A stretch of 64,000 bases of DNA from Candidatus Poseidoniaceae archaeon (GTDB lineage: Archaea; Thermoplasmatota; Poseidoniia; Poseidoniales; Poseidoniaceae), in assembly GCA_949372875.1 (NCBI GenBank), contig CASIAW010000001.1, positions 248,001 through 312,000 on the forward strand, written 5' to 3'. Below, piece after piece: positions 1-64,000 of this stretch. Position 1 is the stretch's first letter. Each line of letters begins with the position of its first letter. The translations under genes were made by a program, and so were the position numbers. The notes beneath the pieces were generated by a model that was not told the origin of the DNA, ran no database searches, and was given only the letters and a program-made list of their open reading frames with translations.

Positions 1-416
1 CCAGTATGTGAAAGTATTCCAACCATCACCATCATTCCGAGAAGAAGACCGATTGTTTCCCAATCGATGAGAGTCGTGGCTTCTCCAAGAGTGAAGGCTT
101 GCTCCGAGTAAAACCCAAGAGCAATAATTGCAAGTAATCCACCAACTGCAGCGGCAAGTGTCCTGTGAACAATTTCAGTGATAATAAGTGCATACACGCC
201 AAGTAAAATTCCTAAGCCGACCAGAACAGCTTGCGAATTTTCGATAGGTTGAAACGAAGCAGATGCCGAACCGCCACCGCCTGCCATAGAGGAGGTGGTA
301 AACATCATAGTTCCAGTAAATGCTAGCAAGCCGAGCCCGATATATTGAGAGATATGCCGGCGGTTACTACCGAGTACAATACTTGCCTTCATGTCCACGC
401 CTAATGAAATCATCAT
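1..416 (-). CDS. ArsB/NhaD-type ion permease, N-terminal part (cut by window edge)
   Basis: I translated this minus-strand frame directly. It is open from an ATG at 416 (a second in-frame ATG lies at 392) to the window edge, giving about 138 residues. After a hydrophobic N-terminal segment and a Gly/Ser-rich stretch come two helices with the family-typical pieces EIVHRTLAAAVGG and DWETIGLLLGMMVMVG. These match the start of the ArsB/NhaD/P-protein branch of the ion transporter superfamily, which move arsenite or exchange sodium for protons across the cytoplasmic membrane. The substrate cannot be told from this fragment. Most of the protein (family length about 420 residues or more) lies beyond position 1. 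It is the last gene of a minus-strand run and starts just downstream of the YhbY-like gene. Confidence 0.75.
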   Translation of the reverse strand, partial: MMISLGVDMKASIVLGSNRRHISQYIGLGLLAFTGTMMFTTSSMAGGGGSASASFQPIENSQAVLVGLGILLGVYALIITEIVHRTLAAAVGGLLAIIALGFYSEQAFTLGEATTLIDWETIGLLLGMMVMVGILSHT

Positions 417-442
417 TTGAGTATTTCCTAGATAGCGCTTGC

Positions 443-709
443 TTAACGCCAAAGAACGCCAACATTTCCGCGAGCCAAAACAAGAACTGAATGTGTCCGT
501 TCAGCCAAATGCGACCAGACTTCTGAAATATCTTTACGTTCAAATAATCCACGATTTAATTTAATTTTGACTAAACTACGCTTTTGCAACTGTGATTCAA
601 TTTCAGAAACGAGAGTGTCGGTAATTCCAGATTTTCCCACGCGTATAGTAACTTGAAAATCACGAGACATCGCCTCTCTCCGAATAGATTCTGGTATGTC
701 CTTGCCCAT
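443..709 (-). CDS. YhbY/CRS1-type RNA-binding protein
   Basis: This 88-residue protein has the CRM/YhbY fold signature: a GKSGITDTLVSEI segment, then a basic strand (KRSLVKIKLNRG) and a C-terminal hydrophobic strand ending in RGNVGVLWR. YhbY-like proteins bind structured RNA, in bacteria pre-50S ribosomes, and archaeal members are assumed to act in rRNA or RNase P RNA metabolism. A longer reading from a TTG at 769 is possible, but the ATG at 709 is preferred because GGAGGG lies 9 bases upstream and the protein then begins like other archaeal members. It follows the Rpr2 RNase P gene on the same strand, which supports an RNA-processing role. Confidence 0.85.
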   Translation of the reverse strand: MGKDIPESIRREAMSRDFQVTIRVGKSGITDTLVSEIESQLQKRSLVKIKLNRGLFERKDISEVWSHLAERTHSVLVLARGNVGVLWR

Positions 710-718
710 GATGTTCGA

Positions 719-724
719 CCCTCC
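719..724 (-). promoter_or_regulatory. Shine-Dalgarno site for the YhbY-like gene
   Basis: GGAGGG on the minus strand, 9 bases before the ATG at 709. It decides this start over the upstream TTG at 769. Confidence 0.6.
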
Positions 725-765
725 GAAGTATCCCTTGTTCAAGTATGTGACCATTGAAAGCGCTC

Positions 766-1116
766 TCAAACTCTAGTGTCTCGTTGACGATGAGATTTAG
801 GGCCACCACCATACCGACGCACAGAAGAGCATTCTAAACATGTGATAATCTTCATTCCTCCTGAGATTCGAATGCGAACGTTTTCTCCATATCGTGTAGG
901 TACATGGCATTGGCGACAGAATAAGTGACGTGCACGTTGTGGAACTGGAAGTCGATGGCGTTGGGATATTTTGACCAGATGGTCTGCACTTGAACGCAAG
1001 ATTTTCTCGTCATAGAGTGATGGGTGCTCTAATATTTCAACCAAGCGAATTTGGCTGGAAAGAGCGATTTCCCGCCGATTTATCTTACTCTTTCGACGAT
1101 GCTTTCGCGAACTCAA
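766..1116 (-). CDS. rnp4: RNase P protein component Rpr2/Rpp21 (Rnp4)
   Basis: This 116-residue basic protein has a helical N-terminus (about residues 15-60) followed by a zinc ribbon with Cys67, Cys70, Cys93 and Cys96 and a basic tail. That is the layout of archaeal RNase P subunit 4 (Rpr2/Rpp21), which works with Rpp29 on RNase P RNA during tRNA 5' maturation. The likely start is TTG at 1116, with GGTGG four bases upstream; no in-frame ATG gives a complete domain. It lies 9 bases downstream of the adenylate kinase stop and upstream of the YhbY-like gene, so the three probably share a transcript. Confidence 0.85.
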   Translation of the reverse strand: MSSRKHRRKSKINRREIALSSQIRLVEILEHPSLYDEKILRSSADHLVKISQRHRLPVPQRARHLFCRQCHVPTRYGENVRIRISGGMKIITCLECSSVRRYGGGPKSHRQRDTRV

Positions 1117-1125
1117 GTCTCCACC

Positions 1126-1755
1126 TCACTTTTTTAGAGCGATTAAAATGTCACCGGTGATTTTGTCGATGGCTCGATCTCCATCGACGGAGTGAAAAAT
1201 ACCTTTTGAACGATACCAGTCTGCGAGAGGGGAGGTCTGTTCATGATAAGTGTTCAAACGGGACATAACGGTGGATTCATTGTCATCGGCACGACGCTTT
1301 TCTTCCAATGTTCCGCAAGGGCATCCATCCGGCCCTACTGGGTTGAACAGGTCATGGAACACGCGGCTACAGACCCCACATGAAAATCTACCACAAATTC
1401 TCTCTACTATTTTCCCATCCGGGACTTCAATAGCAATTACGTGGGTTACCGCTGTTATTTCAGCAAGAGCCTCTGCTTGAGGAATGGTTCGAGGAAATCC
1501 ATCAAACATTACTCCATTCTTTGCATCTGGCTCGAGAATCCTCTCCTTGATCAAATCAATAATTACCGAGTCAGGTACCAATTGTCCAGATTCCATGAAA
1601 CCTTTTGCAATCATTCCAGTCTCAGTTCCAGCCTTCACGGATGCACGCAACATATCGCCAGTCGAAACTTGAGGTAGACCTGTTTCCACCATGATTCTTT
1701 CAGCTTGTGTTCCTTTCCCGGCACCGGGAGGACCAAACAATACAATACTGCTCAT
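1126..1755 (-). CDS. adk: Adenylate kinase, long LID-type
   Basis: This 209-residue protein interconverts ATP plus AMP and two ADP in the cytoplasm. The P-loop GPPGAGKG is at residues 8-15, followed by the NMP-binding STGDMLR (31-37) and DGFPRT (85-90). A long LID domain (about 121-160) carries Cys126, Cys129 and a Cys145-Pro-Cys147 pair, suggesting a structural zinc site; the usual second pair is CxxC, so CxC is slightly unusual. This is the bacterial/eukaryotic long-LID class rather than the trimeric archaeal AdkA class, which suggests an ancient transfer or lineage-specific replacement. It heads the adk-rnp4-yhbY run. Confidence 0.95.
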   Translation of the reverse strand: MSSIVLFGPPGAGKGTQAERIMVETGLPQVSTGDMLRASVKAGTETGMIAKGFMESGQLVPDSVIIDLIKERILEPDAKNGVMFDGFPRTIPQAEALAEITAVTHVIAIEVPDGKIVERICGRFSCGVCSRVFHDLFNPVGPDGCPCGTLEEKRRADDNESTVMSRLNTYHEQTSPLADWYRSKGIFHSVDGDRAIDKITGDILIALKK

Positions 1756-1800
1756 AACAAGCCCTAGTGGTGCATCGTATTAGAGATACGCCCCGGAATG

Positions 1801-4800
1801 TTACTGCCTATCAAGCCATTGTTGGCCATAATGTTGCCATTGCTCCATAGTCCAACCATCTGGTAATCCAGTCGCTGGCAATGGTGGACCAAGCACCGGT
1901 ATTGGTGCAGGAATTGAAGCCGGCATTGGAAGTGGGAGTGAAGGCAATGGCGTAGGAGGTAAGCCGACTGGAGGTAAACCGGATGGAATGGGCAAAGGTG
2001 TAGGCGGCAAGCCAGATGGTGGCAATCCGAGAGGCACAACTGCAGGGGCTGCCAGTGAAGGCATCTGTAATGATTGAGCCAAAGCAGCCGCTATTTCGTC
2101 TGAAGAAACTTCTCCACTGGCAATTTCATCAACAGCATGCCCAATATCCAGGGCATCATCTCTTCGAGTTCCAAGATGGTCTGGATTCACAAACGCATCT
2201 GGAGCGACGAGTTCCTCTCCCGAATTCGATAATTCTCCACCCTTCTTCATTCGGAGGGCGAGAACGACGACCAGAGAGAGTAAGAGTCCGAGAAGTGGAA
2301 TAGAAACATACAGCGGTAGGAAACTAAACAACCCCTCTGAACCAGTTGCTGAGTCTACAGATGTTTCGATAGCAAGCATCCCATATACTGAACCTTCAAG
2401 ATTCAAGGTTATCGTGGTCATCACACGACCCTTGGCAGTGTCCTCTGATGGTGTTAAATCAATTCGAAGAACAACTTGCTCACCAACAGCGATGGAATCG
2501 ACACGAACTGGAAGACACGTTACCTCCCATGCTGCAGATATATTGCCCTCATCGTCAAGGACATCACTCAAGACATCTCCAGTGAGTGGGATATTTCCAT
2601 CATTACGAATGATAATGTTTTGAGTTACAGTTTCGCCACGTGTGACCAGAATAAATGGTGTAATTGAAGCATCTTCAACTGTAATATTTGCAAATGTCGA
2701 TGCCAAAACAGATACTTGGACTGTGACCGAGTTTTGAATCATACGGCCGTTGTTATATCCGGAAGCAGTTACCACCATCTCGAATGCATTCTCAGCCACT
2801 GGGGCGTTTGCTGGAGGGATAAAACCAAGTCGAATGGTTCGTTCTTCACGAGGTTCGATGTAACTGCTTGGATTTGCAAAACCTACAACCCAACCATCGG
2901 GGGCTAAGCCGTTGCTCCAATTCAAAGTTAATGGAGCATTACCAGTGTTTGTCACATGGAACTCGCCGAATGAAAATTCTGAAGAGATTACAGTCTCAAC
3001 GACTCCCGAAGAAGGAGCATTGAGTTCCATTGAAAGGTCATCTCTGACCTTCAAAACAGTGGTGTTGGAAACAAAGGATTGGGCACTCAGTTCTGTTCGA
3101 ATGACGAAGTTGTTTGTCTCGCCTTCTTCGGCCACGGGTGGTACACCGAGTATGAAATTGACTGTGGTAATTTCACCACCGTCTAATACCAACGAAACCT
3201 TTCGATTGTCAACTTGTTCTTGATACGAGACTTCAATGGGCCAAAGTGGGTTTGAAGGTTGGATAATGACGTCCAAGTCGATTGCAATATTACCTGTATT
3301 CTCGATGGTCAAATTGAGAGAAACTTCTTGACCAGTGTCAACCATTACATTACGGTTAATTGCTGAAGGTCCAATGGGTCCTAAATCATCAAATAAATCA
3401 CTTTCAAAGGATTCTTGAGGCAAAACTTCTACATCGACAGATTGCGTAAAGTTCATTGTCGCATCATTCTGAGAATTGACCCAACAAGTGACCGTATCCG
3501 ATGATCCTGAAACGGGTACTCCGTTTGACACAGGTGGGACAAAGATTCGAATATACATTGGTAGGGATTCTTTGATATTGAGGGGTTCAAACTCCAATGT
3601 TGATGAATTTGAACCGCCCAACATGACTTGCCACCTGTTTTCTGATGTGCAAGAAACCGTATATTGGCCCGGAGTATTTCCTATATTCATCACTGAGATA
3701 ACAAATCCAGTAGAATCGCCTGGAGCTGCAGATAAACCAGTAATCCCAGCAGCGCCAATATTGACAGCATTGACTTCAGGAACGACGATTGTTACTCTTT
3801 GAGTATGCGAGACAGTTGGCTGAGCTTGATAGCGAGCAATGATGTCGACGACAAAGGTTCCAGCACGGGCATATCTTGGTGCAGAGGAGTCTGATAAATC
3901 TGCATACTCATTTTCAAGATGAACGTTGAGCATTTTGTAATCTCCTTCTTCACCGAGACCTTGAACGACATATGGTCCAATTTCAGAGACGGCCTTTGTC
4001 CAGTAGTCTTCAGGCGCCAGTAAGAAATCAGGACGACCAGGTTGTGGCATCTGTACATTGGTTACAGAGAGCGTCACGCTTTGCTGACCCGTACCTTCAT
4101 GCAAAATGTGAATTGGGATGTCAATGCCAGTTTCGTTGAGGACATCGAAGGTTTTGATTGCAGACGTAGCCCTCGCTTCGGGTGTTGTGGGAGCAATACC
4201 ATTTTCATCAAGTGCGACAACTCGAACTCCAAGAGCAGTAACTTCAATGTCTTGGGTCCACACATTGTTGTTTACGCCATTTACGGCATCATTCATTTCA
4301 GCCACTTGATCAAGCGTATCAATACTCAATCGCATGGTGTGTGTTCCAGTTGTTGTGAATTGATGTTGAAGCAAAAAGGAGTCAACAATTCCAGCACCAA
4401 GCCCGGGTCTGTCAGCATCGAAAAGAGTTTGATTTGTCGTTAAATCTTCAAGCGTAACGTGGAATGTCCCGGACGCAAGAGTACCTTGGTTAATCCAGCC
4501 AAGTTGTAAGGTGATGAGGTCGTTTTTCAGAGGCTCTTGAGAGGAAGGGACAATACTGCCATTGTAGGTCGCTAAATCAGATTGCGCATTTGGGGTAGCA
4601 TCAGCAACCATTACCAGTCCAAAAGATTGAGTTGTGCCGCCACGGTGAACCACTTTGACTTGCCATTGTCCTGAAGTTGAGAGGACGCCGGGAGCGACTT
4701 TAATTCGTTCGACATTGTTGAGAGAGTCAGCAGTTCCACCTGTTGTAGAGTATCCAGACGAGAAGTCGTTTCCGAGCCACTCGTTACCTGACGGGTCGAC

Positions 4801-6726
4801 TAAAATTAGATCTAAATCATTGACCAAACGGGGATTTGATTGAGGCGCATTCGCGCTACCTTCTTCATCAGACCATACGAGAGTCATGTCGATTCCATGA
4901 CTCGGATCTAGGTTGAATGCATACAACAAACCAAACCCTGCATTGAGTTGTTTATTTTGGTCAATAAAGGTGTTCAATGGGGTTGCACCATCCATTGGTA
5001 AAACCGTCCGTTCAACATTCAATTGCCCCCAACCTTCCTGAGAATTCGGGATGTCAGGCGTGCCTAAGTCCGTAGCACCGTTGATAACGACTGCCTTGAT
5101 GAGGGCAGCGGACGGTGAATTGAGGTTCATCTCTTCACGTAAGAACTCACGGATAAGTGCAGTTGCACCTCCCGCAATTGCAGTTGCATGAGAAGAGCCA
5201 GAAAGAGAAACATAGAGATCGCTACCGTCAGCATGCGAACCGGTCGCACACCCAAAACCTGCAGGAGATTTAGCTTCCTCGGCGAGGCCGGAACAAATGT
5301 TCATTCCTGGGGCCACAATATCAGGCTTAATTCTACCATCAAGGCTCGGTCCTTGGCTTGAGATATTAGCGACAGTACCGGCCAGTGTACCGGTATGCGA
5401 AGTTCCGACTGCGAGCACATTCTTGGCAGTTGCAGGAGCTGAAACTTGGGATGCTCCTTGGCTGCCACGGTCACCAACCGAAAACAACGGTAGGACTGTA
5501 TTCTTGTCACTGACAAGAAGATCGACCGAACGTGAGTCGGCAGTATATTGCCCATAATTACCGTTGGAACCCCAAGCATTGATGGCGATGCGAGCTGTTT
5601 TCTGTTCTGCATCGTTCAGCAAATCATAGATAGAACCCAATCGTCCAAAAACGCCTGTTGGGTCATGCTCTAAGGCATACATCACAAGGTTTGCATTTGG
5701 AGCCATGCCTTGAGCTGAAGAGTCGCCAGTACCATCCCCTAATACAGAGAGTGCAACGTGAGTACCGTGTCCTGTATTTGAATCGGAAGGTGATGGGTCA
5801 AGACCAAAGTTTGTGTAAACTCCTGCTACACGTCCTACGATATCCGGGTGATCTTGGTCAAGCCCAGTATCCGATATTGCGATTGTCTCTCCGGAACCGT
5901 CAAGCGTGAAGGATGCGTTGGCTTTCACGTCACCAATTCCAACAAGAGCACCAGCAATTGCGTTGTGTAGGACAAGACCTGTCGTCGGTTCTGTCCAGAT
6001 AATTCGACCATCATTCATGATGTTATTGAGAAGAACGGATTGTGAAGAAACAAGATAGTGAACTTCGCAAAGACCAATACCACACCATGCCTCATTTGCA
6101 CCCATCTTGACCAAGTCAAGACTGAGCGATTCAAGGCCACCTACTGCCAAGTCGGAAGATGGAATGAGTGCAAGGTGAGTTGAGGTGGATGGTTCAAGAA
6201 GCGAGGTGTGAACTCTCCAGCCAGGGTGTTGAATACCAGCCCAACGAACACGATCATCCTCTTGGAGTGTCGCAAGAATCGGTAATGCTGGAGAAGGTAA
6301 TCGAACCAACCACCCTTCATCAGAAATATAATCAAGCGGCGTAATCGAATAATCCTTGGATAATGATTCGAGGACAGTACCATCATGGTGATGCAATTGA
6401 ATCATTGCAAGCCCGGTTTGAGTTGGGTCATTGAGATTCATAAAATGAGAATCCAAAAATGGACCATCGTTGGACAATGGATCGAATTCCCCTGCTTGGA
6501 GGTGAAGAACATTCGAAGAGTCACGCAACTGAACATCAGTCATTGGAATCGGTTCAGCCTGGTTCCAAAGTGAAGAAGCAAGTTCGAGTCGCTCCGATTC
6601 AGAAGGAGAAGAAACTTCGTGAAGTTCAGTTGTTGAGTCTGTGGATGTCCCAGATAACAGCAAGGGAGATAACGAGGTTAACAGAAGCAAGAAAAGCATG
6701 AGAACCGGACTTCGAATGCCTTGCAT
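1801..6726 (-). CDS. Giant membrane-anchored subtilase (S8) with CARDB/NEW3-type repeats and GWTMEQW tail
   Basis: This 1641-residue protein starts with a signal peptide (about 1-27). The peptidase S8 domain (about 275-570) has Asp286 in ISDTG, His320 in GHGTH and Ser512 in GSSHA, so the catalytic triad is complete. The oxyanion-hole Asn appears to be replaced by Asp419 (SVGDRG), as in some proprotein convertases. A long C-terminal region follows, made of beta-sandwich repeats with recurring VxNxGNxPLT-like strands, typical of CARDB/NEW3 modules. One transmembrane helix lies at about 1468-1492. The 149-residue cytoplasmic tail has a Pro/Leu-rich linker and ends in GLPDGWTMEQW plus ten residues. 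The bulk should face outward, and the protein probably degrades polypeptides at the cell surface. It is separated from GAPDH by a 65-base gap with a strong hairpin. Confidence 0.88.
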   Translation of the reverse strand: MQGIRSPVLMLFLLLLTSLSPLLLSGTSTDSTTELHEVSSPSESERLELASSLWNQAEPIPMTDVQLRDSSNVLHLQAGEFDPLSNDGPFLDSHFMNLNDPTQTGLAMIQLHHHDGTVLESLSKDYSITPLDYISDEGWLVRLPSPALPILATLQEDDRVRWAGIQHPGWRVHTSLLEPSTSTHLALIPSSDLAVGGLESLSLDLVKMGANEAWCGIGLCEVHYLVSSQSVLLNNIMNDGRIIWTEPTTGLVLHNAIAGALVGIGDVKANASFTLDGSGETIAISDTGLDQDHPDIVGRVAGVYTNFGLDPSPSDSNTGHGTHVALSVLGDGTGDSSAQGMAPNANLVMYALEHDPTGVFGRLGSIYDLLNDAEQKTARIAINAWGSNGNYGQYTADSRSVDLLVSDKNTVLPLFSVGDRGSQGASQVSAPATAKNVLAVGTSHTGTLAGTVANISSQGPSLDGRIKPDIVAPGMNICSGLAEEAKSPAGFGCATGSHADGSDLYVSLSGSSHATAIAGGATALIREFLREEMNLNSPSAALIKAVVINGATDLGTPDIPNSQEGWGQLNVERTVLPMDGATPLNTFIDQNKQLNAGFGLLYAFNLDPSHGIDMTLVWSDEEGSANAPQSNPRLVNDLDLILVDPSGNEWLGNDFSSGYSTTGGTADSLNNVERIKVAPGVLSTSGQWQVKVVHRGGTTQSFGLVMVADATPNAQSDLATYNGSIVPSSQEPLKNDLITLQLGWINQGTLASGTFHVTLEDLTTNQTLFDADRPGLGAGIVDSFLLQHQFTTTGTHTMRLSIDTLDQVAEMNDAVNGVNNNVWTQDIEVTALGVRVVALDENGIAPTTPEARATSAIKTFDVLNETGIDIPIHILHEGTGQQSVTLSVTNVQMPQPGRPDFLLAPEDYWTKAVSEIGPYVVQGLGEEGDYKMLNVHLENEYADLSDSSAPRYARAGTFVVDIIARYQAQPTVSHTQRVTIVVPEVNAVNIGAAGITGLSAAPGDSTGFVISVMNIGNTPGQYTVSCTSENRWQVMLGGSNSSTLEFEPLNIKESLPMYIRIFVPPVSNGVPVSGSSDTVTCWVNSQNDATMNFTQSVDVEVLPQESFESDLFDDLGPIGPSAINRNVMVDTGQEVSLNLTIENTGNIAIDLDVIIQPSNPLWPIEVSYQEQVDNRKVSLVLDGGEITTVNFILGVPPVAEEGETNNFVIRTELSAQSFVSNTTVLKVRDDLSMELNAPSSGVVETVISSEFSFGEFHVTNTGNAPLTLNWSNGLAPDGWVVGFANPSSYIEPREERTIRLGFIPPANAPVAENAFEMVVTASGYNNGRMIQNSVTVQVSVLASTFANITVEDASITPFILVTRGETVTQNIIIRNDGNIPLTGDVLSDVLDDEGNISAAWEVTCLPVRVDSIAVGEQVVLRIDLTPSEDTAKGRVMTTITLNLEGSVYGMLAIETSVDSATGSEGLFSFLPLYVSIPLLGLLLSLVVVLALRMKKGGELSNSGEELVAPDAFVNPDHLGTRRDDALDIGHAVDEIASGEVSSDEIAAALAQSLQMPSLAAPAVVPLGLPPSGLPPTPLPIPSGLPPVGLPPTPLPSLPLPMPASIPAPIPVLGPPLPATGLPDGWTMEQWQHYGQQWLDRQ

Positions 6727-6768
6727 GCCGTTCCGAAATCAACTACCCTTTTGAAAACGCCCCTTGCA

Positions 6769-6787
6769 TGTGCCCCTATGGGGCACA
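6769..6787 (-). terminator. Intergenic hairpin after GAPDH
   Basis: A perfect 8-bp stem (TGTGCCCC/GGGGCACA) with a TAT loop starts 5 bases past the GAPDH stop and lies 43 bases before the subtilase start. It is not followed by a clear T-run, so a classical terminator is not certain; an mRNA-stability or processing element is equally possible. The CCCCTATGGGG core recurs at 49195-49214. Confidence 0.35.
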
Positions 6788-6791
6788 CAAA

Positions 6792-7829
6792 TTAGAGATG
6801 ATTATATCTCGAAATGGCATCATCAGTCTTGTTCACTGAAACCATCCAATCATCCTCAATACCAGTCAGTGCGCGTATGGCATCAACATTTTCTGGAATG
6901 ACGTCTGATTCTTGATGAATTGCTTGGAAATAATACAAGGTATTGCCTTCGAGTTTAACACCATCTTCCCAGATGAAAATCTCATGTAAATCGCCCCACT
7001 TGCGACCAATATCACGGGCAAATTCCATGACTTCTGCAGTGGTAGTAATTCCTGTTTCAGCGCCATTCATGATGACTAAACGAGGGTTTTTCGACCACAT
7101 CTCTAAAATCGATTCGGTTGTCAATCCGTGGCCATCTGGCAGGGTTGCTGTAATGACGTGAACGTGCATAATCGTTGTAGGGACTGCTACAGCCATTGAA
7201 TTAATTCGGATTTCCGGTTTAACTGTCATGACATCTGGACCGTGATGCGAGGGGACCTTGAGAACAGGTTTGATAGCATTGATTGGACCTTTATTGGAAT
7301 CTCCTGGATCTGCTGCTCTACGAATCATTGTGCATTCGACTTGTAAGTCCCCACAGTGTTCATATATCGGCACGAGGGTTCGTGAAAGTCCTGTTGTATT
7401 ACAAGAAACAACCCGAGTACCTTCCGCATTCAAGTTCTCTTTGTGATTCGCTGAAGAGGTGTACGACAAGCCAGTCATCTCATGCTTTTCTCCACCTTGG
7501 AAAATCCATTTCACGCCTGCTTGCTGGTATGTTTCTTTGTTTGATGCACCAACTTTACCCGGAGAACAATCCACAACGACATCTGCGACTGCGAGTAAGT
7601 CTGATAACCCACCATGGCAAGTGTATCCTGCTTCAGCAAAAGATGCGATTCGGTCAGCATCATCAAACGTGCAGTAAAGGGGGTAGCCTTTGCGAACTGC
7701 GAGGTCACAGCCGAATGCTGGCCGCGTTTTGGTCACACCAACAATTTCCATATCGTCTTGAGCGTCGACTGCATCCGCAACTCGCTTTCCAATTGTTCCG
7801 TATCCGTTAATGGCTACCTTAATTGTCAT
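6792..7829 (-). CDS. gap: Type II (archaeal) glyceraldehyde-3-phosphate dehydrogenase
   Basis: This 345-residue enzyme begins MTIKVAINGYGTIGKRVA, the N-terminal Rossmann dinucleotide motif of archaeal phosphorylating GAPDH. The catalytic Cys143 lies in SCNTTGLSR. It oxidises glyceraldehyde-3-phosphate to 1,3-bisphosphoglycerate with NAD(P) in glycolysis or gluconeogenesis. The open frame extends upstream to 8159, but those codons run antisense to the neighbouring GXGXG gene and do not resemble the family, so the ATG at 7829 is used. It is divergent from the gene starting at 7894, and the 64 bases between the two starts must hold both promoters. Confidence 0.96.
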   Translation of the reverse strand: MTIKVAINGYGTIGKRVADAVDAQDDMEIVGVTKTRPAFGCDLAVRKGYPLYCTFDDADRIASFAEAGYTCHGGLSDLLAVADVVVDCSPGKVGASNKETYQQAGVKWIFQGGEKHEMTGLSYTSSANHKENLNAEGTRVVSCNTTGLSRTLVPIYEHCGDLQVECTMIRRAADPGDSNKGPINAIKPVLKVPSHHGPDVMTVKPEIRINSMAVAVPTTIMHVHVITATLPDGHGLTTESILEMWSKNPRLVIMNGAETGITTTAEVMEFARDIGRKWGDLHEIFIWEDGVKLEGNTLYYFQAIHQESDVIPENVDAIRALTGIEDDWMVSVNKTDDAISRYNHL

Positions 7830-7893
7830 CGTTCTCAATATACCTGCCTTTGTAGACCCTCTATTAACAAATCGTTTGTGCAAGAGTGAAAAT

Positions 7894-9561
7894 ATGGCTG
7901 AAACAAGAGAGATGACAAATGGGAAAAAGAGTGCTTCAATAACGAGAGGGTATATGGATATGGAGGAACAGCAAACCATCATGGCCGAACCACGAGAGGT
8001 TGTTGAACGCTCTTTCAATATCAACAAAAAACTCGGCCCGAGGCTAATCGAGGCTGCCAAACAAGATGCGATACTCCGCATCGGCTGGACCAGTGCTGGA
8101 GAACCGGTTCCTAAAAACGGTGAACTTGGACTGTGCCCAGACTTACCAAAAGGTTCCAAAATGCGAGCACTGGGTGTGCTCGGTTCATGGGTTGCTGCGT
8201 TTGGCAGCGGCGGGAACTTTACAATTCAAGGCGATGCAGGGTCTTTCCTTGGTGCCGGAAATCGCGGAAACACAATCGTTTGTGAAAAAATCGCTGGTAA
8301 TTATGCTGGCTATGCGATGAGAAGTGGTAAAATCAGCATCATGGATGGAGTTGGTGATGATGCTGGTTCCTTCATGGAAGGCGGAACATTACTCATTCGT
8401 GGACCTGCTGGAGAACGTATTGGCGGAGGAATGAAAGGTGGAATCATTGTCATACACGGCGATGTTGGTAAATCACCTGGAGCTGGAATGACCGGCGGCA
8501 AAATTATCATCAATGGCAGATATCCAAGTCGCCTTCCATCTGGAGTCACACAACGCCTTCTCACCGAGACCGAAGTGAAATCAATCAATGCTGAACTCGA
8601 CAATGCAGGAATGGAGATTCCAAAAGACGCAGCCTGTTTGGTTCCAACTCAAACATTACAGGTCGAAACGCCGGAAGCACCTGTCTCGACATCGGATTTA
8701 TCGAGTATTGGATTAGTTGCGGGAGACTTGCACCATTCTGTGAATTATACTACTTGTGACACCGTTGTTTTGGTTGGTGAAACTCGTGACGAGAATGCGT
8801 CTGTAGCGCTCCCCTTACCACTTCTACCACTCATCTCAGATGGAGACGTTCTCACCTCGGATGAGATTGAACCACTTGCCATGGAAATCTTGTCAAAACA
8901 ACCTTTCATAACGCGTCAAAACCCAAGAATTGTAGATTTTGTATTACTCGATTCATCAAACTTAGCCGATGCACCTGAACTCTTAATGACGGGGTGTGGA
9001 GTGATTGTGGATATAGATGACCTACCTGCAATGAATTCTGAAGAAATAGACGGATTTATCGTTGCAACTCGCACATTGTTAGGAATGGATAAACCTGTAT
9101 CCTTCCTCAACGCTATTTCTCGAGTAGAATCATTACATGTGCGCTCTGCTCATCATGATATCGACATGGCAATCAGCCGTATTGAAGATGGTTCAGGCAT
9201 TGCTGAAGCGGCTTCTCTACCGATGATAGGGCGCTCTACAAAATCCCATTTGTCCGATACTGGGACGCAAACTGGTATGCTTCTCGGACTCTCTGCAAGT
9301 GGCCAAGATATTGCCATTTTACAAGCCTCTGGAATCGATGTTATTTGCTGTGAAGTCCCAATGCAAGACCCTCATGACCTTGCGCACTGGCTTCAAAGTG
9401 TTTCAAACGAACTTACGGCAATTTTGAGACGGCTCGGACTTGATTCAATTGAACTGCTCGAGCGTCAGCATCTTCGAGCCCTTGATTATGAGACCGCTGC
9501 AATCAGTGGTCTAAGACTTGTAGGATATGACCGACCCCTCCCCCATTGGTTTGCACGTTAA
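7894..9561 (+). CDS. GXGXG-domain protein with a degenerate glutamate-synthase-like C-terminal half
   Basis: The N-terminal half (about residues 25-215 of 555) carries repeated G-x-G turns such as GGNFTIQGDAGSFLGAGNRGN and GGGMKGGIIVIHGDVG. This is the right-handed beta-helix found at the C-terminus of the glutamate synthase large subunit and in formylmethanofuran dehydrogenase subunit C. The C-terminal half ends LGLDSIELLERQHLRAL and ITGL-like ISGLRLVGY, reminiscent of the end of the GltB FMN barrel, but no clear FMN or cysteine-cluster motif is visible. Order is inverted relative to GltB and catalysis looks unlikely. Starts at 7810 would overlap GAPDH; ATG 7894 is preferred, and a later ATG before the MEEQQ segment is possible. 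A scaffold or regulatory role in glutamate or amide metabolism is only a guess. pheT follows after 9 bases. Confidence 0.7.
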   Translation: MAETREMTNGKKSASITRGYMDMEEQQTIMAEPREVVERSFNINKKLGPRLIEAAKQDAILRIGWTSAGEPVPKNGELGLCPDLPKGSKMRALGVLGSWVAAFGSGGNFTIQGDAGSFLGAGNRGNTIVCEKIAGNYAGYAMRSGKISIMDGVGDDAGSFMEGGTLLIRGPAGERIGGGMKGGIIVIHGDVGKSPGAGMTGGKIIINGRYPSRLPSGVTQRLLTETEVKSINAELDNAGMEIPKDAACLVPTQTLQVETPEAPVSTSDLSSIGLVAGDLHHSVNYTTCDTVVLVGETRDENASVALPLPLLPLISDGDVLTSDEIEPLAMEILSKQPFITRQNPRIVDFVLLDSSNLADAPELLMTGCGVIVDIDDLPAMNSEEIDGFIVATRTLLGMDKPVSFLNAISRVESLHVRSAHHDIDMAISRIEDGSGIAEAASLPMIGRSTKSHLSDTGTQTGMLLGLSASGQDIAILQASGIDVICCEVPMQDPHDLAHWLQSVSNELTAILRRLGLDSIELLERQHLRALDYETAAISGLRLVGYDRPLPHWFAR

Positions 9562-9570
9562 GGTGAGATT

Positions 9571-11319
9571 ATGCCAACTATTTCTATCGACCAAAAATTA
9601 TTGAGTCAACTCTTGGCTCAACATGGACTCAAGCATGACATTGAACAGATGGCAAGTCAACTTCCATTACTCGGAACGGATATTGACATATGCGATGAAT
9701 CAACGCTCGATATAGAGATATTCCCTGACCGGCCTGACCTTCTTTCAGCAGAAACATTGGCAAAAGCAATCCGGCCCTTTTTGCACAACGCAAAAAGTGA
9801 ACCACGCCTCGAAGTTAAAAAAGGCTCAATCACGATGACGGTGGACAAAGAACTTGAGCACATACGACCAGTGATACTCGGAGCAGTTGTTCGCAATGTC
9901 AACACCGGTACAACGAGCGAACAAAAAGAAGAATTCATCAAAGCACTCATGGACCACCAGGAAAAACTTCACTTCGCACTTGGAAGGGGACGAAGAAGAG
10001 CCTCAATTGGTGTGCATGATCTGGCCAAATTAGCACCACCATTCAACGTTCAAGCAGTTCCAGGTTCAACCTCTTTTTGCCCACTCGCAATGACTGAACG
10101 GATGACGCTAGATCAGATACTCACCAGCCACCCTAAGGGGATAGATTTCGCGCATTTACTCGAAGGAATGACATCATATCCAATCATATTTGATTCAAAC
10201 AAAGAGGTTCTCTCTTTCCCACCAATCATTAACGGAAATCAGACAACAGTGAGTCACTCTACTCAAGATTTCTTTATCGACGTCACTGGATGGGACCGTC
10301 GGGCATGTGAGTCAAGTCTCATGCTCATCGCTTTACAATTAGCAGAGCGTGGAGGTTCTATTGAATCAGTGGAAGTGACGGGCTATGATGGTAAAGTGGA
10401 ACATTTGCCCAATTCCACTCCTCGTGAACACAAAGTCACCCAACGCTTGCTTGATGGATTACTCGGTCGTAACCTCAACGATGTGGAAATCGGTCATGCA
10501 ATCAACAGAATGGGTGGAGAGTATCTTGGCAGAGAGAAGGCTATCGAGACCACCTCTACAACGGTTACAAAAATGTCTGACGTGTTGGCAGGTGACTCTG
10601 TGCTTACCTTTGCAATGCCACGATGGAGATTTGACATTCTTCATCCGGTCGATTTAGTCGAAGATGTTGCTATTGGACACGGATATGAAGACTTGGGAAG
10701 CGACGTGCCAAAGGCACCACTCACTGCAATCCCGCGGCCCGATAATCAAATTCGTCGTAGACTAAGAGAATCTCTGCAAGGTCTCGGGCTCATGCAAATC
10801 CAATCCCTTACATTGTCAAATGATTTTGATCAATTCGAGGCAATGCGGTGGCCACCAATGGGAGATGTCACCCGCATTACAAACCCGATCACCATCGAAC
10901 ATACACTCCTACGCCAATACATATTGCCTGGACTATTCCGTTTAATGGCTTCCAATCGCCATCATGATTTGCCACAAGCTGTATACGAGTTAGGTACTGT
11001 TGTTCGAAATCACAAGAACAGTGGACGCTTTGCTTTCTTAGTTGCAGAACAAGGTGGTGGCTTTGCTGCGATTCGGGGTAGAATTCAAGCGCTCTTGAAA
11101 GACCTTGGGTCTACTGAATATACAATTGAACCATTGTCCGGTTCGATGGGTCCGTGGCTTGCTGGCCGATGTGCAAAAGTGGTCATACATGGCGTCCACG
11201 TGGGCTGTTTTGGAGAGATGGACCCTGCAGTGAGTGACCTGTATGAACTACGCGTGCCACTTAATGGAGCGGAATTTGACATCGCCGCACTACAAACGGT
11301 TTTACCCGACCCTGTTTAG
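9571..11319 (+). CDS. pheT: Phenylalanyl-tRNA synthetase beta chain, archaeal type
   Basis: This 582-residue protein has the archaeal/eukaryal PheT layout. The N-terminal segment contains EIFPDRPDLLS; a B3/B4-like domain follows (about 90-260), then a B5 domain (about 280-390) with FAMPRWRFDILHPVDLVEDVAIGHGY, and a class II synthetase-like C-terminal domain with RRRLRESLQGLGLMQIQSL. It pairs with PheS, which is not in the window, to charge tRNA-Phe. The size is as expected for the archaeal form, which lacks the extra C-terminal anticodon-binding domain of bacteria. The ATG at 9571 has GGTGAG seven bases upstream. Its 3' end overlaps the convergent small gene at 11316 by 4 bases. Confidence 0.95.
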   Translation: MPTISIDQKLLSQLLAQHGLKHDIEQMASQLPLLGTDIDICDESTLDIEIFPDRPDLLSAETLAKAIRPFLHNAKSEPRLEVKKGSITMTVDKELEHIRPVILGAVVRNVNTGTTSEQKEEFIKALMDHQEKLHFALGRGRRRASIGVHDLAKLAPPFNVQAVPGSTSFCPLAMTERMTLDQILTSHPKGIDFAHLLEGMTSYPIIFDSNKEVLSFPPIINGNQTTVSHSTQDFFIDVTGWDRRACESSLMLIALQLAERGGSIESVEVTGYDGKVEHLPNSTPREHKVTQRLLDGLLGRNLNDVEIGHAINRMGGEYLGREKAIETTSTTVTKMSDVLAGDSVLTFAMPRWRFDILHPVDLVEDVAIGHGYEDLGSDVPKAPLTAIPRPDNQIRRRLRESLQGLGLMQIQSLTLSNDFDQFEAMRWPPMGDVTRITNPITIEHTLLRQYILPGLFRLMASNRHHDLPQAVYELGTVVRNHKNSGRFAFLVAEQGGGFAAIRGRIQALLKDLGSTEYTIEPLSGSMGPWLAGRCAKVVIHGVHVGCFGEMDPAVSDLYELRVPLNGAEFDIAALQTVLPDPV

Positions 11320-11684
11320 GCCTGATAAGGTGAGTAAGTACCATCTTGATTTTTCCTGTGTGGAACCGAATCAAAAGCCCCATCTGTAAACTGTTTGTAG
11401 TGATATCCATCTGTATGGTGAACCCAAGAAAATTCTGGGACTGGAGTTGCAGAATCTACAAGCCCTTCATAGTACTGAGATTGCTCTTCGGCACGTTTCA
11501 CCGTTGTATCACCGTTACCGAAAAGAGAAACTGCAGCCTTGTAATCAACTGATTCTCTGTGCGAATTATCTTCCAATACTTGCATTGCCTCTCCAGAACC
11601 TTTTCGGTAAATGACGGTTTCAGGTTCCGGTTCATCAAGCATATCAGGTTGCTTCTTTTTTCCAAACGGCCAGATGGGTGCCAT
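11316..11684 (-). CDS. Unknown small acidic protein
   Basis: This 122-residue soluble protein of unknown function starts MAPIWPFGKKK, a short hydrophobic/basic lead, and continues into a charged region rich in Glu, Asp and Tyr with aromatic clusters near the end (FSWVHHTDGYHYKQF). No signal peptide or membrane segment is evident. The frame is open up to 11816, but that extension overlaps the divergent surface-protein gene and is of low quality, so ATG 11684 is chosen. It is convergent with pheT and overlaps its stop by 4 bases. The C-terminal aromatic block looks like a short W/Y-rich module found in many small proteins, but I cannot name the family. Confidence 0.6.
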   Translation of the reverse strand: MAPIWPFGKKKQPDMLDEPEPETVIYRKGSGEAMQVLEDNSHRESVDYKAAVSLFGNGDTTVKRAEEQSQYYEGLVDSATPVPEFSWVHHTDGYHYKQFTDGAFDSVPHRKNQDGTYSPYQA

Positions 11685-11777
11685 GGTGTTCCGAGAATCC
11701 ACTGCTTCATGAAGACTACGAAGCATTGTGATGCATAAGGGTAGTGACGTTGAAATGCTGGATGCCATGGACCACAT

Positions 11778-14198
11778 ATGCGCAGATGGCTCATTGTGAT
11801 GCTCGTTCTGCTGCATTCAACGGTTTCATTTGCAACGGTTGGGGCAGACCCGACAAGGTTCGATGCAAGAAGCAGTGAATTGGATGTAATCGGTCTCAAC
11901 CAAGTCACACTGCATCAGGGGGAATTTATTGAAGTCTTATTCACCTTACACAATACTGGCGAAAACGATGAAACGTATTCATTTCAACTTGAATCAGGTG
12001 CCAATGGACTTACAGCAACAGGTCTGCCGCATACAAAATTCGTCGAGAGTGGTTATCTTCGCCAAGTCAAATTTAACCTCACTGCCGACTCAAATGCCGG
12101 TTTTGGAACATACAACCTATCGTTGAACTTCAGCGCTGAGAGCGACCCAACGTGGCACCAAATCGAGAGTTTCCAAGCTAAAGTGGCTCCTTATTCCAAC
12201 CTCAACTTTGGCTCGAGTGGTATCTCCTCTTTCATCGTAACCCCAGGCACACGTACCTCTGTTGCCATGAACATCACAAACAATGCCACACTAACTGATG
12301 ATATCATGTTTAATCTCTATTCCCAAACTGGATGGAATTGGGGCTGGACCATGGACAATACTGATGGGATAAATGCGTATGAAACTGTTCAGCCGGATTC
12401 ACTGACCTATGTGTTCCTGTGGATTGATGTCCCAACAATTGTTGACGGTATGCCCCTTGCAAACACTGGACCACGATTCCAACTCAAGGCTGTTTCGAGT
12501 ATTGACGGCGGGATATCCCAATGGTCTTTTGACTTACTTATGAACGACTATTACAATGCGTCAATTGATGACTCAGGTAATGACTTATTAGTAGAACCCG
12601 GAGGAACAGATAGAATTCCAGTGACAGTTCGAAACAATGGAAACACTCCCGCTTACCTCGACATTACATTACAAGCGGTTTATTCAAACGGGTTACCGAT
12701 TGAAAATATTCCAATCGATGACAGAATCATCTGTGACGATTGGACAATCGCTCTTTTTGGCGGTCTCGAAGGAAATACTCTCCAGCCAAATGAATCGAGA
12801 ACTATAGAGGTCGGATTCCAAGCACCGCTTGAATATTCGGGAGAAGTGGATATACGTGTTCGAGTTTTTGCGAGTGGGGCTCTCGTTCGTATGCAGACAA
12901 TCGATGTCGGAGCATCCATCAACTGGCAACGAAGTGGTACCGTTCAAGTTCTCACAGATGAGTGTCAATCCTTGTTGCCTAATGCCACTTGTGGGGCCCA
13001 GATTGCAATTGAAAATACGGGTAATGCCGTTGATACATTTGAATTTGCAGTCACAGAAGTTCCATCTTTTGTTGATGCTCAGCTCTTAGTTTCGACAAAA
13101 GAACTTGGTCCAAACAGTTTAACGGAACTCGACCTGCTTTTGGTGACTGCAAACTCATCTGCCTATGCCTTTGAGCTTGGCGATATTGTTGTAGAAGTTC
13201 GACTTCTCAATACAGACACATTGGTAGGATTGGTGCGAATCCCTGTCAAAATTGCTCCAATAATAAAATGGGTATTTACTGACATCACCGAAGAAATTGA
13301 TAGTCAAGGTCGCCTTTCAATAGCCATGACTTTACGAAATGAAGGCAATACTGCCGATGGTTTACTGGTTCAATTACAATCATCTCATTCAACAGATATG
13401 TCGTTCATACCCCCGTTCATCGCCATCTATGAAGAAGATATAGAATACCCTCGTTCTTTTGAGGTATCTGATATTCCAATTGGCTTTAATTTCACAGTTC
13501 GCTCATGGGTCGATTTGCCTCTCGATCAGCAGAGCAATGGAACTGTGTGGATTAATACGACTGTACGCTCACAATTTGAACCAAGTACTGTTTTTGTTCA
13601 CACAAGTAAAGGTGAATACAAAGGCATTCTTTGGCAAGGAGATGAAATTGAAGAATCGTTTGATTTAGGAGAGGTATTGAACACCGGATGGGAAATTCTC
13701 AAAGGTTGGTTCTTGATGATTTGTGCACTGCTTTTTTCAACAGTCATCATATTCAAATCAATATCTGCTCGTAATCAAAGAAACCTTGAACAACAACAGA
13801 GAGAAGCAATGTATCAAACAAAAGAGCCGGAAAAGGTCGATAATTGGATGGAGAAATTCACCGAAACGAAAGCTCCTGCTCCTGAAGATACGGCCTTGAA
13901 GGTTCGTCCGGAAGATTTCCAAGAAGCATTTCAAAACCGTGCTGGGACATACAAGCCGACAAGTGACCCTGTCAATCCATCATTGACAAAGGCTGCAAAT
14001 ACCGTCCTTGATTACCACAGTTCAAACCAATTACGTTCATCCGCTGATTCTCTGCTGGCTGACATTCAAGTGGGGAATACCTCGAAACCCCATGCTGGAA
14101 ATGCAATCCTAGAGCCCGAGAAGCCCCAAGAAAGTCTTACGCAAAAAAAGGAATCACCTTCGGTACCCCTACCTATCGATGACGAACTTGACATCTAG
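11778..14198 (+). CDS. Membrane-anchored surface protein with repeated beta-sandwich (NEW3/CARDB-like) domains
   Basis: This 806-residue protein has a signal peptide (about 1-23), about 610 residues of extracytoplasmic beta-rich repeats, one transmembrane helix (about 640-661) and a 145-residue charged cytoplasmic tail. The repeats share strand signatures such as LHNTGENDETYSFQL, VRNNGNTPAYLDI and IENTGNAVDTFEF, the hallmark of NEW3/CARDB domains that usually space or present enzymes at the surface. No enzymatic domain is visible. The tail contains a conserved-looking LKVRPEDFQEAFQNR block but lacks the GWTMEQW ending seen in other anchored proteins here. rnhB starts 8 bases downstream, so it probably shares a transcript with rnhB, which is surprising for unrelated functions. 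Confidence 0.8.
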   Translation: MRRWLIVMLVLLHSTVSFATVGADPTRFDARSSELDVIGLNQVTLHQGEFIEVLFTLHNTGENDETYSFQLESGANGLTATGLPHTKFVESGYLRQVKFNLTADSNAGFGTYNLSLNFSAESDPTWHQIESFQAKVAPYSNLNFGSSGISSFIVTPGTRTSVAMNITNNATLTDDIMFNLYSQTGWNWGWTMDNTDGINAYETVQPDSLTYVFLWIDVPTIVDGMPLANTGPRFQLKAVSSIDGGISQWSFDLLMNDYYNASIDDSGNDLLVEPGGTDRIPVTVRNNGNTPAYLDITLQAVYSNGLPIENIPIDDRIICDDWTIALFGGLEGNTLQPNESRTIEVGFQAPLEYSGEVDIRVRVFASGALVRMQTIDVGASINWQRSGTVQVLTDECQSLLPNATCGAQIAIENTGNAVDTFEFAVTEVPSFVDAQLLVSTKELGPNSLTELDLLLVTANSSAYAFELGDIVVEVRLLNTDTLVGLVRIPVKIAPIIKWVFTDITEEIDSQGRLSIAMTLRNEGNTADGLLVQLQSSHSTDMSFIPPFIAIYEEDIEYPRSFEVSDIPIGFNFTVRSWVDLPLDQQSNGTVWINTTVRSQFEPSTVFVHTSKGEYKGILWQGDEIEESFDLGEVLNTGWEILKGWFLMICALLFSTVIIFKSISARNQRNLEQQQREAMYQTKEPEKVDNWMEKFTETKAPAPEDTALKVRPEDFQEAFQNRAGTYKPTSDPVNPSLTKAANTVLDYHSSNQLRSSADSLLADIQVGNTSKPHAGNAILEPEKPQESLTQKKESPSVPLPIDDELDI

Positions 14199-14206
14199 GT
14201 GAATAC

Positions 14207-14929
14207 ATGTGGACAGTCGGTGTTGATGAGGCAGGACGGGGTCCTGTGATTGGACCTTTAGTCGTAGGTGCAGTAGCCCTTCCAACATGCGATCTCGGGA
14301 TGCTAATGACCCATGGAGTAAAGGATTCTAAGGATCTGACTCACAAAAAAAGGGTGGAATTAGTTGAATGGTTTCACACCCAGGTAGAGCAACGAGGATG
14401 GAAGTATTCACTCATTGAATGCGGACCAGAACGCGTTGACCATGGTGTCCAAACCACAGGACTCAATCTTCTGGAAGTCGATCTATTTTCTGAAGCATTA
14501 ACTGAAATCCGCAAGCAGGTTTCACACCCACTCCATGTACTGAATGATGCCTGTGATGTAAATGAACAACGGTTTACCGACCGGATTGCTGCCCGATTGC
14601 CGAAATGGCCATGGCCCAATTCAACCATACTTTCAGAACATAAAGCAGACACAACATATCCGGTTGTAGGTATGGCGAGCATTCTTGCAAAGGTTCATCG
14701 TGATTCGTGTATTGAGAATTTGACCCATGAAATCGGTTTACCTCTGGGCTCTGGATATCCAAGTGACCCTAAAACAAAGGCCGCTCTTCCCGAGTTACTA
14801 CGTGAATCAAAACCGCACCCTGCTCTCCGCTGGTCTTGGAAAACCGTCAGCAGAGCTTGGAATGAACTTCATGATGAAGAACCACCAATCCGGCCGTTCA
14901 AAGAACAGAATCAACAAACTCTTTTCTGA
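14207..14929 (+). CDS. rnhB: Ribonuclease HII
   Basis: This 240-residue enzyme removes ribonucleotides and RNA from RNA/DNA hybrids during replication and repair. The N-terminus MWTVGVDEAGRGPVIGPLVV contains the metal-binding Asp7 and Glu8. Asp114 (LNDACD) and Asp148 (HKAD, followed by YPVVGMASILAKVHRD) complete the expected acidic set. The length fits archaeal RNase HII. AGGTGA lies just before the ATG, and the start is 8 bases after the surface-protein stop. gltX follows closely. Confidence 0.95.
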   Translation: MWTVGVDEAGRGPVIGPLVVGAVALPTCDLGMLMTHGVKDSKDLTHKKRVELVEWFHTQVEQRGWKYSLIECGPERVDHGVQTTGLNLLEVDLFSEALTEIRKQVSHPLHVLNDACDVNEQRFTDRIAARLPKWPWPNSTILSEHKADTTYPVVGMASILAKVHRDSCIENLTHEIGLPLGSGYPSDPKTKAALPELLRESKPHPALRWSWKTVSRAWNELHDEEPPIRPFKEQNQQTLF

Positions 14930-14974
14930 ATAATTGTATTTTTTAAGCGAGTAGTTGATGAAGCAAGGGCCGCA

Positions 14975-14981
14975 GGAGAGG
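14975..14981 (+). promoter_or_regulatory. Shine-Dalgarno site for gltX
   Basis: GGAGAGG, 9 bases before ATG 14991, in the 62-base gap after rnhB. It selects this start over the in-frame TTG and ATG upstream. Confidence 0.55.
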
Positions 14982-14990
14982 TCGAGCCAC

Positions 14991-16718
14991 ATGACTTGGA
15001 CACCCGATGAAAAAACGCTCGCATCCTTTAGGCATCTTGCTTTGCAAAATGCAATCGAATACGAAGGAAAGGCTGCACCTGGTTCAGTGATCGGACGGTT
15101 AATGGGTACTCGAAGTGACCTACGCCAACATGGAAAAATTATTTCCCCGCTCATTGCAAAAGCCGTTGCTGAAGCGAACAAGATGGCATCTGAACAAGGA
15201 GTGGCTGCCCTTCAAGCAATACTCGAAGAGGAAGCACCCCATCTTTTAGAAAAGCGAGAAAAGAAGGAGCGAAGAGAGGGGCTTCCTGAACTCAAAAACG
15301 CCGAAAAAGGAAAAGTTGTTCTTCGCTTTGCACCAAACCCCAACGGACCACTCTCTTTCGGACACGCACGTGGAATTGTAATCAATGGTAACTACGCAAA
15401 AGAATGGGACGGAGAATTGATTCTACGATTTGATGACACAGATACAGTTGTCAAACCACCATTGAATGAAGCATATCAACAGATACCAGAAGAGGCAGAA
15501 TGGTTGCTCGGATTTAAGCCTCACCGGATTGTCATTGCAAGTGAACAAATGCCTCACTACTATGAGCATGCAGTTCTGATGTTGGAGCGAAATTTTGGAT
15601 ATGTCTGCCAGTGTAGCGGTGAAGCATTCAAAGAGTTCCGTGTAAGCAAGACTGAATGTCCTTGCCGAAACAATGACGTCGCACGAAACCTCGAGCTTTG
15701 GGGGAAAATGAATGACGGGACATTTGTACCTGGTGATGCAGTTGTTCGAGTCAAAACCGCAATGGATTTGAAAAATCCAGCACTCCGTGATTGGCCCGCA
15801 CTTCGAATACAGAATACTGCTGAGCACCCACATCCACGACCCTCAATTAGATCGAAATACCGAGTTTGGCCTCTGCTTGATTTCCAAAGCGCTGTTGAAG
15901 ACCAAATTCAGGGAGTCACGCATATCATTCGAGGAAAAGATTTGATGGATTCAACACGTAAGCAAACTCTGCTCTACGAACACTTTGGCTGGACTTATCC
16001 TGAAACAATGTATTGGGGTAGAGTCAAGGTTCACGAATGGGGTGGGTTCTCAACATCACAAATGCGCAGAGATATAGAAGCGGGGATGTTTACTGGTTGG
16101 GACGACCCAAGATTACCAACACTTAATGCTCTGCGTAACAGGGGAATTACTTCAAAGGCACTTCGTGACTTTTGGGTTGAATTAGGTGTGACTCAGAAAG
16201 ATATTTCAGTTCCCCTCTCGACTTTATTTTCTCATAATACCAAAAGTATCGATGATGAAGCTCCACGACTTTCGTTCATACGGGAACCGGTTAAGGTCGA
16301 GCTCAAAGGCGAACATTCTGACAGCGTGAGTGTGGAGATTCACCCGAACCATCCAGAGCGTGGAATGAGAACATTCGACCTCCAAAGTCATCACATTTGG
16401 ATTGAAAAAGAAGACAGCGTCAAAAACGAGGTTCGGTTGAAAGGGTTTGCCAATATCGAAACTTCAAATTCCCCCACGGAGGAATTATCTGCTCTCATAG
16501 GCTCTGTCGATAGAAATGACCGACGACCAATTATTCACTGGCTAAGTGAATCGAATGCTACCAATGCAACCCTCATTGTTGCTGAAGATGGAGAATTGAA
16601 CCGTCTTGAGGGATTGATTGAAAGTCATTCATACCCACACGGAACAATGGTTCAAATTGAGAGAATTGGTTATGCTCGAATTCTCGATGATACGACACTC
16701 ATCTTTACTCACTCATGA
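14991..16718 (+). CDS. gltX: Glutamyl-tRNA synthetase, archaeal type
   Basis: This 575-residue enzyme charges tRNA-Glu. After a helical N-terminal domain (about 100 residues) typical of archaeal/eukaryal GluRS comes the class I nucleotide-binding motif in RFAPNPNGPLSFGHARG (HIGH-like). Further on, RFDDTD and IRGKDLMDSTRKQ belong to the catalytic core. The KMSKS-equivalent is the archaeal variant in GGFSTSQMRRDI, followed by GWDDPRLPTLNALRNRGI. The C-terminus is a beta-barrel anticodon domain, as in GlnRS-like enzymes. An upstream TTG (14955) and ATG (14958) are in frame, but GGAGAGG at 14975-14981 favours ATG 14991. In archaea such enzymes can be discriminating or also charge tRNA-Gln; I cannot tell which. 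Confidence 0.95.
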   Translation: MTWTPDEKTLASFRHLALQNAIEYEGKAAPGSVIGRLMGTRSDLRQHGKIISPLIAKAVAEANKMASEQGVAALQAILEEEAPHLLEKREKKERREGLPELKNAEKGKVVLRFAPNPNGPLSFGHARGIVINGNYAKEWDGELILRFDDTDTVVKPPLNEAYQQIPEEAEWLLGFKPHRIVIASEQMPHYYEHAVLMLERNFGYVCQCSGEAFKEFRVSKTECPCRNNDVARNLELWGKMNDGTFVPGDAVVRVKTAMDLKNPALRDWPALRIQNTAEHPHPRPSIRSKYRVWPLLDFQSAVEDQIQGVTHIIRGKDLMDSTRKQTLLYEHFGWTYPETMYWGRVKVHEWGGFSTSQMRRDIEAGMFTGWDDPRLPTLNALRNRGITSKALRDFWVELGVTQKDISVPLSTLFSHNTKSIDDEAPRLSFIREPVKVELKGEHSDSVSVEIHPNHPERGMRTFDLQSHHIWIEKEDSVKNEVRLKGFANIETSNSPTEELSALIGSVDRNDRRPIIHWLSESNATNATLIVAEDGELNRLEGLIESHSYPHGTMVQIERIGYARILDDTTLIFTHS

Positions 16719-16775
16719 ATTGGCTTCAGGCGAACAATGATAGGACCGTATCGTAACCATTGGTATGTGGCAACC

Positions 16776-17186
16776 ATGTCGAAGACAGTAGCAGATTTGA
16801 AACTTGATGATGAACATATGACTGTTGGTATCGATGATTCGATGGCTGAGGCTGCACGTCGATTGCTAACGATCTCTGGAGGAATACTCGTTGTACTGGA
16901 TGAGAATTCAAAGACCAAAGGCGTCATTGGCAATCGTCAATTTCTCAAAGCCTTCGCCGAGAATGCCAATTCAAATGAATCAAAATGCTCGGAATGGATG
17001 GAAATGGATTTTTTGGAAGTCAAACTTAGTCAATCTCTGAAATCAGTTCTTGAGGATATTGAAAAAAGGGCACCACAAGCAGTTGTTGCAGTTCAAGAAG
17101 ATGGAGATTTCGTTGGATATTTTTCCCCGTCAGATTACCAACAGGCATCATCGTTAGTTCGTTCGCTCAAAGGACTCAAACTTTGA
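16776..17186 (+). CDS. CBS-pair domain protein
   Basis: This 136-residue cytoplasmic protein consists of two CBS motifs: the first around MTVGIDDSMAEAARRLLTISGGILVVLD (kept here in pieces, about 15-45) and the second around LKSVLEDIEKRAPQAVVAVQ followed by GYFSPSD. CBS pairs bind adenosyl nucleotides and act as energy sensors, alone or fused to enzymes; here it stands alone. The frame opens at 16737, but ATG 16776 starts the recognisable domain. It follows gltX after 57 bases and converges on the zinc-ribbon membrane protein, whose stop begins at the next base (17187). Its target is unknown. Confidence 0.78.
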   Translation: MSKTVADLKLDDEHMTVGIDDSMAEAARRLLTISGGILVVLDENSKTKGVIGNRQFLKAFAENANSNESKCSEWMEMDFLEVKLSQSLKSVLEDIEKRAPQAVVAVQEDGDFVGYFSPSDYQQASSLVRSLKGLKL

Positions 17187-19244
17187 TTAGGCAACGATTT
17201 TGATGACCCGATCGCATCCAACACATGCGAAACGAAGTGGTCGCTCCTGACTCGTTACGGGATTCGGCGTACCACAAGCAGGGCAAGGAATGACCGGAGT
17301 TGTGAGCATCGTCGCCTCTTCCGTAAGATTCACACGTGAACGAGGGCTTGTTACCGCAGTGACCCACCATATAAGCACTGTAACAATGACTGCACTTCCA
17401 ACGAAAAGTGGAGGATATGCCAAAATATGAATCAGTGCCACGAATGGAATGAGAATAAGTTCGACATACAGTAACTTTTTCTGGCGGGTTTTTGCAAGGC
17501 GAGAGGCGATGATAAATCCAATGCCAAGGCCACATACCACAAGAAGGAATAATGGAAGGGGGCTGTGGATTGGGGAGTTCGTAGCTGACGCAAGGAACTC
17601 ATATTCATCGTCCTGAGCAATGTTCTCACCTTCCAATTGAATTGATTCACCCCATGGTAAGCGAGTAATACTTAGGCGAACGGAGTCATCAGGATTGAGC
17701 GTTGCCCCTGCAAAAGAGGTAGTAGGGGATGATGAGCCCGATAATGAAAGGGAATAATCTGCCCAAAGCGGTGAAGGTTGGGCGGTGACAAAATTACCAA
17801 GCAATGGAACTCGACTGTTCTTTTCAATAATGATTGTTGTCGAAATAACGAGCGTGACCGGGTGGTTCACTACATTTGGTTCTCCATTGAGATCGACTTT
17901 AATCGACAACGTATCAAATTCTTTAATTTGGTCACCAAGCAAGTCTTTCACTTCTAACCCAAGGCCGACACCGAGGTAATATGAAGCCAAACCTGCACCC
18001 GTAGTGCTGAGCATCTGTCTTTCAAACTCGATCTGTTCAATTGGTTCAATCGTACGGCTTACTCGCTCGTCATCGCCAACATTACCGGCATCAAAGGCTT
18101 TCAGAACCGGTGAAAGTGATGTCGCTTCATCTCCAATGTGGTCCATGCCCCATCGCATCCAGAAGGCCATTTCTCCTCCAATCTCGATTCGCGTTTCACG
18201 TTCAAGAGACAACCCATCTGTTGAACCGCTGGATGATTGAAGAGAGAATGTTCCTGTAACTGCTAACGGGCTTCCGTCGCCATTGGTTTTCAAGGGCTCA
18301 TCTGGAGGGTAATATGTGCCAGTTCCGCCAGATGAATCAAACGTTTCAATCTCAAAAGTTGTCGAACCGGAAAGAGATGTATCGCCCGTTTCAATCAAAA
18401 GACGAGTTTCCACATTCACCGATTCTATCCCGCCTTTCGCCCCATCCCAGGTCCAAGTGACGCGAACGCCGTCCCCAGAGGTAGTCTCTATAGGGTCGCC
18501 ACTCAAAGCAATACCTTCAACTAACATTTCAAGAGATGCAGACTTCGAAAGCATGTCCATACCCCAATTGGATTCAATGACAACTGAAAAATAGACTTCA
18601 GAGCCCTCGACTTCTGGTTCGAGTAAAGTAAGGTCAAGTAGCGGAATAGATGCTTCAATGGTTGAGTCAGCATCTTCAGAACCCCACAAAAATTCTAATT
18701 TTGCATCACCAGTAGGCAAGGAAAATACAACAGTTCGTGCGGTGAGCGATAATTCAATAGCCCCTTGATCCGATATCGAGGTCGTGTCAACAGCGATGTC
18801 AAACGTAAGTGTGCCTCTTCCCTGGGGGAGGAAAGAACTTCCTGGTTCCGTTGAAGCACTGAAGGTTTGACTTCCTATTTTCAATGTTGCAGTAGCGTTC
18901 ATTTGAGCGCTTGCAGCACCGCTTACCTCGTATTGAATAGAAACCTCCCAGGTTTTTGCAGGAATCGTCCCGGCCCACACATTCGGCAAAACCCATTTTC
19001 CAACTGTTTCTTCAGAGGTCACTGCATTTGCAATGGTGGCTGTGGTTGTAGTTTCACCTAAATCTTGGGAAAATGGCGACATGGTGCCAGCCGAAGAAGA
19101 GCCAAGTAAATGGAGCTCCACATCTGCGGAATCACAACAAACGAGGGTGTCTTCTGCCGAAGCATTCCCGACAAAAGAGTCGACAAGAGGCGTCATCAGC
19201 GAAGCGATGAAAATCAGCACAAACAAGAATGGACGTGCCGACAT
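17187..19244 (-). CDS. Surface/membrane protein with C-terminal cytoplasmic zinc ribbon
   Basis: This 685-residue protein has a signal peptide (about 1-30), an extracytoplasmic beta-rich region of about 530 residues, and a cluster of three hydrophobic helices near residues 565-640. It ends with a zinc ribbon whose ligands are Cys654, Cys657, Cys674 and Cys677 (CPACG and CVGC). The fold of the ectodomain is not recognised; repeated strand-rich segments with Thr/Ser/Gly suggest stacked beta-sandwiches. A zinc ribbon behind membrane helices is typical of archaeal membrane proteins of unknown function and may bind a cytoplasmic partner. It sits alone between a convergent CBS gene and a same-strand unknown gene at 19313. 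Confidence 0.75.
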   Translation of the reverse strand: MSARPFLFVLIFIASLMTPLVDSFVGNASAEDTLVCCDSADVELHLLGSSSAGTMSPFSQDLGETTTTATIANAVTSEETVGKWVLPNVWAGTIPAKTWEVSIQYEVSGAASAQMNATATLKIGSQTFSASTEPGSSFLPQGRGTLTFDIAVDTTSISDQGAIELSLTARTVVFSLPTGDAKLEFLWGSEDADSTIEASIPLLDLTLLEPEVEGSEVYFSVVIESNWGMDMLSKSASLEMLVEGIALSGDPIETTSGDGVRVTWTWDGAKGGIESVNVETRLLIETGDTSLSGSTTFEIETFDSSGGTGTYYPPDEPLKTNGDGSPLAVTGTFSLQSSSGSTDGLSLERETRIEIGGEMAFWMRWGMDHIGDEATSLSPVLKAFDAGNVGDDERVSRTIEPIEQIEFERQMLSTTGAGLASYYLGVGLGLEVKDLLGDQIKEFDTLSIKVDLNGEPNVVNHPVTLVISTTIIIEKNSRVPLLGNFVTAQPSPLWADYSLSLSGSSSPTTSFAGATLNPDDSVRLSITRLPWGESIQLEGENIAQDDEYEFLASATNSPIHSPLPLFLLVVCGLGIGFIIASRLAKTRQKKLLYVELILIPFVALIHILAYPPLFVGSAVIVTVLIWWVTAVTSPRSRVNLTEEATMLTTPVIPCPACGTPNPVTSQERPLRFACVGCDRVIKIVA

Positions 19245-19312
19245 AACTTCACCTAACTACCACCCAGCGCGTATGGCACATAATAGAAACGCCTTGAAGG
19301 TCATAAAAACCA

Positions 19313-19663
19313 TCAAAGTGCCTTCTCAAGAAGAGCACCGAGTTCCTTTTCAAAGAGCGAAACAACTGCTTCACCAACTTCGCCCTGCAAGTCGTCAGGC
19401 AGGAGACGTAGACCGAGTCGAGTCGCTGCACGCGTTGCTTTGAGTTCAGCGTAAACGGTTCGAGCCTTCGTATGGAAATAATAGGCAACTGCTTCCTTGA
19501 TTTCTTCTTTCAATTCTGGATCTTCATCGACTTTGCTCCGAATGTGAGATTTGAGTTCATCTTTGACTAAGTCTCGAAATGCTTCGATGACCAAATCTTC
19601 TGTCGACATCAAATCTTGAACTTGATCTCGGATACTTCCAGTGAGTAATCGTTCAATGGCCAT
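19313..19663 (-). CDS. Unknown helical protein
   Basis: This 116-residue protein is almost entirely predicted helix with many charged residues: DQVQDLMSTEDLVIEAF, KSHIRSKVDEDPELKEEI, and a C-terminal amphipathic helix ending ELGALLEKAL. There is no signal peptide, metal motif or transmembrane helix. The ATG at 19663 is the only sensible start. It lies between the zinc-ribbon membrane protein and the RecJ/Cdc45-like gene on the same strand, 46 bases downstream of the latter, so it may be co-transcribed with rps15. The family is not recognised; a helical adaptor or DNA-associated protein is possible but unproven. Confidence 0.65.
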   Translation of the reverse strand: MAIERLLTGSIRDQVQDLMSTEDLVIEAFRDLVKDELKSHIRSKVDEDPELKEEIKEAVAYYFHTKARTVYAELKATRAATRLGLRLLPDDLQGEVGEAVVSLFEKELGALLEKAL

Positions 19664-19709
19664 GCCTATCCCAGTGTGATGTGAGATTTCAACCCGTCGA
19701 TGGATTCCA

Positions 19710-20690
19710 TCAAAGAAGGAGTCCGGTTTTGAGGAAAGAATCTGCTAATTTCGATGCGTGTATTTTAGCGTCTTTTGACTCTGATGGCCACGCCCTTTCA
19801 GCCAAAAATACTTGGCTCATAACGTCGACATCGGAGGTTCCAATCATCAATCGGTGCCAAACAAGTTCTTCTAATCGGGGTGTGGAAAGAGTGGGATGAA
19901 CCAATGTAGGGAGAATCAATTCACTCAATGCGCCTGAGCGGGAATCAATATCCATTTTCGGCCAACCTTTCTGCAACCGTTTGAACATCCGTTCTGAAAG
20001 GCCCGGAATCATACCGTCTGCTGGTGAAGGCACTTCTGGGAGAGGAACCATTCGGAAAGCCCCCTCGTCTCGAAGGTGGTCACGAATCGACGTATGGATA
20101 GGGTCGAAGGTCGTATCCATTGCTTCACGCAACCAAAGCCCAGTTGCTGCGAAGGGCCTCAAAAGGCGGACTTTTTGCCCATTTGGAACAAATTCAGCAG
20201 CCAATGCTGCACATTGTGCAACCACGTCAAGCGCTCCACGTCGTTGATTTTGCCCCGAACCTAATCTGACGGACACGGAGAGTGGGGTGATGTGAATGAA
20301 GTCCGTTTTAGGTAATTCTTCGACAGTCCATGTATCCTCAAAAGGGGCGATAAAAATGAGCAAGCCATCTGACGGAATTTCTGGTTGAGCACGTTCATCA
20401 CGAGGTATGAATTGGTGAGAAGGTAAAAACCGGCGCCTATATTTCATTCCAGTATCGAGAAAGGCTGACTCTAACATTGACAAAGCGAGAAGGCCTGAGA
20501 GATCCGCTGGTGCGTGAATGTGAACCATATCAGCATCTTGAATCTGCTTGGATAAAGACTGAATTCTCTTCTTCACATCAGAAAATGATGATGTTAGAAG
20601 TAAGTCGTTCATAGCCCCACCGAATATGTCGAGAAGGTTACCATTGATGAAGTCACCACATGTGTGGTGGAACGAATGAGCGAGAATCAC
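19710..20690 (-). CDS. RecJ/Cdc45-like (DHH-type) protein, probably catalytically inactive
   Basis: I assign this 326-residue protein from context and a weak motif. In many archaea the S15 gene is followed by a RecJ/GAN/Cdc45 homologue, and here GTG 20690 overlaps the S15 stop (GTGA). Residues about 50-75 (ADMVHIHAPADLSGLLALSM) align by eye with DHH motif I (HxDxDGxxAA), but the acidic metal ligands are mostly missing. No DHH triplet is seen later, and the C-terminus lacks the GGGH motif of DHHA1. Archaeal Cdc45/RecJ proteins join MCM and GINS in the CMG helicase; inactive versions act structurally. ATG 20612, with GGTGGGG just before it, is an alternative start. The call is an inference. Confidence 0.55.
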   Translation of the reverse strand: MILAHSFHHTCGDFINGNLLDIFGGAMNDLLLTSSFSDVKKRIQSLSKQIQDADMVHIHAPADLSGLLALSMLESAFLDTGMKYRRRFLPSHQFIPRDERAQPEIPSDGLLIFIAPFEDTWTVEELPKTDFIHITPLSVSVRLGSGQNQRRGALDVVAQCAALAAEFVPNGQKVRLLRPFAATGLWLREAMDTTFDPIHTSIRDHLRDEGAFRMVPLPEVPSPADGMIPGLSERMFKRLQKGWPKMDIDSRSGALSELILPTLVHPTLSTPRLEELVWHRLMIGTSDVDVMSQVFLAERAWPSESKDAKIHASKLADSFLKTGLLL

Positions 20691-21148
20691 TCAACCATAA
20701 GGCGGAGTTCGTCACGCTTGTATCGCCACTCAGATGGTAGACGACCTTCAGCCATGTAGTAATTGGCAAGACGACGAATCTTTGATTCTGTAATTTCCAG
20801 AGAACGCTTGTTGTGCAGGTCCTTGTGGTTACCGCTACCAATGTGGTTGATGATTCCGACTGCTTGACGCATGAGATTCATCATATCTTCGGGGTAAGTT
20901 CCGCCGATGTTGTTCTCTGCGAGCACACTTCCGATGCGCTTACCGCCGAGAACGAGGCGGACGTTAGGAACTGCATGTTGGTCGCGGAGAATAGTTCCAA
21001 TGACTGCTGTAGAATGCCCTTCTTTTCCGAGGTCAATAATGAGTTGTTTTACCGCAGCAGCGTCAGTGTTTGACCACTCTGGTGCTTCATCGACAAAGGG
21101 CTTACTTGACCCACTCTTTCCTCTGCGTGACTTATACATACGTGCCAT
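20687..21148 (-). CDS. rps15: 30S ribosomal protein S15
   Basis: This 153-residue protein begins MARMYKSRRGKSGSSKP, the archaeal/eukaryal S13e-like N-terminal extension. The core helices contain KIRRLANYY and the rRNA-contacting HIGSGNHKDLHNKRSLE segment. The protein binds 16S rRNA helices 20-22 early in small-subunit assembly. Archaeal S15 is longer than the bacterial protein (about 89 residues), as seen here. It is translated from ATG 21148 and overlaps the downstream RecJ/Cdc45-like gene by 4 bases. This is a conserved archaeal gene pair linking translation and replication genes. Confidence 0.97.
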   Translation of the reverse strand: MARMYKSRRGKSGSSKPFVDEAPEWSNTDAAAVKQLIIDLGKEGHSTAVIGTILRDQHAVPNVRLVLGGKRIGSVLAENNIGGTYPEDMMNLMRQAVGIINHIGSGNHKDLHNKRSLEITESKIRRLANYYMAEGRLPSEWRYKRDELRLMVE

Positions 21149-21262
21149 AAGGACAACTCCAAGGAAAACGGGGACTTGTCACCCCTTCTTAACCGCTCCG
21201 CTTGAACCAAGCCGTTTTGGATTGCTGTAAACGAGAGATTGCTCGCCATTTGCGGATAAAAT

Positions 21263-23071
21263 CTACAACCGTTGATGAGACTTTGCGAGTCGACCGGGGG
21301 TCGCTGGCCATTCCCATGCAGGAGCGTGTGCTCGGGCAAGTCCGATGACGACTCCAGCTTGGAAGACAAGAAGATCTGAACCGGCACGAATACTTTCATC
21401 AAAGGATTCTACAAGAGAGCCAAAGATATCACCCTTCCAAGGGAGCCCTTCTTTCAAATGCACTTTCGGTAAAGCCTCGAGTTCTGCAAGTGTGGGGATG
21501 ACCGCTTTCGGAAGTGAAAAACCACTTCGTTCTATCGACCAAAGAGCCATTTGAGTTTGACCGCTTTCCAAACGATATCGTGGTGGTTTTCCTCGAACCT
21601 TCAAATCTTTAACCCAGGCGTCACTCTTCATCTGCTTTCGAGCAATGCTAGCGAAATTGTCGAGAAGAATCTTTTCAGTTTTCCTGCCCCGGGCACTCAA
21701 TTCATCAACTGCCGTCTTAACAGCCTCAGTAAGTCGTTCAAGTGCTTCATGAGAACCTGCTGAATCACCAAGACGAGTGTCAGTTACCTCCAATGACTCA
21801 TGCGAAAATTCAATACCGGAGTGGTTGATTATTCGTTGATATTTGTGTCGGTCGACTAAAGATTTGAACATGCGTTGTATTCGCGACAACTCATCGCCTG
21901 TCCAGTCACCCGTAACTGGAACGTCGTAATGACCAGCAGGCCATGCTTCCTCTAAGTCACGTGGAACCAAACCGAGAGGTGATGTGACCATCACCTCATG
22001 GCACGCACTCGTGCCTATGGCTCGAATAAATCGTCCGTGTGATTTTGAAAGTCTGTATGGCTTGCGTGCTGAGCATGGTAGAAGAATGAGAATGTTATCA
22101 AGTCCAGTCGGTGCTTTGTATTCCTTGGTCACGAAAGATTCCCAATCGGTGATGAGAGGATCAGATTGAATCGAAACAGAATGGCATGGGAAGGTGAAAT
22201 CTGCGGCTACATGTGAAGAAAGCAGTCCGGGTATATCTTGGCACAAAATGTCATGACGGCGGAGATGTTCGACAAGTCGTGGGCTTGTGAGTGATTGGCG
22301 GTCGGCGAGCGAACGCATTTGGTCCGATGCAAGCGCACCGCGCACCGAAGCAATCGCTGTTTTCCAATGCGAGATTTGAACATCCATATCCGCGGTTTCC
22401 CCCAATGACTCAACCAAGTGACGAGGGCCTTGCTCAGTAAGTAAAGCCCCAGCAGCAGAGGCTTGTCGAGAACGGGCTAAATCAAAAAGGTCCACACCAA
22501 ACCAAGTAAGCACTGCTAGGTTGTCCGGCCCTCCGAGCCCTGGAGTCCACAGAAGAGCACCAGGGAATCGGCGTTTGAGAATCGTAATTGCTTCAACCAA
22601 CTTTCCAGGCTGAGCTGCAAGTTGAACTGCATCGACAAGTACAACCACATCGGGATTGAGAGATGTGTCCGTCAAACTTGCATCGTGATTCAATCGTTGC
22701 CATGAAACGGGTAAAACTTGGGCTGTTCCTGCTGGTTCACCAGCATCTGCTTCGTCTAAAGAAGGAGGAAGAACGTGGCCGATGGAGACACTCCACTTTG
22801 GTGAAGGTTTGAGAAAATTAGGTGGTGATAACGGAAGACGTGACTCAAAAGTAAGTGTTGCAGGAATTTGTTGGTTCGTTGTTGAACGGAAAGGGGCGAG
22901 TTGCACATCAATATCATCGTCACCATCAAGCAAAACCAGTGCAGGTGTTGATGCAACTGGGTTTTTCCGATCACCGAGTGCCCACTGTCGAGCAAAGCGA
23001 TATCGTGCTGCGACTGTACGACCGAGCCCTGCCTCCATGAACAGGCCAAATGCCATTGCTTCTTCAAGCAT
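21263..23071 (-). CDS. arcS: Archaeosine synthase-like protein (ArcS/TgtA2)
   Basis: This 602-residue protein matches the TgtA2/ArcS architecture. The N-terminal half is a TGT-like barrel (about 1-290) lacking clear transglycosylase catalytic motifs. The diagnostic central segment LLPCSARKPYRLSKSHGRF follows at about 345, and a PUA domain closes the protein with GSDLLVFQAGVVIGLARAHAP and EWPATPGRLAKSH. ArcS amidates preQ0 at position 15 of tRNA to make archaeosine, which stabilises the tRNA elbow. The partner TgtA is not in the window. A TTG at 23098 is also in frame, but ATG 23071 has AGGTG upstream. It is upstream of rps15 on the same strand and divergent from the gene at 23123. Confidence 0.85.
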   Translation of the reverse strand: MLEEAMAFGLFMEAGLGRTVAARYRFARQWALGDRKNPVASTPALVLLDGDDDIDVQLAPFRSTTNQQIPATLTFESRLPLSPPNFLKPSPKWSVSIGHVLPPSLDEADAGEPAGTAQVLPVSWQRLNHDASLTDTSLNPDVVVLVDAVQLAAQPGKLVEAITILKRRFPGALLWTPGLGGPDNLAVLTWFGVDLFDLARSRQASAAGALLTEQGPRHLVESLGETADMDVQISHWKTAIASVRGALASDQMRSLADRQSLTSPRLVEHLRRHDILCQDIPGLLSSHVAADFTFPCHSVSIQSDPLITDWESFVTKEYKAPTGLDNILILLPCSARKPYRLSKSHGRFIRAIGTSACHEVMVTSPLGLVPRDLEEAWPAGHYDVPVTGDWTGDELSRIQRMFKSLVDRHKYQRIINHSGIEFSHESLEVTDTRLGDSAGSHEALERLTEAVKTAVDELSARGRKTEKILLDNFASIARKQMKSDAWVKDLKVRGKPPRYRLESGQTQMALWSIERSGFSLPKAVIPTLAELEALPKVHLKEGLPWKGDIFGSLVESFDESIRAGSDLLVFQAGVVIGLARAHAPAWEWPATPGRLAKSHQRL

Positions 23072-23122
23072 TTGACACCTAGCAGGGCCTAAGTTCAAAG
23101 CAAATACATTACAGGAGACGAC

Positions 23123-25360
23123 ATGGACGGGGGAAATCGACGTATGGCTTCCTTTACTGCTGTCAGCATAGTTGTGCTCTTTGCGACACTTGTGTTGGGC
23201 CCATTATCCGTGATTTCAGCGGAAAATTCCACATCAGACGAAACAGTAACAGATGGACGAGTCACTGGGTTCCAAGCACTGCCATCAGAGCAATACCACC
23301 GAACGTGGACCATAGACCAGGGTGAATGGCTCAGTCTCACAATCGATTGTACAGAGTGCGAGGCACAGATTACCCTCGGTGACAGCACAATCACGACAAC
23401 GAACGAAATTTCCATTCAAGCGGATGAGAATGGATTGGTAGAATTGGTAATTTCTTCCACCATTGAAGAGTTTGTGTCCTACTCATTAATCGAATCTATC
23501 GATGAGAAATTCTCCAAGTTACGCCCAGCACCTACGGAGACAACCGACAATAAAGAGGTTCATTCATGTGGAAATCTACTCGGTTGTATTGATGCAACTC
23601 GGGAGAATCTAAACGGAATTACTTTCGGAGAATATTCGGAAAGTCATTTTATTCGAGGAGCACTTGAACAAGCAATTCCCGAATACATCCCACTCAATGT
23701 TTCAGAGGGTGATTCAATAGAACTTCAGTTCATGCACACAACAGGTGACGTGAGTTTATCGGTTTACTATCAAAATGAAACTTCAGAACATCTCTTTGAC
23801 AAAACCATTGAACAATCGATACCTCTTACTGCGAATGAACCAGGCATGGCGGAGATATGGTATTTCCCCGAAAATGGCCGAGCAGTTCTGAAAGTCGAAA
23901 GTGGTGCTGTCGAGACAACATACGCTCTCAAAGCACTGCGCTACCAGCGTAATGATTCAAGCGTTTTTATTCAAGAACACGACGATTTGAAAATTGTAGG
24001 TCATCATTCAACCACTGTCACTATCGAGATGAATGATACCCAAAAATTCACTCTCATGCCATTCCACTCCTCAGCAGAAGTTCGTATCGACCAATTGGTT
24101 AGTGGAGAGTGGATTACTGGAAATGCAAAGGTCATGCATTCAAATCTCGACACCGTTTTTTACCCCTACCCAAACATTAGTGCAGCACGATTTATTGTAG
24201 AAGCTGAAATTCATTGGATTGAGATTCACGTTTTAGATATATCTGACATTCAATCAGGGGAAGAGGCTCCCTCCTACCGACCACCCTCCCCTGATAGCGA
24301 TAATTCCTCATGGCCACTTATGCCAACTCAGTCCAACCAAATTAGCGGTGAATTGACCCTTTCTATACATGATACAGCAGATGTCTACCGACTGGAAATA
24401 GAGGGATGGGATGAATCTGAACATTTGGTAAAGGTCATTGTTGAAGGAGGTAATCTTGAAGTCCTGCAACTCGAACTTTGGAGCATAGACCAAGAAACAT
24501 GGAGTGATGAAGATTCGCGAACTGTCACCTTAGCAAATGGAAAAATTCAGACCGTTTTAGAAATGAGTCGTGGAACACATTTCTTCCGTATTTCTCTTCT
24601 TGATTCAGAGAACAGCACACTGCAACCTTGGGGGGAAGATGTCCCAAGTATTCCCTATGTTATTTCCACTGTTTATACACTCATTGATGAAGGGAATGAG
24701 CCCTATTTCCCACCTGATGAAAATGCCGAAAAGTGGGGTGCTCGGGCCCGGTTTTTCCTCGGCTCATTATTCCTTCTCCCAGTGTTATTTTTAGCATCAC
24801 AACTGTATCGGAGCAAAAAATCTGCTGAACACTTACTCATGAAGTCTGAGCAGTTGGCTTGGTTCAAAAAGCAGATGGATTCTGGAGAGATAACGCCCCA
24901 GCAATCACGTAAAAACTTGGCAAAGGCACTCCAAGCCATCACAATGCTGAACTGGGATGATGCAAACAAGGCTTGGGGAGACACGGACCTTGAATACAGA
25001 ACTGAAAATGTGGCGATTGCAGTCTGGAAACTCGATTCAAGAATGGCGAAAGACTCAGATGCAATCCCTGTCATGGTTGGAGTCCACATTCTACAAGGCA
25101 ATTGGGATTTGGCTGCACTTCGTTTTGATGCACCAGTTGGACAAGCTTGGGAAATCGTACAAGTTGAGCCACGATTCCTTCACCGTGGTGAAGAAGTGTT
25201 CCTTGACACAATGGCTGTGGGGAATAAGACATTCATCATGGCAGAATTAGTTGGCGGTGCAACCTCAGTCGATATCGAACTTAATGGAAGAATGGATGGA
25301 GAACCGAGCGCTGCTCGAATCCCAACAACGCTCACCTTCAACACACATGAAGAGGAATAA
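23123..25360 (+). CDS. Membrane-anchored surface protein with a cytoplasmic domain
   Basis: This 745-residue protein has a signal peptide or N-terminal anchor (about 9-33), an extracytoplasmic beta-rich part to about residue 540 and one transmembrane helix (ARFFLGSLFLLPVLFLASQLY). An unusually large cytoplasmic part of roughly 180 residues follows. That part starts with a helical stretch (QLAWFKKQMDSGEITPQQSRK) and ends with a beta-rich unit (WEIVQVEPRFLHRGEEVF). Cys-pair loops CTECEA and CGNLLGC occur outside. No enzyme family is recognised. GGAG lies six bases before the ATG. It starts 51 bases from the divergent arcS start and converges with the membrane protein at 25370. A sensor-like arrangement (ectodomain, helix, cytoplasmic domain) is possible. 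Confidence 0.72.
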   Translation: MDGGNRRMASFTAVSIVVLFATLVLGPLSVISAENSTSDETVTDGRVTGFQALPSEQYHRTWTIDQGEWLSLTIDCTECEAQITLGDSTITTTNEISIQADENGLVELVISSTIEEFVSYSLIESIDEKFSKLRPAPTETTDNKEVHSCGNLLGCIDATRENLNGITFGEYSESHFIRGALEQAIPEYIPLNVSEGDSIELQFMHTTGDVSLSVYYQNETSEHLFDKTIEQSIPLTANEPGMAEIWYFPENGRAVLKVESGAVETTYALKALRYQRNDSSVFIQEHDDLKIVGHHSTTVTIEMNDTQKFTLMPFHSSAEVRIDQLVSGEWITGNAKVMHSNLDTVFYPYPNISAARFIVEAEIHWIEIHVLDISDIQSGEEAPSYRPPSPDSDNSSWPLMPTQSNQISGELTLSIHDTADVYRLEIEGWDESEHLVKVIVEGGNLEVLQLELWSIDQETWSDEDSRTVTLANGKIQTVLEMSRGTHFFRISLLDSENSTLQPWGEDVPSIPYVISTVYTLIDEGNEPYFPPDENAEKWGARARFFLGSLFLLPVLFLASQLYRSKKSAEHLLMKSEQLAWFKKQMDSGEITPQQSRKNLAKALQAITMLNWDDANKAWGDTDLEYRTENVAIAVWKLDSRMAKDSDAIPVMVGVHILQGNWDLAALRFDAPVGQAWEIVQVEPRFLHRGEEVFLDTMAVGNKTFIMAELVGGATSVDIELNGRMDGEPSAARIPTTLTFNTHEEE

Positions 25361-25369
25361 ATACTGTCA

Positions 25370-26266
25370 TCAACCTTCAAACTCACCTGCGCGGAATTGC
25401 AGGATAAGACAAACCCAAACGATGAGTACAAGAGAACTTAGTAAAATGCTCAATGGCATTATTTGAGTCACAAGCCAAACACCGAGATAGAAAAGTGAAA
25501 TTGCGCCGGCTAACCCACTCAACAAGAAAGGGGCATAGCGAAGCCGTGGGTCGATAAATCCGTAGACGTAATATCCTCCTCCAAAAGTGGCAAATGGATA
25601 AGCAAAGAGAGCGTATAAAAGGCCAATCAATAATCCAAAGAGCGCAAAACTCGGGTGTAATTCAGGCTGGATGAATATGATTTCGACTGCTAAGAATAGT
25701 GTAGCAAAATTATGCATCATTTGATTATGAAAGAGGAATTGATGATCATGATTCCTTCCTTGCCGAAGTTCTCCAGGCAGGATCACATAGCGAACAATCG
25801 TTGATGTTAGAAATGCTGAGCCGAGCGCAGTTGCAAAGAAGAGGACTTGAAAAATGTGCAGCCACGTTGGAAGAGAGAACTCAAACAAGACTGAACTCGC
25901 AAGAAGAGTGGCAATAAGAAAGTAAGTGAAATTGCCAAGAAGATTCCAACTGCTAAATGTCACAAACTTCTGTAACCCTATTGGATGGAGCGTTTTTTCT
26001 TCACGCGTTTCATAATCGATGACAACCATCGTTCCAGTTTTCATCCGGAGCATGTAGATGATGGCTGAACCTCCAATGAGGAGACAAAACAGTCTCCAGA
26101 GAGCGACAACGGGCATCGGAAGCCATGAAGTGGTAAAGGAGGTCGAAGCTTCCTCTAGAAGTGCCCAAACATTCCATTGGAAAAAGAAAATAAGGCTCAC
26201 TAGTGCTATCCCAAACAAGGTCAAAATGCTTTTTAGTGTCGAATCTTTTTCCCCGTATTCAAGCAT
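25370..26266 (-). CDS. Polytopic membrane protein of unknown function
   Basis: From ATG 26266 this is 298 residues with about seven hydrophobic helices, for example ILTLFGIALVSLIFFFQ, WNLLGNFTYFLIATLLASSVL, LFGLLIGLLYALFAYPFATFG and MPLSILLSSLVLIVWVCLIL. A frame extension to 26407 would add 47 residues that overlap the divergent small gene at 26386, so the shorter form is chosen. The helix-rich fold and aromatic loops do not identify a known transporter family. The cytoplasmic loop DYETREEKTLHPIGLQK between helices two and three is conserved-looking. It is convergent with the surface protein ending at 25360. Confidence 0.65.
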   Translation of the reverse strand: MLEYGEKDSTLKSILTLFGIALVSLIFFFQWNVWALLEEASTSFTTSWLPMPVVALWRLFCLLIGGSAIIYMLRMKTGTMVVIDYETREEKTLHPIGLQKFVTFSSWNLLGNFTYFLIATLLASSVLFEFSLPTWLHIFQVLFFATALGSAFLTSTIVRYVILPGELRQGRNHDHQFLFHNQMMHNFATLFLAVEIIFIQPELHPSFALFGLLIGLLYALFAYPFATFGGGYYVYGFIDPRLRYAPFLLSGLAGAISLFYLGVWLVTQIMPLSILLSSLVLIVWVCLILQFRAGEFEG

Positions 26267-26385
26267 TGTTTTCAATTTGGCGGGCCCCCAGTGTTTGAAA
26301 AGGCTTGTTGAAGAAAAGCAATGAATGGTTCCGAAAGGGAGTTGTTTGAAATACCACGATGCCAGCAACGGTTTAGGACTGTAAC

Positions 26386-26541
26386 ATGGTTCATTCACAA
26401 CCACCAATCCGTGCTTACAATCGAATAGAAAACAAAAACATACGTGTATTGGTGTCTATCGCTTTCCCTGCTTTGACATTCGTCATGACCATAATGCTCC
26501 TCGCATTGTTAATTGGCGCAGGTATTCTAGGTGAATTGTGA
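26386..26541 (+). CDS. Small single-helix membrane protein
   Basis: This 51-codon frame starts at ATG 26386. It encodes a short polar N-terminus, an RxEN-type basic segment and one strong hydrophobic helix from about residue 22 to the end (VLVSIAFPALTFVMTIMLLA). It lies in the gap between the divergent polytopic protein and the convergent propeller protein, where no other gene fits. Length and composition fit a small membrane peptide. I cannot assign a function and there is no clear ribosome site. Confidence 0.4.
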   Translation: MVHSQPPIRAYNRIENKNIRVLVSIAFPALTFVMTIMLLALLIGAGILGEL

Positions 26542-26548
26542 AGAATGT

Positions 26549-29308
26549 TCAACGATTCTTGAGGTAGTCTTCACCGTACCATGCCCATTGCTCCATCGTC
26601 CAGCCGGCAGGCAGGCCCTCAGGTGGAAGAGGTGGAGCATTCGCAATCATTGGAGCGATGAATTGAGGCGTCGCCGGTTGAGGCGTCAAATTCAATGCTG
26701 AGCTGCCTCCACGGCGGGTAACAAAGAATGCGCCAACCAAAACGAGAATCAACACTGCTAAACCTGCAAGACCAAACTGCAAAGACATGAAAGAAGATAC
26801 AGATTCAACATTTCGAGATGCATCTTGTGGGTATGCATCGGCTTCATCGGACCAACCGTCACCGTCTGCATCTGGGCATCCAATGCGGTCATCGGTTGAA
26901 GTTCCGGTCACATCAGGGCAATCATCTGAAAGATTGGTTCCCGTCTGGTCAGGATAGCCATCGCCATCATTGTCAGACCAGAAGAGGCTTTCACCAGGGA
27001 AAGCATCGAGGTTATCATCCCAGCCGTCACCATCACTGTCAGGGCAGCCGTAGCGTTCTTGGGAGGAGAGTCCAAACAATCCTGGGCAACTATCTGGTAA
27101 GTTTCCAACTATCGAATCACCATACCCATCCAAATCAGCATCCATGTGTTGTGTTGAATCTTCGGGGAATGCGTCACTTTCGTCAGACCAGCCGTCACCA
27201 TCACTGTCAAGACAGCCGTATGAGTCTTCAAAAGAGGTACCGGCTGTTTCAGGACACGAATCAGGTTGGAATCCATCAACAGAATCTCCGTAACCATCAC
27301 CATCTTGATCGGCATGTTGGCTACTATACGTTGGGAATGCATCTGCACCCAGACCTACCGTCCAGCTAATATCTGGATTTGACCAACCATCACTATCGCT
27401 GTCCAAACAGCCGAATCTGTCTTCGGATGAGGTCCCAGCAACGCTTGGGCATCGATCGCCTTCGAGTCCATTGACGTTATCGCCGAAGCCATCTCCATCA
27501 GTATCGAGCCATTGGGTTGTTTCTGTGGGGAATTCATCAATACTGTCTGCATAACCGTCACCATCGAAGTCCGAACAGCCAAGAACATCGCCTGTATCGC
27601 TCGAGCCTGGGCTTACGGGACACGTATCAACGATGTCCGAAAATCCATCATTATCATCATCAAGGTCTTCACCAACATCTTCACATCCGTCTCGGTCACC
27701 ATCATTTATGAGTGTGGAAAAGAACGAGAGAGGGCTTGTTGGACAGAGATCTTCCTCGACAGAAGACACAGAGCAAGTCCAAAATCCATCTGCGACCAAA
27801 GCATCACAAATTCGGTCGTTATCATCATCATAATCTTCACCAGAATCTTGGCATCCATCAGTATCGTAGTCAGTCGCACTAGAAGATGCCCATCCAAGGT
27901 CACCTCGGCTGCAAGAGTCGAGGTCGTCGAGGAGACCGTCATTATCATCATCAGTGTCTTCTTTGAGGTCTAAACAACCGTCCATATCATGATCGGTGGC
28001 GAGCGACGATATCCAAGAAAGGTTACCAAGAGCACAGTTGTCATCGATATCGAGGATGGAGTCATTGTCATCGTCTTCATCACACACATCGCCGTAGTCG
28101 TCACCGTCATGGTTCGCTTGAGCCGAATTAGCAATGAAGGGGCAGTTATCTACTTGGTCACCGATGCCATCACCATCTTCGTCCGTATACGAGTCGATGA
28201 GCACGACTTCATCTTGACCATTATCAACGTAATAGAGGTCCCCATTGGGACCTATTTCAAGTCCCATAATGGACGTAGCTGAAGTTTGAATTGTATCAAC
28301 TTCCACCCCCCCTTTGCCGTCTGAATTCAAATCAAACGCTACTATTTTTCCGTTACCATTGAGAGAAACAAAGAGTTTGTCACCCTCAAGAGCAATTCCT
28401 GAAGGCCGGTCAAGACCTGATGCAAGAACACCCCATTCTATGCCGGTAATTCTTGAGTATTCTTGCAGTGGTTCGAGTTGGGAGGTGTCGTTCATGATGT
28501 CCTCGGTCTGATAGGTCGAATCATCGGTGTTCACCCAAAGAACCCGATTGGCTCCTGCATCTGCGATGTAAAGAATTCCTGAATTTTTGTCCATGACCAT
28601 ATGACCTGGAATACCGTAGGCGTGTGTAAGGGTTATATCCGAATATCGGCGAACAATAGCGTCAGAATGATCATCTTCTCCAGTGTCGTGGTCTTGTTGG
28701 AAGTCGTATCGAACCAACTCTCCATAATAGCCATCATTGTACCAATAGACATTTGCAGAATCATGAGCGATGCCAACCCCGTAAGGTGATTCATGATTCA
28801 TGTCAATGTGACTTCCAAGAAGCCCATTGCCATTATTTTGATTTTCGACTGCGAAATGGTTGAGTGAGGAAGGCCATAGAGTTGGCCCCATGAATAAATT
28901 TTGTTGAATTTGGCCACAGAATGTGTTCCCAGTTTCTTGAGCCGAGCCCCATTGCCAATCAAATTCAGGATGGTGTGCACCAAATGCGATTGAACTGACT
29001 TCTTCGAGGAAATGATTCCTGTTAGAGTCTTGACGGTTTTGAGAGGTCTGATTCTCCATACCAGTGTTTTCAATGATAGTTATACTATCAGTAGCACGGT
29101 TCGCTATCCAAAGTTCATTGGCACGACCTGGATGAAATTCAAGGTCTCTCGGATCTGAAAGAGCATCTGAGGAATCTGCAATAACCACTTCATTGAAACC
29201 CTCTCCGAATTGAGTGACAACGGTTGCTTCTTTGGATGCTACAGCATGAGATGGAAGTGAAAAAAGCAAGATACCCAAGAGTACGATGCAGACCTGCTTA
29301 TTGACCAT
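26549..29308 (-). CDS. Anchored propeller plus thrombospondin type 3 (calcium) repeat protein with GWTMEQW tail
   Basis: This 919-residue protein begins with a signal peptide (MVNKQVCIVLLGILLFSL). A beta-propeller of NHL-like blades follows (about 35-385; e.g. DPRDLEFHPGRANELWIANR, GIPGHMVMDKNSGILYIADA). Next comes a long run of Asp-rich thrombospondin type 3 repeats (about 385-825) in which DxDxDG-type calcium loops alternate with Cys-containing spacers such as DNCP and GCPDSDGDGW. A single transmembrane helix lies near residue 850. The roughly 55-residue cytoplasmic tail ends in GLPAGWTMEQW. A frame extension to 29425 is not used because the signal peptide begins at 29308. Adhesion or calcium-dependent rigid display is likely. 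Confidence 0.85.
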   Translation of the reverse strand: MVNKQVCIVLLGILLFSLPSHAVASKEATVVTQFGEGFNEVVIADSSDALSDPRDLEFHPGRANELWIANRATDSITIIENTGMENQTSQNRQDSNRNHFLEEVSSIAFGAHHPEFDWQWGSAQETGNTFCGQIQQNLFMGPTLWPSSLNHFAVENQNNGNGLLGSHIDMNHESPYGVGIAHDSANVYWYNDGYYGELVRYDFQQDHDTGEDDHSDAIVRRYSDITLTHAYGIPGHMVMDKNSGILYIADAGANRVLWVNTDDSTYQTEDIMNDTSQLEPLQEYSRITGIEWGVLASGLDRPSGIALEGDKLFVSLNGNGKIVAFDLNSDGKGGVEVDTIQTSATSIMGLEIGPNGDLYYVDNGQDEVVLIDSYTDEDGDGIGDQVDNCPFIANSAQANHDGDDYGDVCDEDDDNDSILDIDDNCALGNLSWISSLATDHDMDGCLDLKEDTDDDNDGLLDDLDSCSRGDLGWASSSATDYDTDGCQDSGEDYDDDNDRICDALVADGFWTCSVSSVEEDLCPTSPLSFFSTLINDGDRDGCEDVGEDLDDDNDGFSDIVDTCPVSPGSSDTGDVLGCSDFDGDGYADSIDEFPTETTQWLDTDGDGFGDNVNGLEGDRCPSVAGTSSEDRFGCLDSDSDGWSNPDISWTVGLGADAFPTYSSQHADQDGDGYGDSVDGFQPDSCPETAGTSFEDSYGCLDSDGDGWSDESDAFPEDSTQHMDADLDGYGDSIVGNLPDSCPGLFGLSSQERYGCPDSDGDGWDDNLDAFPGESLFWSDNDGDGYPDQTGTNLSDDCPDVTGTSTDDRIGCPDADGDGWSDEADAYPQDASRNVESVSSFMSLQFGLAGLAVLILVLVGAFFVTRRGGSSALNLTPQPATPQFIAPMIANAPPLPPEGLPAGWTMEQWAWYGEDYLKNR

Positions 29309-29365
29309 GAACTTCTCTAAATTACTATTGCCTATCATACCTTGCATTCCATAAGCGAAGAATGC

Positions 29366-29409
29366 TCTTATATTAGCCCGGTAATTTTTAGATTCTAATA
29401 AACATTTAA
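29366..29409. promoter_or_regulatory. Divergent AT-rich promoter region
   Basis: The 125 bases between the divergent ATGs at 29308 (minus) and 29434 (plus) contain TTATATTAG (29368-29376), which reads CTAATATAA on the minus strand, and further AT-rich blocks at 29381-29393 and 29394-29409. These are plausible TATA-like elements for both genes. Assignment is by composition and spacing only. Confidence 0.35.
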
Positions 29410-29417
29410 TTGACTTT

Positions 29418-29422
29418 GGAGG
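29418..29422 (+). promoter_or_regulatory. Shine-Dalgarno site of the gene at 29434
   Basis: GGAGG, 11 bases before ATG 29434. It supports that start over the in-frame codon at 29410. Confidence 0.55.
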
Positions 29423-29433
29423 CACGTCAAATC

Positions 29434-30099
29434 ATGAAGACATCTACCAAAGTGTTCATCATTTCAATGGGGCTTACCTTTTTGTGCTCCACAGTAGGCC
29501 TGGTACTCTCTTTTTCAACCATTATGGGGGGAGGAGAAACAGTTGCAACTCAAACTGCGCCTGGAGAACTCCAATTTGAGGCGACATCATTTGGGAATTA
29601 TGACATCTATGCTGAAGACAGTGAAATACATGTTGTGCTCGGGAATTTTTCGTATGCAAGCAGGCAGACATTTCTAGAAATGTGCTCGCTTCTCGGGAAT
29701 GAAAACGTCACGCTAATGACCGGTGAATGTGGTACTCTAAGGGGCAATCAAACATTGGTAGGTTCACTTGTTGTCGGTGACGATGATGTTGGAACTGTTC
29801 TGTTAAATCTCAATGGAACAGGTGAAGTCAGCATCGTTAAAGTATCGGATGCACGACTTTTGATGAACATGAGTTTCCTATGCTTTGGGTGTTGCTTAGG
29901 CCCAGTTATCGTACTCATTTCAGGGATTACCGCCTTCAAAAGTAGTTCCAAGACGGATGTGTCACTGGTCGAACAATCACTACCAGAACATCTTGATGAA
30001 TCTGTTGAAGACTTGATGCCCGACCACAAAGCAATGTATCCCACAAGTACAGACCGCCCGAATGAAAAAGGGGACGAACATTCGGATACAGTCGATTGA
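29434..30099 (+). CDS. Two-helix membrane protein of unknown function
   Basis: This 221-residue protein has a hydrophobic N-terminal helix (VFIISMGLTFLCSTVGLVLSF), an extracytoplasmic domain of about 100 residues with two Cys (MCSLLG and GECGTLRG) that could form a disulphide, and a second helix (MSFLCFGCCLGPVIVLISGI). An acidic cytoplasmic tail of about 60 residues ends in HSDTVD. ATG 29434 is chosen because GGAGG precedes it. It is divergent from the propeller/TSP3 protein and 75 bases from the convergent DnaJ gene. I do not recognise a family. Confidence 0.6.
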   Translation: MKTSTKVFIISMGLTFLCSTVGLVLSFSTIMGGGETVATQTAPGELQFEATSFGNYDIYAEDSEIHVVLGNFSYASRQTFLEMCSLLGNENVTLMTGECGTLRGNQTLVGSLVVGDDDVGTVLLNLNGTGEVSIVKVSDARLLMNMSFLCFGCCLGPVIVLISGITAFKSSSKTDVSLVEQSLPEHLDESVEDLMPDHKAMYPTSTDRPNEKGDEHSDTVD

Positions 30100-30173
30100 G
30101 AATTCATCCGTCAATAGGCGAACTCGGCTGATGAGATGGAAGTAACTGGATTCAAGAGAAGACGAAGGATGAT

Positions 30174-31304
30174 TCAATTACGTCGTTCGATTGCGTCGTC
30201 CTTGATTCGGTCAAGAATATCCGCTGGTCCGAGAACAGGTTTCAACTCTTGAAGCATTTTCTTCGACTTTTTATCGACTTTCTTCGGCATGTGTAATTTT
30301 AGAAGAACGATAACATCGCCGCGACCTGAGCCACGATTCCGTGGCAATCCTCTTTTCTTAATTTCGATGGTGTCGCCTGAATTTGAGTATGGAGGTATTT
30401 TGAGAACCAACTCTTTACCATCGATGTGTTCGAGTTTAATGCTGGTACCCAATACAAGATCGGAGTAACCAAGAGGGAGTGACATGATTAGATCAGCATT
30501 TGAACGCTCAAACCAAGGGTGAACTTCAACCTCGATTTCAATGAACAAATCTCCGTCTTCACCTTTGCCGTTCGGCGCGGGACCGCCTTTCCCTCTCATT
30601 CGTAACCGGGTTCCCGCTTCGGCACCTGCTGGAATGTTGAAGCGTAACGTGGAAGATTTGATTTCTTTCCCATCGCCTCTGCATGCCTCACAGCGTTCAT
30701 CGATTTGATGACCAGACCCTCTGCATGTTGGACAGTCCCGCACAACATCTTGCACGAACGGCCCCACCTGTTGTCGCATTCGTACCTTACCTTGTCCATT
30801 GCATTCCCCACAATCGGAGATGTTACCGTCTTTTGCACCCGTCCCAGCGCATTTGGTACAAGCTACGGGTAAATCAACAACCACTTCTTCTTGACTTCCT
30901 TGAAAGATTTTCTTCAAGTCAACGGTGTGGAACATGCGTATATCACTTCCACGTCGACGAGATTGACGTCCTGCGCCTCCACCGCCACCAAAGATGTTGG
31001 AAAAGAAATCACCACCAAGGATGTCTTCGAGATTGATATTGAATCCACCACCACCGCCAAATCCACCAAACGGTGAACCAGCAGGGCCATCGTGACCAAA
31101 TCGGTCATATTGAGCTCTCTTTTGTTCATCTGAAAGAACAGCGTATGCTTCTTGAATTTCCTTGAACTTTTCTTCCGCATTATCCTCTTTACTGCGATCG
31201 GGATGATACTTTCTTGCAAGGCTCCTGAAGGCGTTTTTGAGATCTGCAGAAGAAGCATCTTTTGCCACTTCAAGGACTTCGTAATAATCTCGCTTTTCCG
31301 ACAT
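30174..31304 (-). CDS. dnaJ: Chaperone DnaJ (Hsp40)
   Basis: This 376-residue co-chaperone stimulates DnaK ATPase and delivers unfolded proteins. It has the full type I layout: a J domain (residues 1-70) starting RDYYEVLEV with the HPD tripeptide in YHPDRSKE, a Gly/Phe-rich linker (FGGFGGGGGFN), a zinc centre with four CxxCxGxG repeats (CTKCAGTG, CGECNGQG, CPTCRGSG, CEACRGDG) and two C-terminal beta domains. The frame runs up to 31352, but ATG 31304 gives the standard N-terminus. DnaK and GrpE are not in the window. A zinc-ribbon membrane protein lies upstream on the same strand. Confidence 0.98.
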   Translation of the reverse strand: MSEKRDYYEVLEVAKDASSADLKNAFRSLARKYHPDRSKEDNAEEKFKEIQEAYAVLSDEQKRAQYDRFGHDGPAGSPFGGFGGGGGFNINLEDILGGDFFSNIFGGGGGAGRQSRRRGSDIRMFHTVDLKKIFQGSQEEVVVDLPVACTKCAGTGAKDGNISDCGECNGQGKVRMRQQVGPFVQDVVRDCPTCRGSGHQIDERCEACRGDGKEIKSSTLRFNIPAGAEAGTRLRMRGKGGPAPNGKGEDGDLFIEIEVEVHPWFERSNADLIMSLPLGYSDLVLGTSIKLEHIDGKELVLKIPPYSNSGDTIEIKKRGLPRNRGSGRGDVIVLLKLHMPKKVDKKSKKMLQELKPVLGPADILDRIKDDAIERRN

Positions 31305-31372
31305 TTCACTCACCCAACAAAACGATGGGGTACCAACGACCTCTTTCAACATCTCGCATGAAAACGACCTTC

Positions 31373-32365
31373 TTACGCATCAAGTCCACACTGTAGACAA
31401 AACGGTTCGCCCTGGGGAATAAGGGCATTACAGCCCCTACACAAGGCGCCAGAAGGTGATACGATGACTTTCGTAGGTTGAGATGTTTCGTATTGGGGTG
31501 TCGACATCATGGCCATTGACTCAATACTTTCATTGGAATTGAGCGCTGGAGAATTTGAATCCCAGGCATAGACCTTTTCCGTCTCGGGCTGAGGATTATT
31601 GTCAACTGAAATATTCGTGCCTTGGGATGACATGACAGACTCAATACTCCCCTCGTCGGTCATTGTTGTTATTTTCAACTCTTCATCGTTTGGTGAGGAC
31701 ACAGTTCGTATTGGAGCCACTGGTCTCTGAGCAGTAACTGGGGAAGCGGTGGATGCTGCACGTAAAGCAGTCTGTCTTTTCTCTTCCCTGCGTTCTTCTG
31801 CATTTCCTTTTCCAAACAAGCGACTCATCGCATCCAAGAAGGAATCCATAGGCGACTTCTTTCGTGTCGCCCCAATGGTAGAATCAACATATTCCTCATC
31901 GAAAGTCTCACTTCCGCTCATCCGACGATTTGCTTTACGAATCCTTTCGGATTCGAGTAAAAGGTCGACCTCGACTTTTTCATCTTCTCCAAGTTCAAGT
32001 TCTGGAGTTTCTTTATCGATGGTTGAAACTTGCTCTTTGAGTGCCATTTCACCAACTGGGCTCAAACTACTGTCGAGTTGTACATCGGTTTGCCAAACGC
32101 CTGCTTCTTCAGCCTCGTACACTTTTTTCATAGATTTCATTGTCTTGGAACGATGGAATTCATAATCACGAACAGTTCGAGTTTTTCTAAATAAGATGAA
32201 ACCGAGGAGAACACCAAGACCATACCAAGCATACATAAAAATGGGCTCAATCTCAAAAATGTCCTTGAGAGGGGTTACCGTGAAATGTATAGCACCGAGG
32301 AGAAGTAAAGGCAAGGCAGCAATGCCTCGGGCCGTCACACTACGCTCATTCACCATTCTACTCAT
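31373..32365 (-). CDS. Membrane protein with long charged linker and C-terminal zinc ribbon
   Basis: This 330-residue protein has two N-terminal transmembrane helices (IAALPLLLLGAIHFTV and FMYAWYGLGVLLGFILF), a long acidic and basic linker of low complexity and a C-terminal zinc ribbon (CRGCNALIPQGEPFCLQCG). The linker contains several EE/KR-rich stretches and a poorly conserved middle, suggesting disorder. A double-CxxC ribbon of this type commonly mediates protein contacts in archaea. It lies 69 bases upstream of dnaJ on the same strand and 54 bases downstream of the glycosyltransferase. It resembles the zinc-ribbon membrane protein at 17187 only in having a cytoplasmic ribbon. Confidence 0.7.
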   Translation of the reverse strand: MSRMVNERSVTARGIAALPLLLLGAIHFTVTPLKDIFEIEPIFMYAWYGLGVLLGFILFRKTRTVRDYEFHRSKTMKSMKKVYEAEEAGVWQTDVQLDSSLSPVGEMALKEQVSTIDKETPELELGEDEKVEVDLLLESERIRKANRRMSGSETFDEEYVDSTIGATRKKSPMDSFLDAMSRLFGKGNAEERREEKRQTALRAASTASPVTAQRPVAPIRTVSSPNDEELKITTMTDEGSIESVMSSQGTNISVDNNPQPETEKVYAWDSNSPALNSNESIESMAMMSTPQYETSQPTKVIVSPSGALCRGCNALIPQGEPFCLQCGLDA

Positions 32366-32419
32366 TCTCCGTTTTCATCGAACACTCAAGTAAGTTGCCG
32401 TTCATTGTACACCGAAGTA

Positions 32420-33451
32420 TCACCGGTCAGAAGACGCTCGGCCTTTACGAAACAGCCCGTCAACGAGGCCCAGTGAAAAACTGGTGTGAAGCATAAGGAG
32501 GCAAAGTGGGACTCCGAAAAGCGCTGAGATGCGTTTGAAACGAATACTACTACGTACACCTTCAAACACGAGAACTGCCAGATAACAGCTTGGAAGCAGC
32601 AGTGACATGTTTGGCTGCAAAAAGAAAAGCAAAAAAGTTGTAAGAAAACCAAACCATGGAAGAAATTCTCGAAGACTCGCTCGTTTTGGATGCTTTCGTA
32701 AGATTTTCATCCTCCAAAAACCATAGCGATGACCCATTTTCCACCATTTGTTTAATCCCGAACGTTTGACCATACTCACATGTGTCGCAGGTGTTCGAAA
32801 AACCGAAAAGCCAGAATCGAGTAAACGCATCGAAAGGTCACTATCTTGGCTTGTAATGTAGGATGTATCCCAACCATCAACAGTTTCCAAAGCCAATCGA
32901 GAATGCATTGCAAAAGCAGGAGTTTTTGTTGGGCCCGATACAGTGAATGAATCAAACTGGCCACTTCCACTTCCTAGTGGAGAAGCGAGTGTTCCTTCAA
33001 TCCAATTTTCAACCAGTCCATGTTCGCCCTTCCTTGGATGAACACGGATTCCGAGGGCTGCCAGCGGATTTGGAGCCATCGATTCAATTCTCCTCCATTC
33101 ATTAAGTCGTATTTCTAAGTGATCAATTTCAACAGTTGAGTGACCGATAAGTTCGACCGTATATTGAACAGATTTTGGGAGCATGCTAAGTGCTAAATTA
33201 CGTGCTTCAGCAACATGTTTTTCGGGGTTTGGATGCAACTCAATACGAGGGCCATTCGCATCGACACTTCGTTCGATTGCCTTGCGAACTTCGTCACATG
33301 TCGAATCGTCTGAGCCACCATCAAAGACCAAAACAATGTGATTTTGGGCGGGAAAGGTTTGCGCAATAAGTGAGTCGAGGCATGCACCAATATGTTCGGA
33401 TTCATTCAACACAGGAATGATTGACGCAATCAACGGCATTGCACCACTCAT
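32420..33451 (-). CDS. Family 2 glycosyltransferase with C-terminal membrane helices
   Basis: This 343-residue protein begins with SIIPVLNESEHIGACLDSL and a following VFDGGSDDSTCDEV, the nucleotide-sugar-binding GT-A fold of family 2 glycosyltransferases. SQDSDLSMRLLDSGF provides the ED-like acceptor motif. Hydrophobic helices near the C-terminus (FLPWFGFLTTFLLFFL and LLLPSCYLAVLVFEGV) put it at the membrane, as in N-glycan or exopolysaccharide assembly. The donor and acceptor cannot be told. An ATG at 33439 is a possible alternative start. It is divergent from the UPF0201 gene and isolated from other sugar genes. It could contribute to glycosylation of the surface proteins in this window. 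Confidence 0.88.
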   Translation of the reverse strand: MSGAMPLIASIIPVLNESEHIGACLDSLIAQTFPAQNHIVLVFDGGSDDSTCDEVRKAIERSVDANGPRIELHPNPEKHVAEARNLALSMLPKSVQYTVELIGHSTVEIDHLEIRLNEWRRIESMAPNPLAALGIRVHPRKGEHGLVENWIEGTLASPLGSGSGQFDSFTVSGPTKTPAFAMHSRLALETVDGWDTSYITSQDSDLSMRLLDSGFSVFRTPATHVSMVKRSGLNKWWKMGHRYGFWRMKILRKHPKRASLREFLPWFGFLTTFLLFFLQPNMSLLLPSCYLAVLVFEGVRSSIRFKRISALFGVPLCLLMLHTSFSLGLVDGLFRKGRASSDR

Positions 33452-33540
33452 ACCCTGGCCAACATGGCTTTGACTTTCACCTCTTCGCCTTTTTTGTCAA
33501 TGAAAGGCATGTTCATGTGCAAGAGGTGCTTGGCGAGTTC

Positions 33541-34056
33541 ATGCAAGAGCCAATGTTACGTCTCAATGGTGTAAATGAGAACTTGCGTATTCTGGTTGAA
33601 ACAGAACTTCGAGGAGCTGATTCGCCGGCAAAAGTTGAGCAAGCCCTCAACACCCTTTTCCCAGAGTTCCCAAGCCAAGACAATTCAGAACAACCGGTTC
33701 TGGGAAAAGGCATGAATGTAGTATGGCAGGCTGAACAAATCCCCCTCGACACATATCTCAAGCACCTCCATGACCAACGTATCCTCGATACTGCATTAGA
33801 TGCAATGACGGTTCAATTCGAAGGTGGAAAAACTCAATTCGAGTTACTGCGACAAGCTGCTATTGTCGGAAAAGTGGCTTTTCCTTTGCGAGATGAAAAG
33901 CCTCTTGGTGGGGTTATAACAATCACTCTTGAAGGTGAACACCTCGGCGATTGGCTGGAAGCAGCAACTTGGCATAAGGGTCGAGACATTGCTCCACGTT
34001 CTATCAAAGATGACCTTGCGATGGATTCGGGTGGAGAAGCAGTCACCTGGATTTAA
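33541..34056 (+). CDS. UPF0201 (COG1931) RNA-binding-like protein
   Basis: This 171-residue protein contains VETELRGADSPAKVEQALNT followed by LFPEF, matching the N-terminal signature of archaeal UPF0201 proteins. ILDTALDAMTV and QFELLRQAAIVGKVAFPL further on, then a PLGGV element, match the C-terminal part. The family folds like ribosomal protein L5/RNA-binding domains but has no proven role. The frame is open from a TTG at 33421, which would overlap the divergent glycosyltransferase start; ATG 33541 (or 33553) fits better, with GAGGTG upstream. It is slightly longer than the usual 130-150 residues. It overlaps the convergent Pcp-Nudix gene by 14 bases. Confidence 0.7.
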   Translation: MQEPMLRLNGVNENLRILVETELRGADSPAKVEQALNTLFPEFPSQDNSEQPVLGKGMNVVWQAEQIPLDTYLKHLHDQRILDTALDAMTVQFEGGKTQFELLRQAAIVGKVAFPLRDEKPLGGVITITLEGEHLGDWLEAATWHKGRDIAPRSIKDDLAMDSGGEAVTWI

Positions 34057-35089
34057 CCAAATAATTGGTTTCTTTCATCCACTCAACAACTGATGCATCA
34101 TTACCAAGCCAGTCAAGATGTGAATCATCGTCTAAAGTCCGCCATGTGATTTCGTCATGGGCAGTCCACAGGTTCTTGTCATTGAGATTCGGCAGTTCAC
34201 CGTTGAAGTATGCAGGTAGTACATGCAACGCAATGTCAACATTAGTGAGTGAGTGAAACCAGGTTCCAACAGAATTCTCACACTTCATCGACCATCCAAA
34301 CTCTTCCAAGAGTTCACGTTCTAATGCCCGTTTCTTTGATTCATTGGGTTCCACTTTCCCACCTGGAAACTCCCACATTCCAGAGTGCTTTTCTGAGGCT
34401 GAGCGCCGTGCAGCGAGATATTTATCATCTCGAGAAATTAACGCAGCCACAACAGATAATACGGGCTTGAACATCATTCGTCGAAGAACTTCCTGAACGA
34501 ATTCCCTTGCCGAATCAATGGTGCATTTTTCAGATGGAGGGAGATGAACAAAAAGGCAAGGCGTGATTGACTTCTTACCCTTAGAAACTGCCTCCAAAGC
34601 AGCTAGCGTCCTATACAAGGTCTCGTTGCAGAGGAATGTACCCGCATCTTGTGAGAGTTCACAACTCATAGGCCAAGCTCGAGACATCCATGATTCAACA
34701 GGAACTTCCACTGATATGTTACCCTGACCAGTGATTGATTGCTGACTCAATTGACGACCACTGTTGTCTGGGATTTTCATGTTTATACAGTCTTGGGCCA
34801 AGATTTCTAACCGAGGAATCTCACATGATTCGCACAAGCCAAGATGAAGAATTGCATCCCATTGTTCCCCATCCCGAATAGCTGTTGAAACTTCAAGAGA
34901 ACCCTCTCCATCAACAGAAAGGATACGTTTTTCAATTTCTACGTTTAAAGAATCATGCGGAGACTCTCTGAGTTCTTCCCACGGATCATCGAGGCGAAAC
35001 GTGACTGGAAGGCTATGAGTCACATCTTGAGAGATATTACGAGAGTGACCACCAAACGGCTCGAAACCCGTCACCAATATCCGAGTCAT
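34043..35089 (-). CDS. Fusion of pyroglutamyl peptidase (Pcp, C15) and Nudix hydrolase
   Basis: This 348-residue protein joins two enzymes. Residues 1-205 are a C15 pyrrolidone-carboxylate peptidase: it starts ILVTGFEPFGGHSRNIS, and the expected triad residues are present as Glu95 (RLEILAQD), Cys154 (CNETLY) and His182 (VHLPP). It would remove N-terminal pyroglutamate from peptides. Residues about 208-348 are a Nudix domain with a perfect box from Gly244 (GX5EX7REXXEEXG with Glu250, Arg258, Glu259, Glu262 and Glu263). The MutT-like context suggests hydrolysis of oxidised or excess nucleotides. The 3' end overlaps the convergent UPF0201 gene by 14 bases. The pairing is unexpected; the two activities have no known shared pathway. 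Confidence 0.9.
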   Translation of the reverse strand: MTRILVTGFEPFGGHSRNISQDVTHSLPVTFRLDDPWEELRESPHDSLNVEIEKRILSVDGEGSLEVSTAIRDGEQWDAILHLGLCESCEIPRLEILAQDCINMKIPDNSGRQLSQQSITGQGNISVEVPVESWMSRAWPMSCELSQDAGTFLCNETLYRTLAALEAVSKGKKSITPCLFVHLPPSEKCTIDSAREFVQEVLRRMMFKPVLSVVAALISRDDKYLAARRSASEKHSGMWEFPGGKVEPNESKKRALERELLEEFGWSMKCENSVGTWFHSLTNVDIALHVLPAYFNGELPNLNDKNLWTAHDEITWRTLDDDSHLDWLGNDASVVEWMKETNYLVKSR

Positions 35090-35186
35090 GACGAAGCCTT
35101 GAGTTGGCGGTTTTTGATACTCGTGCCGGTTGTAGCCCCGTCATCTTGACAAATAAGAACCAACAGGACCATGCAGTGGCGAGCAT

Positions 35187-35194
35187 GGAGGGGG
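35187..35194 (+). promoter_or_regulatory. Shine-Dalgarno site of the gene at 35203
   Basis: GGAGGGGG, 8 bases before ATG 35203. It supports that start over ATG 35185. Confidence 0.5.
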
Positions 35195-35202
35195 TTTCTG
35201 AA

Positions 35203-35526
35203 ATGAGTATATCTTTCCAAGAAGAGGAGACAAATGGATTTCTCGAATGGAGGCCAATACGACTGTTTCGTGAGATCTGGAAGGAGATTACGTTCGGAGT
35301 TGGAGCTTGGGGCACGCTGCGGCCACTGATTACTGCGTTACTTGCATCGATTCCCTTTCTATTCCTCGGCCAACATTTTAATCGCCAACATCGCAAAGCC
35401 TTTGATTGGACATTGTTGCAAATTCCGCTCGCACTCACAATCGTTCTTTGGATAGGGCTTTGGGCCTATTCAGTATTCGATGCTTGGCGACAAGCCACTC
35501 GTAAGATTGCAGGAAATGAAGGCTAA
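35203..35526 (+). CDS. Small membrane protein of unknown function
   Basis: This 107-residue protein has a charged N-terminus and two hydrophobic helices (LRPLITALLASIPFLFLGQ and WTLLQIPLALTIVLWIGLWAYS), then a short basic tail. ATG 35203 is preferred over ATG 35185 because the strong GGAGGGGG lies at the right distance. No family is recognised. It is divergent from the Pcp-Nudix fusion and converges on the metalloprotease gene, overlapping its stop by 4 bases. Confidence 0.55.
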   Translation: MSISFQEEETNGFLEWRPIRLFREIWKEITFGVGAWGTLRPLITALLASIPFLFLGQHFNRQHRKAFDWTLLQIPLALTIVLWIGLWAYSVFDAWRQATRKIAGNEG

Positions 35527-36314
35527 GGTCTCCATAACTGGTCTGTGCACTTGATTGAACCATCATTCAAGCCAATCAAATCCTGTTTGTCGTTGAGATC
35601 AAACTCGGTGGGGAGTTCATTGTCGAAGAAGTTCGCAATACTTGCCGATTCAATAGCCCAATACATGACTGAATCTTCGTTGTTTGAATGTCCTGGGTGT
35701 TCACTGTCCTCATGATCAGCAGGTGAGGTGTAAACTGTGTTGACGAGCCCCAAAAGATGTCCTACTTCGTGAACAAGAACACTGTTCTCAATTTTTTCTG
35801 CGGAAGGTCGGCGAAAAATATTCTCGGCATCATCTATTGAGTCTTTGAACAAAGCAACAGTTGACGCATCGACAGCCACACCGAGAACACTACTGTCTTC
35901 ATAGACACCTGCGGGGAATAATACTTGCCAGTACAATGTAGAACCGTCTCTCGGGTCGTTACTTTTCGCATCCCATCCTGCAACACGAACATCATTCGCA
36001 CTCCAAATGTCTTCATTGCTGAAGGAGGTTTCCGAAAATTGAATCTGAATGCCCTGTGGCTTATCACACACTGATTCTAATCTTTCAAGCAACATATCAG
36101 TGGATGTAGATTCAGGTTTGTAACCAGGATGGTAATCTACTTCAACGACCATGGAGGTATATGTGGAGCCATCCAGACAAGCCAAGGTCAGGCCACCTGG
36201 TATGCCGCGATTCATGCCAAGATTGGTTAAATTATCTGCACCTATGCAACCAGAAAGCATGGGACAAAGGAGAACAACCAGAATTCCTAAACAGGTTTGA
36301 ACGCCCTTGCTCAT
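35523..36314 (-). CDS. Lipoprotein zinc metalloprotease
   Basis: This 263-residue protein has a lipobox ending LSGC at Cys23, so it should be a lipid-anchored extracytoplasmic protein. The zinc motif HEVGHLLGLVN contains His182, Glu183 and His186. A third ligand is not the usual His of HExxHxxGxxH (Asn192 is at that place); candidates are His201, His206 or His209 in the following His-rich loop. Met217 in SVMYW could be the Met-turn. This pattern (HEVGHLLGLVN followed by a His-rich loop and MYW) is found in secreted archaeal and bacterial metzincin-like proteases of uncertain specificity. It is isolated from other protease genes. Confidence 0.82.
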   Translation of the reverse strand: MSKGVQTCLGILVVLLCPMLSGCIGADNLTNLGMNRGIPGGLTLACLDGSTYTSMVVEVDYHPGYKPESTSTDMLLERLESVCDKPQGIQIQFSETSFSNEDIWSANDVRVAGWDAKSNDPRDGSTLYWQVLFPAGVYEDSSVLGVAVDASTVALFKDSIDDAENIFRRPSAEKIENSVLVHEVGHLLGLVNTVYTSPADHEDSEHPGHSNNEDSVMYWAIESASIANFFDNELPTEFDLNDKQDLIGLNDGSIKCTDQLWRP

Positions 36315-36351
36315 GATGGTCGGTAGAGGCGGGTATTTTCAAACCCATTGC

Positions 36352-36804
36352 TCACCAGTCTTCTGGAATCTCAAGAGGTGAGAAAAGTTGTCCGGGACCT
36401 TTGGCCTTTGCTAATTGGGTTCTTGAAAGCGCCTCCCAAGGCCGAAGGGCGAGAAGACCCTCTGCAAGAGATGCGTCAATTTCAACGAGAGTAACACGAA
36501 TCAAAGTTGCGAGAATGTCCATGCGGTCAGCATCAATAATTTTGAATATTTTTTCGAGATCAAATGTGAATTCTTCGTCTGACCCTTCAGGAGTTTCGAT
36601 GTCCCATGGATGAGTCACCGACTCTGGAAAAGTCTGCTGAGTTGCGGTAATGTGTTCATCAAGAGAACGAGAAAGGCCAGCAATGTGTTTACTTAAAACG
36701 AGGCTAACTTCAATCAAAGGCATATTGAGTTGATTGATGAGATTCACCACGCGTTCTTGCAAGGTCACCATTCCGTCGACGGCCGTAGCACCATTGTCAG
36801 TCAT
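36352..36804 (-). CDS. Unknown helical acidic protein
   Basis: This 150-residue protein has an N-terminal helical segment (ERVVNLINQLNMPLIEVSLVL), an acidic middle (GSDEEFTFDLEKIFKIIDAD) and a C-terminal helix, with a Trp near both ends. No signal peptide, metal site or known motif is visible. It lies 9 bases after the stop of the giant surface protein at 36814 on the same strand and 37 bases before the metalloprotease, so it may be co-transcribed with the giant protein. No family is recognised. Confidence 0.6.
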   Translation of the reverse strand: MTDNGATAVDGMVTLQERVVNLINQLNMPLIEVSLVLSKHIAGLSRSLDEHITATQQTFPESVTHPWDIETPEGSDEEFTFDLEKIFKIIDADRMDILATLIRVTLVEIDASLAEGLLALRPWEALSRTQLAKAKGPGQLFSPLEIPEDW

Positions 36805-36813
36805 TCAAACAAC

Positions 36814-39800
36814 TCACTTTTTCATTGCATCGACATATTGCCAACCGAAATGGTCCCACTGGTCTTGAGTCCATCCTTGAGGTAGACCGGTAGGGGGAAG
36901 AGGTGGCGGCGCCTTGGCAGATTTACCAGGGTTAACTGCATTTGAGGTAGGAATTTCTCCAACTGCACTGTCGGTGATATTGTATGTAATGTTTTGAACC
37001 AATGTTGGAGAAGGGGTTGGTTGCGAAACAACAGGCGCTGGAGCAACTTGGGGTTGCGGGAAGACTAAGCCAGCAGGCGGCGGTACAGTCACATCGATCT
37101 CTGGAAGAGTTTTCGCAGCATTGAGCTCCTCTAGGACTTCCTCTGTTTGGTCTTCAGCACCACCTTCAAGTTCGCCTTCACGGATTCTACGATTCATGAC
37201 CAGCATCCACATAGCAAGACTGAGAGAGAGAAGGGCGACAAGGTAGAGGACAATAGCAAAAGTTCCTTCTTGGGCTTGCAAAGCTAGTGCTTCACCGTCA
37301 CGAATTGTTTCTTCTTTGACAAGTAACGGATCCAGTGTTTTACGGTCCATTTCAACTTCATCGACTAAAATTAGCAAACGGAATTCAATACTCTCGCCAG
37401 CAGCGACATTTGCGACTGTTGGAAGTGTCCCCGTTACAGCAGCACCGGCTGTTGCGACCATATCAATTCGGGCAGTATCTTCCCAAAATCCACCTTCAAC
37501 AGCACGTTGTAAGACAAATGCAACATCGCCTTTGCCTCCGAGGTTACGCACTTCGAAAATTAATCCGACATCTTGTTGAGCAATTGGACTTGGGTCATCC
37601 CATGAAAAGGAACTCGTTGGCAAGTCTAAATCGATACTTGGCCCAAGCAGTGCGAGAGACCATGATGCAATCGGTTGTGAAAGAGAGTTGCCGAGTGTGT
37701 TAAACGGGTTGCCTGCCGAGTCTGAACCTGAAACCCAAACATCAACCATGTACGACGGTAGAAGGGTTGTAGAACCAGCATCAGTCAAATCTAAATTACC
37801 TGTCCAGAAGAATTGTTCACCGAACGGTGTCGTATCTGGCAAAGGAACACTTCCCCGGGAGATCTCTGCTTCACCTGCACGAACTCTGTAATGTAGAACT
37901 GCGGGCTCATCAAGGTCAAAGCCATAATCATCAAGCGTCTCAAGCATGACGAGCAAATCTCCACAAGCACCAATCGAGAGTTCGTTTCCTGCGGACACTT
38001 CATTCAGTGAGATTGCTGCAATGGTTGGACGGGAGTTGTCAACTGCCAAACGGACACGTTGAATCGTAGGCGTTTCATCCAATGCTAAACCGGGTAAATC
38101 ATCCAGTCCAAGACGTAAATCAAGATGTCCAGAGGGAACAGATGGAATCAGGAGGTCAAGACTAAATTCTCCATCTGCCCGTGTCGAGGTCTTCCATGTG
38201 TGGTCATAGTCTCCAAAGGTGACATCAAACGCGCCAGGTGGCGCTGGAGTTTCATCTTCGGAAAAGAGAACACGACCGTTGAGACGCAATGCTTGACCCG
38301 CTCCGATGAGCGTTTCAGTGAAATCAGAGTTGTAGTGATTGGTTCCATCTCGAAGTTCAACTGCCCGAATGTGACCTTCCATAGTATCAAATCGGAAATC
38401 ATTGTCGAGACTCCATGCGTCATTTCCGAGACCGGCTGTAGTTTCAAAACACGGGTTTTCCTCCCCAACGTTGCACGGTAAATCTGTGACCAGTATTTTC
38501 GGTGTGATTTGACTCAATCCATCGGTATCGAACATTTCCGGGAATGTCCAAGTGAGTTGGAATCGCGCTAAAATCTTGATAATACTGTTATTGTTTTCAT
38601 CCAAACTGACGCTTGAATAGAGATTGGATACCGCAATATTTGCCGAGCCCGAAGTCATGACTGCTGCAGGGTTACCGTCGGCAGCCTTGGTCAATGAAAT
38701 GAACAAGGAAGTTTCATCATCGTTGAAATCTCCTCCGAGTGCCAATTGGATGTATTGAATGTCCTGCCAACCATTTCGATCTGAGAGAACTATTTGCGCT
38801 GTGTAAGGGATACCGGGATGGAGTGGTGCTTGGTCATCATGTCCTAGAATTGTGGAATTATCAAGGTCCAGTTGCGGTTCAAACTCCACGCGGATACGAT
38901 AAGTTCCCAAATCATTGTCCCAATCTGGAGTGACTTCTCCCGGGATGTATCCACAAGCGATGTTGCTGTCGGGACAGACAGGTCCGCCACCCATAGCAAT
39001 GGCATTATCTTGACCATCTTTACCTGAGACAAAGTAGGAGACTTGTTGGCCATGTTGTAACATAGAATCATCAATGAGCCCATCAAATATGTTTAATCCA
39101 CCAACTTGCGTGTCCGGTGAAGTCAAAACTTTCATGATATATTCATCTGAATTCGGCAGACCGTCGAAATTATAATCGCTGCAGCCAAGTGAGTCACTGG
39201 CTTTACATCCAATCCAGTAATTGAGTGTAACTTGATTGGGGGGGTCGACTGAATCTTGAATGAGAATACTCACTGGTTGACCACCGGGTGCAGGAGGACC
39301 TGCGTGCCTTTCAGTTCCGTCGCCGGGTGTCGAGGAGAGGACAAGTGGAGAATTACCGTCCAACACGAGTCGGATTGTGTTATAGCCAGGGTTTGCAAAT
39401 ACAGAACCGTTTATCATTTCCACAGCTTCAACATAGAAGACCATACCACCAGGTGAAGATTCGAGCGGTGATTGGAAGGTGATGTTATACTCACCGAATG
39501 CGGGGTTCTGTTCTTGAGCCAAGAGAACTGGCTCACCAATCGCGTCACCATCATATGTGACGTTTTGACCAAGGATACGCAGAGAAAATTGCCCAGCTAA
39601 CGGCGTAAGTTGAGAGTTTTGAAAATGAATCCCACCTGTGAATGAGAGATTAAATCCACCGCGAACCCAATCTTGTGAGTAAAGTTCTCTCCCTGTCTCC
39701 TCAAAGACACGAAGGCCGTCGAGTTGGATATCGTTTTCTACGATGATATCTAAGTCTTCAGTTTCCCAAGCGGAAACAGCTTGACCGAGGTCATCTGATA

Positions 39801-42306
39801 CGCTAATCAGTGCTTGCATACTACTTTCATCATCCCATGTCCAGTTAACGGAGACTGGCATTCGAATAGAAACTTCACCATTTGAATCAAGGGTTGAACT
39901 GCAGTTTGCTACATCGAACTGAACAACACCACCTCCATCACTTACCACAGAGCATGTATCGCCGCGTTGCCAATCAAATGCTGGATTTTCACCATACGAG
40001 TTTTTGAAGGCTATGAGAGATTCTGTCACGCGATCTACATCATCACCCGGTGCAATACGAACTTGGAGATTTCGGAATACTCCATCGGGAGAGAGTAATC
40101 CACCCTCGAGTGAGGCATCAATAGCACGACTTTGCATTTTGTAAGAAATATCAATATTGGAGATTTTCACACGTCCTGAAGATGCAGCCTTGACGGCAAT
40201 GGGTATGAGTACATCTCCATCACCGTTTTGCGGGATATAGGAATTGAATGCTTGAACAAGTGTTGGCTGAGACTTGACATCAACACTGATGACTGATTGG
40301 TCGCTTACAGTAACCGCAGATTCGTTAAGGAAAAGAAGTGACTCCCAATCCCAAACCAAATCATTGCCCACATCCAATTTCGGACGGTCTGGATAACCCT
40401 CTTCGTATTCCATTGTAAATGAGTCAACCAAAGGCGTGAGCGTTACATCCGTTGTTGACAAACTCACGGCATAACGGATGGTATCGCCTGCTTCCGTAGA
40501 TGGGAAACTCACTTCTTGATTATTCAATGCAGGAAGCCATGTGGAACCGTTATCGTTCGATACCTGAACCACAACAGATGTGCCTGCTGGAGCATCAGCG
40601 ACCCAATTAGGTCTCACTTTACCCACTTTGGTACCAGTGGTTTGAGGAGGAGATGTCCAACTACCCGAGGTCGTATATTCAGTTGCATATTCAACATCGA
40701 CCCACCAAGATACTGCAGTGGAACCAATCAATTGTGCCTTCCAAACCAACTCCGTACCTGGATAAGAAAAGTGAATAGTCGAATTTGAGTCAACAGATTC
40801 CCAATGAGTTCCGTTGTCTGCGGAAACCCAATAATCAACTCGGTCGCCGATAGAAGCAGCTGACCAGTAGGTCTGCATGTTGACGGTTAAAATCGGGTCT
40901 ACAGAATCAGTTACTGGGCCATACCATGTGGTTGTCCCAGGTGCAGGAGTCGTTTTGAATTGCCAACCAGTACCGTACTCTCGATAATACATTGTTGCGG
41001 ATGACCATGTAGAATATCCGCAATCAATTGTAACAAATCGTGTTCCGTCAAATTGTAACCCATAGCCAAGTGTTGAGAGAAGGCGTGTACCAGTCTGTGG
41101 AACGAGTGAAGTTGAAGTTCCCGAAATTGTCCATGCCTCAAGCTGGTCTTGATCTTGGCTGGTAGAACCTTTCTGGCAGCGCATGAAAAATGTGCTCTTG
41201 TTAACTTCTAAACCACGAACTTGTTGGCCTGTTTTTCCACATTCCCAAGCACTTCCTGAAGAAGAAGAATACGAAAACATGTCTTGGTTACGAGTATACT
41301 GTCCGTCGGGCTGATCGCCAAAAGTGTAAGACACGATACGACGTTGAGCATTGTGGACAATCCATACGTCACTGGTCTCTCGATCATAGGCAATTGCGGT
41401 ATAATCGGAATACTGCGGCGAAACATCATACGAATCGATACAGGTCCAAGTATCGTCTCGAGAGATATCCATCTCAAGCACTCGATGATACTGGGTTGGT
41501 GCAGAAGAAGAGTAGTGATATTTGTAACCAGAGAGAATTGCAAACATTCGCTCATCGTCGGTAATGGTCCAGTCACGGAAACCGTAACTTCCGTAATAGG
41601 AACTGGAGTGGAGATTCGCAAGTGTGCATTGACCTTGGTCAAGTGTAATCACAGACTCTTTTGTTGCATTGTTGGGGTAGAGGCGATGAACGATATTATG
41701 GAATGAAGATGAACTCCAAGTCGACATAAAAAGCCAGTCATGGTGCTTCAATACCGCACCTTGGCTTTGTTTCATGAGTGCTGGTGAAGTCTTGAGCACT
41801 TGTTGAGAAAAACGACTTTCGGTAGAGTTCGATGTGTGAGGCTGGCGAATTGCATATGAACCATTATCGAGCCAAGCATCTGATGAAGTATGCTCAACTT
41901 CGTCATACCCGTGGGGGAAGAATGTTGTCGAACGATTGGAGAATGCAAGGCCTAATTCACCACTGCGCGCATCAGTAGCAGACGTCGAGCCTGCCATCCA
42001 GTCATCACGGTCATCGGTCACGGTTTGACTCCAACCAGTAGCCGATGCACCTGAGAGAGTCATCGATACATCAGTGACAAGAGCCCCTTTTGGTAATGAT
42101 ATCATGGCCCCTGTATCTGGGTTAGCCCCTTGATACAAAGCGACATATTCACTTGAACCATCATGAAGTTGGTAAACGTGTCGAGATACTCCAGTCGCAT
42201 CTGCTGAACCAACAACCACATCTGCCATTGGACCCATTGGAGCGAGTACCATTATGAAAAAAAGTATGAACATTATGCCGCGGCCGTTCGATAAATCGTT
42301 CTGCAT
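36814..42306 (-). CDS. Giant anchored surface protein with GWTQDQW tail
   Basis: This 1830-residue protein has a signal peptide (about 1-35). Its N-terminal ~450 residues contain repeated short beta units resembling a propeller (e.g. DWTITDDERMFAILSGYKYHY). The remainder is built of many beta-sandwich domains with Ser/Thr-rich loops, including dockerin-like or Ig-like units; no enzyme motif is seen. A transmembrane helix (GTFAIVLYLVALLSLSLAMWMLVM) is followed by an acidic tail with a Pro-rich linker that ends in GLPQGWTQDQW and further aromatic residues. The tail matches those of the proteins at 1801 and 26549. It sits in tandem with the 1917-residue protein, 70 bases apart, suggesting a related surface role. 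Specific ligands are unknown. Confidence 0.85.
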   Translation of the reverse strand: MQNDLSNGRGIMFILFFIMVLAPMGPMADVVVGSADATGVSRHVYQLHDGSSEYVALYQGANPDTGAMISLPKGALVTDVSMTLSGASATGWSQTVTDDRDDWMAGSTSATDARSGELGLAFSNRSTTFFPHGYDEVEHTSSDAWLDNGSYAIRQPHTSNSTESRFSQQVLKTSPALMKQSQGAVLKHHDWLFMSTWSSSSFHNIVHRLYPNNATKESVITLDQGQCTLANLHSSSYYGSYGFRDWTITDDERMFAILSGYKYHYSSSAPTQYHRVLEMDISRDDTWTCIDSYDVSPQYSDYTAIAYDRETSDVWIVHNAQRRIVSYTFGDQPDGQYTRNQDMFSYSSSSGSAWECGKTGQQVRGLEVNKSTFFMRCQKGSTSQDQDQLEAWTISGTSTSLVPQTGTRLLSTLGYGLQFDGTRFVTIDCGYSTWSSATMYYREYGTGWQFKTTPAPGTTTWYGPVTDSVDPILTVNMQTYWSAASIGDRVDYWVSADNGTHWESVDSNSTIHFSYPGTELVWKAQLIGSTAVSWWVDVEYATEYTTSGSWTSPPQTTGTKVGKVRPNWVADAPAGTSVVVQVSNDNGSTWLPALNNQEVSFPSTEAGDTIRYAVSLSTTDVTLTPLVDSFTMEYEEGYPDRPKLDVGNDLVWDWESLLFLNESAVTVSDQSVISVDVKSQPTLVQAFNSYIPQNGDGDVLIPIAVKAASSGRVKISNIDISYKMQSRAIDASLEGGLLSPDGVFRNLQVRIAPGDDVDRVTESLIAFKNSYGENPAFDWQRGDTCSVVSDGGGVVQFDVANCSSTLDSNGEVSIRMPVSVNWTWDDESSMQALISVSDDLGQAVSAWETEDLDIIVENDIQLDGLRVFEETGRELYSQDWVRGGFNLSFTGGIHFQNSQLTPLAGQFSLRILGQNVTYDGDAIGEPVLLAQEQNPAFGEYNITFQSPLESSPGGMVFYVEAVEMINGSVFANPGYNTIRLVLDGNSPLVLSSTPGDGTERHAGPPAPGGQPVSILIQDSVDPPNQVTLNYWIGCKASDSLGCSDYNFDGLPNSDEYIMKVLTSPDTQVGGLNIFDGLIDDSMLQHGQQVSYFVSGKDGQDNAIAMGGGPVCPDSNIACGYIPGEVTPDWDNDLGTYRIRVEFEPQLDLDNSTILGHDDQAPLHPGIPYTAQIVLSDRNGWQDIQYIQLALGGDFNDDETSLFISLTKAADGNPAAVMTSGSANIAVSNLYSSVSLDENNNSIIKILARFQLTWTFPEMFDTDGLSQITPKILVTDLPCNVGEENPCFETTAGLGNDAWSLDNDFRFDTMEGHIRAVELRDGTNHYNSDFTETLIGAGQALRLNGRVLFSEDETPAPPGAFDVTFGDYDHTWKTSTRADGEFSLDLLIPSVPSGHLDLRLGLDDLPGLALDETPTIQRVRLAVDNSRPTIAAISLNEVSAGNELSIGACGDLLVMLETLDDYGFDLDEPAVLHYRVRAGEAEISRGSVPLPDTTPFGEQFFWTGNLDLTDAGSTTLLPSYMVDVWVSGSDSAGNPFNTLGNSLSQPIASWSLALLGPSIDLDLPTSSFSWDDPSPIAQQDVGLIFEVRNLGGKGDVAFVLQRAVEGGFWEDTARIDMVATAGAAVTGTLPTVANVAAGESIEFRLLILVDEVEMDRKTLDPLLVKEETIRDGEALALQAQEGTFAIVLYLVALLSLSLAMWMLVMNRRIREGELEGGAEDQTEEVLEELNAAKTLPEIDVTVPPPAGLVFPQPQVAPAPVVSQPTPSPTLVQNITYNITDSAVGEIPTSNAVNPGKSAKAPPPLPPTGLPQGWTQDQWDHFGWQYVDAMKK

Positions 42307-42376
42307 GACTGCTCCCTCTAAACAGCCTTAGAAGTTATGGCCTTTGAACCATACGCATACAGGTGAATAGAGAATA

Positions 42377-45300
42377 TCATCCAGTTTGTCGTGAATCATA
42401 ACGAATTGGAGAGGAATCACCACGTATGCCGTCTTCCTCGTCATCATGAACTTCAAACCAATCAACCATCCAATCTCCGTCAGTATCCCAGTTCATTGGG
42501 TCACTTCCCTCTGCAATGTGATCGTTGTCTAAATCGAGTAAATACCAACCAAATTCATGCTCTCCAACTGCGCGAACTGGTGCGGTATCTGGTGAGCCAA
42601 CATAGTAGATTCCCCAAGCATCTGTTCGGTTTCCTGCGAGGTGTACTTCATCATCACTCGAATCAAGAATCAAGAAGTTCGTATCTTTGTCATCGACGAT
42701 GTAAGCAAATCGGATATCGTTCGCAAAGGATTTGTCCATCTTCAAGTAATTCTCAGTACTGGAGCCCGTGGAATCTAACTTCAACAAAGCGGCTCTCAGC
42801 TGCCACCATTCGAGAACGATTTCACCATCGTAAATCATTCCACTCAAACGTACGGCGTTTGGAGAAGAAAGGTCGGTATCTGTGATGCTGTAAAACTCTT
42901 GGAAATTTGTATAAGGCTCATAGACACATCCAGCGCCAGTACAATCCCAATTACCATCTTGGTCAGGGTCATAGTTTGCATCAACTGGGTCTGCTGGGTT
43001 TAGAGTGAACCATGTCGACGCTAAATCAGGCCGAGAAAGGATACCACTTGCACCCTGTTGAGATAATGGAAGACATGAATTTGTATCGGTCGTACACGCA
43101 CCACCTGTGGCAGCGTCAATCCAAATGACACGGATTTGCAGATATGAACTGAAATTATCGTTTGATTCATTCCAGCCTTTGGAATACTCATACCAATCTG
43201 GAAGCATGTCACCATCGGAGTCATTATCGCTAGGATTGATTCCATACTTGAACACCTCACGGCCATCAGACAGATTGAAATCTTGTTGATGATAGACAAC
43301 TACGCCGTTGGAGACAACCGTGGAGTATGAAACACTATCTTCATCAGAGTCATTTAAGTCCGGACGAGTCAAGTTATCCCATTCCATCCAATTTGTGAAG
43401 GGTAAATCTCCGATACCTGGTTGAACAATCGCATCACCAGGCGTGAAAACCCGCCCAGACCAAGTGCCTTGGCCAGCAGGTTGATCAAATGCACTACGGT
43501 CATACCATCCGTCATGGTCTCCATCATAATTTACATCCCAAGGGTTGAGAGGGTTCGAAGCCCAGTGGTTTATTGTCGATGGATCATCCATGCCATACAA
43601 TGCATAGCAATACTCCCAACCATCCTCAATACCGTCTGAATCCGAATCGATGTTTGTTGGGTCGGAAATGCCGAGAAGTGTTCGATTGAAATTATCGGGG
43701 TTGAACTCATTGATCATTACCATTCGGTCTGAACTTGACTGACTTTTTGAGGCGAAATCTGTGTAAAGGGCTTGTTGAGCTTGTATGAGATTCATTCCTT
43801 GTTCTTCCATGTAAGCTTGCATAGCATCATCACCGAAATTGACGATTCCTTTGTCCACGGGTACTGAGAATCGTGAGAGATATTTTCCGTATGTCCTTGA
43901 TTCCCATTCACGTAAATTCGAGTAACGTTCATCCATGGAGATATTGCCATCGCCATCGCAATCAAAACTATCTCCATCGGTGTCAAGGTTGACGTCACTG
44001 TCGATGAGTGGGTTCATGCTCCAACGATTTTCTTCTAAGTCCCATTCAGTAAACCAGTATTCAAATCCGTCATACATTCCATCATCATCTGTGTCCGGGT
44101 TGGTTGGGTCCGACATTCCGAGGAGTGTCGAAAGAATGGCATTCGGTGGTACACCTGCTTGCCAATCATTGAAATCAGTCAACAAGCGCTTACCACGCGT
44201 CTCTTTGGTAATGAGAATATTGAAGACTCTTTGTGCCTTTTCAGTCGGTTGCTGAACATCACCGTCAAGGTGGAGAAGTGGAGCATCTGAAGGATGATCC
44301 AATCCATTGGTCGGAGCTTCGACTGCAATTGCAAATTCTTGGCTGTCTGTTAACCCGTCACCGTCTCCATCAAAACCGCCATCATCTGCCACGAGTGGAT
44401 TCAAAGTCCATGTTCCTGCAGTGAGATTCCAAGATGTGAACAATTGTTCAATTCCATCAATCATCCCATCTCCATCTGTATCAACATTGTTTGGATCTGA
44501 AGTCCAACCTGTCAAATTAACTTGGTCGGAAGTTATGAAAGAGCCGAAAGAGAATTCGACAGAATTACCCGGCCACTGCTGTAATGCAAAGGCTGAACCA
44601 ACTGTTGTTACAAACCATTGGGGAGCGGAACGATTTTGATCGGTTTCCGAATACTCCGGAGCAATTGAATTGTATTCCTCCCAGTTTGCCATTCCATCGT
44701 CGTCTGCATCTTCCCATCGGTCTGAAGAATCAAGAGGGTTCAATGTCCAAGCATCGTCAAGGACATTCCATCTTGCAAACCAAATCTCCCACCCATCGGG
44801 CATCCCATCAGAATCAGAATCGGCATCAAAGGGGTCAGCAGAACCAACGTCAGTGATTGACTGAAGGGCTGTTACTGAGCCAGAAGCCCGGTCGCCAAAG
44901 TTCGCTTCTGGAATTCCAAAAGCACTAATATTTGTGAAGAGGTCCGTTGTGAAGCCGTTTGGAATCGGTTCTCCATCAAGTGTTTGGTTACCACTAAACA
45001 AATGGGAGCGGATATGGAATTCAAGGTAATTTACAAAAGCCTCAGAATCTTCTAAAACTCCGTTGTGGTTGATATCATATCCGTCACCATCTGGATTTTC
45101 AAAGAGGTCCGAAGAATTGAGAGGATTCACACCTTGTCGAGAAGGGTCCCAAGAACAGGCACCTCCAGATTCCCAACCGTCTGGAAGTGAATCTCCATCC
45201 GAATCGATGTTGTTTGGGTCTGCATCAAACCACTCTAAACTGGCATTAACAGACTCACCGTGTGAGTCGAAGAGCAATCCCTCATTCGCAGCGCTTCGCA

Positions 45301-48130
45301 CAGTTGACCATTGGTATTCACATAGATTGGCTAACCCATCTCTGTCTGCATCCCAATCTGCATCTTCAGCACGGTTCGGGTCAAGAGTCCAGTTATTTCC
45401 GCCGGTGAAGGATGAACCAACCCATCGCCTGTGCTTAATCTCCCACCCATCCGGCATACCATCGCCATCACTGTCGAAGTTTGTGGGGTCAGTTCCTCGG
45501 TCACTGCTTGAGAGGCCGAGATAGGTTGCATTCGCTGCTTGACCAGCCGCATCATCACAGATATATTCCATTTGAACGGAATAATGGCACCAAAGAGTCG
45601 AATTCGCATAAAAGAAGCCGAAGTATTCGCTTCCATCGCCAAGCCCATCTCCGTCGGTATCTCCTGCCTTTGGATTAGTAGAATTATATCCATTTGGTGT
45701 TTGACTTACAAACCGGTATTCGTCTAAATTTGTCCAGAGACGCTCTAAGAATCCATCATTTGATTGGTCCAGGTCAATACCATCTCCATCTGTATCAAAG
45801 AGAGAATCCCAAGGGTCTGTCGGGTCGAGTCCGTTGGCGACTTCCCACCCATCTGGCATTCCATCGTTATCAGAATCATTTGCTCCCGGGTTCATCAATT
45901 CGAGGTTTGCATATCGGCCAGGAGCTGAGCCTGTGAAAACGGTGGTGTTTGTGTCAATCGTCATCGTTTGAACAGTTACTATTTCTCCATAGACTGTTTC
46001 TTGCTTTTGGAAACCATAGACTGCGGAGTAATCTCCCGAAATCGCCCAAAGACCCTTATCCGAACCAATGAGTATCTCATCACCAGTTGGGTGGATAGAG
46101 TGAATATTATTGTAATCTCGAAGATACTTTCCTTCGACACCTGGGTGTTCGAGTAATCCGCTGTGTGAAATCGTATTGTCAACAAGATGCATCATGTGGA
46201 CACCAGAAGGTGTTCCAAACCACAATACCTGAGCATTGCTTGGCGTAGGACCATCGAGCGTCATACTACGAACTTCGGCAGGGTTGGCAACCATTCCTAG
46301 AGAAAGCGAGCGCAATTCATCAATGGCAGTAGGATAGGGTGTGACTTCAGGCGTGTAGTAAAATCTCCATGTCGGTTCAAAATTACCTCGAGCCGTGGTC
46401 GTTTCACCGATGATAAGACCCCTATCTGTTCCAACATACAGGGTATTGTTCCCGCCACCTGCTGCTCCATGTTCAATCGCAGTTACTGTGGCATTCGATT
46501 GACTCAATGCAGTTTGAAGCCCAATGGCGACCTCGTATGTTTGAGCAATTTGTGAAGACGTTGTAATTTCAAAGACGGCACCATCGCCATTTTGACCTAA
46601 TCCAAGGATTTGTTGATTCTGACCTTCGATGTTCAAGTGAGCCAAAGCAAATATTTCATCAGAAAGAGACCAACTCCAACTTGCAAGAGGGGCAAGGTCC
46701 CCATTGGATTGAAGTGGCGCAACTGCTAACCCGATGTTTGTAGCAATGGCGAGTGCAAAAGAAGAGTCTTGAAGAGAAAGGAGAACAGATTCATGGAGTT
46801 CGACACCTTGAGGCATCCAGTGATCGGAACTAATTTCTTCTTGATAATCAAAGACTGTTAAACCATAACGAGTCGTTGCATACAACAGAGTACCATCGCT
46901 ATCTAGGTCACGAACATCGTGGTGAATGAGACTCATATCTTCAGGGGGTGCCACGAAACTTAACGGCACATATTGGTGCGAGTCTTGTTGATTACCGAGT
47001 GAAACCGATTTCATTCCAGGTAAGACTGAATTACCATCGTCGTTGTGAACAAAATATTCTTCTAAAGTAGAGAGAGATTCACCTAATGCCAGTGCAGTTA
47101 ATGTTCGACTCACATCTGGAGATACGCCTCCATCCCGATTCGCATCCCATCCATCAAGGTCGGGATCCAGTAAAGCATTCGTGCGGTTCAGTGGTTCAAG
47201 TCCGAAGTGCACTTCCCATCCATCAGGAATACCATCTCCAAAGGAGGGGAAAAGTCGTCGAATGGAAAAACCATCCCAATGATATCGGTCAGAATCAGCG
47301 AGCAAGGGGTCCGTTCCAAGCCACAAGTCTTCATCGATGACCATGGTTGCATTTTCTGTGCAAGCTGCAAGTAAGTTCGTGAACGTAGCATTCGGACCTG
47401 TTGGAATGAACGGCCAGTTTTTGAAAACAGAACCATCTGGCAAAGTGGCAGAACACCACATTCCATCGAGTTCAGTTGTATGATTTAATGGAGCACCTTG
47501 GATATATTCTTCAGGCGATGAGAACCGTTCTGTCGTTGATAAGACTCCATCACGATTAACATCAAAGCCATCCTCATCTGGGTCGTCATAAATGTCCGAG
47601 CCGTTCAAAGGGTCGAAGTTTTGGCATTCGTATTTGAGAGAAAAGGAGTTGAACCCGCCTACTCTTTCACACATGTAGGCCTCATATCCATCAGGCATTC
47701 CGTCACCGTCTGTGTCGGACATACGTGGGTCAAGATAACTGCGTTCTCCTTCACTATCGACGACTCCAGTGAGGCCTCTAGGGAAACCAGGAGCTGTACA
47801 ATTTGCGGGATAAGGCCAACAAAACTCTTCGGTAGCATTGAGCCCATCTCGGTCAATATCAACAAGTGCATCAGATGCATTGTTGCTATCCATACCTTGC
47901 ATGACGATTGGCCGTCCATCAACGGTGCTCCAATTCATCCATTCTTCAAACAGGTTTTCGTGGACGTCCGGGATTTTATCACCATCTGTATCAGTTGATG
48001 GCGGTTTCGAACCATCAGTCGTGTCTGGGTGCAGATTTGAAACTGATGACACCGCAGGGAATTGGGACATGAACATAAGACTTGCAACAACGGCAAGAGT
48101 GGTTAGAAGAGTGGTTAAACTTCGTCGCAT
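42377..48130 (-). CDS. Giant secreted protein with DxDGDGxPDGxE calcium repeats and an internal propeller
   Basis: This 1917-residue protein has a signal peptide (about 1-29) and no visible C-terminal membrane helix, so it is probably released or held by another surface protein. About a dozen repeats follow the pattern DxDGDGxPDGWExxxG (e.g. SDTDGDGMPDGYE, NFDSDGDGMPDGWE, NVDTDGDGMIDGIE), each a calcium-binding loop with a Trp-rich spacer. A beta-propeller-like block lies between about residues 380 and 720 (e.g. LYATTRYGLTVFDY, GSDKGLWAI). The repeats are spaced by about 80-130 residues, unlike the tightly packed TSP3 run at 26549. Its gene is just upstream of the 1830-residue protein, which could be its anchor. 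Confidence 0.85.
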   Translation of the reverse strand: MRRSLTTLLTTLAVVASLMFMSQFPAVSSVSNLHPDTTDGSKPPSTDTDGDKIPDVHENLFEEWMNWSTVDGRPIVMQGMDSNNASDALVDIDRDGLNATEEFCWPYPANCTAPGFPRGLTGVVDSEGERSYLDPRMSDTDGDGMPDGYEAYMCERVGGFNSFSLKYECQNFDPLNGSDIYDDPDEDGFDVNRDGVLSTTERFSSPEEYIQGAPLNHTTELDGMWCSATLPDGSVFKNWPFIPTGPNATFTNLLAACTENATMVIDEDLWLGTDPLLADSDRYHWDGFSIRRLFPSFGDGIPDGWEVHFGLEPLNRTNALLDPDLDGWDANRDGGVSPDVSRTLTALALGESLSTLEEYFVHNDDGNSVLPGMKSVSLGNQQDSHQYVPLSFVAPPEDMSLIHHDVRDLDSDGTLLYATTRYGLTVFDYQEEISSDHWMPQGVELHESVLLSLQDSSFALAIATNIGLAVAPLQSNGDLAPLASWSWSLSDEIFALAHLNIEGQNQQILGLGQNGDGAVFEITTSSQIAQTYEVAIGLQTALSQSNATVTAIEHGAAGGGNNTLYVGTDRGLIIGETTTARGNFEPTWRFYYTPEVTPYPTAIDELRSLSLGMVANPAEVRSMTLDGPTPSNAQVLWFGTPSGVHMMHLVDNTISHSGLLEHPGVEGKYLRDYNNIHSIHPTGDEILIGSDKGLWAISGDYSAVYGFQKQETVYGEIVTVQTMTIDTNTTVFTGSAPGRYANLELMNPGANDSDNDGMPDGWEVANGLDPTDPWDSLFDTDGDGIDLDQSNDGFLERLWTNLDEYRFVSQTPNGYNSTNPKAGDTDGDGLGDGSEYFGFFYANSTLWCHYSVQMEYICDDAAGQAANATYLGLSSSDRGTDPTNFDSDGDGMPDGWEIKHRRWVGSSFTGGNNWTLDPNRAEDADWDADRDGLANLCEYQWSTVRSAANEGLLFDSHGESVNASLEWFDADPNNIDSDGDSLPDGWESGGACSWDPSRQGVNPLNSSDLFENPDGDGYDINHNGVLEDSEAFVNYLEFHIRSHLFSGNQTLDGEPIPNGFTTDLFTNISAFGIPEANFGDRASGSVTALQSITDVGSADPFDADSDSDGMPDGWEIWFARWNVLDDAWTLNPLDSSDRWEDADDDGMANWEEYNSIAPEYSETDQNRSAPQWFVTTVGSAFALQQWPGNSVEFSFGSFITSDQVNLTGWTSDPNNVDTDGDGMIDGIEQLFTSWNLTAGTWTLNPLVADDGGFDGDGDGLTDSQEFAIAVEAPTNGLDHPSDAPLLHLDGDVQQPTEKAQRVFNILITKETRGKRLLTDFNDWQAGVPPNAILSTLLGMSDPTNPDTDDDGMYDGFEYWFTEWDLEENRWSMNPLIDSDVNLDTDGDSFDCDGDGNISMDERYSNLREWESRTYGKYLSRFSVPVDKGIVNFGDDAMQAYMEEQGMNLIQAQQALYTDFASKSQSSSDRMVMINEFNPDNFNRTLLGISDPTNIDSDSDGIEDGWEYCYALYGMDDPSTINHWASNPLNPWDVNYDGDHDGWYDRSAFDQPAGQGTWSGRVFTPGDAIVQPGIGDLPFTNWMEWDNLTRPDLNDSDEDSVSYSTVVSNGVVVYHQQDFNLSDGREVFKYGINPSDNDSDGDMLPDWYEYSKGWNESNDNFSSYLQIRVIWIDAATGGACTTDTNSCLPLSQQGASGILSRPDLASTWFTLNPADPVDANYDPDQDGNWDCTGAGCVYEPYTNFQEFYSITDTDLSSPNAVRLSGMIYDGEIVLEWWQLRAALLKLDSTGSSTENYLKMDKSFANDIRFAYIVDDKDTNFLILDSSDDEVHLAGNRTDAWGIYYVGSPDTAPVRAVGEHEFGWYLLDLDNDHIAEGSDPMNWDTDGDWMVDWFEVHDDEEDGIRGDSSPIRYDSRQTG

Positions 48131-48365
48131 TTTCTGAACAGCCTACAAAGCATACGCTTCGCAAGTGTGCAACCCTCCCAAGACACTTATGAGGATGATG
48201 GAGCGATGTTCGGACAAGACTTCATTCATAGAACATTGAATTACCCCTAATTGTGGTGATAATGCAGCTTTGGCTACGACTCCAAATGTAGAGAAAAGGA
48301 ACTTCGAACGTCAAGAAGAGGCGGTTTCTTCAAAGACCGCTCGCGACCCGTAAGGAACGATTGAG
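48131..48365. other. Divergent intergenic region
   Basis: The 235 bases between the giant secreted protein (minus) and the MBL-fold gene (plus) hold no convincing gene. A weak inverted repeat (GCGGT/ACCGC, 10-base loop) lies at 48321-48340. It must contain both promoters, but I cannot place a TATA box with confidence. Confidence 0.4.
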
Positions 48366-49184
48366 ATGGCAATGACCCTCACGCATCTTGGAACAGGCAG
48401 TCGCGGCAACGCGACATTGCTTGAAACTGAGCATGCGAAGATATTGATTGACCAAGGATTCAGTGGTGCGCAACTGGAGAAGCGCCTGGGAAGGTTGAAT
48501 CTGCACCCTACAGACATCGACTATGTTTTCATTAGCCACCACCATGGGGACCACGGAGGGGGAGCTGCAGTTACTCAAAAAAGGTGGAATGTGAAAATTC
48601 AAGCGAACCACAGAACCGCAGAAGAACTTGGTCTGATCCCTGAACTTACACATTACTTCGATTCACTTGACGTCATTAATGTGAGTCAAGATTTATCCGT
48701 TCTTGCAGTCCCGGTCCCCCATTCAGGTGCAGACAATGTCGCATTTGTTGCAAGTCATAACGGTCACAGAGCGGCGGTCATTACAGATTTGGGTTCTTGG
48801 ACTGATGAACTCGTAACTCACGTCCGAGGATGTGAGCATATCGCTATCGAAGCAAACTATGACCACAACCGATTGATGAATGGTCCGTATCCTTACTCTC
48901 TCAAAGATCGAATAAGCGGGCGTGGCGGCCACTTGTCGAATGAGCAAACAGGCCAGTTCTTGGCACAAGTTTGCACACCGGCCACAAAGAGCATTTCCCT
49001 AACACATTTATCCGTGAAAAATAACCAACCACACCTTGCTGAATCTACTGTCCTCTACCACATCGATGAAATATTTTCAGGCGACATATCCATCTCTCTT
49101 CAAGACGGTCCTGAACGGTCACACTTTATTGGCGAAAAAGTCGAAGTGGAGTCGCCAGAAAACGAATCTCCGTTGAACCAATAA
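48366..49184 (+). CDS. MBL-fold metal-dependent hydrolase (YycJ/WalJ-like)
   Basis: This 272-residue cytoplasmic protein starts MAMTLTHLGTGSRGNATLLE, then DQGFSGAQLEKRL and ISHHHGDHGGG. The HxHxDH motif (HHHGDH) binds the two metal ions of the metallo-beta-lactamase fold. HSGADNVAFV and TDLGSW provide further ligands. YycJ-type members are single-domain hydrolases, in bacteria linked to DNA repair or cell-wall control; the substrate in archaea is unknown. The stop is followed after 10 bases by the hairpin at 49195-49214, before the pilin operon, which suggests the MBL gene is transcribed separately from it. Confidence 0.9.
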   Translation: MAMTLTHLGTGSRGNATLLETEHAKILIDQGFSGAQLEKRLGRLNLHPTDIDYVFISHHHGDHGGGAAVTQKRWNVKIQANHRTAEELGLIPELTHYFDSLDVINVSQDLSVLAVPVPHSGADNVAFVASHNGHRAAVITDLGSWTDELVTHVRGCEHIAIEANYDHNRLMNGPYPYSLKDRISGRGGHLSNEQTGQFLAQVCTPATKSISLTHLSVKNNQPHLAESTVLYHIDEIFSGDISISLQDGPERSHFIGEKVEVESPENESPLNQ

Positions 49185-49194
49185 TTCTCCAAAT

Positions 49195-49214
49195 CACCCC
49201 CCTATGGGGGGGTG
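49195..49214 (+). terminator. Hairpin between MBL gene and prepilin operon
   Basis: An 8-bp stem (CACCCCCC/GGGGGGTG) with a TATG loop lies between the MBL stop and the first prepilin start. No clear T-run follows. Its CCCCTATGGGG core is the same as in the hairpin at 6769-6787. Confidence 0.35.
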
Positions 49215-49231
49215 TGAAGGTCAATGGCTAA

Positions 49232-50317
49232 ATGATGCCAAAGTGTGTGCCGTGTGTGAACGCACAACCAAACTCAGTTTGGCGCCCGTCCCTCCGTCGG
49301 GACCAAAGGGCTGTCAGTGAAGTTCTTGGCGTGGTCATGATGCTCGCCATGGTCATCACAATAATGGGCGGCGTTTGGGTGTTTTTGAATCCATATATCA
49401 CCGATTTCGAAGACAATACGAATTGGAACAGTGCAACGGGAATTGCAGAACGCTTTGAAGATCGCATCGATGTTGCAGGCGGGGCACCTGAGGGAACGGG
49501 AATTCGACACACGCTTGCACTGCAGTCAACAATGATTCAATCCGTGGAAAAGGTAGAAGTTTGGACGATTTCGGCAGATCTTACACCGTATGACTCGATT
49601 ACTGTTCGGAATGAGAACAGTTCTGCTATAGGGATATTTGCAATGAACGAAACGGCGCGTAGTGCTACGATTGAGACAGAATATGGAGTGGAGAACTATT
49701 CTTTTGAATCATCTCATGAAGAGATCTTAATCAACCATTCATCGACACAACAGCACTGGATGACAGTAACCGTATTTGATGCGGATGGAAATGCCCTTCA
49801 TCGCAGCGTCACATACCTTGTTTCTGGAATTCAGATTACGACCTCACTGGGCCAAGGTGAGCATCAAATCGCCCTCATGAACGATGCACGTGCTGAGAGA
49901 TTCCCGAATGAGCCTTGGAGAGTCTCACAATATCCGAACATCGAAATCGATACCTTGGTCAACGGGGACTTTCGCCTTTCGATTGTATTGTCTGATGTAA
50001 CCATCAATGGGTCTCTTGGTTCTGGAAATAAAATTGGCATGAACATGATGTCACTCGGACCAATGACTCTCTTCACAGGTGAAGCATACAATGTTAAATT
50101 CACAGTCATCAATTCCCTTAACGATTTGATCACACCCCAGTATCATGATCGAATGTTAGACGAATATAACCTCAACAGAGCATCAGGCACTTTGGATACG
50201 TATGTCGGCTATGCACCATTTCTACGAGCAAGTGGCGCAGACGGTTTCACGGTTGAAACACAAGGTGCTCAGTTATTCCTTGAAGTCGATGTAAAGCGAG
50301 TGGAGGTCTCACGATGA
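49232..50317 (+). CDS. Archaeal prepilin-like protein (first of three)
   Basis: This 361-residue protein starts with a basic stretch and the class III signal sequence RRDQRAVSEVLGVVMMLAMV. That matches the Pilin_N type of archaeal prepilins: a charged segment cut by a prepilin peptidase, then the hydrophobic assembly helix. The remainder is a beta-rich ectodomain without known enzyme motifs. The next gene starts within its stop (ATGA at 50314), so they are translated together. Likely location is a surface filament or its tip. No assembly ATPase or prepilin peptidase is in the window. Confidence 0.85.
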   Translation: MMPKCVPCVNAQPNSVWRPSLRRDQRAVSEVLGVVMMLAMVITIMGGVWVFLNPYITDFEDNTNWNSATGIAERFEDRIDVAGGAPEGTGIRHTLALQSTMIQSVEKVEVWTISADLTPYDSITVRNENSSAIGIFAMNETARSATIETEYGVENYSFESSHEEILINHSSTQQHWMTVTVFDADGNALHRSVTYLVSGIQITTSLGQGEHQIALMNDARAERFPNEPWRVSQYPNIEIDTLVNGDFRLSIVLSDVTINGSLGSGNKIGMNMMSLGPMTLFTGEAYNVKFTVINSLNDLITPQYHDRMLDEYNLNRASGTLDTYVGYAPFLRASGADGFTVETQGAQLFLEVDVKRVEVSR

Positions 50318-52524
50318 GGGGAGTCTTACAGCGTGATGAAGAGGCAGTCTCTGCTGCAGTTGCAACCGTTTTGCTGTTCGGTGGCGTCTTGAGCATCATT
50401 GCTATGATGATGGTCTCCATGATACCTGTTATCGAAGAGTTGGAAGGCTCGATTGAGCGACATGACATGTCCTCGCAAATGTCGCTTTTAGCCCATCAAA
50501 CATCTTCACTTAGTGAAACTGGCATGCCCGGAGACTCAACTGAAGTTGAACTTATTCCAGTCGATGGCACACTCAATTGGAACATGATGCAAAGTAGCAT
50601 GTGGTATTCCTCTACATGGTTTGACGATACGAGTTTTCGCGTTCAAGGAGCACTCGATTATGATGATGAGTATAGTATTCGACATCCAGAATCTATGAAT
50701 ACTGCAGTTTGTGTTGATGATTTAAGACTCGGACCTGCAAACCCCTACATGTTCACGATTCCCAGTTGGGTTGAAACTGTAACCATGACCGCATCCCCCG
50801 GCCTTGCTCTACCTCTTGGACCAATTGACATTGAAGTATGGAATCAGACATCGAAACAATCGGAGGTCGAACTTATGGTTGATGGAATGCATATGCTGGA
50901 TACAAGTCAAGTTGGTGAAATCACCATTCACTCATCTCATGAACTCCACCTTCTCATCTCACGAGGCAATGGCGGGGCAGCACTCATGCAAGCAAACGAT
51001 CCAAGCCCCGTTGATTTAACTGCAACTTCTTGGTCTCTTCCACTTCCAAGCGGCAACAGCCAAATTCATATTGTAAGTGAAGTGGCAAATCAAATCATCA
51101 TTACCAACGGTACATCAAACACACATTACGCACTACCATCCAATCAAAATCGAGTTGGAGTTGATTTTTCTCACCAGTTCACTCTTGATGCTGCTGAGGT
51201 AGTACACATTACTACAAGTGCTCCTTCCCGATTGATTCTCCAAACCAATATTGATGCTAATGTCGGCCAGACTGCATGGCCGAGCGTTGATGGGCAATAC
51301 CTTGGCCATTCCTTTATCACTCCTTCACTTGACGGAGAATTAGTCTTCACCAACCCTGGGTTGAACAGCGTGACGGTAACTTGGAGAGGCGGTGGACTTT
51401 CTATCGCCCCTAACCAGAGTCAAAGTTTTGATTGGCCTCCCGCAGATATTGAAGGGGCACCGATGCTTGACGCAAATGGAGACCTGTTTGTCTCTTGGCG
51501 GGCTGGTTCAAACGGTTCTGGATTACAAGTGATTCCCGCAGACGATACTGGAGCATTGTCTGGGCAAGCCCATTCAATCTATGCTGACGGTACAAGTGAC
51601 AAGCAAATTCATCTGGTCCGGGCTGGCATGATTGCAGACTGGAACCTTACGGGGGAGACAGAAGAAAATGGCTCACTGTACGATGAAAACACACAGGAAA
51701 CACTTGACATTCAACAAGGATTGAGTTCAATGGAAGTTGAAGACGGGCATGCACTCAAGTTGTATCTTTTACGTGGTGAGGATGGACTTCTACAGGCACA
51801 TCATGATGGAGCCCAGCGCTGTTTATCGATCAACGTTCAGGCAAGTGGTTGGATTGAAACACAGTTACCATGGCAATCGATGAGTGGAAGAAGCCAAGTT
51901 GACCTCAAATCTGCTTGGGGTACTGGGGCACATCCTGCGAGTATGCAAATTACGCTGATTGGAGTGAATGGAGCCTCGACACATGCGAACCTCGGAACCG
52001 TATGGGGATTCCATCTCTCTCGGCTCAGTTACGAATTCTCTTCATCAATTACCGGGATGGAGGTGGCCTATGTTGGTGGAGCAGTTGTCACCAACCATCC
52101 AGAATTTAAACCATACATTGTGGTTTCACCCTCAGATAGGGGTGGACCTGGGCCAAGATTCGCAGCAACGATTCCTTCACTTCACCCAACACTGGACAGC
52201 GTGAGTGGGTCTGGAAAAATGAATCTCGATATCGAACTGGTCGACCGCTCATCACTAGCATCTGCCACAGCTTACGAAGTTCGAAGGGGATGGTCAAACC
52301 CTTACGGAGTAGCAATCGCAGATGCCTCTGCTGACGGTCTTGAATCAAGTGAAGACTGGACTATATTTCCAGGACGTATCGACCTCTTAACCGATTATGT
52401 TGGATGGGTCCCCGACCCATCATATTCTACCTCCGAAGCAGTCTGGCATACCAATGGACAACCCATCCAATTCACTCTACAGATGGCTGCGTTAAATGCT
52501 CACATGACAGAGGTGATCTCATGA
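50314..52524 (+). CDS. Large prepilin-like protein (second of three)
   Basis: This 736-residue protein starts MRGVLQRDEEAVSAAVATVL, a charged RDEEA motif followed by a hydrophobic helix to about residue 38 with a prepilin-like look. The long ectodomain is beta-rich with repeated Ser/Thr/Gly strands and no recognised family. At 736 residues it is much larger than a typical pilin and may be a minor tip or adhesin subunit. ATGA overlaps at both ends (50314 and 52521) tie it into an operon with both neighbours. Confidence 0.8.
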   Translation: MRGVLQRDEEAVSAAVATVLLFGGVLSIIAMMMVSMIPVIEELEGSIERHDMSSQMSLLAHQTSSLSETGMPGDSTEVELIPVDGTLNWNMMQSSMWYSSTWFDDTSFRVQGALDYDDEYSIRHPESMNTAVCVDDLRLGPANPYMFTIPSWVETVTMTASPGLALPLGPIDIEVWNQTSKQSEVELMVDGMHMLDTSQVGEITIHSSHELHLLISRGNGGAALMQANDPSPVDLTATSWSLPLPSGNSQIHIVSEVANQIIITNGTSNTHYALPSNQNRVGVDFSHQFTLDAAEVVHITTSAPSRLILQTNIDANVGQTAWPSVDGQYLGHSFITPSLDGELVFTNPGLNSVTVTWRGGGLSIAPNQSQSFDWPPADIEGAPMLDANGDLFVSWRAGSNGSGLQVIPADDTGALSGQAHSIYADGTSDKQIHLVRAGMIADWNLTGETEENGSLYDENTQETLDIQQGLSSMEVEDGHALKLYLLRGEDGLLQAHHDGAQRCLSINVQASGWIETQLPWQSMSGRSQVDLKSAWGTGAHPASMQITLIGVNGASTHANLGTVWGFHLSRLSYEFSSSITGMEVAYVGGAVVTNHPEFKPYIVVSPSDRGGPGPRFAATIPSLHPTLDSVSGSGKMNLDIELVDRSSLASATAYEVRRGWSNPYGVAIADASADGLESSEDWTIFPGRIDLLTDYVGWVPDPSYSTSEAVWHTNGQPIQFTLQMAALNAHMTEVIS

Positions 52525-52997
52525 ATTCGAGGACATTGAGAAAAGATGAGGCAGCAGCAGCAACAGAACTTGGATACATCTTCACGTTTCTTCTCGGTGT
52601 CTTACTCCTTACTATGTTCAGTTTGTGGGCTTATGAAATAGAAACAGCCACACGTGAACGATGGAATGAAAATGCGATTCGCTCCAACTTAGACGACCTC
52701 GCTGCTGCAGTCGAAAGAGCAGATGAAGCGAGTCGAATTGGTTCCGTAGACTACGCCGAAAAAGTGACTTGGCGACTGACAGAGGCTGATGAAACTCAGA
52801 TGACGATTGTCTTAACAGATACTTCCATTGAACTCATAGATGAAGGCGGAACGTTAGACACGAATGTGTCAATCTCAGGTACCGGTGCTGGTGGGCATCA
52901 AGGAACTGTAGTACTCGCAGGCATAACATCAGTATGGATTGTTCACTCGGATGGAGTGACTACTCTGCAATACGATAGACCTCAGTACCAATCGTAG
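52521..52997 (+). CDS. Small prepilin-like protein (third of three)
   Basis: This 158-residue protein starts MNSRTLRKDEAAAATELGYI, with a KDEA charge cluster and a helix (IFTFLLGVLLLTMFSLWAYEI) like its two upstream neighbours. A predicted coiled-coil stretch (ENAIRSNLDDLAAAVERADEA) precedes a short beta domain. The start overlaps the previous stop (ATGA at 52521). Its 3' end is one base from the stop of the convergent STAND gene. It fits a minor pilin. Confidence 0.8.
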   Translation: MNSRTLRKDEAAAATELGYIFTFLLGVLLLTMFSLWAYEIETATRERWNENAIRSNLDDLAAAVERADEASRIGSVDYAEKVTWRLTEADETQMTIVLTDTSIELIDEGGTLDTNVSISGTGAGGHQGTVVLAGITSVWIVHSDGVTTLQYDRPQYQS

Positions 52998-52998
52998 A

Positions 52999-55524
52999 TT
53001 AACGGCCCATAACCGCTGCATGAACTTGGGCTTGAACTTCTTTCATTCGTGACTTCGCACCAAGTTCGCGAAACACAGACAATGCACGCTGAAGGTATTC
53101 CATACGACGGGGTTTGTCAGGAGCAACGCCGCCAAGCCTTGAAAGTAATTCGCCGATTTGCATACGCAAATCATTTGCCTCTGCAATAACGAGTGCCTCT
53201 CGGTAATGTTCCATTGCATCTTCTGCTCGTCCGGAATCTTGCAACACTTCACCGAGCAAGATGGTAATCTCAACCAAGGAGAGTAAGTCTCCTGCTTGAC
53301 TCATGGTCTCAAGAGCTGTTGAATAATGGTGGGATGCCACATCAGCATCCCCTACTTTCGCATAATATCGGCCAAGAACGGCTTGGGCACGAGCATGTAA
53401 CAACGCATCGTCCCCTCCATCTGTATTCTCAAACGCCTGGAGCGCATGATCACGTGCCCGGTCAATTTCGTTGAGTTCTATGAATGCTCGAGCGAGAGTA
53501 AGTTGTGTTCCAACCAGCTCCATGCCGTTGGATTCATTCAAGATTGTTTCAACTTCACCGTACGCTTCTAATGCTTTGGTCAAGTCATTCTTACGTCTCA
53601 ATAAATATCCCATGTTGTTGTAAGAACGAGCCGCACCTTTGGCATCGCCAAATTGAATAAACTTCTCAAGCGCATCGTGATGCATCGTGAGTGCTTTTTC
53701 CGTATCTCCTTGCTTAAGAGCAATGTCAGCCAATGCAGAAAGAACTTCTGCATCAATACGTGTTGCCTTTGATTTATCACCCAATGATTGTGTCGACAGG
53801 AAGATTTCTTCAGCATCAATGAATCGACCAAGAAGAACAAGAATTTCGCCACGGAGTTGTAAGACTCGTATCTTAATCGAAGTTTCCAGAGAATCGAGAT
53901 CGAGCCCCTCCATGAGACCGAGTAATTCCATGTGCCCTTGTGAAACAAGATCTCTTCCTTCATTGGCAATCAGAATTGCTGCATCTCCACCCTTGTCAGA
54001 ACGAATAAGATGGAAGATTCTCTCGAGGATGGTGCTGGCATTGACATTCTGCTTTTCATACCAAGTGCAGCACTTTGCATGGAACTCTTTTTTCGTCTTT
54101 TCATCTAAACTTCTCAGTAAAAACTCACGAATTAAATCGTGAACATCGTAGAAATCAACATCACCCTGTCGGGCGAGACCTTGTTCAACCAATGAGTCTA
54201 ATTCATCGGTGTCTAATCCTTGCTCAGCCAAAGCACTCAATTCTACAGGTTCGCGATAAATAGCAAGTGCAGAAAGTACTCGCTTTTGTTCCCCACTTAA
54301 TTTGGAAAAGATTTCAACTGTGACGTAGTTTTCCAGTGTCTCATGGTATGCACCTGCTGATGCACCGCGATTGATGAGTTCCAGAACAAGTGGATGACCC
54401 CTTGATAAGCCGTGAATGTGGAGCCACTGCTCATCACCAAGGTCTTCAAAGCTGCTCAAAAGTTGCCTTCCAGCATCCGAATCTAACCCATCGAGGGGGA
54501 GAACCAAACTTGCAATCCTTCCTTCAGCATCTTTTGCTGGAACAACGGGCTTGAAAGATCGAGAAAAAATGACCAAACCAATTTCTTCCTCACTACCCAG
54601 CAATGCTAATGACATCGCTTGGAAGGTCTGATGAAGAGTTGTATCAGCGACTTTATGAAAATCATCGATAACAATGAGTGTTGGTGTCCCCTCAAGTGAG
54701 TCGACCAAAAGCCGTGCAGCATCCGCTGGTTGAGGAACTGGTGTTGCAGCCAAATAATCAGAAAAAGTTGAGTCCCCAATGTTCGCCAACCAATCTGCAA
54801 CAGCCTCAAAAAACGAGCGTGAACTTTCCCAGTCTTGGCAACGGTGGTAGAGGAGATTACGACGGTGCATGAATCGTTCAATGAGTTTCGAAGCGATAGT
54901 TGTTTTACCGATTCCGGCGATACCCGGTACGAGAAGTGTAGTTGCTCGAGCATCAACAAGGCTCACCATGTTGTCAAGTTCTTTTTCGCGACCGTAGAAA
55001 TGACGTAGACGCGGCAAGTCACCCAACGAGGTGACCAGTTGCTTTTCGACGTGCTTAGATAAATCCCTCTCGACTAAATCAGCAGAAAGAGTACGAGTAT
55101 CCAATACGCAATTATCATCCATGTATCGTATGATATCGACTGGACGCATCGAGAACTGAAGATGGTCGTTAATTTCGCCCAAAGTGGAATTGATGATGTT
55201 CCCATCAGACATGATGCTTCGCAGTTGAAACTCGCGTAATCGCACCCATGTTTCTTCTGAAACATTAATTCCAGGATCGGTAAGAAAATACGCTTTACGT
55301 TTACGTGATACACCTGCAACGTGTGCTTGACGCTCAATGAGCAATCCTTGGTCTTTCAATCCAGCAATGGCTCGGGGGACGTTTGAACGAGCGATTGCTA
55401 CAGCATTCGCAATTCCCATTTGTGAAAGGGCGAATGGCACCTCCACACTGCTTTTGAAATCAGAGTAATCAAGAAGGTGGAGAAGAATACGTTCCTGAAC
55501 TCCCGGTTTCGGTTGCACAGCCAT
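52999..55524 (-). CDS. STAND-type ATPase with N-terminal winged helix and C-terminal TPR repeats
   Basis: This 841-residue protein has an N-terminal winged-helix region (about 10-85), a P-loop NTPase core with GIAGIGKTT (201-209) and LIVIDDF (283-289), and a C-terminal TPR array (about residues 470-830). The TPRs are clear: SLGDKSKATRIDAEVLSALADIALKQGD, AARSYNNMGYLLRRKNDLTKAL, HARAQAVLGRYYAKVGDADV, split here as pieces. This is the layout of STAND regulators (MalT/AfsR-like), which couple signal binding to oligomerisation and transcription. ATG 55524 has GGAGAG upstream. It converges on the prepilin operon with only one base between stops. Confidence 0.85.
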   Translation of the reverse strand: MAVQPKPGVQERILLHLLDYSDFKSSVEVPFALSQMGIANAVAIARSNVPRAIAGLKDQGLLIERQAHVAGVSRKRKAYFLTDPGINVSEETWVRLREFQLRSIMSDGNIINSTLGEINDHLQFSMRPVDIIRYMDDNCVLDTRTLSADLVERDLSKHVEKQLVTSLGDLPRLRHFYGREKELDNMVSLVDARATTLLVPGIAGIGKTTIASKLIERFMHRRNLLYHRCQDWESSRSFFEAVADWLANIGDSTFSDYLAATPVPQPADAARLLVDSLEGTPTLIVIDDFHKVADTTLHQTFQAMSLALLGSEEEIGLVIFSRSFKPVVPAKDAEGRIASLVLPLDGLDSDAGRQLLSSFEDLGDEQWLHIHGLSRGHPLVLELINRGASAGAYHETLENYVTVEIFSKLSGEQKRVLSALAIYREPVELSALAEQGLDTDELDSLVEQGLARQGDVDFYDVHDLIREFLLRSLDEKTKKEFHAKCCTWYEKQNVNASTILERIFHLIRSDKGGDAAILIANEGRDLVSQGHMELLGLMEGLDLDSLETSIKIRVLQLRGEILVLLGRFIDAEEIFLSTQSLGDKSKATRIDAEVLSALADIALKQGDTEKALTMHHDALEKFIQFGDAKGAARSYNNMGYLLRRKNDLTKALEAYGEVETILNESNGMELVGTQLTLARAFIELNEIDRARDHALQAFENTDGGDDALLHARAQAVLGRYYAKVGDADVASHHYSTALETMSQAGDLLSLVEITILLGEVLQDSGRAEDAMEHYREALVIAEANDLRMQIGELLSRLGGVAPDKPRRMEYLQRALSVFRELGAKSRMKEVQAQVHAAVMGR

Positions 55525-55583
55525 AATTCTCTCTCCGTTTTTTATACACTTCAATACTTCCGCTTAAGTGAGCAATGAATGCG

Positions 55584-58500
55584 TCACTGTTCCGGAACGT
55601 AATTTGGGTCTGGGACCCATGTATTTGACTCAGCATCCCAAAGCCAACCCGGATGCTGCGCAGTGAGTGGAACCGCAGCAGCTTGTTGGACAACTACAGG
55701 AGTCGTGGCAACTTGATTTGAAGGAAGAGTCGCTGAATCTTGGCGAGCCTTAGCCCAAGCATACGGATCTTCTGATGCTTGTTCTTCAGCCGCCGTCAAT
55801 TGCTCCTCTTCAAAGTCCTCATACTCAACCTGCAAGAAGAACATACCAGCTCCAAGAAGAACGATAATACCAATAGCAATCATTCCAATTAATCCAAAGT
55901 TGATACTCGAACTTTCATCATCACCAATGCTCAGTTTGAACAATGCGTCGGTATTTTCACCTGGTTGTGAATACACTTGGTCATCCATTTCAAAAATAAT
56001 GTTACGAGCACCCTCAATTCCAGAGAGTTGGCTGCTGGAGATTTCCATCATCCATGTGGCATCTGCATTGACACGAGTTTGGTTGATACGCACACCGCTC
56101 AAACTATCGAAACGTGCTTCAACAAGACTGTTTGGCAGCCCTTGACCACTGAAAACGGCAGAGTTACCCGGCCCTAAGGACCCGGTATCTTCACGGACAA
56201 CTGTAAATGATACTTCGACCACAACGACATTCACTTTGTAAGAATAAGCAACTGAACCATAGGAATCAGCTGCTTCGAATATCAAGCCAACCAGTGACCA
56301 CTCGGAAACATCGTTGGAAAGTCCTGTGACAAAAGCAGGGTCGTAACTCACGATACCGCTCGTGCTGAATGTGAGATAGTTTCCATACTCATCATCGTCC
56401 AAGTTTTGCGGGTCGTCATAGACGTCGAAAACCAATCCATTGGTAACGCTCGCTGTTGGGCCATCTGCATCGGAGAAGTGATTCATTAGATTAATGTCAA
56501 TACCACCATTACATCGATCCTGCTTCGTAGGATTCGAATCACAGAACAGTGTCATGGTTCCAACCCATCCAGTTGAATTGAATTCAGGAACGATATTATC
56601 GGCGTCACTTGGGTTATCAATTCTAATCTGAACACGTTCTTCAATTGAGTAACTGTTTCCATCCCAAGCCTTGACGACCACGACATATTGCTGGTCGTGA
56701 ATAAGGTCCGAGGTGTCCCAGGTTGTCGACCATGCACCATTTTGAGCAAAGTTCGTAACTGGATCTGGTCCGTTGTTAATTTCCACATAACTCACAGTAT
56801 CAAAAATTGAGATTTCAACCCGTGTTACAAGCCCATCATTATCCAGTGCCACACCTTGAATCAGTTGTGACTCACTCGCTCGAAGAATATCATTCGGCAG
56901 TGGTTCACTGAGTTGGACAAAGGGTATTGAATTATCAGTATTGATGTTCAGTGAACGGCTTTCATAGGTACAATCTGCCCATCCAGTCTTAATGTTACAG
57001 AAATCACTGTCAGACGCCCAGATACGGAAATCATACTGCCCTGTTTCAAGATCTTGGAAGAGCCACTCGAATGCCCAAGCAGTAGAGCCTGCAACATCCA
57101 AGGTGATGGTATATCCGTTCGGTCCGTTAATATCAAACCAAATCGCAGTGATATCACTGCCCCATGTCCCTGAGTAAGGGTCACTCGCAGTTCCAGTGAA
57201 CGTAACCTTGCCGTTTTCGTGAGAACTTCCGTCATTTGGAGAGTCAACTAAGATCGTCGGGGCGACGAGATTAAGTTTGTATTTTCTTACTTCAACCGGG
57301 GAATAATCTAATCCGTCGTAAGAGCGAACACGGAATGTAACGTCGCCTTCACCTTCTGGATGTGCAGACATTTCCCAGTCAAAACTCCATGATTTGAACG
57401 GGTGGTTTGATTTTGTAATTTCTCCACCTGCGCCAGATGTATCAATTGCTGAGTACCAATCTGTGGAACCCGGTGGCTGAACCTCAACACGCTTGATAAG
57501 ACCAAACTGGTTCTGGTAAGCGACATAATCCAATGGATAGGGTCCGCTGATTCCGTCCCATGAGGAACCAGACAATTCGACAGTAGTAGCGAATGAAAAG
57601 CCATCGTTTTGAGTAACTGTTACACTCGGTTTCAAATTATCAAGATTGATGACATCGTCGATTGAACCACTGAGAACGAAATCAAAGTCTTTCTGTCCTT
57701 TGCCGAACATGTATGCTTCAACCGAATAGAATGGGAGTTCTCGTCCGTTGGTGCAGTCACTGTCCTCGGAGTCCACTTTCGTATCACCATCGTTATCATA
57801 CCCGTCAGCACATGAGTCTTCATCTATGAAAACAGCATTCCCTTGTGAATCGGTTACGCCAGGTATTTGCACATTGGTTTCACCAACCAGATGGTTCCAG
57901 TTGCGATCAAGGAGGAAATCAGATGGTAGAGAGACTTCTGGTGTAAATCCAAAGGCATCGGTCGTCATGGTGTAAAGTGGAAGTCCTGTGGCATCTCGAA
58001 TGACAACTGTTGCTCCAGCAACGTTGCTGTTCTTGGCCTTGACTTGATAGCGAACTAGTTCTCCTTCGCGAACTTGACTTCCCCAAGCAGAGTTTTGGTT
58101 TTGAACATGAATTTTAGAGGAATCAAAGTTCTGTAAATTCGCATAAGAGAAGACGGTCGAATTCTCAACTACTTCAAGAGCCAGTGGCATGTCGAAAGGA
58201 GGCATTGCAGCTGTCGAGGGCACTAAGAGGCATTCTTCTACAACATATGGGCATTCTGGGCCGAGCCATCGAAGTTGAACTGGATACAATTCATTTCCGC
58301 CGGCATCTGGGATGTATTCTGATTGAACAGTTACACGTGATTCTGTAATGTTGTAAACCTGGGATGCATTGGAATAAGAATTACCAGAGAAGTAACCAAT
58401 TGAACCGTATTTGCTACCATAGTTGTCGTCAAACATGCTGATGTTTGCAGCAAACCCAGAAACTTCCATTGTGTTGCGCTGAGCGTTAACAATACTGCCT

Positions 58501-59957
58501 TTGATTCGCATTCCATCACCGCCATTATTTGTCACGGTGTTGTCATACAGAGTTGCCGATGACATGAACACGTGGATGGCAGGACAAGGAAAGTCGCCCC
58601 CATACATCTGTGAGTTGCATGTACCCGTATTGTTCGAAATCTGATTGTTTGCAAGATACAAGCGTGCAGCAGTTGGTGTAGGGACGTTCCAACCTTGGTC
58701 ATTGAAGTGATACTCTCCAATCAAAACTGCTTCTTTAGCAGTGTCTTGGATGGTATTGTTTTGAGCGACCACATCAGATGTTCCGTAAATCCACAACCCA
58801 TTCCAACCACCAATAGGACCGATAATATTGTTGTTTGCAGTTACTATCGAAGAGCGAATTCCAAATCCGGAACCTTCTGCAGCACCAGAAATTGTGTTTC
58901 TGTTTGCGTCAACAATTGCACCATCATAGGCAGTGATTCCAGAACCATCAGCCGTTGTAATGATGTTATCGTTCAGAATTAATGTGTGATTAATGGTTCC
59001 TGTAACTTTGTGAGAGTTCGTGTCAATACCACTGCATTTGACATTGATGGTTGAGTTTGTCAATGAGCCAGAACTCTGTTTCAAGAACAAACCGTAAGCA
59101 TTGTCTTTGATGTCAAGGTTCGATAAATCAACATACGAACTCTCGACATATATGAGGCTGCGTCCACCGCCTTGTTGGCCACAGTCGGCTTCCGTATTAC
59201 CGGTAAACTCGGAATTAAGAATTCTCATCGTCCCCAAAATACCAGCACCTGCGCCGTATGCACGAACTGCTGCTGCATCGTATCCATTACCATCAATTCC
59301 GATGGTGAAAGTTGAGTCATCAATTGTTGGCGATGCTAAGTCAAGCGCAATAATGTTTGATGTGTTGATATCTTGGAATGAGAGTCCTGTTGCTGTGGTC
59401 GAAGAACCATCGAATACCAAAACACCGTATTGCTTACCGCTTACTTGGTTTGTATCAAAAGGAACACCATATGCATTTTCAAAATGAGCATATTTGATTG
59501 AAGTAATTGCTTGGTCAATGGTTGAGCGAATTACCATTCCGGAGCCGCATGCTGTATCTGTGTTGTAGTTTGGATCGTTGCTGTTGTTCGAATAGCATCG
59601 GCCTTGAATCGTGTAGTCAGTGGGTGTAGACCAAACAAAGCGTGCTTGATTACTAGAAGAACCGGCACTTGCGCCACAAGAAGCGTCGCCAATACAGATT
59701 GCCCCCTCAACATCGATGAAGGTGCCAAATGGAATGTTAACAGTCGTCCCTGCATTGACGATGAGTTTTGCACCCTCTGCAACCCTGACATCCCCTTCAA
59801 GGTTCATCGTACCTGTCCAAGTTTCTTCACCAGAAATAATTCCAGTCTTCGTTTCGTTTACGGCAGATACAGTTGGTAACGTTATCAATCCAGTGAGGAC
59901 TGAAAGCAGCAAGAGTGCAACCAAGGATATGCTTTTGTGTGTTGTTCTGTTCTTCAT
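55584..59957 (-). CDS. Anchored beta-helix surface protein
   Basis: This 1457-residue protein begins with a signal peptide (MKNRTTHKSISLVALLLLSV). A right-handed parallel beta-helix (about 90-520) follows, with repeated short strands such as IINVKCSG-like and NNQISNNTGT turns. Ig-like and cadherin-like beta domains with YDxxGDxx and DxDNDGDT loops come next. A transmembrane helix (LIGMIAIGIIVLLGAGMFFL) is followed by an acidic tail that ends in HPGWLWDAESNTWVPDP. The tail is a Trp-rich ending but only partly resembles GWTMEQW. The frame extends upstream to 60119, but the signal peptide starts at 59957. Role: surface structure or polysaccharide-type ligand binding. Confidence 0.82.
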   Translation of the reverse strand: MKNRTTHKSISLVALLLLSVLTGLITLPTVSAVNETKTGIISGEETWTGTMNLEGDVRVAEGAKLIVNAGTTVNIPFGTFIDVEGAICIGDASCGASAGSSSNQARFVWSTPTDYTIQGRCYSNNSNDPNYNTDTACGSGMVIRSTIDQAITSIKYAHFENAYGVPFDTNQVSGKQYGVLVFDGSSTTATGLSFQDINTSNIIALDLASPTIDDSTFTIGIDGNGYDAAAVRAYGAGAGILGTMRILNSEFTGNTEADCGQQGGGRSLIYVESSYVDLSNLDIKDNAYGLFLKQSSGSLTNSTINVKCSGIDTNSHKVTGTINHTLILNDNIITTADGSGITAYDGAIVDANRNTISGAAEGSGFGIRSSIVTANNNIIGPIGGWNGLWIYGTSDVVAQNNTIQDTAKEAVLIGEYHFNDQGWNVPTPTAARLYLANNQISNNTGTCNSQMYGGDFPCPAIHVFMSSATLYDNTVTNNGGDGMRIKGSIVNAQRNTMEVSGFAANISMFDDNYGSKYGSIGYFSGNSYSNASQVYNITESRVTVQSEYIPDAGGNELYPVQLRWLGPECPYVVEECLLVPSTAAMPPFDMPLALEVVENSTVFSYANLQNFDSSKIHVQNQNSAWGSQVREGELVRYQVKAKNSNVAGATVVIRDATGLPLYTMTTDAFGFTPEVSLPSDFLLDRNWNHLVGETNVQIPGVTDSQGNAVFIDEDSCADGYDNDGDTKVDSEDSDCTNGRELPFYSVEAYMFGKGQKDFDFVLSGSIDDVINLDNLKPSVTVTQNDGFSFATTVELSGSSWDGISGPYPLDYVAYQNQFGLIKRVEVQPPGSTDWYSAIDTSGAGGEITKSNHPFKSWSFDWEMSAHPEGEGDVTFRVRSYDGLDYSPVEVRKYKLNLVAPTILVDSPNDGSSHENGKVTFTGTASDPYSGTWGSDITAIWFDINGPNGYTITLDVAGSTAWAFEWLFQDLETGQYDFRIWASDSDFCNIKTGWADCTYESRSLNINTDNSIPFVQLSEPLPNDILRASESQLIQGVALDNDGLVTRVEISIFDTVSYVEINNGPDPVTNFAQNGAWSTTWDTSDLIHDQQYVVVVKAWDGNSYSIEERVQIRIDNPSDADNIVPEFNSTGWVGTMTLFCDSNPTKQDRCNGGIDINLMNHFSDADGPTASVTNGLVFDVYDDPQNLDDDEYGNYLTFSTSGIVSYDPAFVTGLSNDVSEWSLVGLIFEAADSYGSVAYSYKVNVVVVEVSFTVVREDTGSLGPGNSAVFSGQGLPNSLVEARFDSLSGVRINQTRVNADATWMMEISSSQLSGIEGARNIIFEMDDQVYSQPGENTDALFKLSIGDDESSSINFGLIGMIAIGIIVLLGAGMFFLQVEYEDFEEEQLTAAEEQASEDPYAWAKARQDSATLPSNQVATTPVVVQQAAAVPLTAQHPGWLWDAESNTWVPDPNYVPEQ

Positions 59958-60154
59958 AATAGACACGCTCTTATTTTCCCTAGTGAACCCTCGAATATAA
60001 TACTGCGCCTCAGTTGCCCGCTCAAGAATATCAAAGTCGAGTAAGAATATCACTTTAATTGGCATAGATGTATCATCAACGAGTAGAAGTATCACTTTTG
60101 ACCCGGCAAATGTGAACATAAATCAAACGAAGTGACCCTTTTGAAGGGGTTTCG
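59958..60154. other. Intergenic region after the second subtilase
   Basis: These 197 bases between two minus-strand genes hold no convincing gene. At 60135-60150 an imperfect hairpin (ACCC/GGGT with AT pairs inside) starts 5 bases past the subtilase stop. The string ACCCTTTTGAA in it also occurs at 6745, upstream of the large subtilase. Confidence 0.3.
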
Positions 60155-61384
60155 TTAGAGAGACGAACATGAAGTGGTCTCTGAAACAAGATTGTTGTAC
60201 CAGTCGAGAGCTTGGAGTTGACCGTATCCCCAATGGTCATCATGGAGTACCGCAGAATCATATTGGAGTGAAGAGTTGGCGAGTGAACTTTTCACGTGAT
60301 CAATACAGTCGCCATTCGAATTTGGAGTGGGTTTGAGTTCCGGGAATGCTTCAAGGATTAGAGAAAGAGCACCCGTCACAAAGACGGTCGAATCAGAAGT
60401 CCCGCTGCTTGAATACCAACTGTCACCGACTCCTGTGCTGATGATGTTCTCACCAGGAGCAATGACTTCTGGTTTCAAGTGGGGGTGTTGGCGAGAAGAG
60501 CCGTCATTGAGTATTTGAGACCCGGCTGAAGAATTCGCCCAGACAGCCTGGTCTTCAGTTGACGCACCTACAGTAATAACACGAGGAACGTTTCCAGGAA
60601 CGGAGACTAAGCCATCATCATTCACCCCGCCATCGTTCCCTGCTGCTGCGACAACAAAGATTCCAGAATCAACAGCACGGCGCACTGCTGATACGCTCGA
60701 ACCTTCCGTCTGCATCTCGATGTTTTGTTCCCCTCCAAGCGAAAGTGAAATGATATCCGCTTCAAATTCATCTTGGCACCATTGAATTGCACTGGCAACC
60801 GTATTCTCCGAACCACTGTTGAGATCTGATTCGTCAGCGCCAAGAGCGGCAACGACAGCCAATGTAATACCCGGGGCAATACCCATTTGGTGACTGCCAG
60901 ATACCAGAATGCCTGCCATGAGTGTCCCATGGGCTACAAATCCGTAGTCAAGCGGAGCATTTGAATTACCAATCAGATCCTTGAAAGTAACTTCAAGTTC
61001 CGAGAAAGCGGGGTTGCTCAGGTCAATACCAGTGTCAACCATGCAAACCTTGACGCCTTCACCAGTGAGGCCGAGTTCTGAGAGTTCATTCAGTTGTGAT
61101 TGTTCATTCGCCCACTCAGATTTAGGTGGAGACAACTCGATAAACAGTAAGCCAGAATTCCAAACAAGGAGTAAAGTGATGGCCAGTAGAGCAAAAATAA
61201 CTCCATTCGTGGCAATAAACTTACGGCGCCGAATACGAGCAACTGGTGTGGCGTCATGAGGTGCCCAGCCCGTAACCTCTGCTCTCCATCCGTCTTGGAA
61301 CCCAACCGCTGAAGGATCAATTGCCGATAGAATCCGTGAATCATCCGGTTCCGGGAGCAAATCAAAATTATCTAATCCATCCAT
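60155..61384 (-). CDS. Membrane-bound subtilase (S8) with N-terminal anchor
   Basis: This 409-residue protein has a short cytoplasmic N-terminus (56 residues), one transmembrane helix (about 57-83) and an outward S8 protease domain. The triad is Asp117 (MVDTGID), His152 (VAHGTLMAG) and Ser330 (SSGTSDST), with the oxyanion Asn250 in AAAGNDGG. No inhibitor I9 propeptide is visible. Unlike the 1641-residue subtilase at 1801, this one is small, N-terminally anchored and free of accessory domains, so the two are not recent duplicates. It is flanked by the beta-helix protein and the truncated surface protein, all minus strand; shedding or processing of neighbours is possible. Confidence 0.92.
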   Translation of the reverse strand: MDGLDNFDLLPEPDDSRILSAIDPSAVGFQDGWRAEVTGWAPHDATPVARIRRRKFIATNGVIFALLAITLLLVWNSGLLFIELSPPKSEWANEQSQLNELSELGLTGEGVKVCMVDTGIDLSNPAFSELEVTFKDLIGNSNAPLDYGFVAHGTLMAGILVSGSHQMGIAPGITLAVVAALGADESDLNSGSENTVASAIQWCQDEFEADIISLSLGGEQNIEMQTEGSSVSAVRRAVDSGIFVVAAAGNDGGVNDDGLVSVPGNVPRVITVGASTEDQAVWANSSAGSQILNDGSSRQHPHLKPEVIAPGENIISTGVGDSWYSSSGTSDSTVFVTGALSLILEAFPELKPTPNSNGDCIDHVKSSLANSSLQYDSAVLHDDHWGYGQLQALDWYNNLVSETTSCSSL

Positions 61385-61461
61385 TGCTCAACCTCTACAG
61401 CACCTACAGTAGCAAAGTTACTTGTGTAACTTTGGATATAATGTGTTGTCTACAACTTCAA

Positions 61462-64000
61462 TCAGAATCGAGAGGAGGACGAACGGCTTCGAGCCAAACG
61501 AATACCACCATAGATGACTAATGCAGCAATAAGGAAAATCGCCAATGTAAGCCATGGAGAGTCTTCAGTATCGACATCTATGTAGTATTCAACAGAGAAG
61601 TCAATTTCGAGTTCTTCGCCATCTGCACCGATTTGCTGTTCTACCTGGACACTGTCTACTCCAACCACTTCAACACGCACTTCGAAGCGAACTGGGCCAG
61701 AGGTCGAATCCTCTGCGGTCAAAGCGAACACAGCATTGGTCGTTGAATCTGGACCCAAAGAAATAGTTTGAGAGCCAAGTGATTTATTCGATTCTTGAAG
61801 TTTAGCCGTTACTACAACATCGGATGTTCCAAGCAAACCAAGGTTCGTCACTGGAATGACGAGTTGACCAGCTGAGTCTGCAATGTTATCCGAAAGGGTA
61901 ACAATTGCGCCTTGGTCGACATACAAGAGAATACTTTGCTTGGAAATAACAACATCAAAAGTATCGGTAAAAATACCATCTTCGCTGGTTACAGTGACTG
62001 TGATCGTCTTACTTCCTTCAACAAAGTCTTCAGGAGCAAATGCCGTGAACATTTGAGAACGGCTGTCACCCTTAGCGATGTTAATGATTGATTGAGGTGG
62101 TGTTACTTCCCAGCCAGCTGGTATATTGTCGGCTAATTCGATGGTGAAAGAGTCATCACCGTTTCCGATGTTAACCAGTTCGAAACCAAAGGAACTACTT
62201 CCACCAGACCCAATACCGATTTCGGTTGGGACGTCGTTGAATTCAAACCCGTAGATTTGAGGAACTTGGACCTTCATAGCAATTTCACTGGATGGTGTCC
62301 CGTCATTAATCAAACGAACCTTCAGCGAGTGAGGATCTTCTAAGTGCCATGCATCGGATTGATTAGCAACCAAAATTCGAACACGAACTACCGCAGATGA
62401 AGCAATACTGGTATCTGAGGAACCATTACCAATTCCAAGTGAAACTTCATGAGATTCAACAAAGTCAGTTCCATTCCAGAATTCAATACTCCATTCTGCT
62501 TCATCAGGCGCTACTCCGATTTGTCCGAGAACATCAAACACTTGCACCGTCTCAGTACCCTCGTATTGGATGTTCAAATCCAATTCGATGGCTTGGTAGC
62601 CTTCATCTTCAGGTATTGCAAGGTATGCAAGATTTGAATCGTCTTCAACTGTAGCATTGACAATGCTGTTTTCAACGATTGTTATCACTGTATCAGAATT
62701 GATGGTTCGTGTGTAAGAAAGGGCTACGGGTGAACGTCCTTCAGCAACAAGAGTAACTGCGCCACCGATGTAATCCATTTCGAGATTCAAATCGTGTTGA
62801 ATCGTTACAAAGGATGAATCCATTTCGATTTCGTCTGCAGGCATCAAGATGCTAATACTTCCATCACTGCCTACTGGTATGTCCCATTCAAGGTCTGAAC
62901 CAATAGCAAATGTGATCGATACTGATTCGTTAAGCATGGATGAACCATTACCTGATGAACCAGCATGGTGCTCTTCGAGATTGATGTCTGTCCAAGAGGT
63001 CGTGAGGTCAATCCAACCACCGAGAGACATCTCAAGGTCGAGAGTTGCACCATCTGAAATACTTGCATCAAGTAATCCAACTGCAACACCGCCACCGTTC
63101 TCGCCAGCATTGGCTTCTGTTACTACAACAATCCACTCGCCTGGCGCAATAACTGCGGACCAGGTAAGTTGGTCATTTGCAAATACTGAAGTCACTGTTT
63201 GCATTTCTCCTGCCATTCCAGTGGATGGGTAAAGAACCACGGTAGAGCCGTTCAATCGACTCGCATCGTTAATGTCAGTGACGTTACCGGACACGGAAAC
63301 GTTACCGGCAGTAACTTCAATGTCATGTGATTCAGGTTCCGAATAGACTGGGTATGCACTTGAGTTCGAAACATTATACACTTCTGTGCTAAATCCTTCT
63401 TTGCTCACACTGACTTGATATTCATCCTGTATAGGGACAAAGAGTGACCAAACACCGAACTCATCGGTTGTCACATTCGTGTCAATCTCAGAATTATTCA
63501 TTCCAAGAATCGTAACCGTAATGTTTTGGACACCTTCTGTGCCACCTGGAAGGTCATCATCGTTCAAGTCCCAGAATACTTTCCCACCGATTTCGACTTC
63601 CAATTCAGCATAGTATACGCCCAAGTCAAGAACGCCATCAACTGCAGATGCAGTCGAGAATGGTGAAGCAGAAGTGTCGAGGGTCCAGTGACGTTGAGGG
63701 GCTGTTTCGTTGAGGAACAAGCTCCAGTTTCCTGGCATCAACTGTTCGGTGACATTACCATTCAAGTCTGACTTTGGAAGAGTAACGTTACCATAACCAT
63801 CGTGGCTGACAAGCGTGACTCGTATGTCAGACATATTCGATTCAGTGTTCAATTCTTGCAATTGGAAACTCATTTCGACAACGTCAAAAGACATCAATTC
63901 GAGGTTTGTTCGGACAGACGAATCGTTACCAACGCTGAATGGGTAACGGAGTGTCTCGGTGCTATCGTTGTCTGCGAGGAATGGAGCGATGATGGCAACC
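61462..64000 (-). CDS. Anchored surface protein with NEW3/CarboxypepD-reg-like domains (5' end beyond window)
   Basis: The frame stays open to the window edge (I read codons up to 64000), so at least 845 residues are seen and the N-terminus is missing. Domains with VFWDLNDDDLPGGTEGVQNITVT and TDEFGVWSLFVPIQDEYQVSV fit SdrD-B/carboxypeptidase-regulatory-like beta units. Later NEW3-like repeats (e.g. ELVNIGNGDDSFTIELADNI, TNLGLLGTSDVVVTAKL) follow. The C-terminal helix WLTLAIFLIAALVIYGGIRLA is followed by a short Arg/Ser tail (RSRSSSSRF) that lacks the GWTMEQW ending. It follows the second subtilase gene by 77 bases in reading order reversed (minus strand). Confidence 0.8.
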   Translation of the reverse strand, partial: VAIIAPFLADNDSTETLRYPFSVGNDSSVRTNLELMSFDVVEMSFQLQELNTESNMSDIRVTLVSHDGYGNVTLPKSDLNGNVTEQLMPGNWSLFLNETAPQRHWTLDTSASPFSTASAVDGVLDLGVYYAELEVEIGGKVFWDLNDDDLPGGTEGVQNITVTILGMNNSEIDTNVTTDEFGVWSLFVPIQDEYQVSVSKEGFSTEVYNVSNSSAYPVYSEPESHDIEVTAGNVSVSGNVTDINDASRLNGSTVVLYPSTGMAGEMQTVTSVFANDQLTWSAVIAPGEWIVVVTEANAGENGGGVAVGLLDASISDGATLDLEMSLGGWIDLTTSWTDINLEEHHAGSSGNGSSMLNESVSITFAIGSDLEWDIPVGSDGSISILMPADEIEMDSSFVTIQHDLNLEMDYIGGAVTLVAEGRSPVALSYTRTINSDTVITIVENSIVNATVEDDSNLAYLAIPEDEGYQAIELDLNIQYEGTETVQVFDVLGQIGVAPDEAEWSIEFWNGTDFVESHEVSLGIGNGSSDTSIASSAVVRVRILVANQSDAWHLEDPHSLKVRLINDGTPSSEIAMKVQVPQIYGFEFNDVPTEIGIGSGGSSSFGFELVNIGNGDDSFTIELADNIPAGWEVTPPQSIINIAKGDSRSQMFTAFAPEDFVEGSKTITVTVTSEDGIFTDTFDVVISKQSILLYVDQGAIVTLSDNIADSAGQLVIPVTNLGLLGTSDVVVTAKLQESNKSLGSQTISLGPDSTTNAVFALTAEDSTSGPVRFEVRVEVVGVDSVQVEQQIGADGEELEIDFSVEYYIDVDTEDSPWLTLAIFLIAALVIYGGIRLARSRSSSSRF

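Follow-up and report, generated by a model that had tools for sequence, protein, structure and literature searches.

What places one and the same short peptide at the C-termini of surface proteins as different as a subtilase, a TSP3-repeat protein and a giant protein without any Pfam match? Marine Group II archaea are described as outnumbering all other planktonic archaea in ocean surface waters and as having no representative in culture, and the same account ascribes to the Poseidoniales a proteolytic lifestyle, signs of adhesion and widespread thrombospondin and flotillin genes (PMC6461757). The three proteins are encoded in a 64-kb window, by which we mean the whole stretch of DNA that was analysed (G000:C1:248001-312000), in a Poseidoniales (Marine Group II) genome of 2.16 Mb and 13 contigs.

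One tail on three anchored proteins of the window

The initial annotation had reported that three anchored surface proteins share one ending, and reading the translations confirmed it. All three are encoded on the minus strand; the subtilase protein ends in GLPDGWTMEQWQHYGQQWLDRQ (codons 1804-1869), the TSP3 protein in GLPAGWTMEQWAWYGEDYLKNR (26552-26617) and the giant protein in GLPQGWTQDQWDHFGWQYVDAMKK (36817-36888), and in each of them one hydrophobic helix is followed by a linker and then by the tail (Table 1). Helices were assigned here and throughout by a Kyte-Doolittle window, not by a trained predictor. At least three other anchored proteins of the window, at 11778-14198, 55584-60119 and 61462-63999, lack the tail. 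A further protein, at 17187-19244 (-), has a pair of C-terminal helices and ends in a Cys-rich region resembling a zinc ribbon.

Table 1. Tail-bearing proteins of the window and their C-terminal features
Feature	Position	Strand	Basis or remark
Tail module of subtilase protein, PPLPATGLPDGWTMEQWQHYGQQWLDRQ	1804..1887	-	up to stop codon 1801-1803
Cytoplasmic Pro/Leu-rich linker of subtilase protein, ~123 aa (predicted side)	1888..2256	-	
C-terminal transmembrane helix of subtilase protein, residues 1472-1490, RMKK shortly after	2257..2313	-	Kyte-Doolittle window
Secreted, anchored subtilase protein, 1641 aa	1801..6726	-	Pfam Peptidase_S8
Tail module of TSP3 protein, PPLPPEGLPAGWTMEQWAWYGEDYLKNR	26552..26635	-	
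C-terminal transmembrane helix of TSP3 protein	26720..26776	-	Kyte-Doolittle window
Secreted, anchored TSP3-repeat protein, NHL match below cut-off	26549..29308	-	Pfam
Tail module of giant protein, PPLPPTGLPQGWTQDQWDHFGWQYVDAMKK	36817..36906	-	
C-terminal transmembrane helix of giant protein	37198..37254	-	Kyte-Doolittle window
Secreted, anchored giant protein, 1830 aa	36814..42306	-	no Pfam match at E up to 1

Tails and carrier proteins in the genome

A protein query with one tail matched 12 places in the genome, 11 of them at E 1.1e-16 to 9.0e-6 and one at 0.16, and a DNA pattern for GLPxGWT matched 12 sites against none for the reversed control. One of the pattern sites, C1:237822, lies 491 residues before the stop inside another protein and was taken as a chance match. 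The recurrence of the tail in this genome is far beyond chance. All 11 tails terminate long proteins (open frames of 393-1837 residues), and all 11 carriers have a signal-like hydrophobic stretch close to the N-terminus as well as a C-terminal helix, from which the tail is separated by a linker of 30-127 residues; the second protein of locus L023 has an additional, third hydrophobic window between the two terminal ones. The weak twelfth match of the protein query holds a tandem and more divergent form of the motif, PSGWSDEQYRLWLEGEMPDGWNLVQW, which ends another anchored protein and is found also in the single-contig genome G073. Such divergent tandem motifs were seen at L028 (G000:C5:93565) and L185, where they terminate proteins whose open frames measure about 1760-1775 aa. 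Among 174 distinct DNA copies, seven motif positions were examined and each uses a spread of synonymous codons, so that it is the peptide and not the DNA that is under selection.

The Pfam matches of the carriers in this genome comprise subtilase, TSP3, CARDB, NEW3, PKD and arylsulfotransferase, with a cadherin-like domain just at the cut-off, an NHL hint below it and a propeller-like stretch far below it; Pfam gave nothing for the giant window protein or the L026 protein, and only an Ig-like hint below the cut-off for the L024 protein. The L026 protein (L026:4862-6043, +) is the smallest carrier, with 393 aa, and its ectodomain contains CGGACH, a possible haem-binding site. The tail protein of L024 lies near genes for a Cpn60_TCP1 thermosome, a flavodoxin/ferredoxin and a CCG-domain protein, in an order conserved in this and 34 others of 89 tail-gene stretches.

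The 11 carriers form 55 pairs, among which one consists of adjacent full-length paralogues (33.6% over 1055 aa), one shares a TSP3 region, two have weakly similar ectodomains (E 1e-4) and two have similar linkers (E 1.7e-8 and 2e-7), while the remaining pairs show no similarity at E 0.01. Tail identity is nevertheless 46-79% across all 55. By sequence comparison the ectodomains are mostly unrelated, and 150 ectodomains from the wider set cluster into ten groups, one of which is the divergent tandem protein alone. Since so few carrier pairs are similar, recent duplication, which the initial annotation had named as a finding that would refute its reading, does not account for the tails. Given the similarity of two linker pairs, linker and tail may in some cases have spread jointly. 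Gene conversion between tails was also considered and left no sign, because between-family tail identity was the same within a genome (0.636) and across two genomes (0.636; 10 tails each).

Anatomy of the motif and further elements of the tails

From 158 tails we obtained the consensus P-[LIV]-P-x-x-G-L-P-x-G-W-[TS]-x-[ED]-Q-W-x-[HYW]-[YF]-G-x-x-[WY]-[LIV], in which the second P, G, L, P, G, W, Q, W and the last G are without exception, several of these positions being part of the search patterns. The ending had been put at roughly 20 residues, and such a shared ending does exist, with a conserved part that reaches further towards the N-terminus, to P-[LIV]-P, 4-6 residues ahead of the L of GLP. 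A linker likewise precedes the tail as described; its Pro-richness does not hold for all proteins, and Pro/Ala-enriched, with a median of 27% P+A, is the better description. The motif stands 25-245 residues (median 75) after the helix and a median of 24 residues before the stop, with about 30 further residues after it in one subfamily.

The AlphaFold prediction made with 57 aligned tails places a helix at residues 33-46 of 47, with block mean pLDDT of 85-89 from residue 21 on, the proline segment included, and a pTM of 0.45. None of the 11 tails of the genome matched a Pfam model at E up to 10, WW, GYF and DUF2510 models being among those covered, and the same tails, cut to 26 residues, matched nothing in NCBIfam at E up to 10, a search in which such short queries have little power. 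Sequence searches of the PDB with the tails returned chance-level matches only (best E 0.74), and a fold search with the tail model returned 0 matches. The predicted model, of modest pTM and without a PDB match, makes the module at most a candidate for a fold of its own.

Further conserved elements accompany the tails. The linker motif LPxxDxVANSMYGGxxxIFxQP is present, by a loose pattern, in 24 of 44 proteins of ectodomain cluster 0 and in 12 of 18 of cluster 3. Seven genomes of the order were searched for the VANSMYGG type, and each has one copy, on an L022-type protein in three f1 genomes and on an L024-type protein in four f2 genomes (assigned from the length and location of the open frame); none was found in two genomes of a third family. 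A VANSALGG form persists in four proteins that lack the tail, the motif being carried by the linkers of L022 and L232-L254. In one subfamily (L008, L047, L175 and others) the tail continues to an acidic ending such as LLDDLDL. The anchored window protein at 11778-14198 (+) has a tail that ends in VPLPIDDELDI and resembles this LLDDLDL ending. The window protein at 55584-60119 (-), with a beta-helix and Big_7 ectodomain, has a different Trp-rich tail, HPGWLWDAESNTWVPDPNYVPEQ; this tail was considered as a second genome-wide class and dropped, as the genome holds only this copy.

Membrane side of the motif

The charges around the C-terminal helix point to the side on which the tail lies. Within 15 residues there are on average 2.7 K/R after the helix against 0.34 before it, and among 152 proteins the count is higher after the helix in 139, equal in 11 and lower in 2. 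The cytoplasmic orientation that had been proposed for the tail is thus supported by prediction, through a positive-inside pattern in 139 of 152 proteins, and from hydropathy, charge and domain content we infer that the tail faces the cytoplasm. The expectation that the motif always follows one helix held for 153 of 159 distinct hits; three of the others are truncated at a gap or contig end, and the last three are type II proteins, of opposite topology. Random cytosolic proteins, which would have spoken against a surface-protein signal, do not appear among the 159, as none of them is plainly cytosolic.

In the three type II proteins (L151, L153 and L158) the motif is found 138-153 residues into the open frame, ahead of the most hydrophobic segment, in proteins with a SAP-like N-terminal region (PF02037, E 1.1e-8 in L151) and without a hydrophobic N-terminus, so that the N-terminal part should be cytoplasmic. 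The ectodomain of this SAP protein was matched in at least 65 of 69 genomes, the other four having, among the matches listed, tail or partial matches only. Out of 30 listed loci, the motif is present in two (L193 and L194, both of genus g8; the L193 protein is the L151 protein, at 100% identity) and absent from 27, including L196 of the same genus, and the locus L195, also of g8, is interrupted by a contig end. In these few genomes the motif is therefore gained or kept in few related species on the cytoplasmic side of an oppositely oriented protein. Judged by predicted topology in these few related genomes, it is the membrane side that is conserved and not the chain end, and the motif in a SAP protein of reversed topology is the best single argument that the side, and not the C-terminus, matters. 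Its place in the cytoplasmic N-terminal part of such a protein also argues that it is a functional module.

The SAP-domain membrane protein itself (L223:2550-4766 (-), L193-L222) is common across the order and carries acidic EAEV/EAEI-like repeats in its cytoplasmic linker. A role as a DNA-to-membrane tether is possible.

Conservation within families and loss of the tail

Identity was measured within eight families and is 0.70-0.80 in the motif, compared with 0.12-0.47 in the linker, 0.14-0.58 in the helix and 0.30-0.54 in the ectodomain, so that no other region is as well conserved as the tail in any of the eight; the motif values are inflated, because the tails used for consensus, charge, identity, distance from the helix, codon choice and the gene-conversion comparison were gathered by the motif and partly by best score. 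A motif-independent test was therefore made with the L024 ectodomain alone as the query in 30 chosen genomes of the 81 of the order (24 of f2 and 6 of f1). An orthologue was found in 29 of them (none in G304), with the C-terminus visible in 28 and cut off in L227. The tail was recognised by pattern in 22 of these 28 and by eye as a GWD variant in two (L235 and L244), and is absent from four (L249, L252, L253 and L254), which represent all the chosen genomes of genus g2. The four g2 orthologues stop directly after the proline-rich linker with the rest of the protein conserved, which indicates that the tail was lost as a unit. Such a clean loss from a conserved protein, in four genomes of one genus, is a second argument that the tail is a functional module.

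Distribution of the tail

The tail is present in all 59 genomes of a search among relatives, the window's own included. At E 0.001 it was found in all 81 members of the order among 292 genomes of the phylum. None of the 6 genomes from a third family within the class had it, nor did any of the other 205, a contrast that covers this phylum sample only. The 42 genomes of the window's own family have 5-12 copies each and the 39 of the second family (f2) have 1-7; tails in the 81 genomes were tallied by search, with the matches read for part of them, and the tallies may include near-identical species from two collections. Genus g2 has only 1-2 tails per genome, the single tail of two genomes being on an L022-type protein and two more genomes having the subtilase tail as well. 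A search of the 6 genomes of the class's other family for an L022 orthologue, run without a positive control, returned none. Among 516 confirmed loci from a genome collection, the 80 listed carry titles that name Poseidoniales, Poseidonia, Thalassarchaeaceae, Marine Group II or unspecified Euryarchaeota/Thermoplasmatota. A use of the tail by viruses was considered as well; there were 15 pattern matches and two relatives, both of which lie inside one protein (814 aa, and a 486-aa fragment), not at its end, and were judged to be chance.

A candidate docking module and its alternatives

The same inner tag on many unrelated surface proteins suggests that a partner inside the cell, common to all of them, keeps them in place or arranges them. 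We consider it rather likely that the tail is a docking mini-module for one common cytoplasmic partner, a reading in which both the binding of a protein and the sharing of that partner are deduced from near-invariant aromatics and glycines, acidic character, a loose linker, the inner side and unrelated carriers. The loose, fast-evolving linker of about 25-245 residues would keep the module away from the membrane. The module would join a proline-containing segment, PΦPxxGLPxG, to a downstream amphipathic helix, W[TS]x[ED]QWx[HY]YGxx[WY]Φ, with its conserved Trp, Tyr and Gly on one face, and one order-conserved cytoplasmic protein or scaffold would bind it. About ten kinds of unrelated surface proteins, among them the subtilase, TSP3 proteins, PKD/CARDB adhesin-like and arylsulfotransferase-like proteins, could thereby be brought to one place or complex.

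The gene neighbourhood did not point to such a partner: no family recurs between tail families among the 45 most widespread that were listed (479 neighbour ORFs in 89 stretches), and for each of the 45 the loci with a cluster-assigned carrier all come from one cluster. Because every sampled genome of the order has the tail, presence and absence within the order cannot reveal the partner either. Eukaryotic GYF domains bind proline-rich receptor tails, and a GYF_2 adaptor was considered as the partner and set aside, with matches in 0 of 81 order genomes and 3 of 292 in the phylum sample; 14 control genomes also had none, and one phylum genome over the cut-off (G079) is the only sign of the sensitivity of that search. 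The 1-2 tails per genome in g2 imply that a partner need not gather many proteins.

The main rival to docking is self-association, in which the proline segment and the helix pack together or with other tails and cluster the surface proteins without a separate partner, as might be expected from mini-folds like Trp-cage or pancreatic-polypeptide-type folds. Both elements are predicted at pLDDT 85-89, aromatics and Gly are conserved and prolines invariant, and one family has 5-12 copies per sampled genome, all of which would suit such packing. We nonetheless regard it as unlikely, given the pTM of 0.45, the lack of a structural match and two g2 genomes with one tail-bearing gene, though a single kind of tail could still associate with itself.

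A signal for turnover or quality control, read by a cytoplasmic protease or chaperone that controls the level or insertion of long exported proteins, would agree with the mostly long, exported carriers and with a motif mostly close to the C-terminus (median 24 residues to the stop). The roughly 30 residues after the motif in one subfamily and its N-terminal place in the SAP protein show that a free C-terminus is not needed, and other anchored window proteins do without the tail, which makes this account quite improbable. Less probable still, to the point of being very doubtful, is an aromatic helix that folds back on the inner face of the membrane. The predicted helix is amphipathic and rich in Trp and Tyr, as an interface helix would be; its mean hydrophobicity is however about zero, the net charge of the 26-residue module averages -2.8 and is above zero in none of 158 tails, the distance to the membrane varies over 25-245 residues, and the invariance of its residues would seem to go beyond the needs of lipid binding.

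A CTERM-type processing or sorting signal, recognised by a membrane transpeptidase (sortase, archaeosortase or rhombosortase), would equally give several carriers per genome with signal-like N-termini and a common C-terminal tag, and we give it hardly any credence because the motif lies 25-245 residues beyond the helix on its basic side instead of just before it, occurs also in an N-terminal cytoplasmic region, and has no NCBIfam match. That the tails are leftovers of duplication, homologous without common function, finds an echo in the adjacent paralogues, the TSP3 pair, two weak ectodomain pairs and two linker pairs, and is the least credible account of all in view of the other pairs of 55 without similarity at E 0.01, eight families in which the tail is most conserved, the reversed-topology carrier and the clean loss. 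On surface enzymes and adhesin-like proteins alike, the tag would give a handle on surface organisation from inside the archaeal cell, and it could serve as bait for finding the partner.

Comparison with known systems

To our knowledge, no comparable cytoplasmic tail code has been described in archaea. Searches of the literature with motif strings and for Poseidoniales or Marine Group II surface proteins and archaeosortase signals found no description of the tail, and the word 'motif' is absent from the main text of PMC6864105.

Short C-terminal tags on unrelated exported proteins of one lineage are a feature that the tail shares with PGF-CTERM, LPXTG, GlyGly-CTERM and MYXO-CTERM. In CTERM signals the signature immediately precedes the helix, after which comes a basic cytoplasmic cluster (PMC11980579). 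The Poseidoniales tail lies far past the helix, on the inner side, with N-terminal cytoplasmic placement possible as well. The motif comes 25-245 residues after the helix on its basic side, not immediately before it on the outside, and the chain does not end in a short basic cluster, since a linker and an acidic tail follow the basic residues. With two defining sortase-type features failing, the distinction from archaeosortase signals drawn in the initial annotation stands.

DUF2510-like elements are short Trp-rich segments of actinobacterial membrane proteins and are alike in being short, Trp-rich, soluble elements in many membrane proteins of one lineage; the pattern of the tail is different and no Pfam model matches it.

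The receptor and cargo tails of eukaryotes, with motifs such as NPxY, the acidic dileucine and the proline-rich CD2 tail bound by a GYF domain, would offer an analogy, for they work as peptides on flexible cytoplasmic tails of unrelated single-pass proteins that are read by a common adaptor. The Poseidoniales tail is predicted to lie on the cytoplasmic side of single-pass proteins (139 of 152, and the SAP protein), and its carriers are otherwise unrelated, as seen in the ten ectodomain clusters from 150 proteins. It differs from the eukaryotic motifs in its length of about 25 residues, without sequence relation seen and without GYF_2 in the order. It is possible, though we hold it somewhat short of probable, that the Poseidoniales have an archaeal tail-adaptor system, in which one order-specific scaffold would read the 25-residue module and recruit digestive and adhesive surface proteins much as eukaryotic adaptors do, with VANSMYGGxxxIF, LLDDLDL and PGWLWDxxxNxWVPDP as further words of the code.
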